This document shows positions 1 to 64,000 of a stretch of DNA of 64,000 bases, in pieces. A program made the position numbers and the translations under genes. Source of the stretch: Micromonospora citrea (GTDB lineage: Bacteria > Actinomycetota > Actinomycetes > Mycobacteriales > Micromonosporaceae). Position 1 is the first letter of the stretch. Every line of letters begins with the position of its first letter. Where the stretch lies: positions 682,001 through 746,000 of the forward strand of contig NZ_FMHZ01000002.1 in the NCBI RefSeq assembly GCF_900090315.1, written 5' to 3'. The notes under the pieces are model-generated. The model saw only the letters and a program-made list of their open reading frames with translations, made no database searches and was not told where the DNA came from.

Positions 1-96
1 GGAGGCCCGTACCGTCGACGGTGGCGTCACCGTGGCCGCCGGGGAGAGCCGAGGGCTGGTGCGACCGCCACATCCGGCGGTCAGTACGGTAGGGAT

Positions 97-456
97 GTGT
101 CTCTATGGATGGCCGCGATGTGGGGACTGGTCGGCAGCGCGGTGGCCGAGGCGCTCAACCTGTCCGGGATGATGCGCCCCACCACCGAGTCGCAGGGCCG
201 GTGGCAGTGGCCGTGGCGGGACCGGCGGGACGCCCCGATCGTGGTTTTCGCGGTGCTGCTGCGGACCGTGGCCGGCACCGGGCTCGCCGCCGCGGCCGGG
301 GCGGGTGGCCTCGCCACCACCGCCTTCGCCAGCTTCACCTTCGGGGTGGCGGCGCCGCTCGTGATCGCCAAGATGTTCGACCAGGTCCGGGTGACCGACC
401 AGCCGACCGAGGACACGCCCCGCGGACCGGACGGCGAGCACGATGACGCCGCGTGA
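97..456 (+). CDS. Small membrane protein, function unknown
   Basis: A 119-residue protein that I do not recognise. Two hydrophobic stretches can be seen, around residues 45-75 (AVLLRTVAGTGLAAAAGAGG) and 76-92, and the C-terminus is acidic and hydrophilic, so it is probably a small integral membrane protein. The GTG at 97 follows TAGGG; ATG codons at 109 and 118 are alternative starts. Its last 14 bases overlap the next gene, which suggests co-expression with the YbjN-like protein. The 96 bases upstream are open in more than one frame and may hold the end of another gene, which cannot be resolved from this window. Confidence 0.6.
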   Translation: MSLWMAAMWGLVGSAVAEALNLSGMMRPTTESQGRWQWPWRDRRDAPIVVFAVLLRTVAGTGLAAAAGAGGLATTAFASFTFGVAAPLVIAKMFDQVRVTDQPTEDTPRGPDGEHDDAA

Positions 457-1474
457 CAGCCTGCTGGGCAGGTTCGTCAGCGCGCTGGCGGCCCGACCGG
501 CCACCACGGCGAGGGCCGTTCCCGTGCCGACCCGCACCAGGCTCGCCGCCGCGCTCGCCGCGAGGCCGGTGGTCCCGGCGAGCCCTGGTCCCGCCTTGGC
601 GCCCGTCGGGGACGCCGACCACGGCGGCAAGCTGACCCAACGGGTCAAGCAGGTGCTGGCCGGCATCCTGGGCGTCACCGCCGACCAGCTGCGCGTCGAC
701 GCCGACGGCGACGTCGCCGTCCGCGTCGGCTCCGCCATGATCTTCGTACGGGCACAGGACGACCCGCCCCTGGTCGACGTCTTCTCGCCGCTGCTCACCG
801 GGGTCGAGCCGACCGAGTCGCTCTACCGGCGGCTCTCCGACCTCACCAACGGTCTCGTCGTCGGCCGGGTCTACTGCACCGGCGACACCGTCTGGGCGTC
901 CGTCCCCGTCTTCGGGAAGGACTTCGCGCCCACCCACCTGCTGCTGGCCGTACGCGCCATGGTCGAACTCGCCGACGACCTCGACGACCGCCTCCGGCGG
1001 GAGTTCGGCGGCAGCCGCTTCTTCGGCGAGGAGTCCACCGGCCTGGCCGCGGTCCCCGACCCCGCCGGCTACCTGCGCGACCTGGACCGGGCCGGCGCGA
1101 GCGGGGCGGGCAGCGTCCTGGTCGACCTGCTGGCCGACCGGGGGCGGACCGACGAGCTGCGGCTCCGCGCCGAGCACGGCGACTGGCACGCCGCCGCCCG
1201 GCTCGCGGCGCTGCTCGCCGAGGAGGGGCGCGCCGAGGAGGCCGAACTGTACTGGCGGATCGCCGCCGACCAGGGCGACCCGAGGGCCCGCGACGAGCTG
1301 GCCACCCTGCTGGCCGCCCGGGGCCGGCACGACGAGGCGATCGCGCTGCTGCGGCAGGCGGTCGACGGCGGCGACTGGCGCCCTCTGCCGCTGCTGCTCA
1401 CGCTGCTCACCGAGCACGGTCTCGTCGACGAGGCGATCACCCTGCTGCGCCGCCGCGCGGCCGGCCGGGACTGA
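443..1474 (+). CDS. YbjN/T3SS-chaperone-like protein with TPR-like C-terminus
   Basis: 343 residues. After a hydrophilic Ala/Pro-rich leader (1-55), residues about 60-200 resemble the actinobacterial YbjN / type III secretion chaperone-like peptide-binding fold (alternating strands with VRVGSAMIFVRAQ and LLAVRAMVELADDLDDRL). Residues about 215-340 are helical repeats of the Sel1/TPR type (AARLAALLAEEGRAEEAE, DELATLLAARGRHDEAI, LLTLLTEHGLVDEAITLL), usually a protein-protein interaction surface. The family is common in Micromonospora and Streptomyces but its partner is generally unknown; it does not imply a type III secretion system. It overlaps the preceding membrane-protein gene by 14 bases, so the two are probably translated together. 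Confidence 0.7.
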   Translation: MTPRDSLLGRFVSALAARPATTARAVPVPTRTRLAAALAARPVVPASPGPALAPVGDADHGGKLTQRVKQVLAGILGVTADQLRVDADGDVAVRVGSAMIFVRAQDDPPLVDVFSPLLTGVEPTESLYRRLSDLTNGLVVGRVYCTGDTVWASVPVFGKDFAPTHLLLAVRAMVELADDLDDRLRREFGGSRFFGEESTGLAAVPDPAGYLRDLDRAGASGAGSVLVDLLADRGRTDELRLRAEHGDWHAAARLAALLAEEGRAEEAELYWRIAADQGDPRARDELATLLAARGRHDEAIALLRQAVDGGDWRPLPLLLTLLTEHGLVDEAITLLRRRAAGRD

Positions 1475-1541
1475 TCCGCCGAAACGCCGGACCCGACCGC
1501 GCCCGACCCGCCCGCCGCCCGGGCCGGCCGCGCCCCACCGG

Positions 1542-1802
1542 CCGGGGAGCGCCTCCGTCTCGCTGGCCAGGTCGCCCACCGTCCGGGGAGCGCCTCCGTC
1601 GCTGGCCAGGTCCCCACCGGCGCTGGCCGGCCGGCGGTGCCGGCAGGTCGCCCACCGGCACTGGCCGGCCGACGGTGCCGGCAGGTCGCCCACCAACGCT
1701 GGCCGCCGACGTCGACGTCGACGGGCCGCGTACCGGCGCGGGCCGCCGACGGGCCGCGTACCGGCGCGGGCCGCCGACGGGTGGCGTACCGGCGCGCGGG
1801 CC
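1542..1802. repeat. Two adjacent families of degenerate tandem repeats in a gene-free gap
   Basis: The gap 1475-1971 has no convincing gene. It holds about four copies of a 35-41-base unit (starts near 1542, 1583, 1621, 1659) sharing GCTGGCC and GGTCGCCCACCG. These are followed by 2.8 copies of a 28-base unit at 1723-1750, 1751-1778 and 1779-1802, with the core CGCGTACCGGCGCGGG. Open frames across it exist only because the sequence is repetitive and GC-rich. The final 100 bases should contain the promoter of the histidine kinase, but I cannot point to clear -35/-10 boxes. Confidence 0.75.
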
Positions 1803-1971
1803 GGTCGCGGAAGCCGGAAATCCGATCCGGGCCGGGAGGTGTGGCCGAGCCGGCACGTGGGTAGAGAGACGCGCTGGGGTGCCGGCGGAGGTGCGGTTCG
1901 AGCCGGGTGCCAGGATGAACGGGTAACACCAGCAAGGGTCGGTCGGGCCCGGAAGTGAGGGCTGCGATGGG

Positions 1972-4932
1972 GTGCGACCGAGGGTGACGCGGCCCACGGG
2001 GGACCTGTTCGCCGACGGCGGCGAGACCGGGCGGCTGATGGCACGGCTGGACTGGGCGGCCACTCCGCTCGGCCCGGTCGACGGCTGGCCGCAGAGCCTG
2101 CGTGCCGCCGTCCGCGTGGTGCTCTCGTCCCGCTACCCGATGCTGCTGCTCTGGGGCGACCGGTTCACCCAGCTCTACAACGACGCGTACTCGGCGCTGA
2201 TCGGCGACAAGCACCCCGACGCGCTCGGCGACGACGTGCGGGTCACCCTGGCCGAGGGCTGGGACGTGCTGGCCCCGTTGATCGACGAGGCGATGGCGAC
2301 CGGGGTCGCGAGCTGGGTACCGGCCCTGCGACTGCTGCTCGACCGGGCCGGTTACCGCGAGGAGGCGTACTTCAGCGTCTCGCACGCCCCCGCCCGCGAC
2401 GACGAGGGCCGCACGGTGGGCGTGCTCACCGTGTGCAGCGAGGTCACCGACCAGGTGGTCGGCGAGCGCCGGTTGCGCCTGCTGCGCGACCTGGCCGTCC
2501 GCGGCGACGGCCGGACCGTCGACGTGGCGAGCACCTGCGCCCGGCTGGCCGAGGCCGTCGGCGGACACCCGCTGGACGTCCCGTTCGCCGCGATCTACCT
2601 GCGCGAGGACGTGCTGCTGCGCCGGGTCGCCTGCGTCGGCGGCGAGAAGGTGACCGCCGCGCTGCCGGTCACCCTGCCGGCGGCCGAGGATCGGCAGTGG
2701 GGCCTGGCGGTCGCCGCCGCTGGCGAGGCCACCGAGGTCACCGGGCTGGCCGAGCGGCTGCCCGTGCCCGCCGGCCCCTGGGACGATCCGGTCGACACGG
2801 CGCTGGCCCTGCCGCTGCCGTCGGCCGAGGCGGACCAGCCGCTCGGGGTGCTGCTGGTCGGGGTGAGCCCGAGCCGGGAGCTGGACGAGGCGTACCGGTC
2901 GTTCTACGCGCTGCTGGCCCAGCAGGTCGCCGTCGCCGTGCGCAACGCGCAGGCGTACGAGGAGGAGCGCCGGCGGGCCGAGGCGCTCGCCGAGCTGGAC
3001 CGGGTCAAGACCAGCTTCTTCACCAACGTCAGCCACGAGTTCCGCACCCCGCTGACGCTGATGCTGGGCCCGCTCGCCGACGCCCTCAACGACCACGAGC
3101 ACCCGCTGTCCGCCGCGCAGCGCGAGCGGGTCGACACCGCCTGGCGCAACGCCACCCGACTGCTCACCCTGGTCAACAGCCTGCTCACGTTCTCCAGCCT
3201 GGAGGCCGGCCGGGCGCAGAGCCAGGCCCGAGAGGTCGACCTGGCCGCGCTCACCGCCGAACTGGCAAGCGTCTTCCGGTCGGCCGTGGAGCGCGCCGGG
3301 CTGCGCCTGGAGGTGGACTGCCCGCCCCTGCCGCGCCCGGTGGCCGTCGATCCGGTCAACTGGGAGCGCATCGTCACCAACCTGCTGTCCAACGCCCTGA
3401 AGTACACCTTCGTCGGCGGGATCCGGGTCGGGTTGGCCGCCGACGGCCAGGAGGTGCGGCTGACCGTCGCCGACACGGGCATCGGCATCGCCGAGGAGGA
3501 ACTGCCCCGGCTCTTCGAGCGCTTCCACCGGGTGCACGGCGCCCGGTCCCGCAGCCACGAGGGCACCGGCATCGGGCTGCCCCTGGTCCGCGAGCTGGCC
3601 CGCCTGGAGGGCGGCGACGTACGGGTGGAGAGCCGGGTGGGGGCGGGGACGACGTTCACCGTGGCGTTGCCCTGGTCCGTGGCGGGCCGGCCGGCCAACC
3701 CGGCGGACGTGGACGGCGTGGGCGCCCCGGACGGTGTGGGCGGCGCGGCCCGGGCCGCCGCGCAGGAGGCGATCGGCTGGCTGGCCGACCCGGCGCAGGC
3801 GTCGGCGACCGCGCCGGCCGGACCGGTGGTGTCGCCGTACGGGGCCGTGGACGCGCTACCGGGCGCGCGGATCCTGGTCGCCGACGACAACGCGGACATG
3901 CGCGCCTACCTGGCCCGGCTGCTGGCCGGGCAGGGGTGGCGGGTGGAGACCGTGGGCGACGGCCGGCAGGCGCTGGAGGCGATCCGCCGGGACCGGCCGG
4001 ACCTCGTCCTCACCGACGTGATGATGCCCGACGTCGACGGCTTCGAACTGGTCCGCCGGCTGCGCCAGCAGGCCGACACCCGGGAACTGCCGGTGGTGGT
4101 GCTCTCCGCGCGCGCCGGCGGGGACGCCAGCGTGGAAGGGCTCGACCTGGGCGCCGACGACTACGTCGTCAAGCCCTTCGCGGCGGGCGAGCTGATCGCC
4201 CGGATCCGGGCGAACCTGCACGGCGCCCGCGTCCGGGGGCGTGGCCCGCTCGGCGGCGCGGCCCGCTCCGACGACCCGCACGACGCCACGCGTGGCGGGA
4301 CGCCGTCCGGTCCGGTGGACGCCGTTCCGGGCACTGGCGGCGATCCCGGGTACGGCTCGTCGTCGGGTGGGCGTGGCCGGGACGACTCGCACGGCACGGG
4401 GACACTTCCGTCGCCCGGGGACGCAGGCCCCGCCTCCGCCGCCGGGGCGCCGGCCGACCGGTCCCGGGCCACCGGCCCGCTCCCGCCGGGCGACCCCGCC
4501 ACGGCCGGGGACGGGCCACGCACGCGGGACGGCGGGGACGCGCACCTGACGGCGCTGGACACCGGATGGACGTACCCGTCGAAGCCCACCTCGGCCGCGG
4601 CGATGCGCCGGGACGTGCGAACCTCGCTGGAGGCCGTGGACGTCGACCCGGACATCGTGCAGGATCTGCTGCTGGCCGCCTCCGAGGCGGTCAACAACGC
4701 CGTGGAGCACGCGCAGCGCCCCAGCCGGCCCGAGGTGCGGGTGCGGCTCCGGGTCGCCGACGGCACGGTCCGGATCTCGGTACGCGACTTCGGCACCTGG
4801 CGGGACCGCCGGCCCGCCATGGACCGGGGGCGCGGCGCCACGCTGATGAACGCGCACGCCGACGTGCGGATGGTGTCGACGGCCGAGGGCACCACGGTCA
4901 CCATCGAACGCCACCTCCCGCCCGCCCCTTGA
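1972..4932 (+). CDS. Composite sensor histidine kinase with response-regulator and RsbW-type ATPase domains
   Basis: 986 residues, probably cytoplasmic: no transmembrane segment is visible. Domain order: PAS-like sensor (about 10-165), GAF (about 175-325), coiled linker, HisKA with phospho-acceptor His355 in SHEFRTPLTL, HATPase_c with N box (NLLSNALKY) and DTGIGI / GTGIGL boxes, then a receiver domain (about 625-740) with phospho-acceptor Asp682 in LTDVMMPD and Lys734 in VKPF. A disordered Gly/Pro/Asp-rich linker (about 750-850) leads to a second ATPase of the RsbW/SpoIIE-partner type (855-986, EAVNNAVEH). The last domain suggests output through a protein kinase or partner switch rather than DNA binding. 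Start GTG 1972 follows GGAAGTGAGG; the ATG at 1967 is out of frame. Confidence 0.9.
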   Translation: MRPRVTRPTGDLFADGGETGRLMARLDWAATPLGPVDGWPQSLRAAVRVVLSSRYPMLLLWGDRFTQLYNDAYSALIGDKHPDALGDDVRVTLAEGWDVLAPLIDEAMATGVASWVPALRLLLDRAGYREEAYFSVSHAPARDDEGRTVGVLTVCSEVTDQVVGERRLRLLRDLAVRGDGRTVDVASTCARLAEAVGGHPLDVPFAAIYLREDVLLRRVACVGGEKVTAALPVTLPAAEDRQWGLAVAAAGEATEVTGLAERLPVPAGPWDDPVDTALALPLPSAEADQPLGVLLVGVSPSRELDEAYRSFYALLAQQVAVAVRNAQAYEEERRRAEALAELDRVKTSFFTNVSHEFRTPLTLMLGPLADALNDHEHPLSAAQRERVDTAWRNATRLLTLVNSLLTFSSLEAGRAQSQAREVDLAALTAELASVFRSAVERAGLRLEVDCPPLPRPVAVDPVNWERIVTNLLSNALKYTFVGGIRVGLAADGQEVRLTVADTGIGIAEEELPRLFERFHRVHGARSRSHEGTGIGLPLVRELARLEGGDVRVESRVGAGTTFTVALPWSVAGRPANPADVDGVGAPDGVGGAARAAAQEAIGWLADPAQASATAPAGPVVSPYGAVDALPGARILVADDNADMRAYLARLLAGQGWRVETVGDGRQALEAIRRDRPDLVLTDVMMPDVDGFELVRRLRQQADTRELPVVVLSARAGGDASVEGLDLGADDYVVKPFAAGELIARIRANLHGARVRGRGPLGGAARSDDPHDATRGGTPSGPVDAVPGTGGDPGYGSSSGGRGRDDSHGTGTLPSPGDAGPASAAGAPADRSRATGPLPPGDPATAGDGPRTRDGGDAHLTALDTGWTYPSKPTSAAAMRRDVRTSLEAVDVDPDIVQDLLLAASEAVNNAVEHAQRPSRPEVRVRLRVADGTVRISVRDFGTWRDRRPAMDRGRGATLMNAHADVRMVSTAEGTTVTIERHLPPAP

Positions 4933-5345
4933 CGCTACGGATGTCCGGTTCGGGGGGCGGCGCAGTGGGGATGATGTGACGCCTGTCTGGTTCGTCATGA
5001 TTGCGGTGGTGGGGGTCACCGGCCCGGCGGGCATCGCCCGCCGACGCGGGGCGTTGTAACCACCCGTGAGCGCGTGACCCCCCGGCCCTGCGTTGGCCCG
5101 GGGCGGCGGCCGGAATGCCGGCCGGACCCACGTCGTTACATCCCCCGGACCCAGGGACACCGCCGGCTGCGGCGGCCGCCGGAAACACCCGGCCCACCCC
5201 CACCGGTTACCTCCCCCGGAAGCCCCGCGCCCCACCCCGCACCGCAAGGGGCGCACCCTGCATTTTCTGGCGTGACCTTTCCCGACCCGCGACACGACCC
5301 ACCCCCGGCGTGTCCGCGTACCCCCGATCGAAAGGTGACCTCACC
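4933..5345 (+). promoter_or_regulatory. Leader of the C39-like gene with repeated GTTAC elements
   Basis: This 413-base gap has no convincing gene. It contains GTAAC at 5056-5060 and two near-identical 15-mers, GTTACATCCCCCGGA (5135-5149) and GTTACCTCCCCCGGA (5206-5220), spaced 71 bases apart. GTAAC/GTTAC boxes resemble sites described for the actinobacterial response regulator MtrA, which controls cell-wall hydrolases; this link is inference. A GTAACG box also lies upstream of the other secreted wall-type gene at 63797. The ribosome site GAAAGGTGA sits just before the ATG at 5346. I looked for the conserved blocks of the ydaO c-di-AMP riboswitch and did not find them. Confidence 0.4.
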
Positions 5346-5996
5346 ATGCGTACCGACATCCTGCGTAAGACCGCCCTGACCGCTGCCGGCCTCGCCTTCA
5401 CCGGCGGCGCCATCGCCGGCCCCGTCACCACCGCCCACGCCGCCCCGACCGGCAGCAATCCCGTCTCGGTCACTCAGGACCGCAAGAACGGCGAGCGGGA
5501 ACTCGGCGTCCGCTACGAGGCCCAGCCGAACTTCTACTACTGCGGCCCCGCCGCCGCCCGCAACGCCCTCAGCGTCCAGGGCAAGAACATCGACGTCGAC
5601 GGCATGGCCAAACTGATGGGCACCACCGAAGCCGGCACCAACTCCATCAACGACATCACCCCCGTCCTCAACAAGGAAACCGGTAAGGACGCCTACCAGT
5701 CCGTCGAGATCCGCGAAGCCACCGCCGACGACAAGCAGACCCACAAGCTGCGCACCGACATCGTCACCGCCATCGACGAAGGCCACGCCGTCGTCGCCAA
5801 CATCGCCGGCACCGCCACCGACACCGACGGCACCACCCACTCCTTCGAAGGCGGCCACTACATCAGCGTCGTCGGCTACCGCGACAACGGCAACACCGTC
5901 ACCATCGCCGACTCCGCCGACCCCAACCAGGCCTCCTACCGGATGAGCATCGACACCCTCGCCGACTGGATCGCCACCCGCGGCTACACCGCCTGA
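5346..5996 (+). CDS. Secreted C39-like cysteine peptidase
   Basis: 216 residues. The N-terminus is a Sec signal peptide (RKTALTAAGLAFTGGAIAG) with probable cleavage after AHA at residue 32. The mature part has a papain-fold C39-like layout: Cys66 in FYYCGPAAARNAL, His171 in GGHYISVVGY, and Asp189 in ADSADP, matching the Cys-His-Asp order of the family. No bacteriocin ABC transporter is attached, so this is a stand-alone secreted enzyme, possibly acting on wall or extracellular peptides; the substrate is unknown. The ATG at 5346 is preceded by a good ribosome site; longer in-frame readings upstream run through Pro/Arg-rich noncoding sequence. Its leader peptide closely resembles that of the lysozyme-fold protein at 62916-63509. 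Confidence 0.85.
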   Translation: MRTDILRKTALTAAGLAFTGGAIAGPVTTAHAAPTGSNPVSVTQDRKNGERELGVRYEAQPNFYYCGPAAARNALSVQGKNIDVDGMAKLMGTTEAGTNSINDITPVLNKETGKDAYQSVEIREATADDKQTHKLRTDIVTAIDEGHAVVANIAGTATDTDGTTHSFEGGHYISVVGYRDNGNTVTIADSADPNQASYRMSIDTLADWIATRGYTA

Positions 5997-6024
5997 CCGA
6001 CCGCTCGACACCACCACCAACGAC

Positions 6025-6055
6025 AAGGGCCGGCCCCGACAAGGGGCCGGCCCTT
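6025..6055. terminator. Strong hairpin between convergent genes
   Basis: A perfect 13-bp stem, AAGGGCCGGCCCC (6025-6037) with GGGGCCGGCCCTT (6043-6055), closes a 5-base loop and ends in a short T run. It lies between the stops of the rightward C39-like gene and the leftward 14-kb operon and can serve both directions. Confidence 0.85.
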
Positions 6056-6069
6056 TCGTCGTGCCCGCG

Positions 6070-6891
6070 TCAGGCCGCGTAGCGGGCGGCGAGGTCGACG
6101 GTGCGACGGGCGGCGGCGACCATGGCCCGGTCGGCGAACCGACCGTCCGGCAGCACCACCGTGCCGGAGCTGCGGGTCTGCGCCTCCGCCACCGCGGCGA
6201 GCAGTTCCTCCGCGCGGGCCACCTCGCCCTCCGCCGGACGGAACGCCTCGGCGATCACCGGAAGCTGGCGCGGGTGGATGGCCGCCCGGCCGAGGAAGCC
6301 GAGCCGCCGGCCGAGGGCGCACGAGGCGGCGAGGCCGTCGAGGTCGGCGACGTGCGCGTACACCGACATGGCGGGCGGGGGCAGGGCGGCCGCGCGGGCC
6401 GCCACCACGACCCGGCCACGGGCCCAGGCCAGGCCGGCGTCGTCGTCGACGCCGAGGTCGGAGCGCAGGTCGGCCTCGCCGAGACCGATCGAGGCCACCG
6501 CGGGGTCGGCGGCGGCAATGGCGTACGCGGACTCCAGGCCGAGGGCCGACTCGATCAACGGGTGCAGCGGGGCGTCCACCCGGGCGGCGACGGCGGCGAC
6601 GGCGTCCGCCGACTCCACCTTCGGCAGCCGCAGCCCCGCCAGCCCGGGGCGGCCGACCAGCGCGGCCAGGTCGGCGTCGAGGTCCGGGCCGGTCAGCTCG
6701 TTGACCCGGACCTGGACCGGCACCGGATGCGGCTGCCCGAGGAACTCGGCGACGGCCTGCCGCGCGTACGCCTTGCGGTCGGCGAGCACCGCGTCCTCCA
6801 GGTCGAGGATCACCGCGTCGGCGCCCGAGGCGACCGCCTTGGCGAACCGGTCCGGCCGGTCGCCGGGCACGTAGAGCCAGGTCAGCAGCAA
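6070..6891 (-). CDS. CitE-type CoA-ester lyase (HpcH/HpaI aldolase superfamily)
   Basis: 273 residues, the usual length for the CitE/Mcl group, which cleaves or condenses beta-hydroxyacyl-CoA esters such as citryl-, malyl- or citramalyl-CoA in the cytoplasm. Visible hallmarks are WLYVPGDRPDRFAKA at the N-terminus, DAVILDLEDAV (metal/substrate region), LRLPKVE, LIESALGL and GFLGRAAIHPRQ near the end. The start must be the TTG at 6891, directly after the TGA of the CoA-transferase, because no other start keeps the conserved N-terminus; AAGGGGG lies about 10 bases upstream. It is the last gene of the LacI-headed operon. Pairing with a CaiB transferase suggests activation of a small organic acid and then cleavage of its CoA ester. 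Confidence 0.88.
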   Translation of the reverse strand: MLLTWLYVPGDRPDRFAKAVASGADAVILDLEDAVLADRKAYARQAVAEFLGQPHPVPVQVRVNELTGPDLDADLAALVGRPGLAGLRLPKVESADAVAAVAARVDAPLHPLIESALGLESAYAIAAADPAVASIGLGEADLRSDLGVDDDAGLAWARGRVVVAARAAALPPPAMSVYAHVADLDGLAASCALGRRLGFLGRAAIHPRQLPVIAEAFRPAEGEVARAEELLAAVAEAQTRSSGTVVLPDGRFADRAMVAAARRTVDLAARYAA

Positions 6892-8103
6892 TCAGATCAC
6901 CCCCTTCTCGCGCAGTGCCGCCAGCTCGGCGTCGGTCAGGCCGAGGGACCGCAGCACCGCGTCGGTGTCCTGGCCGTGCCGGCGCCCGGCGTGGCGGATG
7001 TCCCCGGGCGTCGCCGAGAGCCGGAACGGCACGTTCTGCATCCGCACCTCGCCCAGTTCCTCGTCGGGAACGGTGCGGACGGTGCCGAGCGCGGCGTACT
7101 GCGGATCGGCGAGGATGTCGCGCACGTCGTAGACCGGGGCGACCGCCGCCTGGGCGGCCTCGAACGCCGCCACGACCTCGTCCCGGTCGCGCTGGGCGAC
7201 CCAGGCGCCCACGGCGGCGTCCAGTTCGTCGGCGTGCGCGGCCCGGCCGCTGCCGGTGGCGAACCACGGTTCGTCCACCAGCTCCGGGCGGCCGACCAGC
7301 CGCAGCACCCGCTCGGCGATGCTCTGCGCGCTGGTCGACACCGCCACCCAGCGCCCGTCGGCGCAGCGGTACGTGTTGCGCGGCGCGTTGTTGTTGGACC
7401 GGTTGCCCAGCCGGGGCTGGACGTAGCCGAGCTGGTCGTACCAGGTGATCTGCGGGCCCAGCATGGCCATGATCGGCTCGATGATGGCGAGGTCGACCAC
7501 CTGCCCGGCCCCGGTGAGGTCGCGGGCCCGCAGCGCCAGCATGACCGCGTACGCGGCCGCCAGCGCGGTCACCGAGTCGGCCAGCCCGAACGGCGGCAGG
7601 GTCGGCGGCCCGTCCGGCTCCCCGGTGACGGCGGCGAAGCCGCTCATCGCCTCGGCCAGGGTGCCGAACCCGGGCCGCCGCGCGTACGGGCCGACCTGAC
7701 CGAAGCCGCTGATGCGGGCGATCACCAGCCGGGGGTTGACCGCGTGCAGCTCGGCCGGGCCGAGCCCCCACCGCTCGAGGGTGCCGGGGCGGAAGTTCTC
7801 CACCAGCACGTCCGCGTCGGCGAGCAGCCGGCGCAGCAGCTCGGCGCCCCGCGGGTCGGACAGGTTCAGGGTGACGGTGCGCTTGTTGCGCCCGAGCACC
7901 TTCCACCACAGCCCGACGCCGTCCTTTGCCGGGCCGTGCCCACGCGACGGGTCCGGCTTGGCCGGATGCTCCACCTTGACCACGTCGGCGCCGAAGTCGC
8001 CGAGGAACGCCGCGGCGAGCGGCCCGGCGAAGAGGGTGGCCAGGTCGACCACCTTCACCCCGTCGAGTGGGCCGGGCCGGGCCGGTTCTGCTGCGGTCGT
8101 CAT
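6892..8103 (-). CDS. CaiB/BaiF-family CoA-transferase
   Basis: 403 residues, standard length for class III CoA-transferases, which move CoA between carboxylic acids through an aspartyl-CoA intermediate. Family signatures: GVKVVDLATLFAGPLAAAFLGDFGADVVKVEHP at the start, read here as positions 14-46, NKRTVTLNLSDPRG, LVENFRPGTLERWGLG, and the late block with HGQDTDAVLRSLGL. The probable catalytic Asp lies in PFGLADSVTALAAAYA. Start ATG 8103 overlaps the stop of the esterase gene by four bases, and its own stop abuts the CitE gene. The substrate acid cannot be told from sequence; with the CitE-like lyase it probably handles a product released by the upstream hydrolases. Confidence 0.88.
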   Translation of the reverse strand: MTTAAEPARPGPLDGVKVVDLATLFAGPLAAAFLGDFGADVVKVEHPAKPDPSRGHGPAKDGVGLWWKVLGRNKRTVTLNLSDPRGAELLRRLLADADVLVENFRPGTLERWGLGPAELHAVNPRLVIARISGFGQVGPYARRPGFGTLAEAMSGFAAVTGEPDGPPTLPPFGLADSVTALAAAYAVMLALRARDLTGAGQVVDLAIIEPIMAMLGPQITWYDQLGYVQPRLGNRSNNNAPRNTYRCADGRWVAVSTSAQSIAERVLRLVGRPELVDEPWFATGSGRAAHADELDAAVGAWVAQRDRDEVVAAFEAAQAAVAPVYDVRDILADPQYAALGTVRTVPDEELGEVRMQNVPFRLSATPGDIRHAGRRHGQDTDAVLRSLGLTDAELAALREKGVI

Positions 8104-10253
8104 GGCGTTCCCTTCGCCGGATCGATGGTGGCCAGGAAGACGTCGCCGTTGCCGAGCGCCCCGCCCGGCACCGTCCCGGCGGTGAGCCCGCTGACCCGCA
8201 GCCGCCCGTCGGCGCCGAGGGCGGCGTAGACGTTCTCCTCGCCGAAGGCGTCCGCGGCGTCGTCGCGGCCGGTGCCGTACTGGGCGACGCCGAGCTGGCG
8301 GCCACGGGAGTCCAGGCGCAGCGTCAGCACGTCCGCTCCCCCGACCGGCACCCCGAGGCTGCTGCCGGTGAAGCCGACCACGGCCACCGCCCCGCCGGGC
8401 AGGGCCACCACGTCGGCGCCGCCGTCCGCGCCCCGACCGCCGGTCACCGTCCGCCAGCGCTGCCGGCCCGCCGCCGTGTACGCCACGGTCAGCACGTCGG
8501 TGCCGCCCGCGGCGGCCTCGCCGCCGACCGAGCCGGTGGCCACCACCGTGCCGGTGGAGCTGACCGCGACCCCGCCGAGCAGGTCGTCGCCCGCCCCGCC
8601 GACCGAGGTCGCCCAGCCCCGGTTGCCGGCCGGGTCGAAGCGGGCCAGCCAACCGTCGGTGCCGCCGAGCGCGGTGGTGCCGGGCAGGCCGGCCGAGGTG
8701 CCGCCGGCGACGTACACGCCTCCGGCGTCGACGGCCACCGCGTACGCCTTGTCCTCGCCGGGGCCGCCGAACTGCCGGCTCCAGGCGACCGACCCGTCCG
8801 GGGCGATCCGGGCCAGCACCGCGTCCTTGTCCCCCGCCGGGGTCGTCCCGTCGAACGAACCGCTGGTGTAGCCGGCGACGTAGGCGCCGCCGTCCGGGGC
8901 GGCCGCGATCGCGTAGAACCGGTCCGCCCTGGCCGGGTCGCCGGCCTGGGTCAACCAGGCCCGCTGCCCGGTCGCGGTCAGCCGGGTCACGAACCCGTCG
9001 TCGGCGGGGCTGCCGGGGTGCCGGCCGTCGAGGTCGCCCCGGGTGTAGCCGGCCGCGACCACGCCGCCGTCGGCGAGCGGCACCACTCCGTGGAGCCGGT
9101 CGTTGGCGGGGCTGCCGAACTGGGTCGTCCACCGGGTGCCGGTGGCGTCCAGCCGGCTCACCACGGCGTCCAGTCCGCCCGCGTGCGGCTGGCCGGCCAC
9201 CGGACCGGAGGCCGCGTACCCGATGGTGGTGGCGCCGTCCGGGTGGGTGGCGACGCCGCCGGCCCAGTCGGTGCCCGCGCTGCCGTACGCCGGCCCGGGC
9301 AGCCCCGCCGGCGGGGTGACGCTCAGCGTGGGCGCCAGCCGCCGCAGGCCGTCCACGAAGGCCGGTCGCCAGACGTCCCAGTCGTGTCCCCCGTCGAGCA
9401 CCCGGAACTCGGCGGCCACCCCGTCGGCGCGGCGCACGGCGTTGTAGAGGGTCGCCGCCTCGTAGTCCAGGTCGTGTGCCGCGTCCGCCGGGTTCGGGTT
9501 GGCCCACTCGTCGTCGCCGACGGCGATGTACAGCCGAACCGGCGACTCCGGGTCCAGCCCGGGCAGCAGCGCCGGGTAGTTGAGCCGCTGGTAGACCTCG
9601 TCGGAGAAGCGCTGCTCGCCGGAGCCGAAGGCGCCGAACTCGCGTGCCGAGGAGTCGGCCGGCGGCAGCGGCCGGTACACCGCCGGGCTGAGCACCAGCG
9701 CGTTGGCGAAGAGGTCGGAGTGGGCCAGGGCGTAGCGCAGGGCGCCGGCGCCGCCCATCGAGTAGCCGCCGACCAGCCGGGCGCCGCGGTGCGCGGCGGT
9801 GCGGTAGGTGCCGTCGACGTGCGCCACCAGGTCCCGGGTGAGCGCGGTCTCCACCGGCCGGCCCGGGTCGTCCGCGCCGGTGTACGCGGAGTCGACGTAC
9901 CAGTTGCCGCGGCTGCTCCACGGGGCGTCGGGCAGCACGGCGATCACCGGGGGCACCTCGCCGTCGGCGATCAGCCGGTCCAGGTCGGCCTTCACCCGCG
10001 TCCACGCCGTCATGGTGTCGCCCCGGCCGTGCAGCAGGTAGAGCACCGGGTAGCGGGTGGCGCCGGCGGCGTCGTAGCCGTGCGGCAGGTAGACGGTGTA
10101 GTCGATGCCGCCGCCCAGCGCCGGCGAGGGCGCCGAGGCGGTGGTCAGGGTGCCCGCGGGCAGCCGCTCCGCGGCGGCCGGCTCCGCGCCGGCCAGCCCG
10201 AGCGCGAGGAGCACGGCGGCCACGCCGCCGCCGATCCGCCAGCGTCTGCTCAT
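8100..10253 (-). CDS. Secreted esterase fused to a beta-propeller-like repeat domain
   Basis: 717 residues. A signal peptide (about 1-28, ending AAAE) is followed by an esterase-D/feruloyl-esterase-like alpha/beta hydrolase (about 35-315): [12 protein letters not shown], nucleophile Ser165 in GGYSMGG, and the late His in DGGHDWDVWRP. Residues about 330-710 form seven or so repeats of the WTTQFGSPANDRLHGV / GGVYVAGGTS type, as in SBBP-like bacterial propellers. The esterase part would remove acyl groups from an extracellular sugar or glycoconjugate; the propeller may bind polymer. It sits 4 bases after the GH/FGE fusion gene and overlaps the CaiB gene by 4 bases, so it belongs to the operon even though most neighbours are cytoplasmic. 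Confidence 0.82.
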   Translation of the reverse strand: MSRRWRIGGGVAAVLLALGLAGAEPAAAERLPAGTLTTASAPSPALGGGIDYTVYLPHGYDAAGATRYPVLYLLHGRGDTMTAWTRVKADLDRLIADGEVPPVIAVLPDAPWSSRGNWYVDSAYTGADDPGRPVETALTRDLVAHVDGTYRTAAHRGARLVGGYSMGGAGALRYALAHSDLFANALVLSPAVYRPLPPADSSAREFGAFGSGEQRFSDEVYQRLNYPALLPGLDPESPVRLYIAVGDDEWANPNPADAAHDLDYEAATLYNAVRRADGVAAEFRVLDGGHDWDVWRPAFVDGLRRLAPTLSVTPPAGLPGPAYGSAGTDWAGGVATHPDGATTIGYAASGPVAGQPHAGGLDAVVSRLDATGTRWTTQFGSPANDRLHGVVPLADGGVVAAGYTRGDLDGRHPGSPADDGFVTRLTATGQRAWLTQAGDPARADRFYAIAAAPDGGAYVAGYTSGSFDGTTPAGDKDAVLARIAPDGSVAWSRQFGGPGEDKAYAVAVDAGGVYVAGGTSAGLPGTTALGGTDGWLARFDPAGNRGWATSVGGAGDDLLGGVAVSSTGTVVATGSVGGEAAAGGTDVLTVAYTAAGRQRWRTVTGGRGADGGADVVALPGGAVAVVGFTGSSLGVPVGGADVLTLRLDSRGRQLGVAQYGTGRDDAADAFGEENVYAALGADGRLRVSGLTAGTVPGGALGNGDVFLATIDPAKGTP

Positions 10254-10257
10254 CAGC

Positions 10258-12207
10258 TCACTCCCGTCCGGTCGGCAGGTCGGCGGCGCAGCGGAAGCCG
10301 ACCTGGTCGGAGCGGCTCGTCCCGGCGCCGGTCAGCAGCAGCTTCACCGACACGTCGGGCGGCTGCGGCCCGCCGTCGAGGTACCAGTCCGAGCCCTCCG
10401 CCCGGTACGCGGCGCCGCCCTTGACGATGACGAACCGGGTACGCCCGTCGGAGTGCTCGCTCTCGGTCAGGTTCCACACCAGCGGCTCACGGCGGGTCAG
10501 CAGTCCCGCCTCGGCGGCCACCTGCCACTCGTCCTCGGTGGGCAGCCGCAGTCCGGCCCACGCCGCGTACGCGCGGGCGTCGGCCAGTTCGACGCCGGTG
10601 ACCGGCGCGTCGGCGGGGCCCTGCCCGGCGGTGAACCGCTCGGAACGCACCGGTCGGTAGCCGGTGGCGCGCAGGAACTCGGCGTACTGGCCGTGGGTGA
10701 CCTCGTGGGTGTCGATGGCGAACCGGCCCAGCGTCACGTTGCGACGCAGGGTGCCGGTGTGGTGCAGCCGGGGCGGCAGCGGCTTCCACTCGTCGACGTA
10801 CGGGGTCTCCCCGTACAGTCCGGTCTCGCGCACCCGGTGCCGCACCAGCAGCTCGCGCCGGCCGCCGTCGACGGCGACCATGCCGTCGGGCGCATCGGCG
10901 CGCGGCGCCCACGGGGTGCGGGCCCGCACCGCGGCGCGGGCCGGGAAGGACGGGTCGCCGGTCGGGGCGGGGTGCGCCGGCACGGCGGCGTCGGTGGCGA
11001 CCACCGCGGCGATCGCGCCGGCCGGCAGCGGGCCGCCCACCGCGACCCGACCGTCGGGGGTCGGCGTGGCGGTCAGGTCGGCGCCGGTGACCAGATCGAC
11101 GAAGCGCCGCCCGGGACGCGGCTCGGTGACCAGCCACGGCCCGTCGTGGTCGCCGCCGCGGTTCGCCACGGTCCACAGCGGTACGCCCTGGTGCGTCCAG
11201 CGGGACGCGTACACCTGGCCGGTGCCCGGGTGGTCGGCGAGCGGGACCCAGTCCTCGGCGCGCAGCCACGAAGCGTGGCTGGCCTGGATCCGGCGCATCG
11301 CCCGCAGCACCGCCCGGTCGCGGTCGTTCCAGCCGACCCAGACGCCGAAGACGCTCTCCCAGACCAGCACCCCGACCCCGTTGAGCCAGGCGGAGTGCAG
11401 CTCGTCGAGGTGGTCGCGGTGCCAGCGGCGGGTGTGGTGCAGCACGTGCCGCCGCTCGAACCACTTGGCCCGCAGCACGCCGGGCACCTCGGAGTCGGCG
11501 AACCACTGCGCCCAGGACATCGCGTGGTCGGCGATCCGGGCCAGCGGCACCCGGCTCTCGCCCTCCAGCACCATGCCGGGCCGGACGGCGTCCAGCTCGC
11601 GGCGCAGCTCGTCGGCGCCCTCCTTGAGGGTGTCCAGGAAGACCCCGTCGACGCCGAGCTTGCCGGCCAGCGCGGCGACCTCCCGCGCGTCGGTGCCGGC
11701 CTCCCGTCGGGTGCCGGTGTCCCACGGGTTGTAGTCGACGAACACCCGCACCCCACGGGCCTGGAACGCGCGCACCACCTCGGGCAGCTCGGGCACGTCC
11801 CGGTACCAGTCGAACTGGTTGCGCTCGTCCAGCCCGATCACCGGGTACGCGTGCCAGAGCACCACCCCGTCGAAGCCGCCGAAGTCCCGGTCGGCCGCGT
11901 CGAGGAACTCCTCGACGGTAAAGACCCCGCGCTCGTGGTCGTAGAGCGTCTCGTCCCAGAGCCAGGCGAGACAGACGCTGAAGCAGTCCAGCGGGATCTC
12001 GTCGTAGTGCGCGCCGGTGTAGCCCAGCCTGGCCCGCGCGTCGGCGCGCCAGCGGGTGAGCTGCTCGCGCCAGGCGGGCCAGTGCGCCGGGTCGTCCGGC
12101 GCCGCGAAGATCTTCGCCTCGTCGAGCGCGGTCAGGTCGGCGTGCCCGCCGAGCGGCACGTCGGTGGGCCGGTCGATCGGGCGCGGCACGTACGGGTTGA
12201 AGCTCAT
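10258..12207 (-). CDS. Glycosidase-like TIM-barrel protein fused to a formylglycine-enzyme-like domain
   Basis: 649 residues, no signal peptide. Residues about 60-330 look like a glycoside-hydrolase TIM barrel of the alpha-galactosidase-like kind: VVLWHAYPVIGLDE, VFVDYNPWDTGTR (Asp158), DGVFLDTLKEG (Asp192) and VLEGESR (Glu215/Glu217) on successive strands. Residues about 330-430 resemble a beta-sandwich. Residues about 440-645 are an FGE-sulfatase/SUMF1-like domain: FAIDTHEVTHGQYAEFL, RLPTEDEWQVAAEAG, VIVKGGAA and DQVGFRCA. The Cys pair used by true formylglycine enzymes for copper binding is not apparent, so this domain may bind rather than oxidise. ATG 12207 overlaps the kinase stop (ATGA). 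No sulfatase is encoded nearby. The precise glycosidase family is not identified. Confidence 0.75.
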   Translation of the reverse strand: MSFNPYVPRPIDRPTDVPLGGHADLTALDEAKIFAAPDDPAHWPAWREQLTRWRADARARLGYTGAHYDEIPLDCFSVCLAWLWDETLYDHERGVFTVEEFLDAADRDFGGFDGVVLWHAYPVIGLDERNQFDWYRDVPELPEVVRAFQARGVRVFVDYNPWDTGTRREAGTDAREVAALAGKLGVDGVFLDTLKEGADELRRELDAVRPGMVLEGESRVPLARIADHAMSWAQWFADSEVPGVLRAKWFERRHVLHHTRRWHRDHLDELHSAWLNGVGVLVWESVFGVWVGWNDRDRAVLRAMRRIQASHASWLRAEDWVPLADHPGTGQVYASRWTHQGVPLWTVANRGGDHDGPWLVTEPRPGRRFVDLVTGADLTATPTPDGRVAVGGPLPAGAIAAVVATDAAVPAHPAPTGDPSFPARAAVRARTPWAPRADAPDGMVAVDGGRRELLVRHRVRETGLYGETPYVDEWKPLPPRLHHTGTLRRNVTLGRFAIDTHEVTHGQYAEFLRATGYRPVRSERFTAGQGPADAPVTGVELADARAYAAWAGLRLPTEDEWQVAAEAGLLTRREPLVWNLTESEHSDGRTRFVIVKGGAAYRAEGSDWYLDGGPQPPDVSVKLLLTGAGTSRSDQVGFRCAADLPTGRE

Positions 12208-13142
12208 GACATCCCCGGATATGTGGCGGTGTACAGGGCCTCGATGGCGGCCCGCTCGGGCAGCGCGGTCGACGCGCCGGGGCGCTGGGCGCAGGCCGCG
12301 CCGGCGGCGCACGCCCAGCGCAGGACGGCGCTGACCGTGTCGGCGTCGACCGGACCGCCGCGTTCGGCCCAGCCGACGGCGAGGGCGCCGGTGAACGCGT
12401 CGCCGGCCGCGGTGGTGTCCACGGCCTCGATGCGCGGCGCGGCGATCTCCAGCCGCAGGCCGCTGCGGTCGGCGTACGCGGCGCCCCGCGCGCCGAGCGT
12501 CAGCACCGCCCGGGGCACCCGCTCCAGCAGCGCGTCGAGCAGGACGCGCGGCTCGGCGGAGTCCGCCTCGGCGACGACGGCCGCCTCGTGTTCGTTGACC
12601 ACCAGCACGTCGACCAGCCCCAGCAGCTCCGCCGGCAGCGGCGCGGCCGGCGCGGCGTTGAGCACGACGGTGGTGCCTCCGGCGCGGGCCAGGCCGGCCG
12701 CCGCCACCACGGTCGGCAGCGGCACCTCCAGTTGCAGCAGCAGCACGTCCGCCGCGCCGATGGCCGCCGCGTCGGCGGCGTCCAGGTCGGTCAGGGCGGC
12801 GTTGGCGCCGGGCGCGACGAGGATGAAGTTCTCCGCCGCCCGGTCGACCGCGATCAGGGCGACCCCCGAGGGGCCGGGGACGGTACGCAGGCCGGCGACG
12901 TCCACCCCGGCGCCGACCAGGTTGTCCCGCAGCCGCTGGCCGAACTCGTCGGCGCCGACCGCGCCCACGAACGCGCAGCGCGCGCCCGCGCGGGCTGCGG
13001 CGACGGCCTGGTTGGCGCCCTTGCCGCCGGGGACCGTCCGGAAGTCCTCCCCCAGCACCGTCTCGCCGGGGCGGGGCAGCTGCGGCGCGGTGACCACCAG
13101 GTCCAGGTTGGCGCTGCCCACCACGACCACCCGCGCGCTCAC
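12204..13142 (-). CDS. Ribokinase-family sugar kinase
   Basis: 312 residues, PfkB/ribokinase fold. N-terminal signature VVVVGSANLDLVV, substrate-binding PGETVLGEDFRTVPGGKGANQAVAAARAG and the C-terminal PfkB signature DTTAAGDAFTGALAV, with the catalytic Asp in AAGDAF, are all present. The GGKGANQA motif is typical of ribokinases proper, so ATP-dependent phosphorylation of ribose or a close pentose is likely. Start GTG 13142 overlaps the upstream stop (GTGA) and the stop overlaps the next ATG. Placed directly after two ADP-ribosylglycohydrolase-family genes, it would trap the ribose-type sugar they release. Confidence 0.9.
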   Translation of the reverse strand: MSARVVVVGSANLDLVVTAPQLPRPGETVLGEDFRTVPGGKGANQAVAAARAGARCAFVGAVGADEFGQRLRDNLVGAGVDVAGLRTVPGPSGVALIAVDRAAENFILVAPGANAALTDLDAADAAAIGAADVLLLQLEVPLPTVVAAAGLARAGGTTVVLNAAPAAPLPAELLGLVDVLVVNEHEAAVVAEADSAEPRVLLDALLERVPRAVLTLGARGAAYADRSGLRLEIAAPRIEAVDTTAAGDAFTGALAVGWAERGGPVDADTVSAVLRWACAAGAACAQRPGASTALPERAAIEALYTATYPGMS

Positions 13143-14521
13143 GCGAGCCCGCCCCGGGTCGCGGCGACGCCGGAGGGCGCCGGGTCGGCGAGGGCGAGGG
13201 TGCGGGCGGCCAGCTCGCCGAAGCCGATGCCGTCGAAGCCGGCGATGCTGCTGGCCAGCCGGTCGCGCAGCGGGCCGACCCACCGCTCGGGCAGCCCCGA
13301 CGCGCCGGTCAGCGCCCCGGTCACCGCGCCGACGGTCGCGCCGGTCGAGTCGGTGTCCCAGCCGCCGCTGACGACCGCGCAGATCGACCGCTCCAGATCG
13401 CCGCGGCCGTACGCCAGCGCGGCGGCGACCAGTGCGGCGTTGTTGCGCACGTGCACCCAGTGCAGGTGGCCGTGCCGGGCGTACAGCTCGTCGACCACCG
13501 TCTCCCAGTCGTCGACGCCGGAGCCGAGCGCGCGTGCCTCCCGGACGGCGGCGGCGAACCGGCTGCGCGGCGGCAGCACCGCCTCACCGGCGTCGAGCAC
13601 CTCGTCGACGTCGCCCGCCACGGTCGCGGCGGCGGCCAGCGCGGCGACCCAGATCGCCCCGTACGCCCCGGCACGGACGTGGCTGACCGTGGCGTCGCGC
13701 CAGGCCAGCTCGGCGGCCAGGTCGGGGCGGCCGGGGTTGACCCAGCCGTACACGTCGGTGCGGATCTGCGCGCCGATCCACTCCCGGAACGGGTTGTGCC
13801 GCCGCGCCGTGTCCGGCGGGGCCAGCCCCAGCAGCAGGTTGCGGTAGGCCACCCGCTCGGCGGTGAAGACCCGGCCGCCGGGCAGCCAGTCCAGCCAGGC
13901 CTGCGCCACGTCGGCGCTGGTGAAGTCCCGCCCGTGGGTCTCCAGCACGCGCAGCGCCAGCAGCGCGAAGTTCAGGTCGTCGTCCTCGGGCATCCCGTCG
14001 ATGTTCTCGGCGAGGCTGGTCGGGGCGCTGCGCCGGTTCCACGGCCAGCGGGCCGCCACGTCGGCGGGCAGCCCTCGGGCCGTGAACCAGTCGCGCAGCG
14101 GCCACCGACCGGTGGCGACGAGGATCTCCCGGATCCCGTGACGGGGGATCTTCTCCACCGGCTTGCCGAGCAGGCAGCCCGCCGCCCGGCCCAGCCACGC
14201 GCCGTGCAGCCGGTCGTACGCGGCCGGTCCGGTGGGCAGCGACCACGCCGCCGGCCAGGTGGCGCGGACGCCGGCCAGGTCCTCGGGCTCGTCGGGGCCG
14301 CCGGCGCCCGGCAGCGCGTCGACCTCGTCGAGCAGTCGGGCGGCCAGCGCCCGCAGCCGCGCCGGCGCGGGCGTCGGCGAGGCCCCGCTGACCGGCGGGG
14401 TCAGCTCTCCGCCGGCCACGCTCCACTCCCGCGCGATCGCGTCGACGTCGCGCCCCTCGTCCCGGCTGGCCGCGATCTCGTGCGGCAGCAGGTCCTCGGG
14501 CTGCACCCAGGTGATCCTCAC
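13139..14521 (-). CDS. ADP-ribosylglycohydrolase-family protein (second copy)
   Basis: 460 residues. An N-terminal extension of about 105 residues, rich in Pro/Ala, precedes a DraG/ARH fold that starts at AYDRLHGAWLGRAAGCLLGKPVEKI. The two metal-site motifs of the family are visible: MPEDDDLNFALLALRVLE (in place of the usual TDDT) and GGWDTDSTGATVGAVTGALTG. ARH enzymes hydrolyse N- or O-glycosidic bonds to ADP-ribose or ribose and need Mg or Mn. Start GTG 14521 overlaps the paralogue upstream and the stop overlaps the kinase. The EDDD substitution and extension suggest a substrate different from that of its neighbour, possibly a simple ribosyl compound. Confidence 0.85.
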   Translation of the reverse strand: MRITWVQPEDLLPHEIAASRDEGRDVDAIAREWSVAGGELTPPVSGASPTPAPARLRALAARLLDEVDALPGAGGPDEPEDLAGVRATWPAAWSLPTGPAAYDRLHGAWLGRAAGCLLGKPVEKIPRHGIREILVATGRWPLRDWFTARGLPADVAARWPWNRRSAPTSLAENIDGMPEDDDLNFALLALRVLETHGRDFTSADVAQAWLDWLPGGRVFTAERVAYRNLLLGLAPPDTARRHNPFREWIGAQIRTDVYGWVNPGRPDLAAELAWRDATVSHVRAGAYGAIWVAALAAAATVAGDVDEVLDAGEAVLPPRSRFAAAVREARALGSGVDDWETVVDELYARHGHLHWVHVRNNAALVAAALAYGRGDLERSICAVVSGGWDTDSTGATVGAVTGALTGASGLPERWVGPLRDRLASSIAGFDGIGFGELAARTLALADPAPSGVAATRGGLA

Positions 14522-15714
14522 CGCGCCGGCTCCCCGGCCACCGCCCCCGACGGTCCGTCGACCGTGCCGCCGGCCACGGCGTCGGCAAGGCCGGCGAAAC
14601 GCTCGGCGCGGCGGGCGAAGCGCTCCCGGTCGCGGTCGAAGACCTCCGTGGCGACCTCGGCGAGCGCCCGGGCGGGCGCGACCAGGTCGGTGCGGGAGGC
14701 GGCGGCGACCGCCTCCGACCACTGCGCCGGCACGGCCGTCGTGCCGCCGAGCGCCCCGGCGATCGCCCCGGCCATGGTGGCGGTCGAGTCGGCGTCGCGG
14801 CCGTAGTTGACCGCGCCGAGCACCGCCTCGCGGAAGTCGCCGCCGGCCACCACCAGCATGCCGATCGCCACCGGCAGCTCCTCGATGGCGTGCAGCCGGC
14901 TCGGCCGCCGGGCACCCAGCCCGGGGCTGCGGTACTCCTCCCCCACCGTGTCGTAGGGGGCGACCGCGGCGCGCAGCGGACCGATGGCGGCCCGCCAGTC
15001 CCGGTGCCCCCGGGCCTCCTTGACCACCGCGTCGATGGCTGACCGGGTGCCGTCGCGGGCCAGGTCGAGCGCGGCGGCGACCACGTCCTCGACGCCCGCG
15101 CCGGGGGCCGCCGCGGCGGCGACCGCGGCGGCGAAGACCGCTGCGGCCTCCCGGCCGTAGCTGTGCTGGTGCGCCCCGGCGATCTCCACCGCCTCGGCGT
15201 ACGCCCCGGCCGGGTCGCCCGCGTTGACGATGCCGACCGGGGCCATGTACATGGCCGCACCGCAGTTGACGATGTTGCCGACCCCCGCCTCGCGCGGGTC
15301 GGCGTGCGCGTGGTGCAGGCGGGTGACCAGCCACCGCTCGGCGGCCGCGAGCCGGTGGAAGGTCACCCCCTCGCGCTCCAGGTCCGGGATGTATACCACC
15401 CGCTCGATCAGGTCGGGGACGAGCAGTTCCACCACGTCGTACGCGTCGAGGTGGTCGCGCTTGGCCGCGTACGCCCGCACGAGGGCGTGGGTCATCAACG
15501 TGTCGTCGGTGATGTGCCCGTCGCCCTTGTGGTACGGCGCGAGTGGCCGCGCGGTCGCCCAGTCGGCGTGGTACGGGGGCACGATGCCCTCGACCCAGCC
15601 GCCGAAGCGGGCGCGGATCTGCTCCGGAAGCGCCGTCTCGGTCGCCCCGCCGAGGGCGTCACCCACGGCGGCGCCGACGAGACATCCGACCGACTTGTCG
15701 AGAAGGAGAGACAT
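14518..15714 (-). CDS. ADP-ribosylglycohydrolase-family protein (first copy)
   Basis: 398 residues, close to the normal DraG/ARH length. It begins with DKSVGCLVGAAVGDALGGATET, has the metal motif GHITDDTLMTHALVRAYA and the second metal motif NYGRDADSTATMAGAIAGALGG near the C-terminus. Family members remove ADP-ribose or ribose from proteins or small molecules using two Mg/Mn ions. ATG 15714 lies 2 bases after the stop of the sugar-binding protein, behind AGGAGAG-like sequence in that gene's end. Being encoded inside a sugar ABC operon, it is more likely to work on an imported glycoside than on protein ADP-ribosylation; this is inference. Confidence 0.88.
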   Translation of the reverse strand: MSLLLDKSVGCLVGAAVGDALGGATETALPEQIRARFGGWVEGIVPPYHADWATARPLAPYHKGDGHITDDTLMTHALVRAYAAKRDHLDAYDVVELLVPDLIERVVYIPDLEREGVTFHRLAAAERWLVTRLHHAHADPREAGVGNIVNCGAAMYMAPVGIVNAGDPAGAYAEAVEIAGAHQHSYGREAAAVFAAAVAAAAAPGAGVEDVVAAALDLARDGTRSAIDAVVKEARGHRDWRAAIGPLRAAVAPYDTVGEEYRSPGLGARRPSRLHAIEELPVAIGMLVVAGGDFREAVLGAVNYGRDADSTATMAGAIAGALGGTTAVPAQWSEAVAAASRTDLVAPARALAEVATEVFDRDRERFARRAERFAGLADAVAGGTVDGPSGAVAGEPAR

Positions 15715-15716
15715 CG

Positions 15717-17009
15717 TTACCTCAGAACCTGCTTGCCACCGTCGACCAGCTGCGTGCCGAGCTGGTCCAGGGTGATCTTGTTGGCGAAGTACTGCTGGAG
15801 GGCCGGGGTGGCGTACTTGGTCTTCCACTCCGGGTAGCCCTGGGCCTGCTGGAACGGCGCGACGGTCAGGTCGGCGGCGCTGTCCGCGGCGACGTCCCAG
15901 CCCTGCTTGCCGCCGGTGAGCTTGACCAGTTCCTCGTTGGCCTTCTTGCCGGTCGGCACCAGCCAGTCACCCTTGGCGAGGGCGGCCATGTTGGTCGGGT
16001 TCAGGAAGAACTCGATGAACTGCGCCGCCTGCTTCTTGTGCTTGGAGTCCTCGGCGACCGACAGGGTCTGCGGGTTGGCGGCCTGCTTGCTGGACAGCCC
16101 CTTGATGGGCGGCAGGGTGACCCACTCGAAGCCGGCCGGCGCCTGCTCGACCATCTGCTGGCGCAGCGACACCGAGCCGGGCAGCATCGCGTACTTGCCG
16201 CCGAAGAAGCCGGGCAGGGTGTCCGCGCCGCTCATGCCGAGCGCCTCCGGGGAGGCCGACTTCGCGGTGTAGATCATGTCGTGGATGCGCTTGGGGACCT
16301 CCTTCTCGGCGTCGCCGACCCTGACCTCGGTGCGGCCGCCGTCGGTGTAGAAGAACTTCCCGTCGAAGTTGAGCGCCAGGTTCAGCACCCGGTTGGTGGG
16401 CGACTTCAGCGCCCAGGCCGCGCCGTACTGGCCGGGCTTGGTCAGCTTCTGCGCGTTGGCCTGGAACTCGTCCCAGGTCCAGCCGCCGTCGGCGGGCGGC
16501 ACCGCGACACCGGCGGCGTCGAGCAGCTTCTTGTTGGCGATGACGACCTGCGACTCCAGCAGGAACGGCACGCCGGTGACCTTGCCGTCGTAGGTGACGG
16601 TGTCCCAGACGCCCTTGTCGATCTGGCCCTTCAGGTCGTCCGAGACGAGCTTGGACAGGTCGGCGAGGTAGCCCTGCTTGCTGAACTCGCCGATGGCGGA
16701 CGCCTCGTAGTGCACGATGTCGGCCGCGTCGCCGCCCTCGAAGGACGTGAGCAACTGGTCGTGGATCGAGTTCCAGTCACCCTGGACGTACTCGACCTGG
16801 ATGTCCGGGTGCTCGGCGTTCCACTTGGCGACCAGGTCCTTGTTGGCCTGCAGCGACTCCTTCTGCCAGGCCAGGCTGAGGAAGCGCAGCTTGACCGGGC
16901 CGGACGTGGCCTCGTCGTCGCCGCCGTCGCCGCACGCGGTGAGCGCGCCGAGGCCGACGACGGCGACCGCCGCGGCCGCGGCGAGCCGACGGAATCTGGT
17001 ACGGAGCAT
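15717..17009 (-). CDS. Sugar ABC transporter substrate-binding lipoprotein
   Basis: 430 residues of the extracellular solute-binding family 1. A lipoprotein signal peptide ends in the lipobox LTAC (VVGLGALTACGDGGDD), so the protein is anchored outside the membrane. Typical blocks follow: VEYVQGDWNSIHDQLLTSFEGGDAADIVHYEASAI, GVPFLLESQVVIANKKLLDAAGV. The ATG at 17009 has a perfect AAGGAGG ribosome site. It comes after both permease genes rather than before them, an unusual order. No ATPase is encoded in the operon; such systems usually share an MsiK-like ATPase encoded elsewhere. Confidence 0.92.
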   Translation of the reverse strand: MLRTRFRRLAAAAAVAVVGLGALTACGDGGDDEATSGPVKLRFLSLAWQKESLQANKDLVAKWNAEHPDIQVEYVQGDWNSIHDQLLTSFEGGDAADIVHYEASAIGEFSKQGYLADLSKLVSDDLKGQIDKGVWDTVTYDGKVTGVPFLLESQVVIANKKLLDAAGVAVPPADGGWTWDEFQANAQKLTKPGQYGAAWALKSPTNRVLNLALNFDGKFFYTDGGRTEVRVGDAEKEVPKRIHDMIYTAKSASPEALGMSGADTLPGFFGGKYAMLPGSVSLRQQMVEQAPAGFEWVTLPPIKGLSSKQAANPQTLSVAEDSKHKKQAAQFIEFFLNPTNMAALAKGDWLVPTGKKANEELVKLTGGKQGWDVAADSAADLTVAPFQQAQGYPEWKTKYATPALQQYFANKITLDQLGTQLVDGGKQVLR

Positions 17010-17044
17010 GGGGGTACCTCCTTGGTGGTGGGTGGGGGACGGTG

Positions 17045-17884
17045 TCAGCCCTTGACCGCGCCGGCGAGCGACCCGGACGAGAGCCGGCGTTGCATGAACG
17101 CGAAGAAGATCAGGCTGGGCAGGGTGGCCAGCAGGGAACCGGCCGCCAGGGGGCCCAGGCGGGCGGTGCCCTCGATGCCCACGAAGCGGGCCAGCGCGAC
17201 CGGCAGGGTCGCCAGCTCCGGGGTCTTGATCAGCACGAGGGCGAAGAAGAACTCGTTCCAGGCCGAGATGAACGAGAACAGCGCGGTGGCGACCAGCCCG
17301 GGGGCGAGCAGCGGGAAGACCACCCGCCGCAGGATCTGCACCCGGCTGGCGCCGTCGACGGAGGCGGCCTCCTCCAACTCGCGCGGGATGTTGCGCACGA
17401 ATCCCTGCAGCATCCACAGCGCGAACGGCAGCGCCCACACCACGTAGATCAGCACCAGCCCGGCGTGGGTGTTGGCCAGCCCGACCTGCCGCAGCACCAG
17501 GAAGATCGGGATGATCAGCAGCACGAACGGGAAGAGCTGGGACAGCAGCACCCAGCCCAGCGCCGCGGTGCCGAGCTTCGAGCGGAACCGCGCCAGGGCG
17601 TACGACGCGGGCAGCGCCACCAGCACGGTGAGCACGGCCGAGGCGAGCGAGACCTGGAGGCTGTTCAGCGCGGCCCGGCCCAGCTCCTGCTCGGTGAACG
17701 CCTGGACGAAGTTCTCCACCGTCGGGTTTGCGGGGATCAGCGTCGGGTGCAGCTGGACCAGCTCGCGCGGCGGCTTGAAGGCCGTCGAGACCAGCCAGAC
17801 CAGCGGGAACCCGAGGAAGATCAGGTAGCCGGCCAGCGCGACGTACTGCAACGCCCGCCCGGTGCGGCTCGGCTTTCCGAACAT
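17045..17884 (-). CDS. Sugar ABC transporter permease (MalG type)
   Basis: 279 residues with six predicted membrane spans and the binding-protein-dependent permease motif EAASVDGASRVQILRRVVFPLLAPG (EAA loop for the ATPase) at about 185-210. The family moves sugars across the membrane with a partner permease and a binding protein. I prefer ATG 17884 over the GTG three bases earlier because GGAGG lies at correct spacing. It is separated from the preceding permease by 58 bases. Confidence 0.9.
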   Translation of the reverse strand: MFGKPSRTGRALQYVALAGYLIFLGFPLVWLVSTAFKPPRELVQLHPTLIPANPTVENFVQAFTEQELGRAALNSLQVSLASAVLTVLVALPASYALARFRSKLGTAALGWVLLSQLFPFVLLIIPIFLVLRQVGLANTHAGLVLIYVVWALPFALWMLQGFVRNIPRELEEAASVDGASRVQILRRVVFPLLAPGLVATALFSFISAWNEFFFALVLIKTPELATLPVALARFVGIEGTARLGPLAAGSLLATLPSLIFFAFMQRRLSSGSLAGAVKG

Positions 17885-17942
17885 CACTGCCCTCCGATCA
17901 GGACTGCGGGGCTCGCGGGGTCACTTCCGACACCGACCATGG

Positions 17943-18878
17943 CTAGTTCGCCTCCCTGAGCCGACGACGCAGATAGACGGCCAGCAGCGCCACGATGATC
18001 ACGACCATCACGTTGCCGAGCGCGGCGGCGTAGCCGTAGTTGCCGTAGCGGAACGCCTCCTCGTAGGCGAACAGCATCGGCAGCATCGTCTTGCCGCCCG
18101 GCCCGCCGGCGGTCAGCACGTAGACCAGGCCGAACGAGTTGAAGTTCCAGATGAAGTCCAGCGAGGTGATGGCCACGATCACCGGGGCCAGCGCGGGCAG
18201 CGTGACGTGCCGGAAACGGTGCCAGGTGCTGGCGCCGTCCACCGCCGCCGCCTCGTGCAGCTCGCGACCCACCCCCTGCAGGCCGGCGAGGAGCACGACG
18301 GTGGTCTGCGGCATGCCAGCCCACACCCCGACGACGATCACGGCGGGCAGGGCGGTGCCGAAGTCGCCGAGCCAGTTGGTCCGCAGACCGTCGGCGCCGA
18401 CCCGGTGGAAGAACTCGTTCAGCAGGCCGGCGTCCGGGTGGTAGACCAGCTTCCACAGGATGCCGACCACCACCGGCGGCATCGCCCACGGCACCACGGC
18501 CAGCACGCGCGCCATGCCACGGAAGCGCAGCCGCTGGTTGAGCAGCAGCGCGAGCCCGAGGGCCAGCAGGAACTGCAGGACGGTCACCCCGAACGCCCAG
18601 AGCAGGCCGACCTGGAAGGAGTTCCAGAACAGCTCGTCGCCGAGCAGCTCGCGGTAGTTCTCCAAGCCCGTGAAGCTCACCTCGACGTTGCGTCCGGCCC
18701 GGGCGTCGGTGAACCCGAGGTACATGCCGCGTACCAGGGGGAAGACAGACAGCACCAGGATCGGCAGCAGCGACGGGAGCAGCAGCAGGTAGATCATGGT
18801 CCGGTCGGAGCGGGACCGGGTGTGCCGCCGGCCCGGACCGTTCCGGTCGACGTCCGGCCGCTCGGCGACGGTCGTCAC
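17943..18878 (-). CDS. Sugar ABC transporter permease (MalF type)
   Basis: 311 residues. A short basic N-terminus precedes six membrane spans (first LLLLPSLLPILVLSVFPLV). The EAA loop HEAAAVDGASTWHRFRHVTLPALAPV marks the contact with the shared ATPase. FTDARAG and NYRELL near the first periplasmic loop are typical of MalF/UgpA relatives. The GTG start at 18878 overlaps the LacI stop by four bases, linking regulator and transporter in one transcript. Confidence 0.92.
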   Translation of the reverse strand: MTTVAERPDVDRNGPGRRHTRSRSDRTMIYLLLLPSLLPILVLSVFPLVRGMYLGFTDARAGRNVEVSFTGLENYRELLGDELFWNSFQVGLLWAFGVTVLQFLLALGLALLLNQRLRFRGMARVLAVVPWAMPPVVVGILWKLVYHPDAGLLNEFFHRVGADGLRTNWLGDFGTALPAVIVVGVWAGMPQTTVVLLAGLQGVGRELHEAAAVDGASTWHRFRHVTLPALAPVIVAITSLDFIWNFNSFGLVYVLTAGGPGGKTMLPMLFAYEEAFRYGNYGYAAALGNVMVVIIVALLAVYLRRRLREAN

Positions 18879-19942
18879 GACGGCACCTCCTCGGTGGACG
18901 GGCGGGGGGCGGGCACGGCCGCCCGGCTGGAGGCGCGGACGGCGAGGCTGGGCGACACCTGCTCGCGGCGGGGCGGCAGGGCCGGGTCGTCGATCCGCTG
19001 CAGCAGCAGCTCGGCCGCCCGGCGACCGCGCTCGGCCGAGCCGAGCGAGACGCTGGACAGCTGGGGGAACATCATCTGGGCCAGCTCGGTGTCGTCCATG
19101 CCGACCACCGCCACGTCCTCGGGCACCCGGTGCCCGGCGGCCAGCAACGCGTGCAGCGCGCCGACGGCGATCAGGTCGTTGGCGCAGACCAGGGCGTCCG
19201 GGCGGGCCCGGGCGAGCAGCCGCTCGGTCGCCGCGCGGCCGGGCGCGTACTGGAAGTCGCCGACCTCGACCAGCCGCTCGTCGAGCGGGATGCCGTGCTC
19301 GGCGAGCGCGGCGCGGAAGCCGGCGTCGCGCGTGGCGCCGGGGACGGTGTCCAGCGGGCCGTTGACGAAACCGATGCGGCGCCGCCCGCTGGCCACCAGG
19401 TGCTCCACGGCGAGCGCGACGCCGCGGCGGGAGTCGGTCCGCACGTTGTCGACGGGCGCGTCGGCGGCGAGCTGACCGACCACCACCACCGGCACCGGGC
19501 TCTGCACCAGCGCGGCGAGGTGGTCGTCGGTGACCCGGATCGGCGAGAGGATCATGCCGTCGACGTAGCGGTTGGCCAGCCGCCTCAGCAGCGCCGTCTC
19601 GTTGGCGATCCGCCCGCCGGTGGCGTGCACGAGCAACTGCCGGCCGGACGCGGCCACCACCGCCTCGATGGCCCGCATCATCGACACGTAGACGGGGTTG
19701 CCGATGTCCTCGACGGCGAGGGCGATCAGGCCGGTGCGCTGGGACTGCAGCGAGCGGGCGATGGCGTTGGGCACGTACCCGACCTCGGCCGCGGCGGCGC
19801 GGACCCGGCGGATGGTCTCCTCGCTGCCGCCGACGCCGTTGAGGACCCGGGACGCGGAGGCGATGGAGACGCCGGCGCGGGCGGCGACGGTGTGGACGGT
19901 GGGCCGGCTGTCGGCCGACTCCTGTAAACGTTTACGACCCAC
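18875..19942 (-). CDS. LacI-family transcriptional repressor of the 14-kb operon
   Basis: 355 residues with an N-terminal HTH (TVHTVAARAGVSIASASRVLNG) and a sugar-binding periplasmic-protein-like domain (LIALAVEDIGNPVY to VVGMDDTELAQMMFPQLSSV). It probably represses its own operon until a ribose-type or glycoside ligand binds. I chose GTG 19942 because GGAGG (19951-19955) lies 8 bases upstream; longer starts reach into operator sequence. With this start, a perfect 12-base operator GTAAACGTTTAC falls inside codons 3-7, so bound repressor would sit on the gene's own beginning. It is the first gene of the operon and overlaps the permease gene. Confidence 0.92.
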   Translation of the reverse strand: MGRKRLQESADSRPTVHTVAARAGVSIASASRVLNGVGGSEETIRRVRAAAAEVGYVPNAIARSLQSQRTGLIALAVEDIGNPVYVSMMRAIEAVVAASGRQLLVHATGGRIANETALLRRLANRYVDGMILSPIRVTDDHLAALVQSPVPVVVVGQLAADAPVDNVRTDSRRGVALAVEHLVASGRRRIGFVNGPLDTVPGATRDAGFRAALAEHGIPLDERLVEVGDFQYAPGRAATERLLARARPDALVCANDLIAVGALHALLAAGHRVPEDVAVVGMDDTELAQMMFPQLSSVSLGSAERGRRAAELLLQRIDDPALPPRREQVSPSLAVRASSRAAVPAPRPSTEEVPS

Positions 19943-20051
19943 GCCTGGCACCTCCACCTGATTTCTGTAAACGTTTCCGGGAGTCTGCGCCGCCCGTGGC
20001 GAGCAGGTCAAGGGTCCGTTACGAAAACGTTTCCAACCGACGGAAACGCTG
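19924..20051. promoter_or_regulatory. Cluster of LacI-type operators
   Basis: Three related palindromes centred on ACGT: GTAAACGTTTAC (19924-19935, perfect, inside the LacI coding start), GTAAACGTTTCC (19967-19978) and GAAAACGTTTCC (20023-20034). A weak half-site GGAAACGCTG follows at 20042-20051. Centre spacings are 43 and 56 bases. The arrangement fits repression of the leftward promoter by the adjacent LacI protein. Confidence 0.85.
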
Positions 20052-20140
20052 GTCAGAGCGTCAGCAGCGGATCACGTGCCGTGCCCGACGCGGCCCGCGC
20101 CCGGTGGGCGGTGGCGGCTGTCCGGGCCGCCGCTCCACCG

Positions 20141-20791
20141 TCAGGACCGGCGGTCGCGCTCCTGGCTGAGCCGCTCGTCGAGCCGACCCAGTTCGTAGAT
20201 GGCGTTGAGGTTCGTCGGCAGCCGGGTCACGTTGTCGAAGACGGGCTCCCCGTCCGGGTCGGGTGTGGGGACGGGCGCGCCGGCCGGGGCGGCGGGTGCC
20301 GGCGCGGCGGGTCGACGCCGGCGGCCGACGAGCAGCACCGGCACCGCCACGGCCGCCGCCGCCAGACCGTAGAGCAGCCACCGCTGCGCTCCCCCGTCGT
20401 CGGTCAGCGGCGCGGCCCCGACGCTCGACGGGGCGTCCGAGGTGGACGTCCGCCCGTTCGGGCCTGGCACCGCCGCCCTGCGGTCGCCCGGCCCCTCGGC
20501 GGCCCGGCCCGCACCGGCGGCCGGAGCCGGCGCGGCGGCCGACGGGGTCGCGCCGGGCGCGGCCGGCACCGCCGACGGACCGGCCGGCGTCGACGGGCCG
20601 GGCGGGGCGGTCGAGCCGGACGGCGTCGGCGTCGGCAAGGCGCTCGGCGTCGCCCGGCCACCGCCGGTGAGCAGGTCGTCGACGATCTGCCCCACGCCAC
20701 CGAGGAGGTCGCCGACCGGCCCGCCCGAGGCCGACGGCGTGGGCGCGGGGGCGAGCGCCAGGGTCAGGGCGAGTGCGGCCACGGCCGGCAT
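20141..20791 (-). CDS. Exported Pro/Ala/Ser-rich protein with one membrane anchor
   Basis: 216 residues, not recognised. It has a hydrophobic N-terminal export signal (VAALALTLALAP), a long low-complexity Pro/Ala/Thr/Ser stretch (about 20-130), a single membrane span (about 138-158, WLLYGLAAAAVAVPVLLVG followed by RRRR, so inside-positive) and a cytoplasmic-looking C-terminus with NVTRLPTNLNAIYELGRLDERL. The layout fits a surface stalk protein anchored near its C-terminus. GGTGAACC precedes the ATG at 20791. It is transcribed in the same direction as the LacI operon but lies upstream of that operon's operators. Confidence 0.6.
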   Translation of the reverse strand: MPAVAALALTLALAPAPTPSASGGPVGDLLGGVGQIVDDLLTGGGRATPSALPTPTPSGSTAPPGPSTPAGPSAVPAAPGATPSAAAPAPAAGAGRAAEGPGDRRAAVPGPNGRTSTSDAPSSVGAAPLTDDGGAQRWLLYGLAAAAVAVPVLLVGRRRRPAAPAPAAPAGAPVPTPDPDGEPVFDNVTRLPTNLNAIYELGRLDERLSQERDRRS

Positions 20792-20873
20792 GGTTCACCT
20801 CGGAAGGGGTCGATGTGTCACGCACCGTACCGCACTGCGGGTGCTCGCCGCGTGACGCCCCGGACAGACGAAC

Positions 20874-20901
20874 GGGGGACGCCGCCGACGCGGCGCCCCC
20901 C
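20874..20901 (-). terminator. Hairpin after the protease gene
   Basis: GGGGG-A-CGCCG (20874-20884) pairs with CGGCG-C-CCCCC (20891-20901) with one A:C mismatch, 12 bases past the protease stop. No T tract follows. Confidence 0.5.
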
Positions 20902-20913
20902 AGGATCGGATCG

Positions 20914-22104
20914 TCAGGCCGGCAGGCCGCCGACCTGGGTGTTGATCCAGGTCCGGATGGACGGCAGGTCCACGTAGATGGACGGGCCGGTGGCGCAGGT
21001 GGAGTTGTTGTTGCCGGCCCGGCTGGTGGCGCCGATCAGGGCCCACGCCCCGTTGATCCGGCGCACCTGCGGGCCGCCCGAGTCGCCGTAGCAGGCGCCC
21101 GAGTTGCCGTTGGTGTTGTTGGTGCAGATCTCGTACGGGCCGTTGATGCCGAGGCAGCGGCTGTCCGACACGATCGAGGTGTCCAGCTCGTGGGCGACGG
21201 TCGGGGCGCCGCCGCAGCCCCGCGGAGCGCAGGTCTGGCCCCAGCCGATGATGCGGGTGGCGGTGCCGACCGCGCCCGAGGTGCTGGGGATCGGCGCCGG
21301 GGCGTAGCCGACCGAGCTGGACAGCTGCAGCAGCTTCACGTCCACGCTCGGGTGGTTGACCGCGCGGACCACGCTGACCACCGTGCCGCCGCTGTTGCGG
21401 TAGATGCTGCCGACGCGCACCGAGGACGGCGTCGAGCAGTGCCTCGCGGTGACCGCCCAGTTGGCCTTGATCAGCGTGCCGGTGCAGCCGGAGACGTACA
21501 CCATCCACGGGTAGTTCTCGGTGGCCGGCCGGCCGCCGACCACGTACGGCGAGATGTCGTCACCGTCGTTCCAGGAGAACGTGCCGGTGGGCGCCTCGGC
21601 GGCGGCCAGGCCGCCGGCGAAGAGCTGGTCCACCCGGGACGCCTCGGCGGCGCTCGGGTAGGCGTTGGTGCACGAGACCGGTGCGCTGCTGCCGGACATC
21701 AGGTCGGAGCAGAGCCCGGTACGCCGGTCGGGCAGGCCGAGGATGTGGCCGAGCTCGTGGGTGGCGATGCGGGTGCGGTTGTAACCCTGGTTGACGGCGG
21801 TCCAGCCCATCCAGACCCGGCCGGCGCCGAGGCTGGTGACCTGCGCCCGGGGCCAGCCGCTGTCGACGTAGATGGTGACGTTGCCCGGCGTACGCGCCAC
21901 CAGCTGGACGTTGCTGACCCGGCTGTTCCAGATGGCCGCGGCCTGGTCGAAGTTGGTGCGGAACTCGCCGGCGCGGCTGGCGTCGTAGTAGACGGTGCGG
22001 GCGGCGGCGGACGCGCCCGTGTCGGTGGCGACCTGCATTCCGGTTGCGGCCAGCACCGCCGCCAGCGCGGCGGTCGCCGCGCGCAGCAGTTGTCGTCGGA
22101 ACAT
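20914..22104 (-). CDS. Secreted snapalysin-like metalloprotease fused to trypsin-like serine protease
   Basis: 396 residues. Signal peptide (about 1-35), then an M7/snapalysin-like zinc domain (about 37-170) with HELGHILGLPD (His116, Glu117, His120, Asp124 of the short zinc motif) and LCSDLMSG downstream. A linker leads to a chymotrypsin-family domain (about 185-396) whose start VVGGRPATENYPW is the usual mature N-terminus. Its triad is visible as AVTARHC (His), VDVKLLQL (Asp) and Ser342 in YGDSGGPQ. In ordinary trypsin zymogens a short propeptide occupies the place taken here by the metalloprotease. ATG 22104 has GGGAG at 7 bases; longer starts lack one. Confidence 0.85.
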   Translation of the reverse strand: MFRRQLLRAATAALAAVLAATGMQVATDTGASAAARTVYYDASRAGEFRTNFDQAAAIWNSRVSNVQLVARTPGNVTIYVDSGWPRAQVTSLGAGRVWMGWTAVNQGYNRTRIATHELGHILGLPDRRTGLCSDLMSGSSAPVSCTNAYPSAAEASRVDQLFAGGLAAAEAPTGTFSWNDGDDISPYVVGGRPATENYPWMVYVSGCTGTLIKANWAVTARHCSTPSSVRVGSIYRNSGGTVVSVVRAVNHPSVDVKLLQLSSSVGYAPAPIPSTSGAVGTATRIIGWGQTCAPRGCGGAPTVAHELDTSIVSDSRCLGINGPYEICTNNTNGNSGACYGDSGGPQVRRINGAWALIGATSRAGNNNSTCATGPSIYVDLPSIRTWINTQVGGLPA

Positions 22105-22303
22105 ACACGCACTCCCTGAGTTGGCCGGCGGCGTGCCACCGCCGGTCATCGATGTACGTGAATGCTAGAGCGAACGGCGTCGATATACGGCATAACGGAA
22201 TCGTCATACCAGCGCCCCCACCCGTTCACCGGCACGCTCACCGACTCACCGGTCGGCCAACTCGCCCGGATCGCCGGCGGCCGGCCGGCGGCGATGCGTC
22301 CGG

Positions 22304-22723
22304 TCAGGGCAGCGGATCGGGCAGCATCGCCAGGGTGGCCGGCAGCTGCGAGTGCAGCGGCGCGGGCAGCGCGTCGCGGGTGAACCAGCCGATCCGGTCG
22401 AACTTGTGCGGCTCGCCGATCGCCACCTCGGCCGGGTCGACGCGGACCGCGAAGAGCACCGCCACCCAGTGCGAGGGCGGGTCGTTGCGCAGCACGTTGC
22501 GCACCCCGAGCAGGGTGAGCGACCGCGGAGTGGCCGCGTACTCCTCGGTGACCTCGCGGCCGACCGCCGCCTCGAAGCTCTCCCCGAACTCCAGCGCCCC
22601 CGCGCCGGTGTCCCAGGTCCCCGGCTCGTCCCGGGCGCCGGCCGCGCGCCGGGCCAGCAGCAACCGCCCGACACCGTCGTGGCAGACGAAGACGCAGGAG
22701 ACCTTCGGCGTACGTGCGGTCAT
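22304..22723 (-). CDS. Nudix hydrolase
   Basis: 139 residues. The Nudix box is intact except for the last Gly: GALEFGESFEAAVGREVTEEYA, read at positions 42-63, with REVTEE supplying the metal ligands. Members hydrolyse nucleoside diphosphates linked to another group; the substrate is not predictable here. ATG 22723 lies 21 bases after the ArsR-type regulator stop, so the two may be cotranscribed. Confidence 0.88.
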   Translation of the reverse strand: MTARTPKVSCVFVCHDGVGRLLLARRAAGARDEPGTWDTGAGALEFGESFEAAVGREVTEEYAATPRSLTLLGVRNVLRNDPPSHWVAVLFAVRVDPAEVAIGEPHKFDRIGWFTRDALPAPLHSQLPATLAMLPDPLP

Positions 22724-22743
22724 GTCGCTTCCTTCTCCAGTGG

Positions 22744-23718
22744 TCACGGGGCGGCGGCGACCAGCGCCTCCGCCGCGGTCGTCCGCGCGTACAGCACGAA
22801 GCGCCCGGCGCGGTGGGCGCCCACCAGGCCCGCGTCGCGCAGCGCCCCGAGGTGCGCCGACACCGTAGCGGGACTCAGCCCGCAGCGGTCGGCCAGCTCC
22901 GAGGTCGAGGTGGGCACCGCCAGCTCGTGCAGCAGCGCCGCCCGGGTACGCCCCAGCACCCGGGCCAGCCCCCGGCCGCGCGGGGTCGGGTCCCGTTCCC
23001 ACAGCGTCGCCACGGCGCGGGCCGGGTAGCGAAGCACGGGCTGCCCACCAGGCGAGCCGAAGTTCGACCAGACCCGGGGCCCGGCGAAGACCGACGGGAC
23101 CAGCAGCAGGCCGCGCCCGTCGAGACGCACCTCGCCGGAGGCGACGAGATGCTCGACGTGCAGCGTGTCACCCTCCAGCCGGACGTACGGGTCGAGGTGG
23201 TTGAGCAGGCCCTGCACCCCGTCGGTGGCCATCCGGGCCGCGCCGAGCAGCACCTCCCGCTCCAGCAGGGTGCGCATCCGCGGCCAGTACGGCCCGATCG
23301 CCACGTCGGCGTACGCCCGGACGACCGCCGCGAGCCGCGCCAACCCGGCCGGCGGATCGTCGTACAGCTCGGTCAGCCGCGGTGGACGGGGCCCGGGCTG
23401 GCCGTCGAGGCTGGCCCGCACGGCCTCGGCCGGGGTGGCGACCAGGGTCGCCAGCTCCACGTCGAGGGTAGGCTGCGACGTGGCCGGCGGCGGGCAGACG
23501 AAGGTCGGGATGACCACCGCGGGATCCGGAACCAGGTCGGCGAGGATCCGCCAGTCCAGGCCGGCCAGGCGCGGCCGGACCCGCTCGACCCAGGGCAGGT
23601 GCTCCGGGAACCGGCGCGCGCCCCGGAGGATCCGCACGCTGGCGACCACCTCCCACAGCGGCGACACGGCGAACCGCGTCGTCGCGAGGTCCCGCGCTCC
23701 CAGCCCGACCAGCATCAT
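22744..23718 (-). CDS. ArsR-type winged-helix regulator with DUF5937-like N-terminus
   Basis: 324 residues. The first 230 form the large N-terminal domain common in actinobacterial ArsR-like proteins (FAVSPLWEVVASVRIL, PFVCPPP-like FVCPPPATSQPTLDVEL). The C-terminal winged helix (about 255-320) contains RAALLHELAVPTSTSELADRCGLSPATVSAHLGALRDAGLV, given here as its positions 258-298, and no metal-binding Cys pair. It is divergent from an MFS exporter gene with an inverted repeat in between, suggesting that it represses the exporter and itself. Confidence 0.82.
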   Translation of the reverse strand: MMLVGLGARDLATTRFAVSPLWEVVASVRILRGARRFPEHLPWVERVRPRLAGLDWRILADLVPDPAVVIPTFVCPPPATSQPTLDVELATLVATPAEAVRASLDGQPGPRPPRLTELYDDPPAGLARLAAVVRAYADVAIGPYWPRMRTLLEREVLLGAARMATDGVQGLLNHLDPYVRLEGDTLHVEHLVASGEVRLDGRGLLLVPSVFAGPRVWSNFGSPGGQPVLRYPARAVATLWERDPTPRGRGLARVLGRTRAALLHELAVPTSTSELADRCGLSPATVSAHLGALRDAGLVGAHRAGRFVLYARTTAAEALVAAAP

Positions 23719-23732
23719 CGTCCGCCCCCGTG

Positions 23733-23752
23733 GATTCGGCGAGGATCGAATC
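23733..23752. promoter_or_regulatory. Inverted repeat between ArsR-type gene and MFS gene
   Basis: GATTCG (23733-23738), eight bases, then CGAATC (23747-23752), a perfect 6-bp dyad in the 72-base divergent promoter region. It is a likely operator for the ArsR-type regulator. Confidence 0.6.
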
Positions 23753-23790
23753 TATCGCCGCCCGGCGACCCCGCCGGCACGGTGGTCGGC

Positions 23791-25062
23791 ATGATCACCG
23801 CTGCGACGGCGACGGCCCGCGGCCGGCGCCCCGATCCCCGCTGGCCCCGCTCGTTCCGCCTGCTCTACACCGCCGCCCTCGTCGACGGCATCGGCTTCCA
23901 CGTCGGCCACCTCGCGGTGCCGGTGCTCGCCGTCTCCCTGCTGGCGGCGAGCCCCGGTCAGGTGGGGCTGCTGGGCGCACTCAGCACCGCCGCGTTCCTG
24001 GTGATCGGCCTGCCGGCCGGGGTCTGGATCGACGGGTGGCCCCACCGGGCCGTGCTGGTCACCGCCGACCTGCTGCGGGCGGCGCTCGTCGCGTCCGTGC
24101 CGGTGGCCTGGTGGGCCGGCCGGCTCACCATGGAACAGCTCTACGTGGTGGTGCTCCTGACCGGTGTCGGGACCGTCTTCGCCGACGTGGCGGCGCAGAG
24201 CTACCTGCCCGAACTCGTCGGCCGGGACCGGCTGGTGGCGGCCAACTCGCTGATGATGAGCACGAACGCCACCCTCCAGATCGCCGGGCGAGGGCTCGGC
24301 GGGCTGGTGGTGCAGGTCCTCACCGCACCCGTCGCGATCGTCGCGGACGCGCTGAGCTTCGCCGCCTCCGCGGCGATCCTCCGGCGCATCCCCGCCGGTG
24401 CCCCGCGCCGGCCGGCGCGCCGGGAGGCGGACGGATTCGGTCGGCGGTTGAGCGCCGGCGTCCGGCACGTGACCGGCCACCCGCTGCTGCGGCCCCTCGC
24501 CCTGTCGACCGCGGGCATCAACCTCACCATGCAGTTGACCACCACGATGCTTCCGGTGGTCTTCCTGCGGGAGCTGGGCCTGGGCGCGGCCGCCCTCGGC
24601 GTGTTCCTCGGTGCCGGCGGGGTCGGCGCGCTGCTCGGCGCGGTGACCGCCCGGCCACTGGCCGACCGGATCGGCCACGGTCGGGCGCTCTGGCTGCCCG
24701 GCCTGCTCGTCGCGCCGCTGGGCGGGCTCGTCCCGCTGATCGACACCGGGGCGATGCTGTGGGCGGCGGGGCTCGGCTGGCTGGCGCTGGCCTGGCGCAC
24801 GGGCGTGGGCAACGTCATCGGGGTCAGCCTGCGCCAGGGCGCCACCCCGGACGCACTGCTCGGCCGGATGAACGCCACCTTCCGCTTCCTGCTCACCGGG
24901 GCGCTCACCGTCGGCGCGATGGCGGCCGGCCTGCTCGGTCAGTACGCCGACGTCCGGACCTGCCTCGTGGTCGGCGCGCTCACCAACGCCCTGACCTGGC
25001 TGCCGGTGTTCTGCTCGCCCCTACGGACGCTGCGCCGCCCGCCCGCGCCGACCAACGCCTGA
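23791..25062 (+). CDS. MFS efflux transporter
   Basis: 423 residues with about twelve membrane spans. It resembles the MFS_3/enterobactin-exporter-like group common next to ArsR regulators: FRLLYTAALVDGIGFHVGHLAVPVLAV, LPAGVWIDGWPHRAVLV (motif A) and DVAAQSYLPELVGRDRLVAANSL. Proton-driven efflux of a small molecule is likely, but the substrate is unknown. ATG 23791 fits the family N-terminus. Transcription is divergent from the regulator. Confidence 0.85.
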   Translation: MITAATATARGRRPDPRWPRSFRLLYTAALVDGIGFHVGHLAVPVLAVSLLAASPGQVGLLGALSTAAFLVIGLPAGVWIDGWPHRAVLVTADLLRAALVASVPVAWWAGRLTMEQLYVVVLLTGVGTVFADVAAQSYLPELVGRDRLVAANSLMMSTNATLQIAGRGLGGLVVQVLTAPVAIVADALSFAASAAILRRIPAGAPRRPARREADGFGRRLSAGVRHVTGHPLLRPLALSTAGINLTMQLTTTMLPVVFLRELGLGAAALGVFLGAGGVGALLGAVTARPLADRIGHGRALWLPGLLVAPLGGLVPLIDTGAMLWAAGLGWLALAWRTGVGNVIGVSLRQGATPDALLGRMNATFRFLLTGALTVGAMAAGLLGQYADVRTCLVVGALTNALTWLPVFCSPLRTLRRPPAPTNA

Positions 25063-25085
25063 CGGTCGCCCTTCTCCGGTGGGGA

Positions 25086-25580
25086 TCACGGCTCGTGCCG
25101 TCGCCGGCGCCGACCCGATCGCCGAGCGGCGCCGGCGCTGTGGGGGGCGGCGCGTCGCACGTCGCCGGCGGCCAGGGCGAACAGCGCCAACGCGCCGGCG
25201 AGGGTCCCGTTCACGCCGAGCACGAAGCCGCGCTCCGACCCCGCGGGCGCCACCACGTATGCGACGGTCGCCGCCACCAGCGCGGCCAGCGCCATGCCCA
25301 GGCGCGCCGACGTCTCCCAGCGCGCGGGCCAGCGGCGCGGTGCCGCCGGCGTCGGACCGTCGCGCAGTCGCCAGGCGACCACGACGACGAGCAGCGCACC
25401 GAGCGCACCGGCTCCCCCGACGATCAGCCACGGCAGGGCGAACGCCACCGCACCCCGGGCCGTCGACGTCGCACCCACGGCGGCGAGCAGGGCGAACGCC
25501 GCCGCCAGCAGCCCGTGGAAGAGGATCACCCGCGTCAGGCGACCGCGCAGCTGGCTCGGCTCGGTGGTGGGTGTCGACAC
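25086..25580 (-). CDS. Small four-span membrane protein
   Basis: 164 residues, unrecognised. Four hydrophobic segments (about 16-38, 45-70, 92-112, 120-140) lie between a short hydrophilic N-terminus and a basic tail (RRSGRRRRRHEP). GTG 25580 has GGGGAGG at 5-6 bases. It is convergent with the MFS gene. Confidence 0.65.
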   Translation of the reverse strand: MSTPTTEPSQLRGRLTRVILFHGLLAAAFALLAAVGATSTARGAVAFALPWLIVGGAGALGALLVVVVAWRLRDGPTPAAPRRWPARWETSARLGMALAALVAATVAYVVAPAGSERGFVLGVNGTLAGALALFALAAGDVRRAAPHSAGAARRSGRRRRRHEP

Positions 25581-25777
25581 GCTGGCCTCCCCTGCTCGGG
25601 TCCACCGGCATCGTGTCACGCGGCGACCTGCGGCGTCTCCTCTCATCGGCCAACGATCGCGGCGCGGGTGGAGACGCCGACGCGGAACGACTGACGCGGT
25701 TGCTTCGGCCGTGGCGTGGGAGAGCCCGGAAAGGACGTCGCAGGGGCAGCGCCCACGGCCACAAGGTTTCCTTGCCG

Positions 25778-26440
25778 TCAGTCGCTACGCACGGTGAGGC
25801 CCAGGGCGTCGACGGCCAGCTGGCTGAGGTCGGAAAGTTGGTCCTCGCCGAGGGCGACGCCACGCAGGTTCTCAAGTGGCGTCTTGAGCCCCTGCAGGCG
25901 GCTGCCCCGCAGGTCTGCGCCGTTGAGGTGACACGAGTCCAGTTCCATGCCAGCGAGGTCGCATGATCGCAGAGCTACGCCAGGAAGCCGGCAGGAGGAC
26001 CAGGTGGCGTTGGTGAGGGTGCAGTCGGTGAAGGCCACCGAGCCGGCGGCGACGATGCGCTGCAGGGTGGCGTAGTCGAAGCGGCAGCTGTCGAACAGGA
26101 CGTCCTTGAGGCGGACATCGGTGAGTCTGACGCCGGTGAGCCGTGAGCCGATGACGGCGCTCCGTTCGATCGTCGTGCCGGTGAGGGTCGCGCCGGAGAA
26201 ATCGGTGCGGACGATTTCGCAGCCGTAGAGCGCTCCCGCTTCCCAGGTGCTCTCGCTGAGGTCTGCGCCGGTGATTCGGCTGCTGTGGACGCTGGATTCC
26301 TCGAACTGTGTGCCGCGCCAGGACGCGTCCTCGACGAGGGCCTCGACGAGACTGTCCGTCGGGTCGGTCACGCTGTCGAGGTCGTCTGGGTCGAGGTCCG
26401 GCAGCAGGATCGTCATGTCGCCGACTGTGGTGGTGCGCAT
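25778..26440 (-). CDS. Pentapeptide-repeat protein of the RiPP locus
   Basis: 220 residues. From about residue 45 to 195 the sequence follows the pentapeptide pattern A(D/N)Lxx or its looser form (GADLSESTW, TDFSGATL, RLTDVRLKDVLF, CDLAGMELDSCHLNGADLRGSRL, given in pieces). Such proteins form right-handed quadrilateral beta-helices, and some (Qnr, McbG, AlbG) shield DNA gyrase from toxins. Here it follows the precursor gene after a hairpin, so self-protection against the RiPP is a reasonable but unproven idea; a scaffold role is also possible. The ATG at 26440 or the one encoding Met9 could be the start. Confidence 0.85.
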   Translation of the reverse strand: MRTTTVGDMTILLPDLDPDDLDSVTDPTDSLVEALVEDASWRGTQFEESSVHSSRITGADLSESTWEAGALYGCEIVRTDFSGATLTGTTIERSAVIGSRLTGVRLTDVRLKDVLFDSCRFDYATLQRIVAAGSVAFTDCTLTNATWSSCRLPGVALRSCDLAGMELDSCHLNGADLRGSRLQGLKTPLENLRGVALGEDQLSDLSQLAVDALGLTVRSD

Positions 26441-26460
26441 GTGTCCTCAACCTGGGTAGG

Positions 26461-26485
26461 CGCGGGGTGGGCACGCCACCCCGCG
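26461..26485 (-). terminator. Hairpin between precursor and pentapeptide-repeat gene
   Basis: Perfect 10-bp stem CGCGGGGTGG / CCACCCCGCG with a 5-base loop, 28 bases after the amcA stop. RiPP operons often carry such a hairpin just after the precursor, giving more precursor message than downstream message. There is no T tract, so it may be a stabiliser rather than a full terminator. Confidence 0.6.
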
Positions 26486-26512
26486 TATCCGATGTTGCCG
26501 CGTGTCGGCGGG

Positions 26513-26695
26513 CTACTTCCTCTTGTTCCAGTTGTCCCAGCCGGGCCGGCTGTCGAACTTCCCCCGGTTGTCCCAGGTGGGTCGGTTGTCGAACTTCGCC
26601 GCGTCGATCGACGCGATCGACCGGTCCGGGTCGACGCCGAGCCGGGCGAGTTGCTCGGGTGCGGCGTCGACGAGGGCCGCCAAGGCGCTGGTCAT
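26513..26695 (-). CDS. amcA: Multi-cyclophane RiPP precursor (AmcA-like)
   Basis: 60 residues. A leader of about 32 residues (LAALVDAAPEQLARLGVDPDRSI) is followed by a core in which an aromatic-Asp-Asn/Ser triad recurs exactly every six residues: FDN-RP, WDN-RG, FDS-RP, WDN-WN. The 12-residue unit F-D-N/S-R-P-x-W-D-N is duplicated. Aromatic-x-Asn triads are the known sites of three-residue cyclophane formation by radical SAM enzymes, so up to four rings are predicted. ATG 26695 overlaps the maturase stop and has GGAGGAACATC before it. The assignment to AmcA rests on this pattern and on the adjacent maturase. The gene has no Cys, so lanthionine or aminovinyl-cysteine chemistry is unlikely. Confidence 0.85.
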   Translation of the reverse strand: MTSALAALVDAAPEQLARLGVDPDRSIASIDAAKFDNRPTWDNRGKFDSRPGWDNWNKRK

Positions 26696-27828
26696 GATGT
26701 TCCTCCTTGAAGGGTGAGGTGGTCCGCGGCGGCACGGACGAGGGCTTGCCTGCTGGTGCGACAGTAGGTGGTCTCGCGAGCGGTGAAGGTGTGGTGCTCG
26801 AAGTAGCGGTTGCCGGCCTGGGCGCCACGGCAGAAGGCGTAGAAGTCGCAGTGGTCGGCGCAGTCGTTGAGGGCGGTCACGAATTCGGCGACGTACGCCA
26901 GGTCGCCGGCGCGGGCAAGCATGGCACTGATCGGCTCGTCGAGCACGTTCCCGGCGATGAAGTCGCCGTAGCGCGGGTCGCGGATGCCGAGCAACTCCGG
27001 CGACAGCAACACCACCTGCCCGTCCCAGGAGACAGTGGGGATCGGCTCGTAGGGGGCGTAGTCGACATGCCCGGCGCGGGCGGCGGCGAGGTGATCGGCC
27101 AGCCGGTCCAGGTCACGGATCCGCAGCGGACTGCCGTCGGCGCGGCGTTGGACGAGACGCCGCCAGAACCGGTACGCGGCCTCCTCCGACACCGGTGCGC
27201 GTCCAGCGCCCTCCTGCTCCTCTATGTTGAACCCCACCGACTGGCAGCCGGGCAGGCCGGCGAAGAATTCGACGAGCGCGTCCGCGCAGTCGATGGTTTC
27301 CGGCGTGACGACGCAGATCACCGAATACGGCAGACCGGCGTCGGCCAAGGTCTGTATTCCGCGCAGTGTCCGGGTGTCCGTCGGGTTGCCGGCCCGGTCG
27401 AGGCGGTTGCGGTTGAGGCGGCCTGGCCCGTCGATGCTGACTCCGATGTCGAACCCGTAGGCGGCGAATAACTCGCACCACCGCCGGTTGATGAGCGTGG
27501 CGTTCGTCTGGATTTCGTGACGCACCTTCCCTGACCGCCGTAGCTCCTCGAACGGGGTCAGCAGGTCTCGGAACACGTCGAGGGGTGTGGCGGTGGGTTC
27601 GCCGCCGTGCCACACGACGCTCACGGGATGGCTGCTGTTCTGCTGCGCGATCGACTCGACGCACGCCTGCGCGACCGCCGTGCTCATCAGGCGGCGGGAC
27701 CTGCGGTCGGGCAGGTAACAGTACGTGCAGTCGAGGTTGCAGAAGCTGGTCGGCTGCACGACCAGGGTGTGGAAGGCACCGGCGACCGCCGGGCACCCTG
27801 TCTTGTTGATGACGCCGATGCCGTTCAC
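26692..27828 (-). CDS. amcB: Radical SAM/SPASM cyclophane-forming peptide maturase (AmcB-like)
   Basis: 378 residues. The radical SAM cluster motif CNLDCTYCY gives Cys30, Cys34 and Cys37. VVWHGGEPT, EIQTNATLI and GVSIDGP are the following SAM-barrel motifs. The C-terminal SPASM region shows CADHCDFYAFCRGAQAGNRYF and a last Cys in TTYC, which bind auxiliary iron-sulfur clusters. Related enzymes (XncB, GrrM, FxsB groups) link an aromatic side chain to the beta carbon of the residue two places on. The GTG start 27828 overlaps the upstream small gene (GTGA), and its stop overlaps amcA (ATGA), so enzyme and substrate are translationally coupled. No peptidase or exporter is obvious in the locus. 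Confidence 0.9.
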   Translation of the reverse strand: MNGIGVINKTGCPAVAGAFHTLVVQPTSFCNLDCTYCYLPDRRSRRLMSTAVAQACVESIAQQNSSHPVSVVWHGGEPTATPLDVFRDLLTPFEELRRSGKVRHEIQTNATLINRRWCELFAAYGFDIGVSIDGPGRLNRNRLDRAGNPTDTRTLRGIQTLADAGLPYSVICVVTPETIDCADALVEFFAGLPGCQSVGFNIEEQEGAGRAPVSEEAAYRFWRRLVQRRADGSPLRIRDLDRLADHLAAARAGHVDYAPYEPIPTVSWDGQVVLLSPELLGIRDPRYGDFIAGNVLDEPISAMLARAGDLAYVAEFVTALNDCADHCDFYAFCRGAQAGNRYFEHHTFTARETTYCRTSRQALVRAAADHLTLQGGTS

Positions 27829-28172
27829 GACGTCGCCTCCTCGATCCCAGAGGCCCTGGCCGGGGTGACGCGGTAGGCGCGGGTGTGCCGGGCGGGCCAG
27901 CCGAGGAACCGGTCGAAGATGTCAGCGGCGCTACCCGTCTCGCTGGGGTTGAGCCGGTGCAGATCGTCGATGGCGTCATGCAGGCAGCCGGCCAGGTAGA
28001 TGAACAAGCTCACCGGACAGTCCTGGTACTCCGCCACCAGAGCTAGCCTCGCTGCGCCGCACGGCCACGGCTGCCCGCAGCGGCGGCACAGCCACAGCGG
28101 GCGCAACGGCCGGTGCCCCACCGCGACCGGCGCGATCCGCTGCGCCGAGAGGGGGCGCTGCTGCCCGGTCAC
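27825..28172 (-). CDS. Cys-rich small protein upstream of amcB
   Basis: 115 residues, function unknown. The N-terminal part has CRRCGQPWPCGAARLALVAEY, a possible zinc site, then a helical section (SLFIYLAGCLHDAIDDLHRL) and RFLGWPARHTRAYRV. Similar small proteins occur beside XRE-type regulators in actinobacteria and are sometimes labelled flavin reductase without evidence. It overlaps the 54-residue gene before it and amcB after it by four bases each, so it belongs to the RiPP transcript. It may be a regulator or accessory protein. Confidence 0.7.
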   Translation of the reverse strand: MTGQQRPLSAQRIAPVAVGHRPLRPLWLCRRCGQPWPCGAARLALVAEYQDCPVSLFIYLAGCLHDAIDDLHRLNPSETGSAADIFDRFLGWPARHTRAYRVTPARASGIEEATS

Positions 28173-28333
28173 CGCCGGCCGCCCTCACGGGCCTTCTGCT
28201 CGAACAGCCGACGCCAAACGTGGGTGAACAGCGGAGGATCAGCCGTCGGCGCCTGCCCCTGCGACGTCGCATGCCCGGGCTCGGGTCGCCGGGGATGGTC
28301 GGCCATCGCGTTCTGCGAGACATAGACCGTCAT
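28169..28333 (-). CDS. 54-residue protein, first gene of the RiPP transcript
   Basis: A short gene reading MTVYVSQNAM at its start, with a Pro/Gly-rich middle and the end FTHVWRRLFEQKAREGGRR. Its TGA overlaps the GTG of the Cys-rich protein in a GTGA junction, the same kind of overlap seen through the rest of this operon, which is the main support for it. Function unknown. It begins with ATG 28333 and the upstream region is the promoter-bearing gap. Confidence 0.55.
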   Translation of the reverse strand: MTVYVSQNAMADHPRRPEPGHATSQGQAPTADPPLFTHVWRRLFEQKAREGGRR

Positions 28334-28749
28334 GCCGTCGCCCCATCCGAGACGGTGGGCGGTGGGCTCGCCGGGGGAAGGGCCAGCCCACCGCTACACC
28401 ACGGCGGCTGGGAGCAGACCGCCGGTCACCCACCCCCGCAGCCCTCATGGCAGTACGCAGGCGGGGCCTATTCCCCACGTCTGAGAGAGCGTCACAAGTT
28501 GGTGTCCGACGCGCCGGCAGACACCCTTGCCTTGTGGGAATTTCGTCGTTCATGCCGAGCTCCCTGGCGTGAGGCTGCGATTGCGTGCTGGCCGCCTACT
28601 CGTGAGGAGCGGCGCCCAGCACAATCAGGTTCGCCCGGTGAGCGCGGTGACGGGGATGTCCTGTCGGTGCACTCACGGTGCACCTGCCAGCACGCCAAGT
28701 GCCGTTACGATCGTCCGGCCGACAACTGTCCCCAGCGAGAGGACGTGCG
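28334..28749. promoter_or_regulatory. Divergent control region between RiPP operon and XRE-TPR gene
   Basis: This 416-base gap has no other supported gene. Two copies of GGTGCAC, each containing the palindrome GTGCAC, lie at 28666-28672 and 28677-28683, 11 bases apart (one helix turn), about 70 bases upstream of the XRE-TPR start. They are a plausible operator for that regulator. A looser dyad GGTGTC ... GACACC is found at 28500-28525, nearer the RiPP side. Confidence 0.45.
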
Positions 28750-30096
28750 ATGGCTGCGGTGACGACCTGGACCGGCCGGGAAGCAAACGCCCTGCGCCAG
28801 GCGTTGCGGATGAGCGTCACCGGCTTCGCCGAACACCTCGGTGCCGCTCGGCGGACGGTCGCCAAGTGGAGCAGCCAGGGCGACAAGGTCCACCTGCGCG
28901 CCGACATGCAAGCCGCCTTGGACACGGTGCTGGCGCGAGCCACCCCGGACGTCCGCGAGCGCTTCGAAGCACTGGTGAGAGCAGGTACCAGCGGTGCACT
29001 TGCGGATCCCGCGCCGCTGCCGGTCACCGCCACGCACGTCCATACTGGCGCAGGCGGTACTCACGACATCGACTCGGACGGCGACGTGCGGCGCAGAGAT
29101 CTCCTGGCAGGCGTGACGATCAGCGGCATCGCCGTGCCGAGCGTCGCGACCCTGCTCAACGCACTGGTCGCACCATCGTCTCGCGGCACCGAGCCGGTCG
29201 CTCTACCGCTTCGGCAGTTCGCTCGAGACGTCGCCGCCGCGAAGATCGACTACCAGGCGTGCCGGTACGAGCAGGTTCTCGCCCGACTGGCGACATTGTT
29301 GCCCGCCCTGGAACCGACTCGCGCGAACACCGAAGGCGAGCAGCTAGCGCAGCTCGACGCCTTGGCCGGCGACCTCTACCACGTCGTCGGCAGCGTATTA
29401 CTGAAGGTCGGTGACAAGGGCATGGCCTTGGTCGCCGCCGAACGCAGCACCCGCGCCGCTGCGATCAGTCAGGACCCGGTGGCGATGGCCGCGAGCGCCC
29501 GGATCATGACCCACGCCCTGATGAGCAACGGCCACACGGCACAGGCACGGCAGCTCGCCGAAGACACGGCCGAAACCCTCCAGCGCAGCACCCGTCTCGC
29601 CTCGACCGACGCGGTCGCCGTCTACGGCGCCCTGCTGCTGCGCGGTGCCATCGCCGCCGCCCGCTACGAGGACCGAGACAGCGCACAAGCCATGCTCGAC
29701 GAAGCCGCCCATGCCGCCGGACGACTCGGCTACGACGGCAACGACCGGTGGACCGGATTCGGCACCACCAACGTCCTGCTGCACCGCGTCAACATCGCGC
29801 TGACCCTGGGCGACGCCGGCACCGCCATCGCTCTCGCTCGCCAGGTAACGCTGGACAAGATCGGCCTCGCCGAACGCAAGGCATCCCTATTCGTTGACGT
29901 GGCCCGCGCCTACACGCAGTGGGGACGCTACGAGCACGGCCTGGACGCTCTACGCGGCGCCTATCAGGTGGCACCAGAGGAGATCCGGTACCGGCCAGCG
30001 GTTCAACGCATCGCCAGCGACCTGGCAATCCTTACCCGGGGGCACGTTCGCAACACGGTCCTCGACTTCGCCCAGCACGCCGGGATCCGCGTATGA
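28750..30096 (+). CDS. XRE-type regulator with C-terminal TPR domain
   Basis: 448 residues. The N-terminal HTH (about 8-60) reads EANALRQALRMSVTGFAEHLGAARRTVAKW, given as positions 11-40. The long C-terminal part (about 150-440) is helical repeats of the TPR type (ALVAAERSTRAAAI, ALMSNGHTAQARQLAEDTAE, RAYTQWGRYEHGLDALRGAYQV). This architecture is typical of peptide- or pheromone-responsive actinobacterial regulators. ATG 28750 follows GAGAGGACG. Its stop overlaps the flavoprotein start (ATGA). Its position facing the RiPP operon suggests that it could control it, which is inference. Confidence 0.85.
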   Translation: MAAVTTWTGREANALRQALRMSVTGFAEHLGAARRTVAKWSSQGDKVHLRADMQAALDTVLARATPDVRERFEALVRAGTSGALADPAPLPVTATHVHTGAGGTHDIDSDGDVRRRDLLAGVTISGIAVPSVATLLNALVAPSSRGTEPVALPLRQFARDVAAAKIDYQACRYEQVLARLATLLPALEPTRANTEGEQLAQLDALAGDLYHVVGSVLLKVGDKGMALVAAERSTRAAAISQDPVAMAASARIMTHALMSNGHTAQARQLAEDTAETLQRSTRLASTDAVAVYGALLLRGAIAAARYEDRDSAQAMLDEAAHAAGRLGYDGNDRWTGFGTTNVLLHRVNIALTLGDAGTAIALARQVTLDKIGLAERKASLFVDVARAYTQWGRYEHGLDALRGAYQVAPEEIRYRPAVQRIASDLAILTRGHVRNTVLDFAQHAGIRV

Positions 30097-30668
30097 CCAA
30101 CGGCCACCTGCAGATCGTCGTCTGCGCTGCCGGGCCCGCCGCAGACGTGACACAACTGGTCACCACTGCGACGCAGCAGTCGTGGACAACGGCGGTCACC
30201 GCCACCCCCAGCGCCCTCGACTTCATCGACGCGGCAGCGATAGAGCGGCTGACCGGGCACCCGGTCCGATCCACCTACCGGTCGTCCCCCGGCATCCGCC
30301 GCTCCCTCCCTGCCACGGACGCACTCATCATCGCCCCCGCCACCTACAACTCCATAAACAAGATCGCCCTCGGCATCGCCGACAACTACGCGATGACGAC
30401 GATCGCAGAGCTGATCGGCCGGCAGGTGCCTACCGTGGTCGTCCCGTTCGTCAACGCCGCCCTGGCCAACCGCGCGCCTTTCCAGCGCGCCGTGGCGAAT
30501 CTCCGCGACGAGCGTGTACGGGTCATCCTCGGGACCGCGGACGGATGGGAGCCGCACCCCCCCGGCAGCGGCAACAGCCGCCAGCGGGCCTTTCCGTGGA
30601 CAGCGGCGTTCGAGGCAGCGACCCTGATGGCTAGCGACGCGCCGGTCAGCAGCACCGATCCGGGCTGA
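30093..30668 (+). CDS. HFCD-type flavoprotein
   Basis: 191 residues resembling the homo-oligomeric flavin-containing Cys decarboxylase fold (phosphopantothenoylcysteine decarboxylase, EpiD, dipicolinate synthase B). Visible features: LQIVVCAAGPAADV at the nucleotide-binding start, DALIIAPATYNSINKIALGIADN (the substrate-clamp/FMN region with PATYNSxNK), and TVVVPFVNAAL. Homologues commonly sit directly after XRE-TPR regulators in actinobacteria. An EpiD-like role on the local precursor is unlikely because AmcA has no Cys. It is coupled to the regulator by a 4-base overlap. Confidence 0.82.
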   Translation: MTNGHLQIVVCAAGPAADVTQLVTTATQQSWTTAVTATPSALDFIDAAAIERLTGHPVRSTYRSSPGIRRSLPATDALIIAPATYNSINKIALGIADNYAMTTIAELIGRQVPTVVVPFVNAALANRAPFQRAVANLRDERVRVILGTADGWEPHPPGSGNSRQRAFPWTAAFEAATLMASDAPVSSTDPG

Positions 30669-30868
30669 TCCAGCTTGGGTCCACGCGGAGGCAGGAGGCA
30701 GTTTCAGACCGCAAGGCCCGCCAATCGGCGGGGGGTGGGCGGCACCGGGCAGCCTCCAGACCTGATCATGGCCAGTACCGATACATCATCTCTCTGGTGC
30801 TCACTGCAATCTGCGGTCGCAGCGGGCCGCGGATCAGGTCATCCATCAGTTGGCCGCGTCCCCCTCCG

Positions 30869-31468
30869 TCATGCCTTGCGATCATCGCCAACGGGAAGCA
30901 CCGCCTCGATGATGGTTGCGGTCGCGACCACCGGCATCTGTTCGTGCATCGTGATCACGTCGCCTGCCGCCAGACGCCGCCACCGTTGCGGGCTCAACGG
31001 AGCCAAGCGGACCACCGCTCTTCCGCCGGGTTGAAGATCCGGCTGAGACTCGACCCAAAGCCGCGCGACGTACAGGTCAGGGTCGCCCGCCGCCGTCACG
31101 TCGCCGATGTCCCACAACGGACGGAGACGCCCGTCGCCGGGAATGGGAGTTCGCCTGCCGCCAGCGACGTCCGGATCGACGAGCTGAAGGTCGGCGCGAA
31201 CCACTCCGTGAACGACTTCAGCGCGGCGCCAGTGACACCACCGCTCGGTCCAGGGAAGCCACATCATCCGGGCAGCCTCCGCGAGCAGATCCCAGAAGGC
31301 GATCTCGGAGCTGTACGCGTCCCCAAGTTCCACGAGGAGGTCGAGGGCGATCTCCCACTCATCATGGCCGAGGTACTCGTTCGCATCGGCCACCGTCGTG
31401 CCGGCCTCACCCTTCGCGACCACGGGCACATGGCACGCAGCTCGACAGAGAAGCTCGGGGACATCCAT
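30869..31468 (-). CDS. Two-part hypothetical protein
   Basis: 199 residues. The first 75 residues (DANEYLGHDEWEIALDLLVELGD) resemble small MafI-type or similar immunity-like helical domains. The rest (LYVARLWVESQPDLQPGGRAVVRL, LAAGDVITMHEQMPVVATATI, in pieces) looks like a beta-barrel of the elongation-factor-Tu-like type seen in small stand-alone actinobacterial proteins. I cannot name a function. ATG 31468 was chosen as the start of the coherent sequence; no strong ribosome site is seen. Confidence 0.6.
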   Translation of the reverse strand: MDVPELLCRAACHVPVVAKGEAGTTVADANEYLGHDEWEIALDLLVELGDAYSSEIAFWDLLAEAARMMWLPWTERWCHWRRAEVVHGVVRADLQLVDPDVAGGRRTPIPGDGRLRPLWDIGDVTAAGDPDLYVARLWVESQPDLQPGGRAVVRLAPLSPQRWRRLAAGDVITMHEQMPVVATATIIEAVLPVGDDRKA

Positions 31469-31572
31469 GGCGAGGATCTTCCCGGATGAATCGACGGGAT
31501 GCCGCGCCTGAGAAGGGGCAGAGCCACTGCCGGCGCCGTTGGGGCCGGTCAGGGGCGATCCGTAGGGCCCGT

Positions 31573-32763
31573 TCACGCGGGTCGTCGAGCCGCCCGGCCG
31601 GCGCGGGGCGCGACGGCCCGCCGCAGCGGCAGCGCGACGAGCAGGGCGACCGCGACCAGGACAACGCTGACCCACACGGGGCCGACACCGCCGGCGTCGG
31701 CTCCCAGGGTCGCTGCCGCGACGACGGGGCCCCCGGCAGCGCCGGTGTTCAGCGCCGCGGTCGCGTACGACCCGCCCATGGTGGGAGCACCCGCCGCCTC
31801 GTGGAGCACCCTGGCGATCAGGGTGCCGCCCAGCGCGAAGGACAGCGTGCCCTGCGTGAACACCAGGAGCAGGAGCGCCGCCGGTCGGGCAGCCGAGGTC
31901 GCCAGCGCGACCCAGCCGAGCAACAGCAACGGGCCCCCGACCGCGATCACGACGCCGGGGCGCTGATCGGAGAGCCGTCCCGCCAGGGTGAGGCCGACGA
32001 AGGACCCGACGCCGAAGAGCACCAGCGCCACCGGGACCCACAGCTCGGCCAGGCCGGCCGTGTCCGTGACGATCGGCGCCAGGAAGGTGAAGGTGGCGAA
32101 GGTGGCGGCGTTGACCAGTGCACCGAGCAGCATCACCAGGGCCAGCCTGGGCATCGCGAGCTGAGCGATCTCGCCCCGGAGCGACGGGCCGGCCGGAGCG
32201 TCCCGAGGGACCGTTCCGCCCCGGGCCGGCACGCCCCTCACGACGCCGAAGGCCGCGGGAAGGCAGAGCAGGGCGATCACCCAGAAGGTTGCCCGCCAGC
32301 CGAGCACCGTGCCGAGCACGGCGCCGCCGGGAACTCCCGCGACGGTGGCCACCGTCGTACCGGAAAGCAGCACCGCCAGAGCCCGCCCCTTCCGATCAGG
32401 CGCGACGAGCGTGGCCGCCGTACTCAGTGCCACGGCCAGGAAACCCGCGTTGGCCAGGGCGGCGACCACCCGGGTGACGAGCAGAACCGCGAAACTCGCC
32501 GTGCGGGCGCCCACGACGTGGGCCACGGCGAACACCAGGACGAAGGTGAGCAGGCCGGCCCGGGCGGGCCACCGGCGCGCCAGCGCGGCCACCAGCGGCG
32601 CGCCGACGATCATGCCGACGGCGAAAGCCGAGGTCAGGAGCCCTGCGTCTCCGACCGACACGTCAAGGTCCGCGGCGATGTCCGGCACGAGACCGGCGAG
32701 CATGAATTCCGAGGTGCCCATGGCGAAGACCGCCACGGCAAGCAGGTAGAGCGGTAGGGGCAT
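31573..32763 (-). CDS. MFS exporter of the Cmx/CmlR chloramphenicol-efflux type
   Basis: 396 residues with twelve spans. The N-terminus PLYLLAVAVFAMGTSEFMLA, followed by GLVPDIAADLDVSVGDAGLL and FAVGMIVGAPLVAALARRWP, is the signature of actinobacterial Cml/Cmx-like drug exporters; LSGTTVATVAGVPGGAVLG is motif C-like. Proton-coupled efflux of chloramphenicol or a related drug is likely by family, but substrate range cannot be inferred. It is followed leftward by a gene-poor boundary and preceded by a mobile-element-scarred region, so it may be part of an accessory segment. Confidence 0.85.
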   Translation of the reverse strand: MPLPLYLLAVAVFAMGTSEFMLAGLVPDIAADLDVSVGDAGLLTSAFAVGMIVGAPLVAALARRWPARAGLLTFVLVFAVAHVVGARTASFAVLLVTRVVAALANAGFLAVALSTAATLVAPDRKGRALAVLLSGTTVATVAGVPGGAVLGTVLGWRATFWVIALLCLPAAFGVVRGVPARGGTVPRDAPAGPSLRGEIAQLAMPRLALVMLLGALVNAATFATFTFLAPIVTDTAGLAELWVPVALVLFGVGSFVGLTLAGRLSDQRPGVVIAVGGPLLLLGWVALATSAARPAALLLLVFTQGTLSFALGGTLIARVLHEAAGAPTMGGSYATAALNTGAAGGPVVAAATLGADAGGVGPVWVSVVLVAVALLVALPLRRAVAPRAGRAARRPA

Positions 32764-32916
32764 CGAGGGCTCCGAGGTGAAAGAGAACGGGGAGACGTCT
32801 CGTCACCGCGGCCAGCGCCCGAGGGTGCGCGCGTAGCGTCCACGCAGCCGAGCTGCGGGGACGCGGACTATGAGCTCAGGAGTTCAGGGGGCTGACGGCG
32901 TGACCGAAAGCCCCCA

Positions 32917-32938
32917 CCCTGGATGCCTCAGGGCTCGA
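32917..32938 (+). repeat. 22-bp direct repeat, left copy
   Basis: CCCTGGATGCCTCAGGG plus CTCGA. It matches 36185-36206 at 21 of 22 positions (T/C change). The unit contains a small CCCTG...CAGGG dyad. The two copies bracket the MITE-like element, transposase remnant, beta-helix gene and TetR gene. Confidence 0.7.
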
Positions 32939-33027
32939 CATGGCGCAGACGCTAGTCGAGCCCCCCGGTTGTCACGCAACCGGTTTTCGCCCGGGACGCG
33001 AATCGCCGGCCCGTGACTGCCGCAACC

Positions 33028-33190
33028 AGGGCCCGTTTCATGAGGCTCACCCGAGCGAGCCGAGGCACAGGCGGCGTCCGGCAAGGCGGAGGTTCGTCCG
33101 GATACCGGTGTCGTATCCGGACGAACCGACAACGCCGACGGTCGTCGCCCGGGTCCGGCGCAGCCGGGCACGGTCTTGTGAAACAGCCCT
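33028..33190. mobile_element. MITE-like element with terminal inverted repeats and internal hairpin
   Basis: Terminal inverted repeats AGGGCCCGTTTCATGAGG (33028-33045) and the complement of CTTGTGAAACAGCCCT (33175-33190) match at 12-13 of 16 positions, and the right end (AGGGCTGTTTCACAAG as read from outside) looks like an IS5-family terminus. Inside is a perfect 15-bp inverted repeat, GGTTCGTCCGGATAC (33091-33105) and GTATCCGGACGAACC (33113-33127), with a 7-base loop. It has no coding capacity. I see no clear target-site duplication. It lies in the gene-free stretch 32764-33327. Confidence 0.5.
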
Positions 33191-33327
33191 AGGGTCTGCT
33201 CATCGATTCGTCTCGGCGCCCCGCTACCGGGACTGGATCTGCGTCATCGCCCGGTGCGACCCGCTTCATCAGCCGGCCGCGCTCCTGCTGGTACTGGCCA
33301 GGTTGCGCGACCAGACACCGCAGACGG

Positions 33328-33480
33328 GGCGTCGTCACCGACACGCTCGGCCAGCTCCCGGCCGCCGTCGTGGCCGCGCCAGCGCCAGCGACGACGCCCT
33401 CGGCATCGCCCTGCTCGACCAAGCCGGAGCCGCGCGCCCCACGCTGACCAGGACCTGGGTCGACGCTGGCCTCAAGACCA
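33328..33480 (+). pseudogene. Decayed IS5-family transposase fragment
   Basis: Reading from 33328 gives GVVTDTLGQLPAAVVAAP; after a frameshift near 33376-33384 it continues ASDDALGIALLDQAGAARP and TLTRTWVDAGLKT. These match the conserved internal blocks of IS5-type transposases (VTDTLGLLLAVVVTAA ... WVDAGFKT). Only about 50 codons remain, out of frame with each other and without the DDE ends, so it is a dead remnant. Its end overlaps the last codons of the oppositely oriented beta-helix gene. Confidence 0.65.
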
Positions 33481-35208
33481 CCCATCCGATGGGGCTGGGT
33501 CGTGCACGGGTGTCGTCCTGCGGGGTCCGGCCTTCGCCTGCAGGCTTGACGTCGCGGCGTCAAGTTCTGCCTCGTCGGCGAGTGTGGTGTTGCCCTCGTA
33601 GGTCACGCCGGCCGGCGGGTCCGCGGCGCCCAGGGGGTCGGCGTCCCAGAAGTTGTTGCGGTAGACGACATGTTCCAGCGGCGGCGAGACGGTCAGGACG
33701 GCGGTGTTGTCCGCGCGGAGGACGACGTTGTCCTCGACCGTGACCCAGGCCGCGCCGTAGTCGGTGTAGAGCCCGAAGTTGTACGGCGTACGGGTGTCGA
33801 CGACGACGTTGCCTCGGATCACCGCGCCGTCGTCGGCCGACGTGCCCTGCGGTCCTGCCAGGTAGATGCCGCCGCCGTCGGCCAGCACGCCCATGGTGCG
33901 GACGATACGGTTGTGCAGGATTCGGGTGCCCTCACCCGGCCCGGCGACGATGCCGCAGTGCGGCACATCGGTGACCTCGTTGTGTGCGACGGTGCAGCCG
34001 CGGGTGCCCGTGACGGCGATGCCGGGTGAGCCGGCGTACTCCAGTCCGACGCGGAGGACCCGGTTGTCTTCGATCAGGGCCCTGCTGGCGTCGGTGACGG
34101 TGACGGCCGAGGTCGACAGCGTGTCGAAGCCACAACCCCGGACCGTCAGCTCCGAGCCACCCGCGAATCCGAGGCCGACCGCGCCCAGCCGAGTGAAGCG
34201 GCATCCTTCGACCTCTACGTGGGTGCAGTCGTTGAACTGGACGCAGGCCGGAATCGCGGATGACTCAGCCGGAACCATGACCCACGAGCCTTCGCCGAAC
34301 GGGATCTGGTCGACCTGGCCGCCCTCGTAGAAGCCGTTGCCATGGTAGTGCAGGAACCCCCGCTCGCTGCCGGGCCGGAGCCAGGTCGCGTCGGCGAACG
34401 TCAGACCGCGGAAGCTGACCTCGGCGGTGCCGCTGGCTCGCAGCAGCGTGTCCAGGACCGGGACGATCGCCGTGGTGTGTCGCGGATGCTCGCCCTCGCG
34501 CGGCAGGTAGCGCAGCAGGTGACGGCCGGGTCGGGAGCGGTCCAGGACGAAGGTGCCGGGCTCGGTGAGGAACGAGGCGTCGTTCTCCAGCCGGGTGGGA
34601 AGGCCCGGCCCGCGGGAGGTCTGCCCTTCGTACGAGGAGTTGTACAGGTCGTTGGCCCAGCCGAAGGCGGGTTGAACCATGGTGATGGTGACCGGGCCAC
34701 TGCCGGTTACCGTGGCGACGGGGCAGCGGGCCTCGGTCCAGGGGTAGACGCCCCGGTAGACGAACTCGACGTCGGCCGGGCTGTGCCAGGCCAGGGCGTC
34801 GACGACATACCCGGTCGGTGTTGTCGTGACGACGCCCGGCAGGCCGTCGACGCCGGCGCGTTCGGCTCGGCGGCCGTTGACGTGTAACTGGCGGGTGTTC
34901 AGCTCGCCCACCTCGCCCAGCCAGACGCCGTCCTCGACGCGCCAACCGGTGATCTCGCGGCCGCCGCTGACGACGACCTCTTCCTGGTCGTCGGTGCCGT
35001 AGCCGTAGGCCTGGAAGGTGGTTCCGGAGTCGACCGCGGTCAGTTCCAGCGGCTCGGTCAGCACATAGGTGCCGGCTCGGAGCAGGACCACGACGGCGCC
35101 GTGGACCGCCCTGGCCGCGTCACGTGCCCGGGCTATCGTGGCGAACGGTCGTTCAACGGTGCCGGGCCAGGCGTCGTCGCCCGAGAGGGCAACATGAAAC
35201 TCAATCAT
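33472..35208 (-). CDS. Right-handed parallel beta-helix protein, possibly with altered C-terminus
   Basis: 578 residues without signal peptide. The opening ALSGDDAWPGTVERPFATIARARDAARA and the repeats of the CTVAHNEVTDVPHCGI, ILHNRIVRTMG, AVIRGNVVVDTRTPYNFGLYTDYG type (coils about 290-540) are those of polysaccharide lyase/glycosidase-like beta-helix enzymes. Such proteins act on polysaccharides, but the specificity is unclear, and absence of an export signal suggests intracellular substrates. The last 25 residues overlap the IS5 remnant and look unrelated to the fold, so the natural end may have been replaced. Divergent from a TetR gene with a 15-base palindrome in between. No good ribosome site before ATG 35208. 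Confidence 0.75.
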   Translation of the reverse strand: MIEFHVALSGDDAWPGTVERPFATIARARDAARAVHGAVVVLLRAGTYVLTEPLELTAVDSGTTFQAYGYGTDDQEEVVVSGGREITGWRVEDGVWLGEVGELNTRQLHVNGRRAERAGVDGLPGVVTTTPTGYVVDALAWHSPADVEFVYRGVYPWTEARCPVATVTGSGPVTITMVQPAFGWANDLYNSSYEGQTSRGPGLPTRLENDASFLTEPGTFVLDRSRPGRHLLRYLPREGEHPRHTTAIVPVLDTLLRASGTAEVSFRGLTFADATWLRPGSERGFLHYHGNGFYEGGQVDQIPFGEGSWVMVPAESSAIPACVQFNDCTHVEVEGCRFTRLGAVGLGFAGGSELTVRGCGFDTLSTSAVTVTDASRALIEDNRVLRVGLEYAGSPGIAVTGTRGCTVAHNEVTDVPHCGIVAGPGEGTRILHNRIVRTMGVLADGGGIYLAGPQGTSADDGAVIRGNVVVDTRTPYNFGLYTDYGAAWVTVEDNVVLRADNTAVLTVSPPLEHVVYRNNFWDADPLGAADPPAGVTYEGNTTLADEAELDAATSSLQAKAGPRRTTPVHDPAPSDGWS

Positions 35209-35230
35209 GGCATGCAGATCCGTTCTTGAG

Positions 35231-35245
35231 GTTTATGCCATAAAC
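35231..35245. promoter_or_regulatory. TetR-type operator
   Basis: Perfect palindrome GTTTATG-C-CATAAAC in the 69-base space between the divergent beta-helix and TetR genes. It is AT-rich against the local background and well placed to block both promoters. Confidence 0.75.
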
Positions 35246-35277
35246 AAGACTGCCACCGTAAACTGAGGAGCGTGCGA

Positions 35278-36123
35278 ATGGCAAGCGGGAAAGCCGGCGA
35301 CCCCAACGTCGCGATCGAGCTGCTGTGGCGGGACGAGGAGCCGCCACCGCCCCGGCCGGGGCTGACCCTGGACCGCATCGTGCGGGCGGCCGTCGCGGTG
35401 GCCGACGCCGAGGGACTCGAAGGGCTGTCCATGCGCAAGGTCGGCGAGCGGCTCGGCTTCACCAGCATGTCCCTCTACCGCCACGTGCCCAGCCGAGACC
35501 AGCTGATCGACCTGATGCGTGACGCCGTCCTCGGGCAGCTCGCCGATGCGGCTCTCCCGGCCGGCGGGTGGCGGGAACGGCTGGCCGCGCTGGCCCGGGA
35601 GGGCTGGCAGGTGCGCCGGCGACACCCCTGGCTGGCCGAGGTGCGCGGCACGCGGCACGTGCCCGGCCCCAACGGCGTGGCCCACTACGAGCACCTGCTC
35701 AGCGCGGTCGCCGACACCGGCCTCGCGCCGGCCGAGGTCGTCGCCGTCGTCGGGGTCGTCGGCCGGTTCGTCGATGCCGAGGCCGCACGCCTGGTGGATG
35801 CGGCGCGGACGGAACGGCACAGCGGCGTGTCCGACCAGGACTGGTGGGGCGCCCACGACGCGCTGTACGCCCGCCTCGACCGCTACCCGACGCTGTCCTC
35901 GCTGTGGGAGGCCGGCGGATTCGACGAGCCGGAGGACGCGTTCGAGTTCGGGCTGCGCACCGTGCTCGACGGCGTCGAAGCCCTTGTTCAGCGACGCCGT
36001 GACGAAATCCGTCACGAAACATGTCGGAGCTGTGGCAGCCCGATGGAGCGGGCCCCTGCCGGACGCCCGCGAACATACTGCTCACAGGCTTGCCGCCAAC
36101 GCGCCTATCGCCAGCGCCGTTAG
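35278..36123 (+). CDS. TetR-family regulator with C-terminal zinc-ribbon-like tail
   Basis: 281 residues. N-terminal HTH around 30-75 (GLSMRKVGERLGFTSMSLYRHVPSRDQL, read as positions 45-72) and a TetR_C_1-like ligand domain (about 85-240; WRERLAALAREGWQVRRRHPWLAEV). The last 35 residues carry CRSCGSPMERAPAGRPRTYCSQACRQRAYRQRR, given as positions 249-281, a Cys4 zinc-ribbon-like module that is unusual on TetR proteins. I chose ATG 35278 because GAGGAG lies 7 bases upstream; GTG 35272 is too close. It probably represses itself and the divergent beta-helix gene through the palindrome at 35231. Confidence 0.82.
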   Translation: MASGKAGDPNVAIELLWRDEEPPPPRPGLTLDRIVRAAVAVADAEGLEGLSMRKVGERLGFTSMSLYRHVPSRDQLIDLMRDAVLGQLADAALPAGGWRERLAALAREGWQVRRRHPWLAEVRGTRHVPGPNGVAHYEHLLSAVADTGLAPAEVVAVVGVVGRFVDAEAARLVDAARTERHSGVSDQDWWGAHDALYARLDRYPTLSSLWEAGGFDEPEDAFEFGLRTVLDGVEALVQRRRDEIRHETCRSCGSPMERAPAGRPRTYCSQACRQRAYRQRR

Positions 36124-36184
36124 ATCAGGACTCGAGCCGCACCTGATGGAGTCGGAGTCCTGACTGGTAGTGGGGCTGCCCTCG

Positions 36185-36206
36185 CCCTGGACGCCTCAGG
36201 GCTCGA
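36185..36206 (+). repeat. 22-bp direct repeat, right copy
   Basis: Partner of 32917-32938, differing at one base. It lies in the 389-base gap 36124-36512 between the convergent TetR and SRPBCC genes. That gap otherwise contains only an imperfect hairpin (CTGCGGTCGGC 36293-36303 with GCCGACGCAG 36310-36319, one bulged G) that could end transcription. I see no gene there. Confidence 0.7.
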
Positions 36207-36512
36207 TGGCATGCGGGCCAGGCTGACCGGCCGGCGAGCGGCTGCGCGACGTGCTGAAGCCGTGGTCTCCTACGCCACGCCGCCAGCCCTCCCTGCGGTC
36301 GGCGTGCCGGCCGACGCAGCGTACGGAAGAAGTGCGACCAGGTGCCCGTCGCGGTGGTGCGGGGCAGTCGCGCTCGTCGCGCAGCCCTGTTGGTCACGCC
36401 CGCCCGGCCGGACACCGTGGACACGCGCGGCCGGCTGGTGGGCTTGCGCCGTCACCGGCCGGCGCACGGGTCGCCGTCGGCGCGCGGCCGTGCACAGGTG
36501 ATCCGCCCGCCC

Positions 36513-37607
36513 CTACAGGCCGGCGCACGGGGCGTCGCCCACCGTGCAGCTCTCGGGCGCCTTGGTGCGTACGTCGGCGTCGCTGACCTCGAACGTGAAA
36601 GTGCGCGATCCCCCTGCGGGCACGGGCGGCCCGGTGAAGGTGACCTTCTGCCCGTCCTGCCGCCAGTCGGCCCCACTCGCGTCGTCGACCGTGCCGCCGT
36701 CGGCCAGCGTGACGACCACCGTCCAGCCCTTGACGGCCGTCCCGCCCGCGTTGTCGACCACCACCTCCCCGGTGAAGCCGAAGAGCCGGGTGGAGGCGGT
36801 CCCGTAGCGGGCGGTCACGGCGGGGGCGGACGGCGCGAGCGAGCTGGCCGTGGCCGAGGGTTTCGCCGTTGCCGTGGGGGTGCGACTCGGGCGGGTGGCG
36901 GCCGGGGTGGCGGTCCGCGTGGGCCGCGCGGAGGAGGTCGGTCGGGCCGAGGCGCTCGACGTGGCCGCCGCCGTCGGCGCCGGGGTGGCGGCCGGGGCCG
37001 GGACCGGGGCGGCGGTACGGTCCGGGCCGTCGGGCAGCGCGGCCCACACCGTCGCCCCCGCCGCCAGCACGGCGGCGGCCAGGCCGGCGACCAGCAGCGG
37101 CCGGCCGCGGCGGCCGGCGGCCGGCTCTACGGGCGCCTCGGTGACCGGCAGCTCCGCCGTCATGCCGACCTCACCACGGTTGAGGTCCACCTGTCGGAAG
37201 GCGAGCCAGTCGAGGATCGCGGGCAGTCGTCCCGCGATGGCCTGCCGGTAGCACTCCTCGCGCTGTTCCCGCTGCTCGTCGGTCCAGCTGCCGTGCTCCA
37301 GCACCTCGCGGACCGAAAGCCGGCTGCCCTCGGCGGTGGGCTCCAGGGAACAGGTCAGCCGGCTGCGCCGGCCGCCCTCGAGGCAGCGCAACGCGATCAG
37401 CTCCGGCTCCCGCCGTTCGGTCAGCTCCGCGTCCACCGCGGCGTCGAAGCCGGGCAGCCCCGCCGTGTACAGCAGCAGCCGGTTACGCGTCCCGTCCATC
37501 AATTCGACCTCGGTGAACCACCGGGCGAGCAACTCGCGGTCCGTCAATGCGCGCCACACCCGGTTCGCCGGGTGGAACAGGTCGACCTGCGTGCCGATCT
37601 CGATCAC
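36513..37607 (-). CDS. SRPBCC-domain protein with membrane anchor and carbohydrate-binding-like exterior
   Basis: 364 residues. Residues 1-135 are an AHSA1/SRPBCC-like domain (VDLFHPANRVWRALTDRELLARWF, in two parts, and LTCSLEPTAEGSRLSVREVLEHG). One membrane span follows at about 168-190 (PLLVAGLAAAVLAAGATVWA), then a Pro/Thr/Ala-rich stalk (190-265), then a beta-sandwich resembling CBM2 modules (GFTGEVVVDNAGGTAVKGW, TVVVTLADGGTV, WRQDGQKVTFTGPPVPAGGS). Topology would put the SRPBCC part inside and the CBM-like part outside. Start GTG 37607 fits the domain edge. The combination could be a sensor of an extracellular glycan, but this is inference. Confidence 0.72.
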   Translation of the reverse strand: MIEIGTQVDLFHPANRVWRALTDRELLARWFTEVELMDGTRNRLLLYTAGLPGFDAAVDAELTERREPELIALRCLEGGRRSRLTCSLEPTAEGSRLSVREVLEHGSWTDEQREQREECYRQAIAGRLPAILDWLAFRQVDLNRGEVGMTAELPVTEAPVEPAAGRRGRPLLVAGLAAAVLAAGATVWAALPDGPDRTAAPVPAPAATPAPTAAATSSASARPTSSARPTRTATPAATRPSRTPTATAKPSATASSLAPSAPAVTARYGTASTRLFGFTGEVVVDNAGGTAVKGWTVVVTLADGGTVDDASGADWRQDGQKVTFTGPPVPAGGSRTFTFEVSDADVRTKAPESCTVGDAPCAGL

Positions 37608-37739
37608 GGCGAGACTCTACGGTCCCGGGGGCGGGACCGCAGGCCGGGGCCGCCGTACGGTCCACAGCCGCCGGAGCCGGCGCGCGGCCGATGCCCGCCC
37701 CTGCCGCCGTCGTCCGCGCCGGCGACGGTCGTGGCCTCG

Positions 37740-37811
37740 CTGCGAGCGGAGGACTCGAACCTCCATCGCCCGCTCCAGAGGCGGGTGTGCTGCCGATTGC
37801 ACCAGCTCGCA
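37740..37811 (-). tRNA. tRNA-Gln (CTG anticodon)
   Basis: A 72-base cloverleaf read on the minus strand: acceptor TGCGAGC/GCTCGCA (7 bp), D stem GTGC/GCAC, anticodon stem CCCGC/GCGGG with loop CTCTGGA giving anticodon CUG, T stem GGAGG/CCTCC with loop TTCGAGT, discriminator G. All stems pair perfectly. CCA is not encoded. Confidence 0.95.
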
Positions 37812-37844
37812 AGGGTTCCGTCCCGCGACGCGGCGACGGACCGT

Positions 37845-37956
37845 GCCCCGACCAGGATTCGAACCTGCTCCTCGGCACCTCAGGCACCGACGTGATCTTC
37901 GATGACCGGGTCATCGAAGATCACGTCAGTTGTCGCAACACTTTCCGGGGCGGGGC
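37845..37956 (-). ncRNA. Degenerate tRNA or tRNA-like RNA containing a 17-bp hairpin
   Basis: The 3' half matches a tRNA: T arm CAGG-TTCGAAT-CCTG joined directly to an acceptor strand TCGGGGC, preceded by a four-base variable loop and an anticodon-like arm CGGTG-CCTGAGG-TGCCG. The 5' half is not a normal tRNA. It holds a small hairpin GTTG-CGA-CAAC and a perfect 17-bp hairpin whose arms start GACGTGATCTTCGATGA (closed by CCCGG). A distant GCCCCG (37951-37956) could pair with the acceptor strand at six positions. Either a tRNA broken by insertion or a larger tRNA-mimic. It lies 34 bases from tRNA-Gln and downstream of DUF998 and rtcB on the same strand. Confidence 0.45.
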
Positions 37957-37992
37957 TCGCCCGCTCGACAGTCGGGACGTCGGCCGAAACCG

Positions 37993-38682
37993 TCAGTTCG
38001 ACGTCGTTGTGGCGAGCCTGGCGATCGTCGCGGAGAGCCAGACCAGGCCCACGGCCGCTCCCGTGAAGAAGAGCAGGACGCTTGCCGACGAACCGACGAA
38101 ACCGGCGATGACGACCACCGGAACGATGCGGGAGGCCAGCGCCCAGCCACGCCGGCCCTGGGCGGAGAAGGGACGCGCGAGCGCGATGAACGCCGCGCAC
38201 AACGCCAGGTAGCCGATCATGCCGCCGACCATGTGGACGGCGCCGTTGGTGCTGAGAGCGGTGGTCGGACCGTCGGGGGTGCCGACGGGGAACCCGGCGC
38301 CGGGGTCGGCGGCGAACACCGCGCTGACCAGGAACGAGGCGCCGAACACGGTGACCAGCCGGGGCGCCCAGGTGGCGCCCGGCCCGTCCCGCAGCGCTCG
38401 CCGCAGGCCGGTCGCGCCGACGATGATCAGCGTTCCGGCGACGACGAAATTGATCACTTGGATCCAGCCCCAGTCTCCGAGGCTGAGCTGGCTGATGGCG
38501 TTGCGGGTGAAGTCGAAGCCCTCGCGGGTCAGACCCTGGACCACGCCCACTGCCAGGAACAGCGGGCCCGCAGCGACACCGCAGCCCATCAGTACCCGGT
38601 GCGTCGGACGGGTGCGAGTGCTGGTGGTCCGGAGTCGCGCCCCCGTCGGCGCGACCGGCTCGACCGTGTTGGTGATGTTCAT
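37993..38682 (-). CDS. DUF998 membrane protein
   Basis: 229 residues with six spans. The family pattern is clear: GVAAGPLFLAVGVVQGLTREGFDFTRNAISQLSLGDWGWIQ (positions 35-75, written in part as GFDFTRNAISQLSLGD) and FPVGTPDGP before the fourth span. The biochemical role of DUF998 is unknown. ATG 38682 is the only good start. Upstream, GTTGA (38774) and TCAAC (38786) form a small dyad that could be an operator. It lies between rtcB and the tRNA-like element, all on the minus strand. Confidence 0.85.
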   Translation of the reverse strand: MNITNTVEPVAPTGARLRTTSTRTRPTHRVLMGCGVAAGPLFLAVGVVQGLTREGFDFTRNAISQLSLGDWGWIQVINFVVAGTLIIVGATGLRRALRDGPGATWAPRLVTVFGASFLVSAVFAADPGAGFPVGTPDGPTTALSTNGAVHMVGGMIGYLALCAAFIALARPFSAQGRRGWALASRIVPVVVIAGFVGSSASVLLFFTGAAVGLVWLSATIARLATTTSN

Positions 38683-38836
38683 GCGTGGGTTCCCATCGTG
38701 GAGGGTGAAGCGGTGATGACCTCCAGTTTTCGAGGGCCGACGGCGTCGATCAAGCCAAGATCAAAGCAGGACCGTTGACCTGGATTCAACGAAAAGGCCG
38801 ACGTGTTCAGGTGCCAGGAACCTCCACCGGGGCGTA

Positions 38837-38870
38837 CGACCGGCGCCCGCCCCTCCACGGGCGCCGGTCG
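38837..38870 (-). terminator. Hairpin after rtcB
   Basis: Perfect 13-bp stem CGACCGGCGCCCG (38837-38849) with CGGGCGCCGGTCG (38858-38870), 8-base loop, starting 4 bases past the rtcB stop. No T tract, as is common in this GC class. Confidence 0.75.
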
Positions 38871-38874
38871 ACGG

Positions 38875-40074
38875 TCAACCCTTCACGCAGACGACCTGCT
38901 TGAGGTGCGCCACCACCTCGACCAGGTCCTCCTGCTGCGACATCACCTCGGTGATGTCCTTGTACGCGCCGGGGATCTCGTCGACCACCCCGGCGTCCTT
39001 GCGGCACTCCACCCCGGCGGTCTGCGCGGCCAGGTCGTCGGTGGTGTACGTGCGCTTCGCCTGCGCCCGCGACATCCGCCGCCCCGCCCCGTGCGAGGCG
39101 GAGCAGTACGCGTCGGTGTTCCCCTTGCCCCGCACGATGTACGACCCGGTGCCCATCGACCCCGGGATGATGCCCAGGTCCCCCCGGCCGGCCCGGATCG
39201 CGCCCTTGCGGGTCACCAGCACGTCGACGCCGCCGTAGCTCTCCTCCGCCACGTAGTTGTGGTGGCACGAGATCGGCTCGTCGTAGCGCACCTCGGGGAA
39301 CTGCCCGCGCACCACCTCGCAGAGCAGGGCGAGCATGACCGCCCGGTTGCGCCGCGCGTACTCCTGCGCCCACCACAGGTCCCGGCGGTAGGCGTCCATC
39401 TCCGGCGTCCCGGCGAGGAACACCGCGAGGTCGCGGTCGGGCAGGTCGGCGTTGTGCGGCAGCCGCCGGGCGACGGAGATGTGCCGCTCCGCCAGTTCCT
39501 TGCCGATGTTGCGGGAGCCGGAGTGCAGCATCAGCCACACCCGTCCCGCGTCCGCGCCGCCCTGTTCCAGGCAGACCTCGATGAAGTGGTTGCCGCCGCC
39601 GAGCGTGCCGAGCTGCCGCTGGGCCCGCGTCTCCAGTTGCGCCACCCGCCGGTCGAGGCCGGCGAACCGGCCCCAGAAGTCGTCCCAGCCGGACTGCTCC
39701 AGGCCCCGGATCCGGCGCGGGTCGACCGGCTTCTCCCGCTGGTTGAACCCGACCGGGATGGTCGCCTCGATCGCCGAGCGCAGCCCGGCCAGGTCGTCCG
39801 GGAGGTCGGCGGCGGTCAGCGAGGTGCGCACCGCCGACATGCCGCAGCCGATGTCGACGCCGACCGCGGCCGGCGAGACGGCCTGGCGCATCGCGATGAC
39901 CGAGCCGACCGTGGCGCCCTTGCCGAAGTGCACGTCGGGCATGACCGCGACGCCCTCCACCCACGGAAGCGCGCCGATGTTGCGCAGCTGCCGGGCGGCC
40001 TGCGGCTCGATGGCGTACGGATCGGTCCAGACCCGGACCGGCGCGCGGGTGCCCGCGAGCGGGGTGTAACTCAT
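38875..40074 (-). CDS. rtcB: RNA-splicing/repair ligase RtcB
   Basis: 399 residues. RtcB joins 2',3'-cyclic phosphate or 3'-phosphate RNA ends to 5'-OH ends with GTP and Mn. Metal and catalytic positions are visible: MPDVHFGKGATVGSV (His49), VGVDIGCGM (Asp and Cys77), GTLGGGNHFIEV, LHSGSRNIG, CHHNY, and CSASHGAGRRMSR with the guanylylated His. ATG 40074 has GAGGAG at correct spacing. No archease or RtcR gene is visible nearby, so control is not the enterobacterial kind. A tRNA-like fold lies 60 bases upstream in the leader, and a tRNA and tRNA-like element lie downstream, consistent with a role in tRNA repair. Confidence 0.95.
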   Translation of the reverse strand: MSYTPLAGTRAPVRVWTDPYAIEPQAARQLRNIGALPWVEGVAVMPDVHFGKGATVGSVIAMRQAVSPAAVGVDIGCGMSAVRTSLTAADLPDDLAGLRSAIEATIPVGFNQREKPVDPRRIRGLEQSGWDDFWGRFAGLDRRVAQLETRAQRQLGTLGGGNHFIEVCLEQGGADAGRVWLMLHSGSRNIGKELAERHISVARRLPHNADLPDRDLAVFLAGTPEMDAYRRDLWWAQEYARRNRAVMLALLCEVVRGQFPEVRYDEPISCHHNYVAEESYGGVDVLVTRKGAIRAGRGDLGIIPGSMGTGSYIVRGKGNTDAYCSASHGAGRRMSRAQAKRTYTTDDLAAQTAGVECRKDAGVVDEIPGAYKDITEVMSQQEDLVEVVAHLKQVVCVKG

Positions 40075-40134
40075 CGTCGTCTCCTCGTGTCGTCGGCTGG
40101 TCGCCACCGTCGCGGTGGGACCGGGGAGGTTCGA

Positions 40135-40201
40135 CGGCCGCCCGGGAATCGAACCCGGCGAGAGCGACCTGCACGGCCTCTCCGCGCCCAGCGCGCGGCC
40201 G
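40135..40201 (-). ncRNA. Compact tRNA-like fold in the rtcB leader
   Basis: Read on the minus strand, 67 bases fold as a mini-cloverleaf: acceptor CGGCCGC/GCGGCCG (7 of 7), D-like arm GCGC-TGG-GCGC, anticodon-like arm GAGAG/CTCTC with a 13-base loop, and T arm CCGGG-TTCGATT-CCCGG joined without a gap to the acceptor strand, exactly as in tRNA. The T loop is canonical. The two-base linker after the acceptor, a normal anticodon loop and CCA are missing, so it is unlikely to decode. It could be a ligase substrate mimic or sensor controlling rtcB, or a relic tRNA. The rest of the gap 40075-40591 holds the terminator and small ORF listed below. Confidence 0.6.
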
Positions 40202-40254
40202 GCCCGTCGGGTGCTGGTCGACGGGTGCGGCGGGGGAAGTCGGTCCGTTCGGAC

Positions 40255-40289
40255 GAAAAAGCCGCCCGGACCCCGACGGGGTGGGCGGC
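40255..40289 (-). terminator. Intrinsic terminator upstream of rtcB
   Basis: On the minus strand GCCGCCC-ACCCC-gtc-GGGGT-CC-GGGCGGC (one 2-base bulge) is followed by TTTTT. It is a textbook intrinsic terminator 181 bases before the rtcB start. It either ends a small upstream gene or acts as an attenuator in a long rtcB leader. Confidence 0.7.
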
Positions 40290-40307
40290 CGCGCGTGCGC
40301 GCTGGCG

Positions 40308-40403
40308 CTAGTCGCGCCGCCACCCTGGCTGCCGGCCCTGCTCGGAGCGGCAGCGGCCGAGGACCCGCTCGCCTGTGAACAGCGAGGCACCGCCGCTTGG
40401 CAT
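40308..40403 (-). CDS. Possible 31-residue peptide before the terminator
   Basis: ATG 40403 to TAG 40308 encodes a short basic peptide (MPSGGASLFTGERVLGRC at its start, ending QPGWRRD). AGGTGG lies 3 bases before the ATG, which is close. Codons are GC-ending, but at this length that is weak support. Its interest lies in ending 19 bases before the intrinsic terminator upstream of rtcB, the layout of a leader peptide or a tiny monocistronic gene. Confidence 0.3.
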   Translation of the reverse strand: MPSGGASLFTGERVLGRCRSEQGRQPGWRRD

Positions 40404-40591
40404 GAGCCACCTGGCGTCGGTGCGGGCGCGCTGCGACACGGCGTACTCCCTGGGGCGATCGGTTGACCTTGCGCCGACGACGGTAGGCGCGTCGGACCGT
40501 GGTCGCAATGGATATTGGCCGAACGTTTCGGTCGGCGCCGCACCGTCCCGCAGCTACCGTTCCGGCCCGAAGGCGAGAGGGAGGGGTCCAA

Positions 40592-41191
40592 ATGCAGCTC
40601 AAGCGGTCCGTGGCCGAGCGGTTCCGGCAGGTCAACGGCGATCACCCGATGACGGCGGCGGACGACGCGTACGTCAGCGAGCAGTTCGTGGTGCTCGACG
40701 AGCTGTGCGCCGCGCGCGGGTGCGACGCGGACGACGTACGCCGGCTGATGCTCGACCGGCGGCTGCCACTGCCGGGCTACCTGCGCTCCGACGGCGCGGA
40801 GATGGTGCCCGCGGATTTCTTCGCGCTCGCCGACGCGGCCGGCGGGACCAACGGGCTGGAGGCGTGGTTCACCGACCACTGGGCGGATCCGGGCGTCGGA
40901 GCGGCGGAGTGGGACGCCTACCTGAGTGGCCGGTACGTCTGCCTGCGGTCGGTCAGCCCGGCCACGATCCGCCGCAAGGACGACCTGGTGGCGGCGATCC
41001 GGGCGGCGCTGGCGGACCTCGACGCCGACCTGCCCGGCGGCGACGCGGCGGCGCGGCTGCCCGCCCTGGTCGACGAGCTGGACACGCTGGAACCGGCGTT
41101 CACCGCGTACGACCGGCTGCGCTTCGGCGGCCCGACCTCCCGGGACACCTTCATCGACGCGGTGCGGGCCCGGCTGCGCCGGCTCGTCTGA
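40592..41191 (+). CDS. DUF6058-like protein
   Basis: 199 residues, soluble and helical. DAYVSEQFVVLDELCAARGCDADDVRRLML, given as positions 26-55, and PGYLRSDGAEMVPADFFAL resemble a family annotated as DUF6058, sometimes called natural-product biosynthesis protein without a known reaction. ATG 40592 follows GAGAGGGAGGGG. It stands alone, divergent from the rtcB leader. The family call is from memory of the motif and moderate in certainty. Confidence 0.65.
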   Translation: MQLKRSVAERFRQVNGDHPMTAADDAYVSEQFVVLDELCAARGCDADDVRRLMLDRRLPLPGYLRSDGAEMVPADFFALADAAGGTNGLEAWFTDHWADPGVGAAEWDAYLSGRYVCLRSVSPATIRRKDDLVAAIRAALADLDADLPGGDAAARLPALVDELDTLEPAFTAYDRLRFGGPTSRDTFIDAVRARLRRLV

Positions 41192-41285
41192 CGGCGGGCC
41201 CGGGCGAACTGGGGTTTCGCCACGATCATGACCCGCGTCACGGGAACTTCTCTATCGCTACCCATCCGACCTAGGTTAGGGAGCG

Positions 41286-41738
41286 ATGAGTGAGGAAATG
41301 TACTCCGTCGAGCAGGTGGCCGAACGGCTCGGCCTGCACGTGCGCACCGTCCGGGGCTACATCCGCGCCGGCCGGCTGCGGGCGGTGCGGATCGGCAAGC
41401 AGTACCGGATCGCCCGCGCCGACCTGGACGCGCTGACCGGGCGACCGCGGCCGGCCCGTCCCACCACCTCGGCGGTGGAGGTGTCGAGCATCGTGCAGAT
41501 CGACGGCGTCGACCGCGCCGCGGCCGACCGCCTCGGCACGCTCGCCCTGGCCGGGGCGGGCACCGACCGCGACACCGGGCAGCCACTGCGCATCCAGACC
41601 GTCCACGACGAGGAGCGGCACCGCATGAAGATCGTGATACTGGGCGGCGCCGCCGCCACCGCCGAGGTGCTGCGTCTGCTCGACGCGGTGCTCGACGGCG
41701 ACAACGGCCTGCTCGGCCGGGAGGTGGACGGTGTCTGA
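41286..41738 (+). CDS. Excisionase/MerR-like HTH protein
   Basis: 150 residues. The N-terminal 55 residues are a helix-turn-helix of the excisionase type (YSVEQVAERLGLHVRTVRGYIRAGRLRAVRIGKQYRI, positions 6-42, in part). The remaining part (about 65-145) is a separate alpha/beta domain (KIVILGGAAATAEVLRLLDAVL). The downstream DUF4180 gene overlaps its end by 8 bases. Stand-alone proteins of this kind usually act as transcription factors rather than phage excisionases, and no integrase is nearby. Confidence 0.82.
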   Translation: MSEEMYSVEQVAERLGLHVRTVRGYIRAGRLRAVRIGKQYRIARADLDALTGRPRPARPTTSAVEVSSIVQIDGVDRAAADRLGTLALAGAGTDRDTGQPLRIQTVHDEERHRMKIVILGGAAATAEVLRLLDAVLDGDNGLLGREVDGV

Positions 41739-42105
41739 CGTGATCCAGGAGCGGGCCGGGGTGCCGGTGCTGCTGTGCGACCCGGCCGGGCCCCCGATCG
41801 CCACCGAGCAGGACGCGCTGGACCTGGTCGGCGCGGCCTTCCTCGGCGCCCACGCGGTGGCCGTGCCGGCGGCCCGGCTGGACGCGTCGTTCTTCTCCCT
41901 CGGCACCCGCTTCGCCGGCGACGTGATGCAGAAGTTCGTCAACTACCGGCTGCGCCTGGTCGTCGTCGGGGACATCTCCGCACACCTGGCGGCCAGCGCC
42001 GCCCTGCGCGCCCTCGTCGAGGAGTCGAACAAGGCGGACCACGTGTGGTTCGTCCCGGACCTCGACGCGCTCGACGCCCGGCTGGCGGCGGCCGCGACCC
42101 GGTGA
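41731..42105 (+). CDS. DUF4180 protein
   Basis: 124 residues. Family features: GPPIATEQDALDLVGAAF near residue 20, RFAGDVMQKFVNYRLRLVVVGDIS (positions 59-82, part) and NKADHVWFVPDLDAL near the end. Function unknown. GTG 41731 overlaps the HTH gene, so the HTH-DUF4180 pair is a two-gene operon often seen in actinobacteria. Confidence 0.82.
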   Translation: MSDVIQERAGVPVLLCDPAGPPIATEQDALDLVGAAFLGAHAVAVPAARLDASFFSLGTRFAGDVMQKFVNYRLRLVVVGDISAHLAASAALRALVEESNKADHVWFVPDLDALDARLAAAATR

Positions 42106-42189
42106 CCGACCGGCCCGGCGGTCGATCGGGCGTGGTCGCGGATGACCACGCCCGAGGTTGCCGGCCGGCGCAGCGGGTAACCGGCGCGG

Positions 42190-43380
42190 ATGAGGCCGGA
42201 GGCCGAGCCGGTGGACGTCGACGAGCCGCTCGCCGTCGACGTACCGCCCGCGCCGCACGACGCCAGCGGCGAGCGCGTGCCGACCCGCGACCTGGCCGGG
42301 TTGGCCCCCGCCGCGCGCCCGGCGCGGCGGTGGACGCCGCGCCGGGTGGTGGCCACGCCGGCGGCCCTGGAGCAGCCGCACGGCCGACGGATCGCCGACC
42401 GGGTCGAGGCCCTCGGCATCGAGGTCGAGCGGCTGCGCGCCAACCGGCTGACCGGCGTGCGCGGGGAGACCGAACGCGAGACGTACGCCCGGGCCAAGGC
42501 GACCATGGCGATCGTGGTCAGCCCGCCGTCGCGCCGGAAGCTGCAACCCATCGCGCCCAGCGCCGACTGGCGGTTCGACCTGGCGGAGGGCTGCCCGGCC
42601 CACTGCCAGTACTGCTACCTCGCCGGCTCGCTCTCCGGCCCGCCGGTCACCCGCGTGTACGCCGACCTGGACGACATCCTCGCCGGCCTGGCCGACTACG
42701 CCGGACGGGGCACGGTGACCAGCCGGGACGCCGACCGGGCGGCCGAGGGCACCACCTTCGAGGCGTCCTGCTACACCGACCCGCTGGCCCTGGAACACCT
42801 CACCGGCAGCTGGCGGCGGGCCGTGGAGCACTTCGCCGGCTGGGACGCCCCGGTGCAGCTGCGGTGGACCACCAAGTACGCCGACGTCGACACGTTCGTG
42901 GGGCTGCCGCACGCCGGCCGCACCCGCGTCCGGTTCAGCGTCAACTGCCGCCCGGTCAGCGAACGGATGGAGGGCGGCACGGCCACGGTGGCGCACCGGC
43001 TGGCGGCGCTGCGCCGGCTCGCCCTCGACGGCTACCCGGTGGGCCTGACCGTCGCGCCGATCATGCCGCTGCCCGGCTGGCGGGAGCACTACGGCGAGCT
43101 GCTCGACGCCGTGGCGGGCGCCGTCGCCGGGGTGCCGGAGCTCGACCTGACCGCCGAGCTGATCACCCACCGGTTCACGCCCGGCAGCAGGGAGGTGCTG
43201 CTCGGCTGGTATCCGCGCACCCGGCTGGAGATGGACGAGTCCACCCGCAGCCGCAAGTACGGCAGGTTCGGCGCGGTCAAGTACGTCTACCCGCGCGACA
43301 CCATGACCGAGCTGCGCTCCTGGTTCGACCGCGAGCTGGCAGATCGGCTGCCCGCCTGCCGCGTCCTCTACTGGACCTGA
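42190..43380 (+). CDS. Spore photoproduct lyase-like radical SAM protein
   Basis: 396 residues. Residues about 115-390 form a SplB-like radical SAM domain with the cluster motif [16 protein letters not shown]. Further SPL-like blocks include [47 protein letters not shown] and [19 protein letters not shown] repairs the spore DNA photoproduct 5-thyminyl-5,6-dihydrothymine. The N-terminal 110 residues are variable. It could repair DNA in spores of this actinobacterium or act on another substrate. Start ATG 42190 has only a weak ribosome site. Confidence 0.82.
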
Positions 43381-43402
43381 GCATGGGCTACGGTCGACGA
43401 CC

Positions 43403-44185
43403 GTGGCCCTGATGCGCGTCGACTTCCACTCCGAGGTGCTCGGTCTCAGCACCTCGATGACCGTGATCCTGCCCCAGCGGACCTCCTCGCAGATCGGCCT
43501 TGCCGGCAGCGCCCGGCGGGGCGACCCGCCCGTGCTCTACCTGCTGCACGGCCTCTCCGACGACGACACGATCTGGCTGCGTCGCACCTCGATCGAGCGG
43601 TACGTCGCGCCGCTCGGGCTGGCCGTGGTGATGCCCCAGGTGGCGCGCAGCTTCTACACCGACGAGGAGCACGGCAACCGGTACTGGACCTTCCTCAGCG
43701 ACGAACTGCCCCGGGTGTGCCACCAGTTCTTCCGGCTGTCGACGCGGCGGGAGGACACCTTCGTCGCCGGGCTCTCGATGGGCGGCTACGGTGCGGTGAA
43801 GTGGGCGCTGCGCGACCCCGGCCGGTTCGCCGCCGCGGCCAGCCTCTCCGGCGCGCTCGACGTGGCCGCCCGCCACCACCACCCGACCGCGCCCCTCGAC
43901 GCCGCCGTCTGGCACACCGTCTTCGGCGCACGCGCGGTCACCGGCAGCGACGACGACACCCTCGCCCTGCTCGACAAGGTGGCGGGCGCCGACCAGCCCG
44001 CGCTCTACGTCGCCTGCGGCACCGAGGACTTCCTGTACGAGGACAACCTGACCTTCGTCGAGGCGGCCCGCGAGCGGGGCGTCCCGCTCACCGTGGACTT
44101 CTCCCCCGGCACGCACGACTGGGCGTACTGGGACGCGAAGATCCAGGACGTGCTGGCCTGGCTGCCGCTGCGCGCCGACGCCTGA
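43403..44185 (+). CDS. Esterase-D-like alpha/beta hydrolase
   Basis: 260 residues. [25 protein letters not shown] (in part), nucleophile Ser in [12 protein letters not shown], Asp in [11 protein letters not shown] and His in [12 protein letters not shown] give a full esterase-D/acyltransferase-type triad. Related enzymes hydrolyse short esters such as S-formylglutathione or act as tributyrin esterases. No signal peptide. It starts 22 bases after the SPL-like gene, at GTG 43403 or ATG 43412, and may share its promoter. Confidence 0.85.
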
Positions 44186-44239
44186 GCCGCGCGACCGGAG
44201 ACCGACGTGCCCGACGCGCCCGGGGCGTGGGCTGCCCGC

Positions 44240-44746
44240 TCAGGCGCCGACGGTGCCGTCGATGCCCTCGCGGAGGAAGTCGGCGTGGCCGTTGTGCCGC
44301 GCGTACTCGTGGATCAGGTGCAGCATCACCAGCCGCAGCGACACGTCCTCGCCCCACCTGGCGTTGTGGCCGGTCACGTCGAGCGACTCGGCCTCCCGCT
44401 CGATGCGGCGGGAGTGCTCGACCTCCCGCTGCCAGGCGTCGAACGCCTCGGACCGGGTGGCGCCGCTGGCGTCGTACGCCACCTGGTAGTCGCCGGCGTC
44501 CGACCAGACCAGCGGGATGTCCTCGCCGTTGATGACCCGGCGGAACCAGGTGCGCTCGACCTCCGCCATGTGCCGCACGAGGCCGAGCAGGGTGAGGGTG
44601 GACGGCGGCATGGACTGCCGGCGCAGGTCCTCGTCGGACAGCCCCTCGCACTTCATGGCGAGGGTGGCCCGGTGGTAGTCGAGGAAGGCGCGCAGCGTCT
44701 CGCGCTCGCTCCCGGTCAACGGCGGTCCGACGCGTTCGATGGTCAC
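44240..44746 (-). CDS. DinB/DUF664-family protein
   Basis: 168 residues of the DinB-like four-helix bundle: LRAFLDYHRATLAMKCEGLSDEDLR (in part), GLVRHMAEVERTWFRRV and a late HLIHEYARHNGHADFLREG. The three His that bind metal are visible in RHMAEVE, HEYARHNGHAD. In actinobacteria the family includes mycothiol-dependent transferases and detoxification enzymes. GTG 44746 follows GAGAGGGCA. Confidence 0.85.
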   Translation of the reverse strand: MTIERVGPPLTGSERETLRAFLDYHRATLAMKCEGLSDEDLRRQSMPPSTLTLLGLVRHMAEVERTWFRRVINGEDIPLVWSDAGDYQVAYDASGATRSEAFDAWQREVEHSRRIEREAESLDVTGHNARWGEDVSLRLVMLHLIHEYARHNGHADFLREGIDGTVGA

Positions 44747-44875
44747 TGCCCTCTCCCCTCGTCCGGCGGCGCGGCGGCCGCCGGGATGCCCGGTCCGGCT
44801 CCGCGCCACGGCACCCTCCAGAGCTGATCATGCCGGACGGCCGCGCCGCGCGCCTTACCCCCACCGGCCGCCCGG

Positions 44876-45778
44876 TCAGCCGGCCGTCACCGACGACCGG
44901 GCCACCGGCGCGTCGAAGTACGTGTCCGGCCAGGGTTCGTCGCGGTAGCGGTAGTGCCACCACTCGCGGTCGTAGTTGACGAAGCCGGCGTCGGTCATCA
45001 ACTGCCGCAGCAGCCTGCGGTTGTCCCGCGCCACGCCGGTGATCCGGGGCGAGTCGGTGTGCGCCAGCGGGTCGAAGCAGTCGAAGCCGGTGCCCATGTC
45101 GACGCTGTTGTCGCCGAAGCGCTGCCCCCGCGGGGCGGTGCACGACACCAGCGGCTGGCCCGGGGCGTACGGGGCCTGGGCGGGGGTCGGCACGTCGACC
45201 AGGGTCACGTCGACGGTGCTGCCCCGGCTGTGCGCGGTGGGGGCGCCGACGTACCCCTCGTCGAACAGCTTCGACTTCGCCACCCGGGGATAGAACTCCG
45301 CCTTCATCCGCTGCTCGCCGGGCTGCTTCGACCAGGCGACGAAGTCGTCGGCGGCGCGCCGGGGGCGGTAGCAGTCGTACACCTTCAGACTGCGGCCCCG
45401 GGCGAGCGCGGCGTCCTGCACCCGGCGCAGCGCCTCGGCGGCCTGCCGGCTGAGCAGGCAGAGCGGTTCGGGGTAACCGGCGACCGGGCGACCGACGAAG
45501 TTGTGCGCGCCGGCGTACCGGATGTCGGTGCGGATCCGGGAGTCGACGTCGGTGAGGACCACGAAGCCCGGCAGGCGCGGCGCCCCGGCCGCCGTCGGGG
45601 TCGCCGACACCGACACCGACGGCGCCGCCGGCGGGGAGGGCGAGGGCGGCGGAGAGGGCGCGGGCGGCGGCCCCGGCCGCCCGCAGGCCGACGCCAGCGC
45701 CGCGACCGCCACGGCCGCCGCGACGACCCGGGCGGCCGTGCCGCCCCTGCGCCGGCCGCTCACCCCCGCGTTTCCCAC
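44876..45778 (-). CDS. VanX-like D-Ala-D-Ala dipeptidase lipoprotein (M15D)
   Basis: 300 residues. Lipobox ALASAC near residue 32, a Pro/Ser-rich spacer to about 70, then an M15 peptidase: DIRYAGAHNFVGRPV, KVYDCYRPRRAADDF, the zinc motif AHSRGSTVDVTLVD (His and Asp), and EWWHYRY (catalytic Glu and zinc His). Family members split D-Ala-D-Ala. With an export signal and no vanH or vanA gene, it is more likely a wall-turnover or spore-related dipeptidase than a vancomycin-resistance factor. Confidence 0.88.
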   Translation of the reverse strand: MGNAGVSGRRRGGTAARVVAAAVAVAALASACGRPGPPPAPSPPPSPSPPAAPSVSVSATPTAAGAPRLPGFVVLTDVDSRIRTDIRYAGAHNFVGRPVAGYPEPLCLLSRQAAEALRRVQDAALARGRSLKVYDCYRPRRAADDFVAWSKQPGEQRMKAEFYPRVAKSKLFDEGYVGAPTAHSRGSTVDVTLVDVPTPAQAPYAPGQPLVSCTAPRGQRFGDNSVDMGTGFDCFDPLAHTDSPRITGVARDNRRLLRQLMTDAGFVNYDREWWHYRYRDEPWPDTYFDAPVARSSVTAG

Positions 45779-45791
45779 GCCCCCCTGTCTA

Positions 45792-46787
45792 TCAGGGCCC
45801 GGGCCCGTCGGGCCCCGGCTCCGGCGACAGGTGTACGCGCAGGAACCGCAGCGCCGCCTCGTCGTCGTCGATCCCGCCGGCCTCGTGGCCGTTGTAGCGC
45901 CAGACGGACAGCTCCGACGGCCCCGCGCAGGCGTTGACGGCGGCGAAGACCGTCGACGGCGGGACGATCTCGTCCATCAGCGCCACGGAGAAGCGGGCCG
46001 GTGGCCGGCACCGCCGGGCGAGGTTCACCCCGTCGACGTACGCCAGGGTGGCGAACACCCGGTCCTCGGCGTCCCGGTGCACGGCCAGGTAGTCGCGGAT
46101 CTCCCGGTAGGGACGGGTGTCGGTGACGGCCACCGCGCGCGGGATGTCGCACAGGAAGGGCACGCCGGCCACGACGGCCCGCAGGTCGGGCACCAACGCG
46201 GCGACGGCGAGCGCGGCCGCGCCGCCCTGGCTGTGCCCGAGCACGGCGATCCGCGTCGGGTCGACCCCCGGCAACTCGCCGGCCGCGTCCACCGCCCGGA
46301 CGGCGTCGGTGAGGAACCGCCGGTAGTAGTACGTGCGCGGGTCCTCCACGCCCCGGGTCGTCACCCCGGGCGCCTCCGGCCCGGCGGCGGCCGGGTCGGG
46401 GGTGTCGCCCCGGCTCCAGCCGGCCCCCTGACCCCGGGTGTCCATCTGCAGGTGCGCGAAGCCGGCCGACGCCCACAGCAGGTTCTCCAGCGGATGGCCC
46501 CGGCCGCCGCCGTAGCCGGCGTACTGGACGACCGTGGGCAGGGGCCGCCGCCCGGCGCGGGGCAGCCGCAGCCACGCCCGCACCGGCTGCCCCGCGAACC
46601 CGGGAAAGGTGACGTCGAGGACGTCGATCGTGGCCAGCCCGACGTCGACCGGCTCGGCGCGCACCGGCCACCCGCAGGACCGGGACTCGGCGAGGGTCTC
46701 CGCCCAGAACCGGTCGAAGTCCGCCGGCTCCCGCACCCCGCCGCGGTACGCCCGCAGCTGGTCCTCGGGCAGGTCGGTGAGCGCCAC
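45792..46787 (-). CDS. Acetyl-xylan-esterase/cephalosporin-deacetylase-like protein
   Basis: 331 residues, CE7-like. Signatures: DVTFPGFAGQPVRAWLRLP, VQYAGYGGGRGHPLENLLWASAG (in part), nucleophile Ser in LGHSQGGAAAL, catalytic Asp in ALMDEIVPPSTVFAA and His in NGHEAGG. The RGQGAGWSRGDT loop is typical of CE7. No signal peptide, so it would deacetylate imported oligosaccharides in the cytoplasm. GTG 46787 lies 3 bases after the GH3 stop. It is the last gene of the second sugar operon. Confidence 0.9.
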   Translation of the reverse strand: MALTDLPEDQLRAYRGGVREPADFDRFWAETLAESRSCGWPVRAEPVDVGLATIDVLDVTFPGFAGQPVRAWLRLPRAGRRPLPTVVQYAGYGGGRGHPLENLLWASAGFAHLQMDTRGQGAGWSRGDTPDPAAAGPEAPGVTTRGVEDPRTYYYRRFLTDAVRAVDAAGELPGVDPTRIAVLGHSQGGAAALAVAALVPDLRAVVAGVPFLCDIPRAVAVTDTRPYREIRDYLAVHRDAEDRVFATLAYVDGVNLARRCRPPARFSVALMDEIVPPSTVFAAVNACAGPSELSVWRYNGHEAGGIDDDEAALRFLRVHLSPEPGPDGPGP

Positions 46788-46790
46788 CGC

Positions 46791-49169
46791 TCACCCGTGC
46801 CGGGACGTGACGGTGAACCGGGGGTGCAGGCTGCGGGTGTGGTCGACGTGTCGGGCGGGGCCGCGCAGCTCGACGGCCGCGACCAGCCGGTGGTCGGTGC
46901 TCGACGCGGAGAGGCGCAGCTCCAGCTCGCCCGCCTCGACGACCCGCCGCCCGTCGCGGCCCGTGAACGAGAACAGGTCCGCCGGCACGGCCACGTCGAC
47001 CCGGCAGGCCGCGCCCGCGTCCAGCGGCACCCGGTGGTAGCCGATCAGCCGCTGCACCGGCTGGACGACCGACGCCACCGGGTCGTGGGCGTACACCTGC
47101 ACGACCTCGCTGCCCCACCGGGAGCCGGTGTTGCGCAGCGTGAAGCGCAGCCGCAGCTCCCCGTCGGTCGCGGCGTACGGCTCGTCGACCACCAGCTCCG
47201 ACCAGTCGAAGGTGGTGTAGCCGAGGCCGTGGCCGAAGCCGTACGCCGGCGTCGGGTCGACGTTGGAGACGTCGGTGGCCTGGCCGAGGCGCGGCGCCAG
47301 GTAGGTGCTCGGCCCGCCCCCGGGCCGGCGGGGAACGCTGACCGGCAGCCGCCCCTGGGGTTCGACGCGGCCGCTGAGCACGCCCGCGATCGCCGGGGTG
47401 CCCTCCTCGCCGGGGAAGAACGACTGCACGACCGCCGCCGCCTCGTCGACGGCCCGGCCCAGCGCGTACGGCCGCCCGGCCAGCAGCGTCACCACCACCG
47501 GGGTGCCGGTGTCCAGCAGCGCGTCGAGCAGGTGCTGCTGCGCGCCGGGCAGGGCCAGCGACTCCGCGTCGCAGCCCTCGCCGCTGGTGCCCCGGCCGAA
47601 GAGTCCGGCCCGGTCGCCGAGCGCCGCGACCACCACGTCCGCGTCGCGGGCCGCCTCGACGGCCGCCGGCAGGCCCGAGGTGTCGGTGCCGTCGACCGGC
47701 ACGCCGGTCACCGTGACGACGGTGCTGTCGGGGAACTCGGCCCGCAGCGCGTCCGCCAGCGTCGGCAGCGCGATGCCGACGGGCACCTCCGGGTGGCGCG
47801 GTCCGACGTGGGCGGGGAACGAGTAGCAGCCCAGCACCGCCGTGGGGCTCTCCGCCTGCGGTCCGACGAGCGCGATCCGGGCCGGTCGGGCCAGCGGCAG
47901 GGTGCCGTCGTTGGCCAGCAGCACGACGGCCTGCTCGGCGACCTCGCGGGCGAGGGCCCGGTTGGCCGGCGGGTCCAGGTCGACGGTGCCGCGCAGCGCG
48001 TCCGGGTCGGCCAGGTCCGCCCCGGCCAGGGCCGCCGGCACCGGGCTCCATCCGGGGTCGAGCAGGCCGAGCTGGGCCTTCTGCGTCAGCACCCGGCGCA
48101 CGGCCCGGTCGACGAGCGACTCCGGCACCAGGCCGGCGGCGAGGGCCTCGCGCAGCGGCGCGCCGAACGTCTTCACGGTGGGCAGCTCGACGTCGACCCC
48201 GGCGACGAGTGCGGCGGCGGCGGCCTCCTGCCAACTGCCGGCCACCCCGTGCAGGGTGCGCAGGAAGGCGATGCCGAAGTAGTCGGCCACCACCGTGCCG
48301 GTGAATCCCCAGGTCTCGCGGAGCAGCCCGGTCTGCAGTTCCTCGTCGGCGGCGGACGGGACGCCGTCGATGTCGGTGTAGGCGCTCATCACCGACCGTA
48401 CGCCGCTCTCGCGCACCGCCATCTCGAACGGCGGGAGGATGACGTCGGCCCGCTCCCGGAGGCCCATCGACACGGGCGCGAGGTTGCGGCCGGCGCGGGA
48501 GGCCGAGTAGCCGGCGAAGTGCTTGAGGGTGGCGACGACGCCCTCGGACTCCAGGCCCCGCACGTACGCCGTGGCGATCGTGCCGACCAGGTAGGGGTCC
48601 TCGCCGATGGCCTCCTCGACGCGTCCCCATCTCGCGTCGCGCACCACGTCGAGCACCGGCGCGAGCCCCTGGTGCACCCCGACGCGGCGCAGGTCGGCGC
48701 CGATGGCGGCGGCCATCCTGCGGATCAGGCCCGGGTCGAAGGTGGCGCCCCAGGACAGCGGCACCGGGTACGCGGTGGCGCCCCAGGCGGCGAAGCCGGC
48801 CAGGCACTCCTCGTGCGCGATCGCCGGGATGCCGAACCGGTTGGCGGCGGCGATGCGCTGCTGGGTGCGCAGCAGGGACAGCGCGCCCAGCGCGGGGTCG
48901 ACCGGGGCGGTGCCGAACGGGCGGGTCAACTGGCCGAGGCCGTCGTCGAGCAGCGCGTCCAGGTCGACGGGCTCCTCCATCTCGTGCTGGTACGGCGCCA
49001 CCTCGCCGCCGTCGGCCGACGCGCCGACCCACACGCCGTAGAGCTGCGCGATCTTCTCGGGCAGGGTCATGGCGGCGACCAGGGCGTCGACGCGGGTCGC
49101 GACGTCCAGGGCCGGGTCGTTCCACATGGCGGCGTCGGGTTGGATGTCGAGGGTCACGTTGTCGGTCAC
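46791..49169 (-). CDS. GH3 beta-glycosidase (beta-glucosidase/xylosidase type)
   Basis: 792 residues, cytoplasmic. GH3 N-terminal barrel with APVLDVVRDARWGRVEEAIGEDPYLVG, KHFAGYSASRAGRN and the nucleophile Asp296 in GTVVADYFGIAFL. The GH3 C domain carries VVLLANDGTLPL and LLAGRPYALG, and a fibronectin-III-like end shows GYTTFDWSELVV and TLRNTGSRWGSEVVQVY. It releases single sugars from the end of beta-linked oligosaccharides; with a CE7 esterase next to it, acetylated xylo- or gluco-oligosaccharides are likely. GTG 49169 overlaps the permease stop and follows GGGAGGAAA. Confidence 0.92.
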   Translation of the reverse strand: MTDNVTLDIQPDAAMWNDPALDVATRVDALVAAMTLPEKIAQLYGVWVGASADGGEVAPYQHEMEEPVDLDALLDDGLGQLTRPFGTAPVDPALGALSLLRTQQRIAAANRFGIPAIAHEECLAGFAAWGATAYPVPLSWGATFDPGLIRRMAAAIGADLRRVGVHQGLAPVLDVVRDARWGRVEEAIGEDPYLVGTIATAYVRGLESEGVVATLKHFAGYSASRAGRNLAPVSMGLRERADVILPPFEMAVRESGVRSVMSAYTDIDGVPSAADEELQTGLLRETWGFTGTVVADYFGIAFLRTLHGVAGSWQEAAAAALVAGVDVELPTVKTFGAPLREALAAGLVPESLVDRAVRRVLTQKAQLGLLDPGWSPVPAALAGADLADPDALRGTVDLDPPANRALAREVAEQAVVLLANDGTLPLARPARIALVGPQAESPTAVLGCYSFPAHVGPRHPEVPVGIALPTLADALRAEFPDSTVVTVTGVPVDGTDTSGLPAAVEAARDADVVVAALGDRAGLFGRGTSGEGCDAESLALPGAQQHLLDALLDTGTPVVVTLLAGRPYALGRAVDEAAAVVQSFFPGEEGTPAIAGVLSGRVEPQGRLPVSVPRRPGGGPSTYLAPRLGQATDVSNVDPTPAYGFGHGLGYTTFDWSELVVDEPYAATDGELRLRFTLRNTGSRWGSEVVQVYAHDPVASVVQPVQRLIGYHRVPLDAGAACRVDVAVPADLFSFTGRDGRRVVEAGELELRLSASSTDHRLVAAVELRGPARHVDHTRSLHPRFTVTSRHG

Positions 49170-49984
49170 TTTCCTCCCACGCCCATCAGCCCCTGCACCA
49201 GGGCCCGTCGGGCGAACAGATAGACGAGCAGGACGGGCACCATCGACAGCACGACCGCGGCCAGCAGGCCGGGGATGTCGATCCCGTACTGCGTCTGGAA
49301 GTTGTAGAGGCCCAGCGTGATGACCTTGGTGCTGTCGGACTGGGTCAGGATGAGCGGGAACAGGAAGCCGTTCCACGCCTGGAGGGCGGAGAAGACGGCG
49401 ACGGTGGCGATCCCGCCCCGCGACAGCGGCAGCACCAGTTGCAGGAAGACCCGCCCGGGCGAGGCGCCGTCGATGGCCATCGCCTCGTACAGGTCGCCGG
49501 TGATGTCCCGCATGACGCCGCTGAGGATCAGCGCGCAGACCGGCAGGGAGAACGCGGCGGTGGGCAGGATGACGCCGAGCAGGTTGTCGTAGAGGCCCGC
49601 CTTGCTGATCAGGTAGAAGATCGGCACGATGACCGCCTGCGCGGGGACGGCCAGGCCGAGCAGGAACAGCCGGAACACCTGCGAGGTGAGCCGGCTGCGG
49701 CTGCGCACGATCGCGTACGCCAGCGGCGGCACGAGCAGCAGCACGAGGGCCACCACGCTCGCGGTGACCACCAGGGTGTTGAGGAGGTACCGGCCGAAGC
49801 CCTGGTCGAAGGCGCCGGTGTAGTTGTCCAGCGTGAAGGTGTCGGGCAGGGCGAGCGGGCCGTTGCTGCCGTACCCCTCGCGGGTCTGCACGGAGACCGC
49901 GACCATGACGTAGATCGGCAGGCCGATCAGGAGCAGCCAGAGCAGCGCCCCGAGCCCGGCGAACCAGTTCGGACGGTGCCGCAT
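49166..49984 (-). CDS. Sugar ABC transporter permease (MalG type)
   Basis: 272 residues, six spans. The EAA loop YEAMAIDGASPGRVFLQLVLPLSRGG is intact. The long periplasmic N-terminal loop (TREGYGSNGPLALPDTFTLDNY, in part) is typical of MalG/CebG relatives. ATG 49984 overlaps the upstream stop by one base (TGATG) and has GAGGG at six bases. Confidence 0.92.
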   Translation of the reverse strand: MRHRPNWFAGLGALLWLLLIGLPIYVMVAVSVQTREGYGSNGPLALPDTFTLDNYTGAFDQGFGRYLLNTLVVTASVVALVLLLVPPLAYAIVRSRSRLTSQVFRLFLLGLAVPAQAVIVPIFYLISKAGLYDNLLGVILPTAAFSLPVCALILSGVMRDITGDLYEAMAIDGASPGRVFLQLVLPLSRGGIATVAVFSALQAWNGFLFPLILTQSDSTKVITLGLYNFQTQYGIDIPGLLAAVVLSMVPVLLVYLFARRALVQGLMGVGGK

Positions 49985-50925
49985 CACAGGCCCTCCATGG
50001 TGCTGCGCATCTTGTCGTAGCCGGAGACCCGCACCACGATCAGCGAGATGACGGTGGCGACGACGACGAGGAGCAGCGCGATGGCCGCGGCGGCGCCGAA
50101 GTCGAAGCCGCGGAACGCCTGCTCGTACATGTAGTAGGCGGTGATGGTGGTGTCGGTGCCCGGCCCGCCCTGGGTGAGGATCAGGACGGTGTCGAAGGTG
50201 GTCAGCCCGCCGACGACCATGAGGACGACCGAGGTGATCATGGCGTTGCGCAGCTGCGGCAGGGTGACGTGGCGGAACTGGCCCCAGCGGCCGGCCCCGT
50301 CGACCTCGGCGGCCTGGTAGAGCACCTGCGGGACCGCGCGGGCGGCACCCTGGTAGATCAGGGTGTGGAACGGGATGAACTGCCAGCTCGCGACGAAGAC
50401 CAGCACGGCGATCGCGCCGGTGCGGCTGCCGAACAGGTTGCCGTCGCCGAACAGCCAGCGGGCGTGCCCGGGCACCCCGAAGTTCGGGTCGAGCAGCGCC
50501 CGCCACAGCACCGACACGGCGGTGGCCGACAGCAGCAGCGGCAGGAAGAAGATCGCGGACAGCACCGCGCGGTTGCGCTGCCGCCCGGCTGCCCACACCC
50601 CGATCAGCAGGCTCAGCGGGGTCTGCACCAGCACGCCGAGGGCGGTGAGCAGGACGCTCAGCCACAGGCTGTTGATCATGATGGGGTCGCGGGCGAGCCG
50701 CTGCCAGTTGTCCAGCCCGACGAACTCCGCCGAGCCGAGGCCCGCCCAGCTGGTGAAGCTGAGCACGACCACGAGGACCAGCGGGACGAGCGCGAAGAGC
50801 CCGAAGAACAGCGTCGCGGGCAGGGCCCAGGCGAAGCCCGGGCGGCTGACCGTGGGGCCGCCCGGGCGTCGTCGGGCCCGTCGCTGCTCCGGCACGGCGG
50901 GGGCGGCGAGGGTGGTGGTGGACAT
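49984..50925 (-). CDS. Sugar ABC transporter permease (MalF type)
   Basis: 313 residues, six spans after a basic cytoplasmic start (EQRRARRRPGG). The EAA-like loop reads YQAAEVDGAGRWGQFRHVTLPQLR. The block GLTTFDTVLILTQGGPGTDT follows as usual for MalF types. It begins 8 bases past the binding-protein stop and runs into the MalG-type gene. Confidence 0.92.
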   Translation of the reverse strand: MSTTTLAAPAVPEQRRARRRPGGPTVSRPGFAWALPATLFFGLFALVPLVLVVVLSFTSWAGLGSAEFVGLDNWQRLARDPIMINSLWLSVLLTALGVLVQTPLSLLIGVWAAGRQRNRAVLSAIFFLPLLLSATAVSVLWRALLDPNFGVPGHARWLFGDGNLFGSRTGAIAVLVFVASWQFIPFHTLIYQGAARAVPQVLYQAAEVDGAGRWGQFRHVTLPQLRNAMITSVVLMVVGGLTTFDTVLILTQGGPGTDTTITAYYMYEQAFRGFDFGAAAAIALLLVVVATVISLIVVRVSGYDKMRSTMEGL

Positions 50926-50933
50926 GGCGGCGC

Positions 50934-52232
50934 TCAGCCCGCCTGCAGGGACTGCATGGCCTTGATGAAGCCGTCGGCACCCATCCGGCCGTTGCAGTAC
51001 TGCTGCACGGCCTGGTGGATGGTGGTGGTGGCGGCCGGCGGGTACGCCTGGTCCCAGGAGAGCTGGAACGTCGGCGCCTCCTTGACCAGGTTGAACTGGT
51101 ACTTCAGGTAGGCCGGGTTGGCGGCGCCGTCGAGGAACTTCTCGGTGTTGGTGGTGGTGGGCAGGTTGCCGATGGCCAACTGGGCCTGGACGAACTCGTC
51201 GGAGTACTGCAGCTTGAGGAACTCCGCGACCGCCTCCGGGTGCTTGGTCTTCTTCAGCACGGAGTAGAAGTTGTTGGTGTTGCCGACCACGTTGCGCGGG
51301 TCGCCCTTGCCGCCCGGGACGCTCGGGAAGGCGCTCCAGCCGAGGCCCTCGGCGGCGAAGGTCGGGTTGGCGTCGTTGTGGGTGGAGTAGTTCCAGGAGC
51401 CCATCAGCTCGAAGCCGGCCTTGCCGCTGGCCAGCAGGTTGGGCGAGCCGCCGTCGGTGAACTTGACCGAGTCGAAGTTGGTGCCGAACGCGCCCGCGTC
51501 GGTCAATTGCCGCAGCAGCTCCAGGGCGCGGCGGCTCTCCGGGCTCGCCCAGGCGCCCTTGTCGCCGCCGAGCGCCCTGGCGAACAGCTCGGGGCCGGCC
51601 ACCCGGTCGTAGAGGTACTGGTACCACATCTGGGTCGGCCACTTGTCGCCGCCGCCGAGGGCGATCGGGGTGATCCCCTTGCCCTTGAGGGTCCGCACGG
51701 CGGACAGCAGCTCGTCCCACGTCTTCGGCGGGGTGATGCCGGCGTCGGCGAGCACCTTCTTGTTGTGGAACAGCAGCACCGGCTGGGTGCCCCGCATCGG
51801 CACCCCGTACGCCTTGCCGTCCACCACGGCGGTGTTGAAGACCGAGGGCAGGAAGTTGGCCTTCAGCCCCGGGTCCTTGGCGATCATGTCGTCCAGCGGC
51901 AGCAGCAGGTTCGCCTTGATGAACGGCGTGATGCTGCCGCCGCCCCAGTTGAAGAAGATGTCCGGGGCCTGGTTGGTGTTGATGATGGTCTGCAGCTTGG
52001 TCTGGTAGTCGGCGCCGGGGATGGTGTCGAGGACCGCCTTGACCTTCGAGGTCTTGTTGAACGTGTCGACGAGCTGCTTCTCGACCTTGTTGGTGGCGTC
52101 GCCGTACACCAGGATGCGGATCTCGTCCCGGCCGCCGGCGGAGTCGTCGCCGCCGCAGGCCGTCAACGGCAGCGCCAGCGCGAGGGCTGCGCCGAGAGCG
52201 GCGACCCGGACGAGCCGCGTACGTAAAGTCAT
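50934..52232 (-). CDS. Sugar ABC transporter substrate-binding lipoprotein
   Basis: 432 residues of solute-binding family 1. Lipobox LTAC follows LGAALALALP. Characteristic blocks: APDIFFNWGGGSITPFIKANLL (in part), GVPMRGTQPVLLFHNKKVLADAG, TWDELLSAVRTLKGKG and FELMGSWNY. Resembles xylobiose/cellobiose-type binding proteins. It is the first gene of the operon, divergent from a LacI gene, and its ligand is probably the substrate of the downstream GH3 and CE7 enzymes. Confidence 0.92.
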   Translation of the reverse strand: MTLRTRLVRVAALGAALALALPLTACGGDDSAGGRDEIRILVYGDATNKVEKQLVDTFNKTSKVKAVLDTIPGADYQTKLQTIINTNQAPDIFFNWGGGSITPFIKANLLLPLDDMIAKDPGLKANFLPSVFNTAVVDGKAYGVPMRGTQPVLLFHNKKVLADAGITPPKTWDELLSAVRTLKGKGITPIALGGGDKWPTQMWYQYLYDRVAGPELFARALGGDKGAWASPESRRALELLRQLTDAGAFGTNFDSVKFTDGGSPNLLASGKAGFELMGSWNYSTHNDANPTFAAEGLGWSAFPSVPGGKGDPRNVVGNTNNFYSVLKKTKHPEAVAEFLKLQYSDEFVQAQLAIGNLPTTTNTEKFLDGAANPAYLKYQFNLVKEAPTFQLSWDQAYPPAATTTIHQAVQQYCNGRMGADGFIKAMQSLQAG

Positions 52233-52307
52233 GATCGACCTCTCGTGGTGGGGGTGTGGTGGGGGAACGTCGACGCCGGCACGACGACCGGAGCCATCCC
52301 GATAAAT

Positions 52308-52405
52308 TTCCGGAAGACTTCCGTAACTTGTGCGAACGCTAGAACCGACCTGCCGTGTCGTCAACCCCCGTCCGTGGGGCAAGATGAGCCGACGGAACGG
52401 TTCCG
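52308..52405. promoter_or_regulatory. Candidate LacI operators between divergent genes
   Basis: In the 239-base divergent gap 52233-52471: TTCCGGAA (52308-52315) with a following ACTTCCGT (52317-52324), and the odd-centred palindrome CGGAACGGTTCCG (52393-52405). The GGAA/TTCC core is shared. Positions fit control of both the binding-protein operon and the regulator. The exact operator is not certain. Confidence 0.55.
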
Positions 52406-52471
52406 CCGTTCCGGACGTTTTTCGGTGCGGACGGGTACGGTCGGCACTTCCGGCCGGTGAAGGAGACGCGG

Positions 52472-53497
52472 GTGGACGGCGACGACGACGGGCGCAGGGT
52501 GACCATCACCGCCATCGCACGGGAGGCCGGAGTCTCGGTGCCGACCGTGTCGCGGGTGCTCAACGGGCGGTCGGACGTGGCTCCCGACACCCGCGAACGG
52601 GTCGAGGAGCTGCTGCGCCACCACGGCTACCGGCGGCGTACCAGTCGCACGGTGACCCGCGCCGGGCTGGTCGACCTGGTCTTCAACGACCTCGACAGCC
52701 CGTGGGCCGTGGAGATCATCCGCGGGGTGGAGGACGTCGGGCACGGCGCCGGCGTCGGCACGGTGGTCTCCGCCATCCACCGGCAGTCCACCGCCGTGCG
52801 GCAGTGGCTGCAGAACCTGCGCGCCCGGGCCACCGACGGCGTCATCTTCGTGACCTCGCACGTGAGCCCGCCGCTGCAGGCCCAACTGCGCCGCCTCAAC
52901 GTGCCCGTGGTGGTCGTCGACCCGGCCGGCGTGCCCGCGACCGACGTGCCGACCATCGGGGCCACCAACTGGGCCGGCGGGCTCGCCGCGACCGAGCACC
53001 TGCTCGCGCTCGGGCACCGACGGATCGGTTTCGTCGCCGGGCCCACCCACCTGCTGTGCAGCCGGGCCCGCCTCGACGGCTACCGGGCCGGCCTGGAGGC
53101 CGCGGGGGTGCCGGTGGACGACACGCTGGTGCGCCCCGGCGACTTCTACCACGCCTCCGGCTTCGCCGCCGGAGCGGCGCTGCTCGACCTCGACGCGCCC
53201 CCGACGGCGATCTTCGCCGCCAGCGACCAGATGGCGTTCGGCGTCTACGAGGCCGTACGCCGTCGGGGCCTGCGGATCCCCGACGACGTCAGCGTGGTGG
53301 GCTTCGACGACCTGCCCGAGGCACGCTGGGCCTCACCCCCGCTGACCACCGTCCGGCAGCCACTGGTGGAGATGGGCCGGCTGGCCGCCCGTACCGTGCT
53401 GCGGCTGGCCCAGGGCGAGGCCATCGACTCCCCCCGGGTCGAACTCGCCACCCACCTCGTCGTACGGGACAGCTCGGCTGCGCCGCGCGAGCCGTGA
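52472..53497 (+). CDS. LacI-family regulator of the second sugar operon
   Basis: 341 residues. HTH at the start (TITAIAREAGVSVPTVSRVLNG), then the inducer-binding domain (LVDLVFNDLDSPWAVEIIRG, VIFVTSHVSPPL, LGHRRIGFVAGP, SVVGFDDLPEARWASPPLTTV). I chose GTG 52472 since AAGGAG lies six bases upstream; GTG 52457 would add five residues without a ribosome site. It is divergent from the binding-protein operon and likely represses it in the absence of an oligosaccharide inducer. Confidence 0.92.
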   Translation: MDGDDDGRRVTITAIAREAGVSVPTVSRVLNGRSDVAPDTRERVEELLRHHGYRRRTSRTVTRAGLVDLVFNDLDSPWAVEIIRGVEDVGHGAGVGTVVSAIHRQSTAVRQWLQNLRARATDGVIFVTSHVSPPLQAQLRRLNVPVVVVDPAGVPATDVPTIGATNWAGGLAATEHLLALGHRRIGFVAGPTHLLCSRARLDGYRAGLEAAGVPVDDTLVRPGDFYHASGFAAGAALLDLDAPPTAIFAASDQMAFGVYEAVRRRGLRIPDDVSVVGFDDLPEARWASPPLTTVRQPLVEMGRLAARTVLRLAQGEAIDSPRVELATHLVVRDSSAAPREP

Positions 53498-53559
53498 CGG
53501 CCACCGGAGCGCCGGCCGTCACGGCCCGGGACCCTTCCGGTGGCGCTCCGAAAGTTTCG

Positions 53560-53607
53560 GCCGTTCCCGCCGGACGACCCGGGCAGGGTCGGCCCGGCGG
53601 GAACGGC
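53560..53607. terminator. Long bidirectional hairpin
   Basis: GCCGTTCCCGCCGG (53560-53573) pairs with CCGGCGGGAACGGC (53594-53607), with a second inner stem CGACCC/GGGTCG. It lies between the convergent LacI and cyclophilin genes. Confidence 0.85.
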
Positions 53608-53615
53608 GCGGACGG

Positions 53616-54437
53616 TCAGCGGTGGTGGGGGTGGTGGTGCCGCACCGCCCGGTGGATGTCCACCGGCAGGGCGGGCGCGCCGTCGACCGGCGCCGGGTCC
53701 TCGGCGGTGGGGGCGATGCCACCGGCCGCGATCCGGTCGAGCGTCGCCAGGCCGGCGGCGTCGATCGAGCCGAAGACCGTGTAGTTCGGGCGCAGCGCCG
53801 AGTCGGACTGGACGAGGAAGAACTGGCTGCCGTTGGTGTCCGGGCCCGCGTTGGCCATGGCGAGGGTGCCCCGCGCGTAGAGCCGGCGCACGCCGGTCGG
53901 ATCGGTCGGGGCCGGCGGCAGGTCGGTGGGCAACTCGTCGAGGTAGCGGTAGCCCGGGCCGCCCGATCCGGTGCCGGACGGATCACCGCACTGGAGCACC
54001 TTCAGCGTCGGGTAGGCGGTCAGCCGGTGGCAGGAGGTCCGGTCGTAGAAGCGGTGCCGCACCAGGTGCAGGAAGCTCTGCACGGTGCACGGGGCCGCCT
54101 CCCGGTCGAGGGTCAGCCCGATCGGCCCCTGGTTGGTCCGCAGCGTCACCCGCACCGTGCCCCGGTCCGGGGTACGCCTCGGGTCCGGCGGGAGCGGGAC
54201 CGGCCGGGCGGCCGGCTCCTCGGGCGTCTCCGTGTAGGCGCACGGCCCGGGCGTGACCCGGGCATCGGCCGCGGCGTCGGCCGGAGCCCCGACGGGGGCG
54301 GCCACCGCAGTGGCGCCGCCACCGGTCACCAGCGCGCCCGCCACCAGGGCCACCCCGGCGAGACGGGTCAGCGTACGGGCCGGTCCGCGGCGCGCCGCGA
54401 TCGAGAGGGCGGGGTGCGGTCGGGGATCGCTCGACAC
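53616..54437 (-). CDS. Secreted cyclophilin-type peptidyl-prolyl isomerase
   Basis: 273 residues. Signal peptide (about 18-48, VALVAGALVTGGG, ending VAA). The cyclophilin core (about 95-260) shows LRTNQGPIGLTLDREAAPCTVQSFLHL (in part), FYDRTSCHRL (catalytic Arg replaced by the CHRL type common in actinobacteria), GTLAMANAGPDTNGSQFFLV and YTVFGSIDAAGL. It would help fold exported proteins. The C-terminus is His-rich (HRAVRHHHPHHR). GTG 54437 has AGGAGG at six bases. Confidence 0.9.
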   Translation of the reverse strand: MSSDPRPHPALSIAARRGPARTLTRLAGVALVAGALVTGGGATAVAAPVGAPADAAADARVTPGPCAYTETPEEPAARPVPLPPDPRRTPDRGTVRVTLRTNQGPIGLTLDREAAPCTVQSFLHLVRHRFYDRTSCHRLTAYPTLKVLQCGDPSGTGSGGPGYRYLDELPTDLPPAPTDPTGVRRLYARGTLAMANAGPDTNGSQFFLVQSDSALRPNYTVFGSIDAAGLATLDRIAAGGIAPTAEDPAPVDGAPALPVDIHRAVRHHHPHHR

Positions 54438-54552
54438 GTGGGTCCTCCTGGACGTGTGGCACCAGAAAGACCGGAGTCTATGGAGCGCTTCGCCGGTTGT
54501 CGATCCGCACTGCCCGACGACCCGCCCCCGAGCCACTCGGCCACCGGGCCGG

Positions 54553-54670
54553 GCCCCCGGGCCCCCTGGCCCCCGGGCCCCCTGGCCCCCGGGCCGCCAG
54601 ACCACCGGACCACCGGACCCCCGGACCACCGGACCCCCGGACCCCCGGACCGCCGGCCCGCCGGGCCGCC
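54553..54670. repeat. C/G tandem repeats between cyclophilin and carboxypeptidase genes
   Basis: Two to three copies of an 18-base GGGCCCCCTGGCCCCC-type unit (54553-54595) run into 8-9-base units ACCACCGG / ACCCCCGG (54600-54650). The stretch fills most of the 234-base gap 54438-54671. No coding pattern. Confidence 0.7.
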
Positions 54671-54671
54671 G

Positions 54672-56000
54672 TCAGGGTGTCCGGCGGCGGGCCGAGCGAC
54701 GTCGCCGCAGCAGCACGGCCGCCGCCAGCCCGAGCACGGCCGCCGCGAGCAGGGCCACCGGCCATCGACCCATCAGACCCTCGTCGAGCGGGCCGCTGGC
54801 CGCGGCCGGGCGCGGGGCGCCGGTGGCCGCGAGCGCCGGCGGCGTGGCAGCCGCCGAGGCGATCAACTCCCCCGGCTCGACCAGCCGCCCGACGGTGGAG
54901 TCCCTGGGCAGCGAGAAGCCCCAGTCGAGCAGGGCGGCGCCCTGCTCCCAGCCCCGCGCCGGCTGCGGCTCGGCGCCCAGCAGCGTGACCACCAGCCGGC
55001 GGCCGCCCCGCTCGGCCGCGCCGACGTACGTGTGCCGGGCCAGGTCGGTGAAGCCGGTCTTCCCGCCGAGCGCACCGGGATAGCGGTAGATGAGCTGGTT
55101 CTCGTTCTGGATCTCGAAGCCCTTGGTCCGCTGCGCCGGCTGGGCGGGGATGCGGTGGGTCTCGGTCAGCGCGTACCGGCGGAACGTCGGGTCGGCGAAG
55201 CACGCCCGGGCGATCAGCGCCAGGTCGTACGCGCTGGTGAACTGACCCTTGCCGTCGAGGCCGGACGGGGTGACCGCGTGGGTCTGCAGGGCGCCGAGCC
55301 GGTGGGCCTCCTCGTTCATGGCCCGCACGCCGCCCGCCATTCCGTCCGGGCCGCCGCCGAGGCGGGCCAGCACGTTGGCCGCCTCGTTGCCGGACTGCAG
55401 CAGCAGCCCGAGCCAGACGGTCTCGATCCGATAGCGGCCGCCGGCGACCAGCCCCACGGCGGAGGAGCCCGGCTCGATGTCCATGTCGCCGTCGGTGACG
55501 GTGACGACCTGCGCCGGATCGAGCCGGGGCAGCATGGTGGCCGCCAGCAGCAGCTTCTGCACGCTGGCCGGGGTGGCGTGCTCGTGTGGGCCGCAGCCAC
55601 CCAGCACCTGGCCGGTGTCCAGGTCGGCGACCAGCCACGAGGTCGCGGTGACCGCCGGTGGCCGGGACACCGCCGCCGGGACGACGAGGCCGGCGGTGGC
55701 CAGCGCCGGTCCGCCGACGGCCCGCTCCTCGGGCATGGCCGGCGGCGGCGACGGGCGCGGTGGCCGGGACACCTTCGGCGCGGGCGCTCGCGGGCACGGC
55801 GCCGGCGGCACCGCGGCAGCGGTCGTCACGGAGGCGGTACGCCCGGTCGGGCCTGCCGACCCGGCGACGGGCACGCCGGCCGACACGGAGACGGGCACGC
55901 CGGCCGACACAGGGACGGGCACGCCGGCCGACACGGGGACGGGCACGCCGGTGGCGAGGAGGACGGCGGTCGCCGTGGCCGCCAGCAGCCGAACCTTCAT
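54672..56000 (-). CDS. D-Ala-D-Ala carboxypeptidase (S11, DacD-like) with repeat-expanded leader
   Basis: 442 residues. Catalytic motifs: SVQK (Ser146, Lys149), SGN in LLLQSGNEAANVLA, and KTG in LGGKTGFTDLAR. It trims the last D-Ala of peptidoglycan stems outside the membrane. A C-terminal span (WPVALLAAAVLGLAAAVLL) followed by an Arg cluster anchors it. The N-terminal signal runs directly into four octapeptide repeats, GVPVPVSA, GVPVPVSA, GVPVSVSA, GVPVAGSA (residues 18-49), then a Pro-rich section to residue 110. The repeats are unusual for the family. ATG 56000 is the natural start. Confidence 0.9.
   Translation of the reverse strand: MKVRLLAATATAVLLATGVPVPVSAGVPVPVSAGVPVSVSAGVPVAGSAGPTGRTASVTTAAAVPPAPCPRAPAPKVSRPPRPSPPPAMPEERAVGGPALATAGLVVPAAVSRPPAVTATSWLVADLDTGQVLGGCGPHEHATPASVQKLLLAATMLPRLDPAQVVTVTDGDMDIEPGSSAVGLVAGGRYRIETVWLGLLLQSGNEAANVLARLGGGPDGMAGGVRAMNEEAHRLGALQTHAVTPSGLDGKGQFTSAYDLALIARACFADPTFRRYALTETHRIPAQPAQRTKGFEIQNENQLIYRYPGALGGKTGFTDLARHTYVGAAERGGRRLVVTLLGAEPQPARGWEQGAALLDWGFSLPRDSTVGRLVEPGELIASAAATPPALAATGAPRPAAASGPLDEGLMGRWPVALLAAAVLGLAAAVLLRRRRSARRRTP
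55867..55954. repeat. 24-bp tandem repeat inside the carboxypeptidase leader
   Basis: Units at 55867-55890, 55891-55914 and 55915-55938 plus a partial fourth to 55954, sharing ACGGGCACGCCGGCCGACAC. The unit length is a multiple of three, so copy number changes would add or remove eight residues without breaking the frame. Confidence 0.9.
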
Positions 56001-56081
56001 GTCCGCACCCTAGCCGGCAAGATCGTGGTGCGGGCCGGCTTCCCGATGCTGCGCGGCGAACTCATACGTCACGACACGCCG

Positions 56082-56130
56082 CACCTGGCACCTGGCACCT
56101 GGCACCTGGCACCTGGCACCTGGCACCTGG
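56082..56130. repeat. Seven-copy heptamer repeat
   Basis: CACCTGG repeated seven times without error. It lies in the 679-base gap 56001-56679, upstream of the carboxypeptidase gene. The rest of that gap holds the inverted repeat at 56222, a G-rich stretch (56409-56500, runs of four to six G) with quadruplex potential, and the operator at 56597. I see no gene in it. Confidence 0.95.
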
Positions 56131-56221
56131 CACATCCTCCCCGGGACCGCCTCCAACCCGCCCCGACGCGGGCCGCAGGCGCGGCGGCCACGCCTGCGAC
56201 CTTGTTCGCCCCGCCGCCCAC

Positions 56222-56278
56222 AACTTCCTGGAAAGTGCGGCCTCCCGGTCGCGTCGAGACCACGCTTTCCCGGAAGTT
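56222..56278. repeat. Inverted repeat of a self-palindromic 14-mer
   Basis: AACTTCCTGGAAAG (56222-56235) and CTTTCCCGGAAGTT (56265-56278) are inverted copies with one difference, and each arm is itself a TTCC-N-GGAA dyad. It could be a paired regulator site or a hairpin element. Confidence 0.6.
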
Positions 56279-56596
56279 ACGCGATCTTGACCACTGTTGC
56301 GGATGCGGCGGGCCCGGCGTACACAGGGCGGGGCGGCCCTCGCACGGCCTGCGGCGGGACGGTCGCGTGGCGCGGGTATAGGCCGGCCGCGCGCGGGTGT
56401 AGGGCCTGCCGCGGGGTGTGGGGGGCGGGGTGTGCGGCGCGGGGTGCAGAACCCGGACGGCACGCGAGGCGCGGGGTGTGGGTGTGAATGTAGGGCGCGC
56501 AGGCCGGGGGTGGATCGGCCCGGCGGGCACCCCCGGTTCGGGACCATCGGCCCTGCCGGCGTGCGTCGCCGGCGCGGAAGCTGGTAAACCGAAAGC

Positions 56597-56611
56597 GGTA
56601 AACGGTTTACC
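56597..56611. promoter_or_regulatory. 15-base palindrome upstream of the cupin gene
   Basis: GGTAAAC-G-GTTTACC, perfect, with related half-sites GGTAAACC (56583-56590) and CGGTTTGCG just after it. It lies 68 bases before the cupin start and is a likely repressor operator; the cognate regulator is not identified. Confidence 0.65.
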
Positions 56612-56679
56612 GGTTTGCGGAAGGCGCGCCGTCGGCCCGCCCCGCACGCCGGTGCCACACCGATCCGGAAGGACGCGCC

Positions 56680-57012
56680 ATGGAAGCCCTCTCGCTGACC
56701 CGCCTCGCCGAAGAGCAGCTCGCCGCCGCCCGGGAGGCCGACAGCGGACGCAGCGCCCGTAACCTGCACAGCGGCCGGGACCGCCGGCTGCGGCAGACCC
56801 TGCTCGCCCTCTGCGGCGGCCGTTCGCTCGACGAGCACGACAGCCCGGGTGAGGCGACGTTGCAGGTGCTCCAGGGACAGGTGCGCCTGGTGGCGGGCGA
56901 CGAGTCCGGGGAGGGCCACGCCGGCGACCTCATGGTCATCCCGCCGCGGCGGCACGCGCTGCACGCCGTGACCGACGCCGCCGTCCTGCTCACCGTGACG
57001 CCGCTGCCGTGA
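56680..57012 (+). CDS. Small cupin-domain protein
   Basis: 110 residues. The cupin barrel covers about 45-105: LDEHDSPGEATLQVLQGQVRLVAGDES (in part) and GDLMVIPPRRHALHAV, which supply the two cupin motifs with His ligands. It is similar to small cupins annotated as LuxR-associated or mannose-isomerase-like. Role unknown; metal binding is likely. The stop overlaps the YwiC-like gene start by four bases (GTGA). Confidence 0.8.
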   Translation: MEALSLTRLAEEQLAAAREADSGRSARNLHSGRDRRLRQTLLALCGGRSLDEHDSPGEATLQVLQGQVRLVAGDESGEGHAGDLMVIPPRRHALHAVTDAAVLLTVTPLP

Positions 57013-57926
57013 CCACCGTGCCGGCCCGCCGCCCGGCCGCCGGTTCGGCCGGGCGGCCCACGACCCCCGTCGTCCGCATCCGCGAGGCGGACTGGAATGC
57101 CACCAGGCCTGTCCGCGCCCGCGAGGAGGATCGGAGGAGCATGGCTTCCGTCCGCGTCCACCGCGGGGACCGAGGACCGGCGACCCCCGTCGTCCGTGGC
57201 AGGGGGCGGGCATCCGGGTGGCTGCCGCCGCAGCACGGCGCGTGGGCGATGCTGCTGCTGCCCGTCCTGGCGGCGGTGATCGTCACCGGCCCGCACCCGC
57301 TGCACCTGCTCCTGCTCGGGGCGCTGCTCGCCGCATACCCGCTGTCGTACTTCCTGCTGCTGGCGGTCAAGACCGGCCGGCTCCGGCGGGTACGCCCGCA
57401 GTTGACCGCGTACGGCGTCGTCGCCGTGCTGTGCGCCGCTCCCGTGCTGGTGGCCCGGCCGGCGGTCCTGGCGTACGCGCCGCTCTTCGGCGTCCTGGCC
57501 GCCGTCAACGCCGGCTTCGCGCACCGACGCCGGGACCGGGCGCTCGTCAACGACCTCGCCTTCGTGGCGCAGTGCGGGCTCCTCGGGTTCGTCGTCGCGA
57601 CGGTCGCCGAGGTGCCGCCGGCCGAGGTGGCCGGGGTGACGGTGGTGGTGCTCGGCTATCTCGTCGGCACGATCCTCTACGTCAAGACGATGATCCGCGA
57701 GCGGGACAGCGTCCGGTACCGGTGGGCGTCGTGGGCGTACCACGGGGTCGCCGTCGTTGCCGCGGCGCTCTGGGCGCCGGCGCCGGTCGCCGTGGTCTTC
57801 GCGGCGCTGCTGGCGCGGGCCGCCCTGCTGCCGGGGCGTCGGGTCACGCCGAAGCGGGTCGGGTTGGTCGAGATGGCGGGCACCCTGCTGGTGCTGGCGG
57901 CGCTGGCGTTGTCGGCGTCCGGCTGA
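57009..57926 (+). CDS. YwiC-like membrane protein
   Basis: 305 residues from GTG 57009 or 261 from ATG 57141. The core shows PPQHGAWAMLLLPVLAAVIV and AYPLSYFLLLAVKTGR, the typical opening of YwiC-like proteins, then seven to eight spans including VVVLGYLVGTILYVKTMIRER. The family is uncharacterised and sits near nitrate-metabolism genes in Bacillus, but not here. GTG 57009 overlaps the cupin stop, favouring coupling; ATG 57141 has GGAGG rather close. A TPVVR-containing segment appears twice in the extra N-terminal part. Confidence 0.8.
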   Translation: MTTVPARRPAAGSAGRPTTPVVRIREADWNATRPVRAREEDRRSMASVRVHRGDRGPATPVVRGRGRASGWLPPQHGAWAMLLLPVLAAVIVTGPHPLHLLLLGALLAAYPLSYFLLLAVKTGRLRRVRPQLTAYGVVAVLCAAPVLVARPAVLAYAPLFGVLAAVNAGFAHRRRDRALVNDLAFVAQCGLLGFVVATVAEVPPAEVAGVTVVVLGYLVGTILYVKTMIRERDSVRYRWASWAYHGVAVVAAALWAPAPVAVVFAALLARAALLPGRRVTPKRVGLVEMAGTLLVLAALALSASG

Positions 57927-58046
57927 CCACCGGGTCGCGGCCGGGCCGGCCGCGTCGGTTGGCTCACAAGCCATTGCCCGCGGCCTCCCCCACCCACTAG
58001 AACCGGGGAACGATCGCCCGGAGGTCCCGGCGACGGTGGCGAGGTG

Positions 58047-58781
58047 ATGGCCGTGGCTCTGATCTCCTACGACGACGCCGACGCGGCCGCCTTCGCCGCC
58101 GGTCGCGAGCTGGCGCGCAGTGGGCTGGACCGCTGGCGGCACGCGATCGGGCAGCACCTGCGGCCCCGGGCGGGCACCACCGTGCTGGACCTCGGTGCCG
58201 GCACCGGAGCCTGGGCAAGTGCCTTCACCGACTGGTTCGGCGCCCGGGTGGTGGGGGTGGAACCCGCCGAGGCGATGCGCTCCCGCGCCGCCCACCGGCC
58301 GCTGCTCGCCGGCGACGCGGTCGCGCTGCCGCTGCGGGGCTCGACGATGGACGCCGCCTGGCTGTCCACGATGATCCACCATGTACCCGACCTGGACGCG
58401 GCGGCCCGGGAGCTGCGGCGGGTGCTCCGGCCGGGCGCGCCGGTGCTGATCCGCTCGCCGTTTCCCGGCCGGCACCAGCGGATCGCCCTGTTCCGCTGGT
58501 TCCCCGAGGCGGTCGGGGTGTTGCGGCGCTACCCCGACCTCGTGGGGGTGCGTTCGGCGTTCGCGGCGGCCGGGTTCACCGTGAGCAGCGTCGAGCCGGT
58601 CGCCCAGACCACCGCCTCCTCGCTGGCCGAGCTGGCGGAACGCCTCGAACGCCGGGCCCACACCCCGCTCCAGTTGATCACCGACGAGGAGTACGCCGCC
58701 GGGTTGGCCCGGCTCCGGGCCGCTGCGCGCGAGGAGACCGGCCCGGTCGTCGACCACCTCGACCTGCTGGTGCTGCGCTGA
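58047..58781 (+). CDS. Class I SAM-dependent methyltransferase
   Basis: 244 residues. SAM motif I is VLDLGAGTGAWASAF, motif II VVGVEPAEAM, then LAGDAVALPLRGSTMDAAWLS and LRRVLRPGAPVLIRSPFPG. This is the UbiE/COQ5-like small-molecule group; the substrate is unknown. ATG 58047 and GTG 58044 are both possible. It stands alone, 120 bases past the YwiC-like gene. Confidence 0.85.
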   Translation: MAVALISYDDADAAAFAAGRELARSGLDRWRHAIGQHLRPRAGTTVLDLGAGTGAWASAFTDWFGARVVGVEPAEAMRSRAAHRPLLAGDAVALPLRGSTMDAAWLSTMIHHVPDLDAAARELRRVLRPGAPVLIRSPFPGRHQRIALFRWFPEAVGVLRRYPDLVGVRSAFAAAGFTVSSVEPVAQTTASSLAELAERLERRAHTPLQLITDEEYAAGLARLRAAAREETGPVVDHLDLLVLR

Positions 58782-58886
58782 GCCAGCCCGGCAGGGTCGG
58801 GTCGCGGTGCGTCAGGTGGTCGCGCGTCGCCACCGAGGCACGCAGCCGTGCAGCAGGCGGGCCCGCGAGCGGCGCTGTTTCCGAGC

Positions 58887-59380
58887 CTATTTGAGGAGCA
58901 GGACCACAGGGTCTATCAGCGAGCCTCCGACGAAGAGGAACAGCGCGGTGATGCGGACCGGGCGTACGGGTCTGGCGAGGAAACGGAGGAAGCGCGCTGC
59001 CGTGCCGAGCAGTGCCCCCTCCACCGCACCGGCGCGGCGAGCGGCATGGCGGCCAGCGTGAAGACCGTCACGAGAGCCAGGAGCGTGCCGACAGTTCCGA
59101 GGATCCGCACCGTCAGCCCTTGGGCCGCCAATCCGCTGAGATCGACAGTGTTGACGGCGACGACCATCGCGATCACGGCCAGCGTCATCAGCACCGCGGC
59201 GAGGCCGAAGCTTCGTTCCTTCGCGTCGGCGGCCCTGCCGAGCAGCCGCCGTTCGCTCTCGGGCAGCTCGCGCGACAGGAACTCGTCGATACGATCTCTC
59301 ACCAGCGCGGACGCCGCCAGGACCTTCTCGCGACTTTGACCACCGCGCCAATCGTAGGTCTCCCGGACCTCGTCCGTCAC
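58887..59380 (-). pseudogene. Frameshifted membrane-protein gene
   Basis: The frame from GTG 59380 gives VTDEVRETYDWRGGQSREKV, a helical section (RIDEFLSRELPESERRLLGR), then two spans (FGLAAVLMTLAVIAMVVAV and ILGTVGTLLALVTVFTLAAM). Near 59025 a run of five G shifts the frame; in the -1 frame it continues GALLGTAARFLRFLARPVRPVRITALFLFVGGSLIDPVVLLLK in positions 59020-58890, ending at TAG 58887. One extra G would restore a single protein of about 164 residues. It is either a true frameshift mutation, a base-calling error in poly-G, or a slippage site. Family unknown. Confidence 0.6.
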
Positions 59381-59550
59381 GGCGCAGCCGCGACCTCGCC
59401 AACACCCTCGATGCGGGATCGGGTTCGGCGCACGGGCACCGACGATCGGGGCTCGGTCCACGCTCGACACCCTCGCGCGCCTCGCTGCCCCGCTCCGCGA
59501 ACGCGGTCACGGGCCGCCCGCGTGCCGAGCCGACTTGGACGCGCTTTGAG

Positions 59551-59605
59551 ACTTTGCCACCCGCTCGGGCACCAGTTCCTGCGGGCACGTCGGGCAAAGT
59601 TTTTA
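59551..59605 (+). terminator. Terminator-like hairpin upstream of the UvrA-like gene
   Basis: ACTTTGCC (59551-59558) pairs with GGCAAAGT (59593-59600), enclosing a second stem CCCGC/GCGGG, and is followed by TTTT on the plus strand. It sits in the 397-base gap 59381-59777. No plus-strand gene precedes it closely, so it may be part of a long leader or insulate the downstream promoter. Confidence 0.45.
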
Positions 59606-59681
59606 CGTCCAGTTCAGTGACACGATTGAAGGCAGCCGGAGATCGGGCCGCCTTCCCGGGGGCCCTTCCGCCCCTTGTTGG

Positions 59682-59706
59682 CGTACGCCGTACCGTACGG
59701 CGTACG
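59682..59706. promoter_or_regulatory. 25-base perfect palindrome before the UvrA-like gene
   Basis: CGTACGCCGTAC (59682-59693), one C, then GTACGGCGTACG (59695-59706): 12 + 1 + 12 with no mismatch. The length and symmetry are typical of TetR-type operators. It lies 71 bases before the ATG at 59778; no TetR gene is in this part of the window. Confidence 0.75.
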
Positions 59707-59777
59707 GTAAGGTTGGTCCGGTCCCCGTGGCAGCAGTCCGGGCGGCCACGTCGCCCACGACCTCGCGAAGGGTTCGC

Positions 59778-62051
<2,274 letters not shown>

Positions 62052-62058
62052 GGAACCC

Positions 62059-62108
62059 ACGCCCCCGGGTTCCGCGTGTCGCCCGCCGGCACCGGGACCC
62101 GGGGGCGT
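62059..62108. terminator. Hairpin after the UvrA-like gene
   Basis: ACGCCCCCGGGTTCC (62059-62073) pairs with GGGACCCGGGGGCGT (62094-62108), 15 bp with one G:T. It starts 8 bases after the UvrA-like stop and its other end touches the stop of the convergent small membrane gene. Confidence 0.8.
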
Positions 62109-62356
62109 CACCGTCCGGGCGCGGGGACGGCCCGGGCGGGCGGGACGGCCAGCCGGGTCAGCCAGCGGCGCAACGGTGACACCGAGGCCGCGACCGGGGT
62201 GAGCAGCCCGACGGTGATCAGCAACGCGTCGAGAAAGAGCGTCGCGAGCACGACGAGAAGGGCCAGCGACGCGACCGTGCGGGCGACCGCCGGCACCGGG
62301 CGCGGGGCCGCGCGGTGCACGCCGTGGTAGCGGGCGGGAGTGCGGGGTGGAGCCAT
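62108..62356 (-). CDS. Small membrane protein
   Basis: 82 residues, unrecognised. A basic N-terminus (RTPARYHGVHRAAPRPV) precedes one or two spans (about 27-58, TVASLALLVVLATLFLDALLITVGLLTPV in parts) and a basic tail. The ATG at 62356 follows GGCAGGTATCAGC, a weak ribosome site. It is convergent with the UvrA-like gene. Confidence 0.55.
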   Translation of the reverse strand: MAPPRTPARYHGVHRAAPRPVPAVARTVASLALLVVLATLFLDALLITVGLLTPVAASVSPLRRWLTRLAVPPARAVPAPGR

Positions 62357-62590
62357 GGTGCTGATACCTGCCTAGAAGTTCGGAGGCGCCCCTCCTACCC
62401 GCCGTGAGCTGCGTAAACACCACCGATGACGCACACCACAACAACCACACCGGCCGCGGCGACCGTTCCCCGGGCGGGTCAGGCGAGACGGCGCGGCCGC
62501 CGGCGCTGCCACGGGGTCTCCACCGCCCGTGGCCGGTAGGCGGCGCGTACCCACTCCACAGCCCGTCCGGCGGCAGGCCGCGAACGAGAC

Positions 62591-62629
62591 AGCGCCGCCC
62601 CCGGACCGGGACGGTCCAGGGGCGGCGCT
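62591..62629. terminator. Strong hairpin in the gap 62357-62915
   Basis: AGCGCCGCCCCCGGACC (62591-62607) pairs with GGTCCAGGGGCGGCGCT (62613-62629), 16 of 17 positions, 5-base loop. It is the main structure of a 559-base gene-free stretch. Short frames cross it on both strands but none is convincing. Confidence 0.6.
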
Positions 62630-62857
62630 GGGTGTCGGTGTGCATGTCGCCTCTCGGCGCGTGGCGCGACGCGGCTCCAGCCGAACGGTATTCCGCGAAG
62701 GCAATTCAGGTGAGGCCCGGGGACACTGGACACACCGACACCTCATTCAACCAGCCGACAGCCTCCGGTGTTCCCCGACCGGCCGCTCTCTTTCAGGACC
62801 GCTGGGCCGGGGTGCCCGACCGGGACGGCCGGCCGTGCGTGCGGTGGATGTGCCGTC

Positions 62858-62885
62858 GGCCGGCACCCGTGTTCGGGTGCCGGCC
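62858..62885 (-). terminator. Hairpin after the secreted lysozyme-fold gene
   Basis: Perfect 12-bp stem GGCCGGCACCCG / CGGGTGCCGGCC with loop TGTT, 30 bases past the stop. The same CCGGCAC/GTGCCGG core forms a palindrome in the gene's leader at 63611-63626. Confidence 0.75.
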
Positions 62886-62915
62886 GGCGGTCCCCCTTGT
62901 GGTGGAAGGTCTGTG

Positions 62916-63509
62916 TCAGCTGTTCCAGTGCTCGGTGACGAGGTCGGCGGCCTGCTGCTCCCACTGCGCGTAGTGGTCGGGGTAGGCCGACACCTGCACC
63001 GTCTGCGCCGCCTTCGTCAGCGGCATGTCCTGCCACCCGTCGACCTGCTTGAGACCCTTCAGGAACGCCATGGTCGAGTACTCCGGGTCGGTGATCTGCT
63101 CCACCGTGCCCCAACCCGAGGACGGGCGCTGCTGGAACAGGCCCTGCGAGTCATGGTCGTTGCGCTCACCCAGATGACCCAGGTTCTCCAGCTTCGACTC
63201 CTGCAACGCCGTCGCGATCGCCACCACGGCGGCACGCTCGTCCATCCCGGCCTTCTTCGTCGCCGCGACGATCGCCTTCACGTTGCCGACCTGCTCGTCC
63301 GACAGGTCGATGCGCGACTGCGCACCCTGCACACCGTGCGGAATCAGCTTGCCCTTGTCCGCGCCCGGCTTGTCGGCCTGCACCGCCACGGTCACGGGCG
63401 TGCCCTCGACCGGCGAGGCGGCGTGAGCGGTGGCCGGACCGGCGAACACGCCACCGGCGAAGGCCAGACCAGCGATACCCAGAACGCTCTTACGCATGAT
63501 CGTGTTCAC
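62916..63509 (-). CDS. Secreted lysozyme/transglycosylase-fold protein
   Basis: 197 residues. Signal peptide MRKSVLGIAGLAFAGGVFAG (from Met5) with cleavage after AHA. The mature domain (about 65-197) has DEQVGNVKAIVAATKKAGMDE (in part), AIATALQESKLENLG with a probable catalytic Glu104, DSQGLFQQRPSSGWGTVEQI and PYP-like VSAYPDHYAQWEQQAADLV. This soluble-lytic-transglycosylase-like domain is widespread in actinobacterial secreted proteins and is thought to act on peptidoglycan. GTG 63509 has GGAG at eight bases; a longer reading upstream lacks one. The leader closely matches that of the C39-like protein at 5346. Confidence 0.85.
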   Translation of the reverse strand: MNTIMRKSVLGIAGLAFAGGVFAGPATAHAASPVEGTPVTVAVQADKPGADKGKLIPHGVQGAQSRIDLSDEQVGNVKAIVAATKKAGMDERAAVVAIATALQESKLENLGHLGERNDHDSQGLFQQRPSSGWGTVEQITDPEYSTMAFLKGLKQVDGWQDMPLTKAAQTVQVSAYPDHYAQWEQQAADLVTEHWNS

Positions 63510-64000
63510 GATGGGCTCCATTCGGGGGGAAGGCACCCGCACGACTACCGAGGGGGATCGGAAACGCGGGTGCAAGCACCGTCCGGCGCTCAAAAGGGAA
63601 CTGGGGGGATCCGGCACGGGTGCCGGGAAGAATCAGACCGGCCTCGCGTGGGCCGGATCGTGGCCCGTGTCGCGGGGGCGGGGGGACGCCCTCGCGTCGG
63701 CCGGACCATGTCCAACGACCGCCGGCCCGCCGTCATTCCGGGCCCGGCACCCCCACCCGCAGGCGGAACGTGCCCCTACTCGGCCGTACGCAGGGTGTAA
63801 CGACCCCGACCCCGCCACGATTCCGCACCCACGATGCCCCCGATCACACCCCGAAACCGGACACCCGACCCGACACCCGACACGCCGGACACCAGACGGC
63901 CCAGAACGCCGGGCACACGCCGCAGACCGAACGGCCGGGCGCACACCGGATCGTCAGCGAGCAGCGCCGATACGAACAGGCGGCACGGACGACGCGCAAC
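63510..64000 (-). promoter_or_regulatory. Long leader region of the lysozyme-fold gene
   Basis: The 491 bases to the window edge hold no convincing gene. Features seen: the palindrome CCGGCAC-GG-GTGCCGG (63611-63626), a GTAACG box (63797-63802; reads CGTTAC toward the gene) like those before the C39-like gene, and a short ACACCCGACCCGACACCCG repeat (63860-63893). A long structured leader is likely. I did not find the conserved blocks of a known riboswitch. Confidence 0.4.

Follow-up and report, generated by a model that had tools for sequence, protein, structure and literature searches.

A 64,000-nt stretch of the Micromonospora citrea genome (hereafter, the window) carries eleven CDSs, all on the minus strand and arranged head to tail between positions 6070 and 19942 (Table 1). 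The GC-codon-position signal backed their coding status, and the intergenic distances among the 11 neighbours were -4, 55, 35, 2, -4, -4, -4, 4, -4 and 0 bases. When the 7,208,999-base genome was scanned for the operator motif GNAAACGTTTNC, exactly 3 places were found, all at the upstream end of the operon; the motif written backwards, used as a control, gave 0 places genome-wide. The original prediction of eleven leftward genes behind three matching LacI operators thus agreed with both the CDS calls and the unique GNAAACGTTTNC places. An operator pair spaced 43-45 bases apart was present in 6 of 10 relatives. The GTG at 19942, preceded by GGTGGAGG, was taken by eye as the lacI start, so that operator 1 falls within the lacI start region. 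A scan of positions 5800-6300 revealed neither a sigma-70-type promoter nor a terminator.

Table 1. Genes and operator sites of the operon, with positions in the window and occurrence in relatives.
Feature	Position	Strand	Basis	Relatives
LacI-type operator 3 (GAAAACGTTTCC)	20023..20034	.	one of 3 genome-wide GNAAACGTTTNC places	
LacI-type operator 2 (GTAAACGTTTCC)	19967..19978	.	GNAAACGTTTNC place	
LacI-type operator 1 (GTAAACGTTTAC)	19924..19935	.	GNAAACGTTTNC place, within lacI start	
LacI/RbsR-like repressor	18875..19942	-	Pfam LacI + Peripla_BP_3	43/44
Sugar ABC permease, UgpA/MalF-like	17943..18878	-	NCBIfam, below cut-offs	43/44
Sugar ABC permease	17045..17887	-	Pfam BPD_transp_1	44/44
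Solute-binding protein, SBP_bac_1 type	15717..17009	-	Pfam	44/44
ARH1, ARH-fold hydrolase	14518..15714	-	metal motifs ITDDT + GRDxDS	
ARH2, second ARH-family hydrolase	13139..14521	-	PF03747	44/44
Ribokinase-like PfkB kinase	12204..13142	-	PF00294	44/44
GH13-like barrel fused to FGE-like domain	10258..12207	-	signal peptide not obvious (by eye)	
Putative secreted esterase, beta-propeller repeats	8100..10253	-	PF00756, SBBP; secretion judged by eye	
CaiB-type (family III) CoA-transferase, proposed citramalate CoA-transferase	6892..8103	-	PF02515	43/44
CitE-type lyase, proposed citramalyl-CoA lyase	6070..6891	-	PF03328	43/44

Pfam and NCBIfam agreed with the families named earlier from the sequence, with one refinement: the 'glycosidase-like' protein consists of a GH13-like barrel and an FGE (formylglycine-generating-enzyme-like) domain. 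The top NCBIfam model of the repressor was RbsR, at 198.8 bits (cut-off of 382 not reached). One permease was assigned by NCBIfam only and the other by Pfam only. No ATPase gene for the importer was present among the 11 operon genes; the nearest UgpC-like ATPase is encoded elsewhere in the genome and matches its Sinorhizobium counterpart at 60%. The kinase scored 265 bits with the ribokinase model TIGR02152, just under the cut-off of 299.65 and the best of 18 families, and its closest solved chains are ribokinases (PDB 6znx, E=4.6e-73). The ribose kinase STM3547 was dropped, since the accessible excerpt of PMC13432705 places it in a different gene neighbourhood with no ARH.

Both ARH proteins have the ADP-ribosylglycohydrolase fold: PF03747 exceeds its gathering score, each end of the protein bears a metal motif, and fold and dinuclear metal motifs are shared with DraG and ARH3. 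Arg306 of ARH1 is invariant. The two proteins differ from DraG and ARH3 in their sugar-uptake operon context, in scores far under the cut-off of the DraG equivalog TIGR02662 (59.1 bits for ARH1 and 33.1 for ARH2, against 337) and in a loop that reads GRDxDS in ARH1 but GGDxD in DraG and MJ1187. In rhizobia ARH2 is a 700-aa protein, the C-terminal half of which had no Pfam match; an ARH2-ribokinase fusion was rejected, as Pfam gave no PfkB domain in the three proteins examined. NCBIfam returned no match for this protein, or for the AtuA-like protein described below and its partner.

Conservation of the locus was checked in relatives. Among 44 Micromonosporaceae loci, CaiB and CitE occurred together in 43 and the complete gene order, disregarding the optional esterase, in 42; one locus (L054) had neither acid module. 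The esterase was carried by 19 of the 44 and is thus not central to the pathway. The core of ARH1, ARH2, CaiB and CitE was found in all nine loci of g50, a probable Streptomyces group, although the ribokinase was not seen in 3 of them. The same four-gene core is also present in Alphaproteobacteria (Sinorhizobium, Ensifer, Devosia and others), at loci without an in-cluster ribokinase. Conserved synteny of the CaiB/CitE part, which the original prediction had set as its own test, therefore held in 43/44 loci, in 9/9 g50 loci and in 40/85 loci of a wider set. Since the GH/FGE gene occurred in only 1 of 396 genomes of the phylum sample, the sole carrier being the window's own genome, ARH1 was chosen as marker instead; it was detected in 10 of the 396 at E<=1e-40. 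A literature search that combined ARH with a ribokinase, an ABC transporter and LacI found no paper, and among the matches listed for looser combinations (titles and abstract starts) the gene set was undescribed.

CaiB belongs to the family III CoA-transferases, scoring 417.7 bits with PF02515 (gathering 23.3) and keeping the catalytic Asp. The aspartate of the LAD motif, which we take to be the nucleophile, was retained in all 9 cluster sequences shown. CaiB identity was 67-78% among the four Actinobacteria compared and 39-47% between phyla; the CaiB tree is unrooted and silent on one shared origin of these genes. The top NCBIfam model of CaiB was succinate-glutarate CoA-transferase, below the equivalog cut-off. 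CitE is placed in its superfamily by PF03328 (100.2 bits) and by its active-site residues. When CitE is aligned with its top PDB match, 8khl (acyl-CoA lyase beta chain), the VRxN, Glu and GxxD positions coincide, and they are retained in at least 95% of cluster CitEs; the conserved Arg, Glu and Asp are presumably the active-site residues. Its two best NCBIfam models, about equal in score, were the citrate lyase model citE (145.3 bits) and RipC_Ccl (143.1 bits), and neither cut-off was reached, that of the citramalyl-CoA lyase equivalog RipC/Ccl (NF038242), from the same superfamily, being 375 bits. No hydratase, dehydrogenase or dehydratase was detected among the eleven genes by Pfam or NCBIfam. 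Hence, the acid would be expected to carry its 2-hydroxyl group when it is released and to be open to cleavage by CitE directly.

The identity of this acid is suggested by clusters of Bacillota, where an AtuA-family protein and a partner occupy the place of CaiB and CitE (PF07287 and PF14330, one sequence each). The large subunit shares 49.7% identity (215/433 positions) with PDB 9erq, a structure whose deposited name is citramalate lyase subunit A, and a DUF4387 protein lies beside this AtuA-family protein (CmlA) in 30/30 loci. Both marks of CmlA, similarity to 9erq and the DUF4387 partner, were found in the Bacillota relatives and not in the window. Of 85 loci, 40 carried CaiB/CitE, 30 the CmlA pair, none both and 15 neither, at least 4 of these 15 being interrupted by contig ends. 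Seven of the genomes with neither module (L086, L095, L096, L102, L107, L109 and L118) also had no CmlA genome-wide, so a citramalate pathway does not explain the fate of the acid there. In one Bacillota family ARH1 was present in 13 of 261 genomes, with CmlAB in 11 of the 13, CaiB/CitE in 2 and both in 0. No CmlA was found elsewhere in these two swapped genomes at E<=1e-40. The mutual exclusivity of the modules mostly tracks phylum; within a family, a clean contrast comes from a single swap, seen in two genomes. Citramalate is converted to pyruvate either by a CoA-transferase with citramalyl-CoA lyase or by citramalate lyase, as outlined in the accessible part of PMC4682846. Since a citramalate lyase appears to replace CaiB/CitE in Bacillota, the acid freed is most likely citramalate.

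We consider it reasonably probable that the operon, under control of LacI, serves the breakdown of a citramalate (2-methylmalate) riboside. Its gene content, locus-unique operators, conserved order and the replacement of CaiB and CitE by a citramalate-lyase-like pair are computational observations. We infer the chemical steps, sugar, linkage, stereochemistry and inducer; ribose is suggested as the sugar by the ARH and ribokinase families. The compound would enter through the solute-binding protein and the two permeases, powered by an ATPase whose gene lies outside the operon, and a larger form would be trimmed first by the secreted esterase of some strains and the cytoplasmic GH13-like/FGE protein. 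The two ARH-fold hydrolases would then cut the ribosyl bonds to give ribose and citramalate. Ribokinase would convert ribose to ribose-5-phosphate, while CaiB would transfer CoA to citramalate and CitE would split citramalyl-CoA into pyruvate and acetyl-CoA; either the substrate or one of the products would release LacI. The outline proposed originally (import of a riboside, cleavage, phosphorylation of the ribose and entry of the acid into CoA metabolism) fits the gene content and the conserved CaiB/CitE synteny. Its substrate, left open at that time, is now narrowed to a compound whose acid is most likely citramalate, and support for ADP-ribose comes down to the fold. We know of no riboside of citramalate and found none described. 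Among the literature matches for citramalate with ribofuranosyl, co-occurrence of the terms was incidental, judging by the listing.

The same pathway may serve a riboside whose acid is a different 2-hydroxysuccinate (malate, 3-methylmalate or a 2-alkylmalate, for instance), with CaiB/CitE and AtuA/DUF4387 as cousins of the citramalate enzymes. CitE-family proteins accept several acids of this type, and CaiB and CitE are both under equivalog cut-offs. Moreover, CitE identity drops to 26-37% between phyla, so the modules may be separate recruitments and could use different 2-hydroxy acids. We nevertheless regard this reading as unlikely, as the AtuA partner shares half of its residues with a protein deposited as citramalate lyase and a special module should be superfluous for plain malate.

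Somewhat more doubtful is a role of the ARH proteins on ADP-ribose, ADP-ribosylated molecules or nucleosides, with CaiB/CitE merely co-regulated for a separate organic acid. In favour of this role, ADP-ribosylhydrolases have the same fold and metal motifs, and loci L086, L095 and L107 have ARH1 and ribokinase without an acid module. In Streptomyces, the accessible portions of two papers name SCO2028-SCO2030 (PMC5087735) and SCO2028-SCO2031 (PMC9411070) as DraG/ARH homologues; we take these genes to correspond to the g50 cluster. However, SCO2028 and SCO2030 did not act on U-ADPr, the sole substrate in the available part of PMC13036486. In the available text of PMC5036795, SCO2028 appears only around a primer and a construct. 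The low DraG score and differing loop of ARH1, together with the SBP_bac_1 type of the binding protein, also argue against ADP-ribose. So does ARH2, present in all 70 loci bearing an acid module in the 85-locus set, though it was also found without one in L062, L064, L065, L066, L102 and L118. An ordinary oligosaccharide operon, in which the GH13-like protein would cleave an imported glycoside containing hexose and ARH, CaiB and CitE would be passengers, would suit the SBP_bac_1 importer and the barrel but is very improbable, as the GH13-like gene was not found in the nine g50 stretches searched and was found in only 2 of the 85 wider loci (L078 and L099); the ARH and acid genes are mostly kept across these loci.

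If the operon does serve a riboside of citramalate, vaguely annotated genes become a pathway that names its acid and can be tested, and an undescribed natural product is predicted; since each step would be catalysed by a soluble enzyme, a few assays should suffice to test the claim. This gene set of soil bacteria could be the sign of a natural nutrient that has been overlooked. More tentatively, and with slightly less than even confidence, ribosylated citramalate (or a larger molecule containing it) could be a widespread, unreported soil and rhizosphere metabolite, used in three phyla by equivalent pathways with interchangeable CaiB+CitE or citramalate lyase ends, SCO2028-SCO2031 being sugar-catabolic ribosidases and not ADP-ribosylation erasers. 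The riboside pathway itself would offer ARH-fold enzymes a role beyond ADP-ribosylation and give reason to revisit the conserved multi-ARH cluster of the probable Streptomyces group, printed among ADP-ribosylation hydrolases.

Among known systems, the citramalate branch of mesaconate/glutamate (methylaspartate) degradation likewise has two alternative citramalate-to-pyruvate routes, and the AtuA/DUF4387 pair of the relatives is homologous to CmlA. In contrast, the operon would obtain its citramalate from a riboside and not from mesaconate or itaconate, and mesaconase/hydratase is absent among its eleven genes. The itaconate cluster (Ict-Ich-Ccl/RipABC) also combines a CoA-transferase with a CitE-type lyase, and RipC is among the two best models of CitE. 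However, CitE scores below the RipC cut-off, the operon has ARH, ribokinase and ABC genes, and no itaconyl-CoA hydratase lies beside its CoA-transferase and lyase; itaconate degradation was dropped for want of this hydratase. Alpha-ribazole/cobamide salvage and methanopterin breakdown, judged from their general chemistry, were dropped as no supporting genes were seen. E. coli yegTUV encodes a transporter, the ARH-like YegU and the PfkB kinase YegV. To our knowledge it includes no CoA-transferase, lyase or second ARH, and it differs from the operon in transporter and regulator class. The set of transporter, ARH-like protein and PfkB kinase is common to both.

This operon holds up as real, and it is both conserved and unusual. 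Its eleven genes lie on the minus strand, with lacI first and citE last, separated in order by -4, 55, 35, 2, -4, -4, -4, 4, -4 and 0 bases, and minus-strand coding along the stretch was backed by codon-position GC. The control and import genes encode a LacI/RbsR-like regulator, two sugar ABC permeases and an SBP_bac_1 binding protein. Two ARH-family proteins (ARH1 and ARH2) and a ribokinase-like PfkB kinase (RbsK) would form the sugar side, a family III CoA-transferase (CaiB) and a CitE-type lyase would form the acid side, and a protein with an FGE-like domain (GH/FGE) and a putative esterase with propeller repeats are further members. No ATPase gene is present among the eleven; the closest UgpC-like ATPase, encoded elsewhere in the M. 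citrea genome (7.2 Mb, two contigs), showed 60% identity to the ATPase of the Sinorhizobium cluster.

Coordinates of operon ends and tRNA calls in the window
Feature	Position	Strand	Remark
lacI	18875-19942	-	start of eleven-gene run
citE	6070-6891	-	end of eleven-gene run
tRNA-Gly (ARAGORN)	9618-9697	-	within the esterase gene, same strand; probably a false call
tRNA-Gln (ctg)	37739-37811	-	~2.3 kb from the next
tRNA-Gln (ctg)	40133-40227	-	

When the FGE-domain gene was used as query against 150 genomes of Micromonosporaceae, a match was obtained in 46. The M. citrea genome was left out, as was G027, which gave a weak partial match and showed nothing related to the operon in its stretch L051; the comparison covered the other 44 loci. 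The order lacI-permF-permG-SBP-ARH1-ARH2-RbsK-GH/FGE-(EST)-CaiB-CitE was whole, esterase aside, in 42 of the 44, and CaiB and CitE were kept in 43. The original prediction survives on this point, synteny of the CaiB/CitE part being conserved in relatives. At locus L201 the order ends at the contig end, with CaiB and CitE present, while L054 has neither these two genes nor the citramalate lyase pair. The esterase gene was present in 19 of the 44 loci. The GH/FGE match was split in two pieces in six genomes (G031, G036, G061, G080, G094 and G112), some with a stop inside the range; a linker of variable length or sequence, or else a broken gene, would account for this.

An importer of the same type accompanies ARH1, ARH2 and usually a ribokinase in Paenibacillus, Cohnella, Bacillus and their relatives, and CaiB and CitE are absent. 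Their place in these Bacillota is taken by a ~460-residue PF07287 (AtuA) protein, CmlA, followed by a ~100-residue PF14330 (DUF4387) protein, CmlB. The AtuA protein of locus L113 gave a match at E=1.4e-131 to PDB 9erq/9evf, entries deposited as subunit A of citramalate lyase, and 215 of 433 positions are identical to 9erq. We take DUF1446 to be the AtuA family. The methylaspartate cluster of Enterobacteriaceae holds a DUF1446 gene of unknown role, and the fate of citramalate in that cluster was unsettled in 2015, according to PMC4682846.

When 84,980 species genomes were scanned with an alignment of ARH1, the best 80 of at least 558 relatives, ranked against a Sinorhizobium ARH1, were obtained; the wider set of 85 loci is thus a capped sample and contains next to no loci from Actinobacteria. 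Plasmid records were matched by ARH1 (22) and ARH2 (31), and five were inspected. The cluster of Sinorhizobium, Ensifer, Devosia and others runs LacI, two permeases, SBP, ARH1, a 700-aa ARH2, often a UgpC, and last CaiB and CitE. The extra 400 residues of this ARH2 gave no Pfam match in three proteins tested; its C-terminal half is conserved at L062, L063, L067 and other alphaproteobacterial loci.

In this capped sample, bounded by the best 80 of at least 558 relatives, CaiB and/or CitE were present in 40 of the 85 loci and CmlA in 30, with CmlB beside it in all 30; both modules together were found in none and neither in 15, four of which end prematurely (L083, L091, L136 and L140). The split largely tracks phylum, so the 85 loci do not amount to 85 independent cases, and the better test of exclusivity is within one family, that of L138 (Sporosarcina). 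ARH1 was found there at E<=1e-60 in 13 of 261 genomes. Eleven of these loci carry CmlAB without CaiB/CitE, and the remaining two, L138 and L145, carry CitE and CaiB adjoining the same GntR gene; CmlA was absent at E<=1e-40 from the whole genomes of both, as also from seven genomes whose loci have neither module. L176 and L139 are probably one locus.

Every one of the 70 loci that carry an acid module in the same capped sample, bounded by the best 80 of at least 558 relatives, also has ARH2. ARH1 without adjoining ARH2 occurs at L086, L095, L096, L109 and L107 (a short contig), none with an acid module, and ARH2 without an acid module at L062, L064, L065, L066, L102 and L118. Our guess is that ARH2 may be tied to citramalate and ARH1 to ribosyl bonds in general. 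At L086 (7610-11269), L096 and L109, from Caballeronia/Paraburkholderia, ARH1 is paired with genes for a LacI protein and a transporter; the L086 transporter is MFS by Pfam, and a ribokinase is also present there. Neither ARH2 nor an acid module was found at these three loci, which would represent a minimal riboside pathway. L095 and L107 (Pararhizobium, Ruegeria) have ABC genes, ARH1, UgpC, ribokinase and a ~350-aa protein containing hydrophobic segments; ARH2 and acid genes are missing there.

Among 396 genomes of the phylum, ARH1 gave ten matches at E<=1e-40, namely M. citrea itself and nine genomes of one genus (g50). ARH1, ARH2, CaiB and CitE were clustered in all nine g50 loci and a ribokinase was found in six; the nine stretches yielded no importer related to that of the window. 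At L042, inspected by eye, gltB and trpA flank the cluster, which has one more ARH gene ahead of it; this fits Streptomyces. SCO2028 to SCO2030 (PMC5087735) and SCO2028 to SCO2031 (PMC9411070) of Streptomyces are described as uncharacterised DraG/ARH homologues. We infer that g50 is Streptomyces and contains the SCO2028 run. In Nonomuraea gerenzanensis (L066:7961-13424), four consecutive ARH genes and a ribokinase follow LacI and ABC genes, with no CaiB/CitE found adjoining the ARH genes; this locus links the multi-ARH arrangement of g50 with the importer.

CaiB of the window showed 73-75% identity to two g50 sequences. The figure falls to 39-47% in comparisons between phyla and to 37-38% against two paralogues from its own genome. 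For CitE, one g50 sequence gave 60% identity, and comparisons between phyla gave 26-37%. The top NCBIfam model for CaiB was succinate-glutarate CoA-transferase, below cut-off; for CitE, citrate lyase beta and RipC scored about equally, both below cut-off. Judging from these sequences, CaiB and CitE may have been recruited more than once, in which case the functional reading would gain and a claim of strict orthology would lose.

As described in PMC4682846, citramalate lyase converts citramalate to acetate and pyruvate, whereas CoA-transferase with citramalyl-CoA lyase yields acetyl-CoA and pyruvate. Since CaiB/CitE and CmlAB are unrelated yet replace each other, the same job is expected of both, and since both would act on citramalate, this is our best guess for the acid handled by the operon. 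A search of the eleven genes found neither a hydratase nor an oxidoreductase, and it follows that the acid should come off ready-made. On our best reading, the operon would serve the catabolism of a ribosylated citramalate. Glycoside-uptake operons are a known kind of system; what is new is the enzyme combination and the predicted substrate. A literature search found no description of a riboside of citramalate, and the papers that name both citramalate and a ribofuranosyl compound apparently do so incidentally; subscription journals fell mostly outside the search, so a known one could be missed.

The motif GNAAACGTTTNC has three occurrences genome-wide, which all fall inside window positions 19924-20034; the backwards control has none. 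Judged by this exact motif, the regulator would have a private regulon with a single target. An AACGTT core lies close to the lacI start in all ten related loci inspected, and in six of them (L055, L056, L057, L059, L060 and L061) it occurs as a pair 43-45 bases apart.
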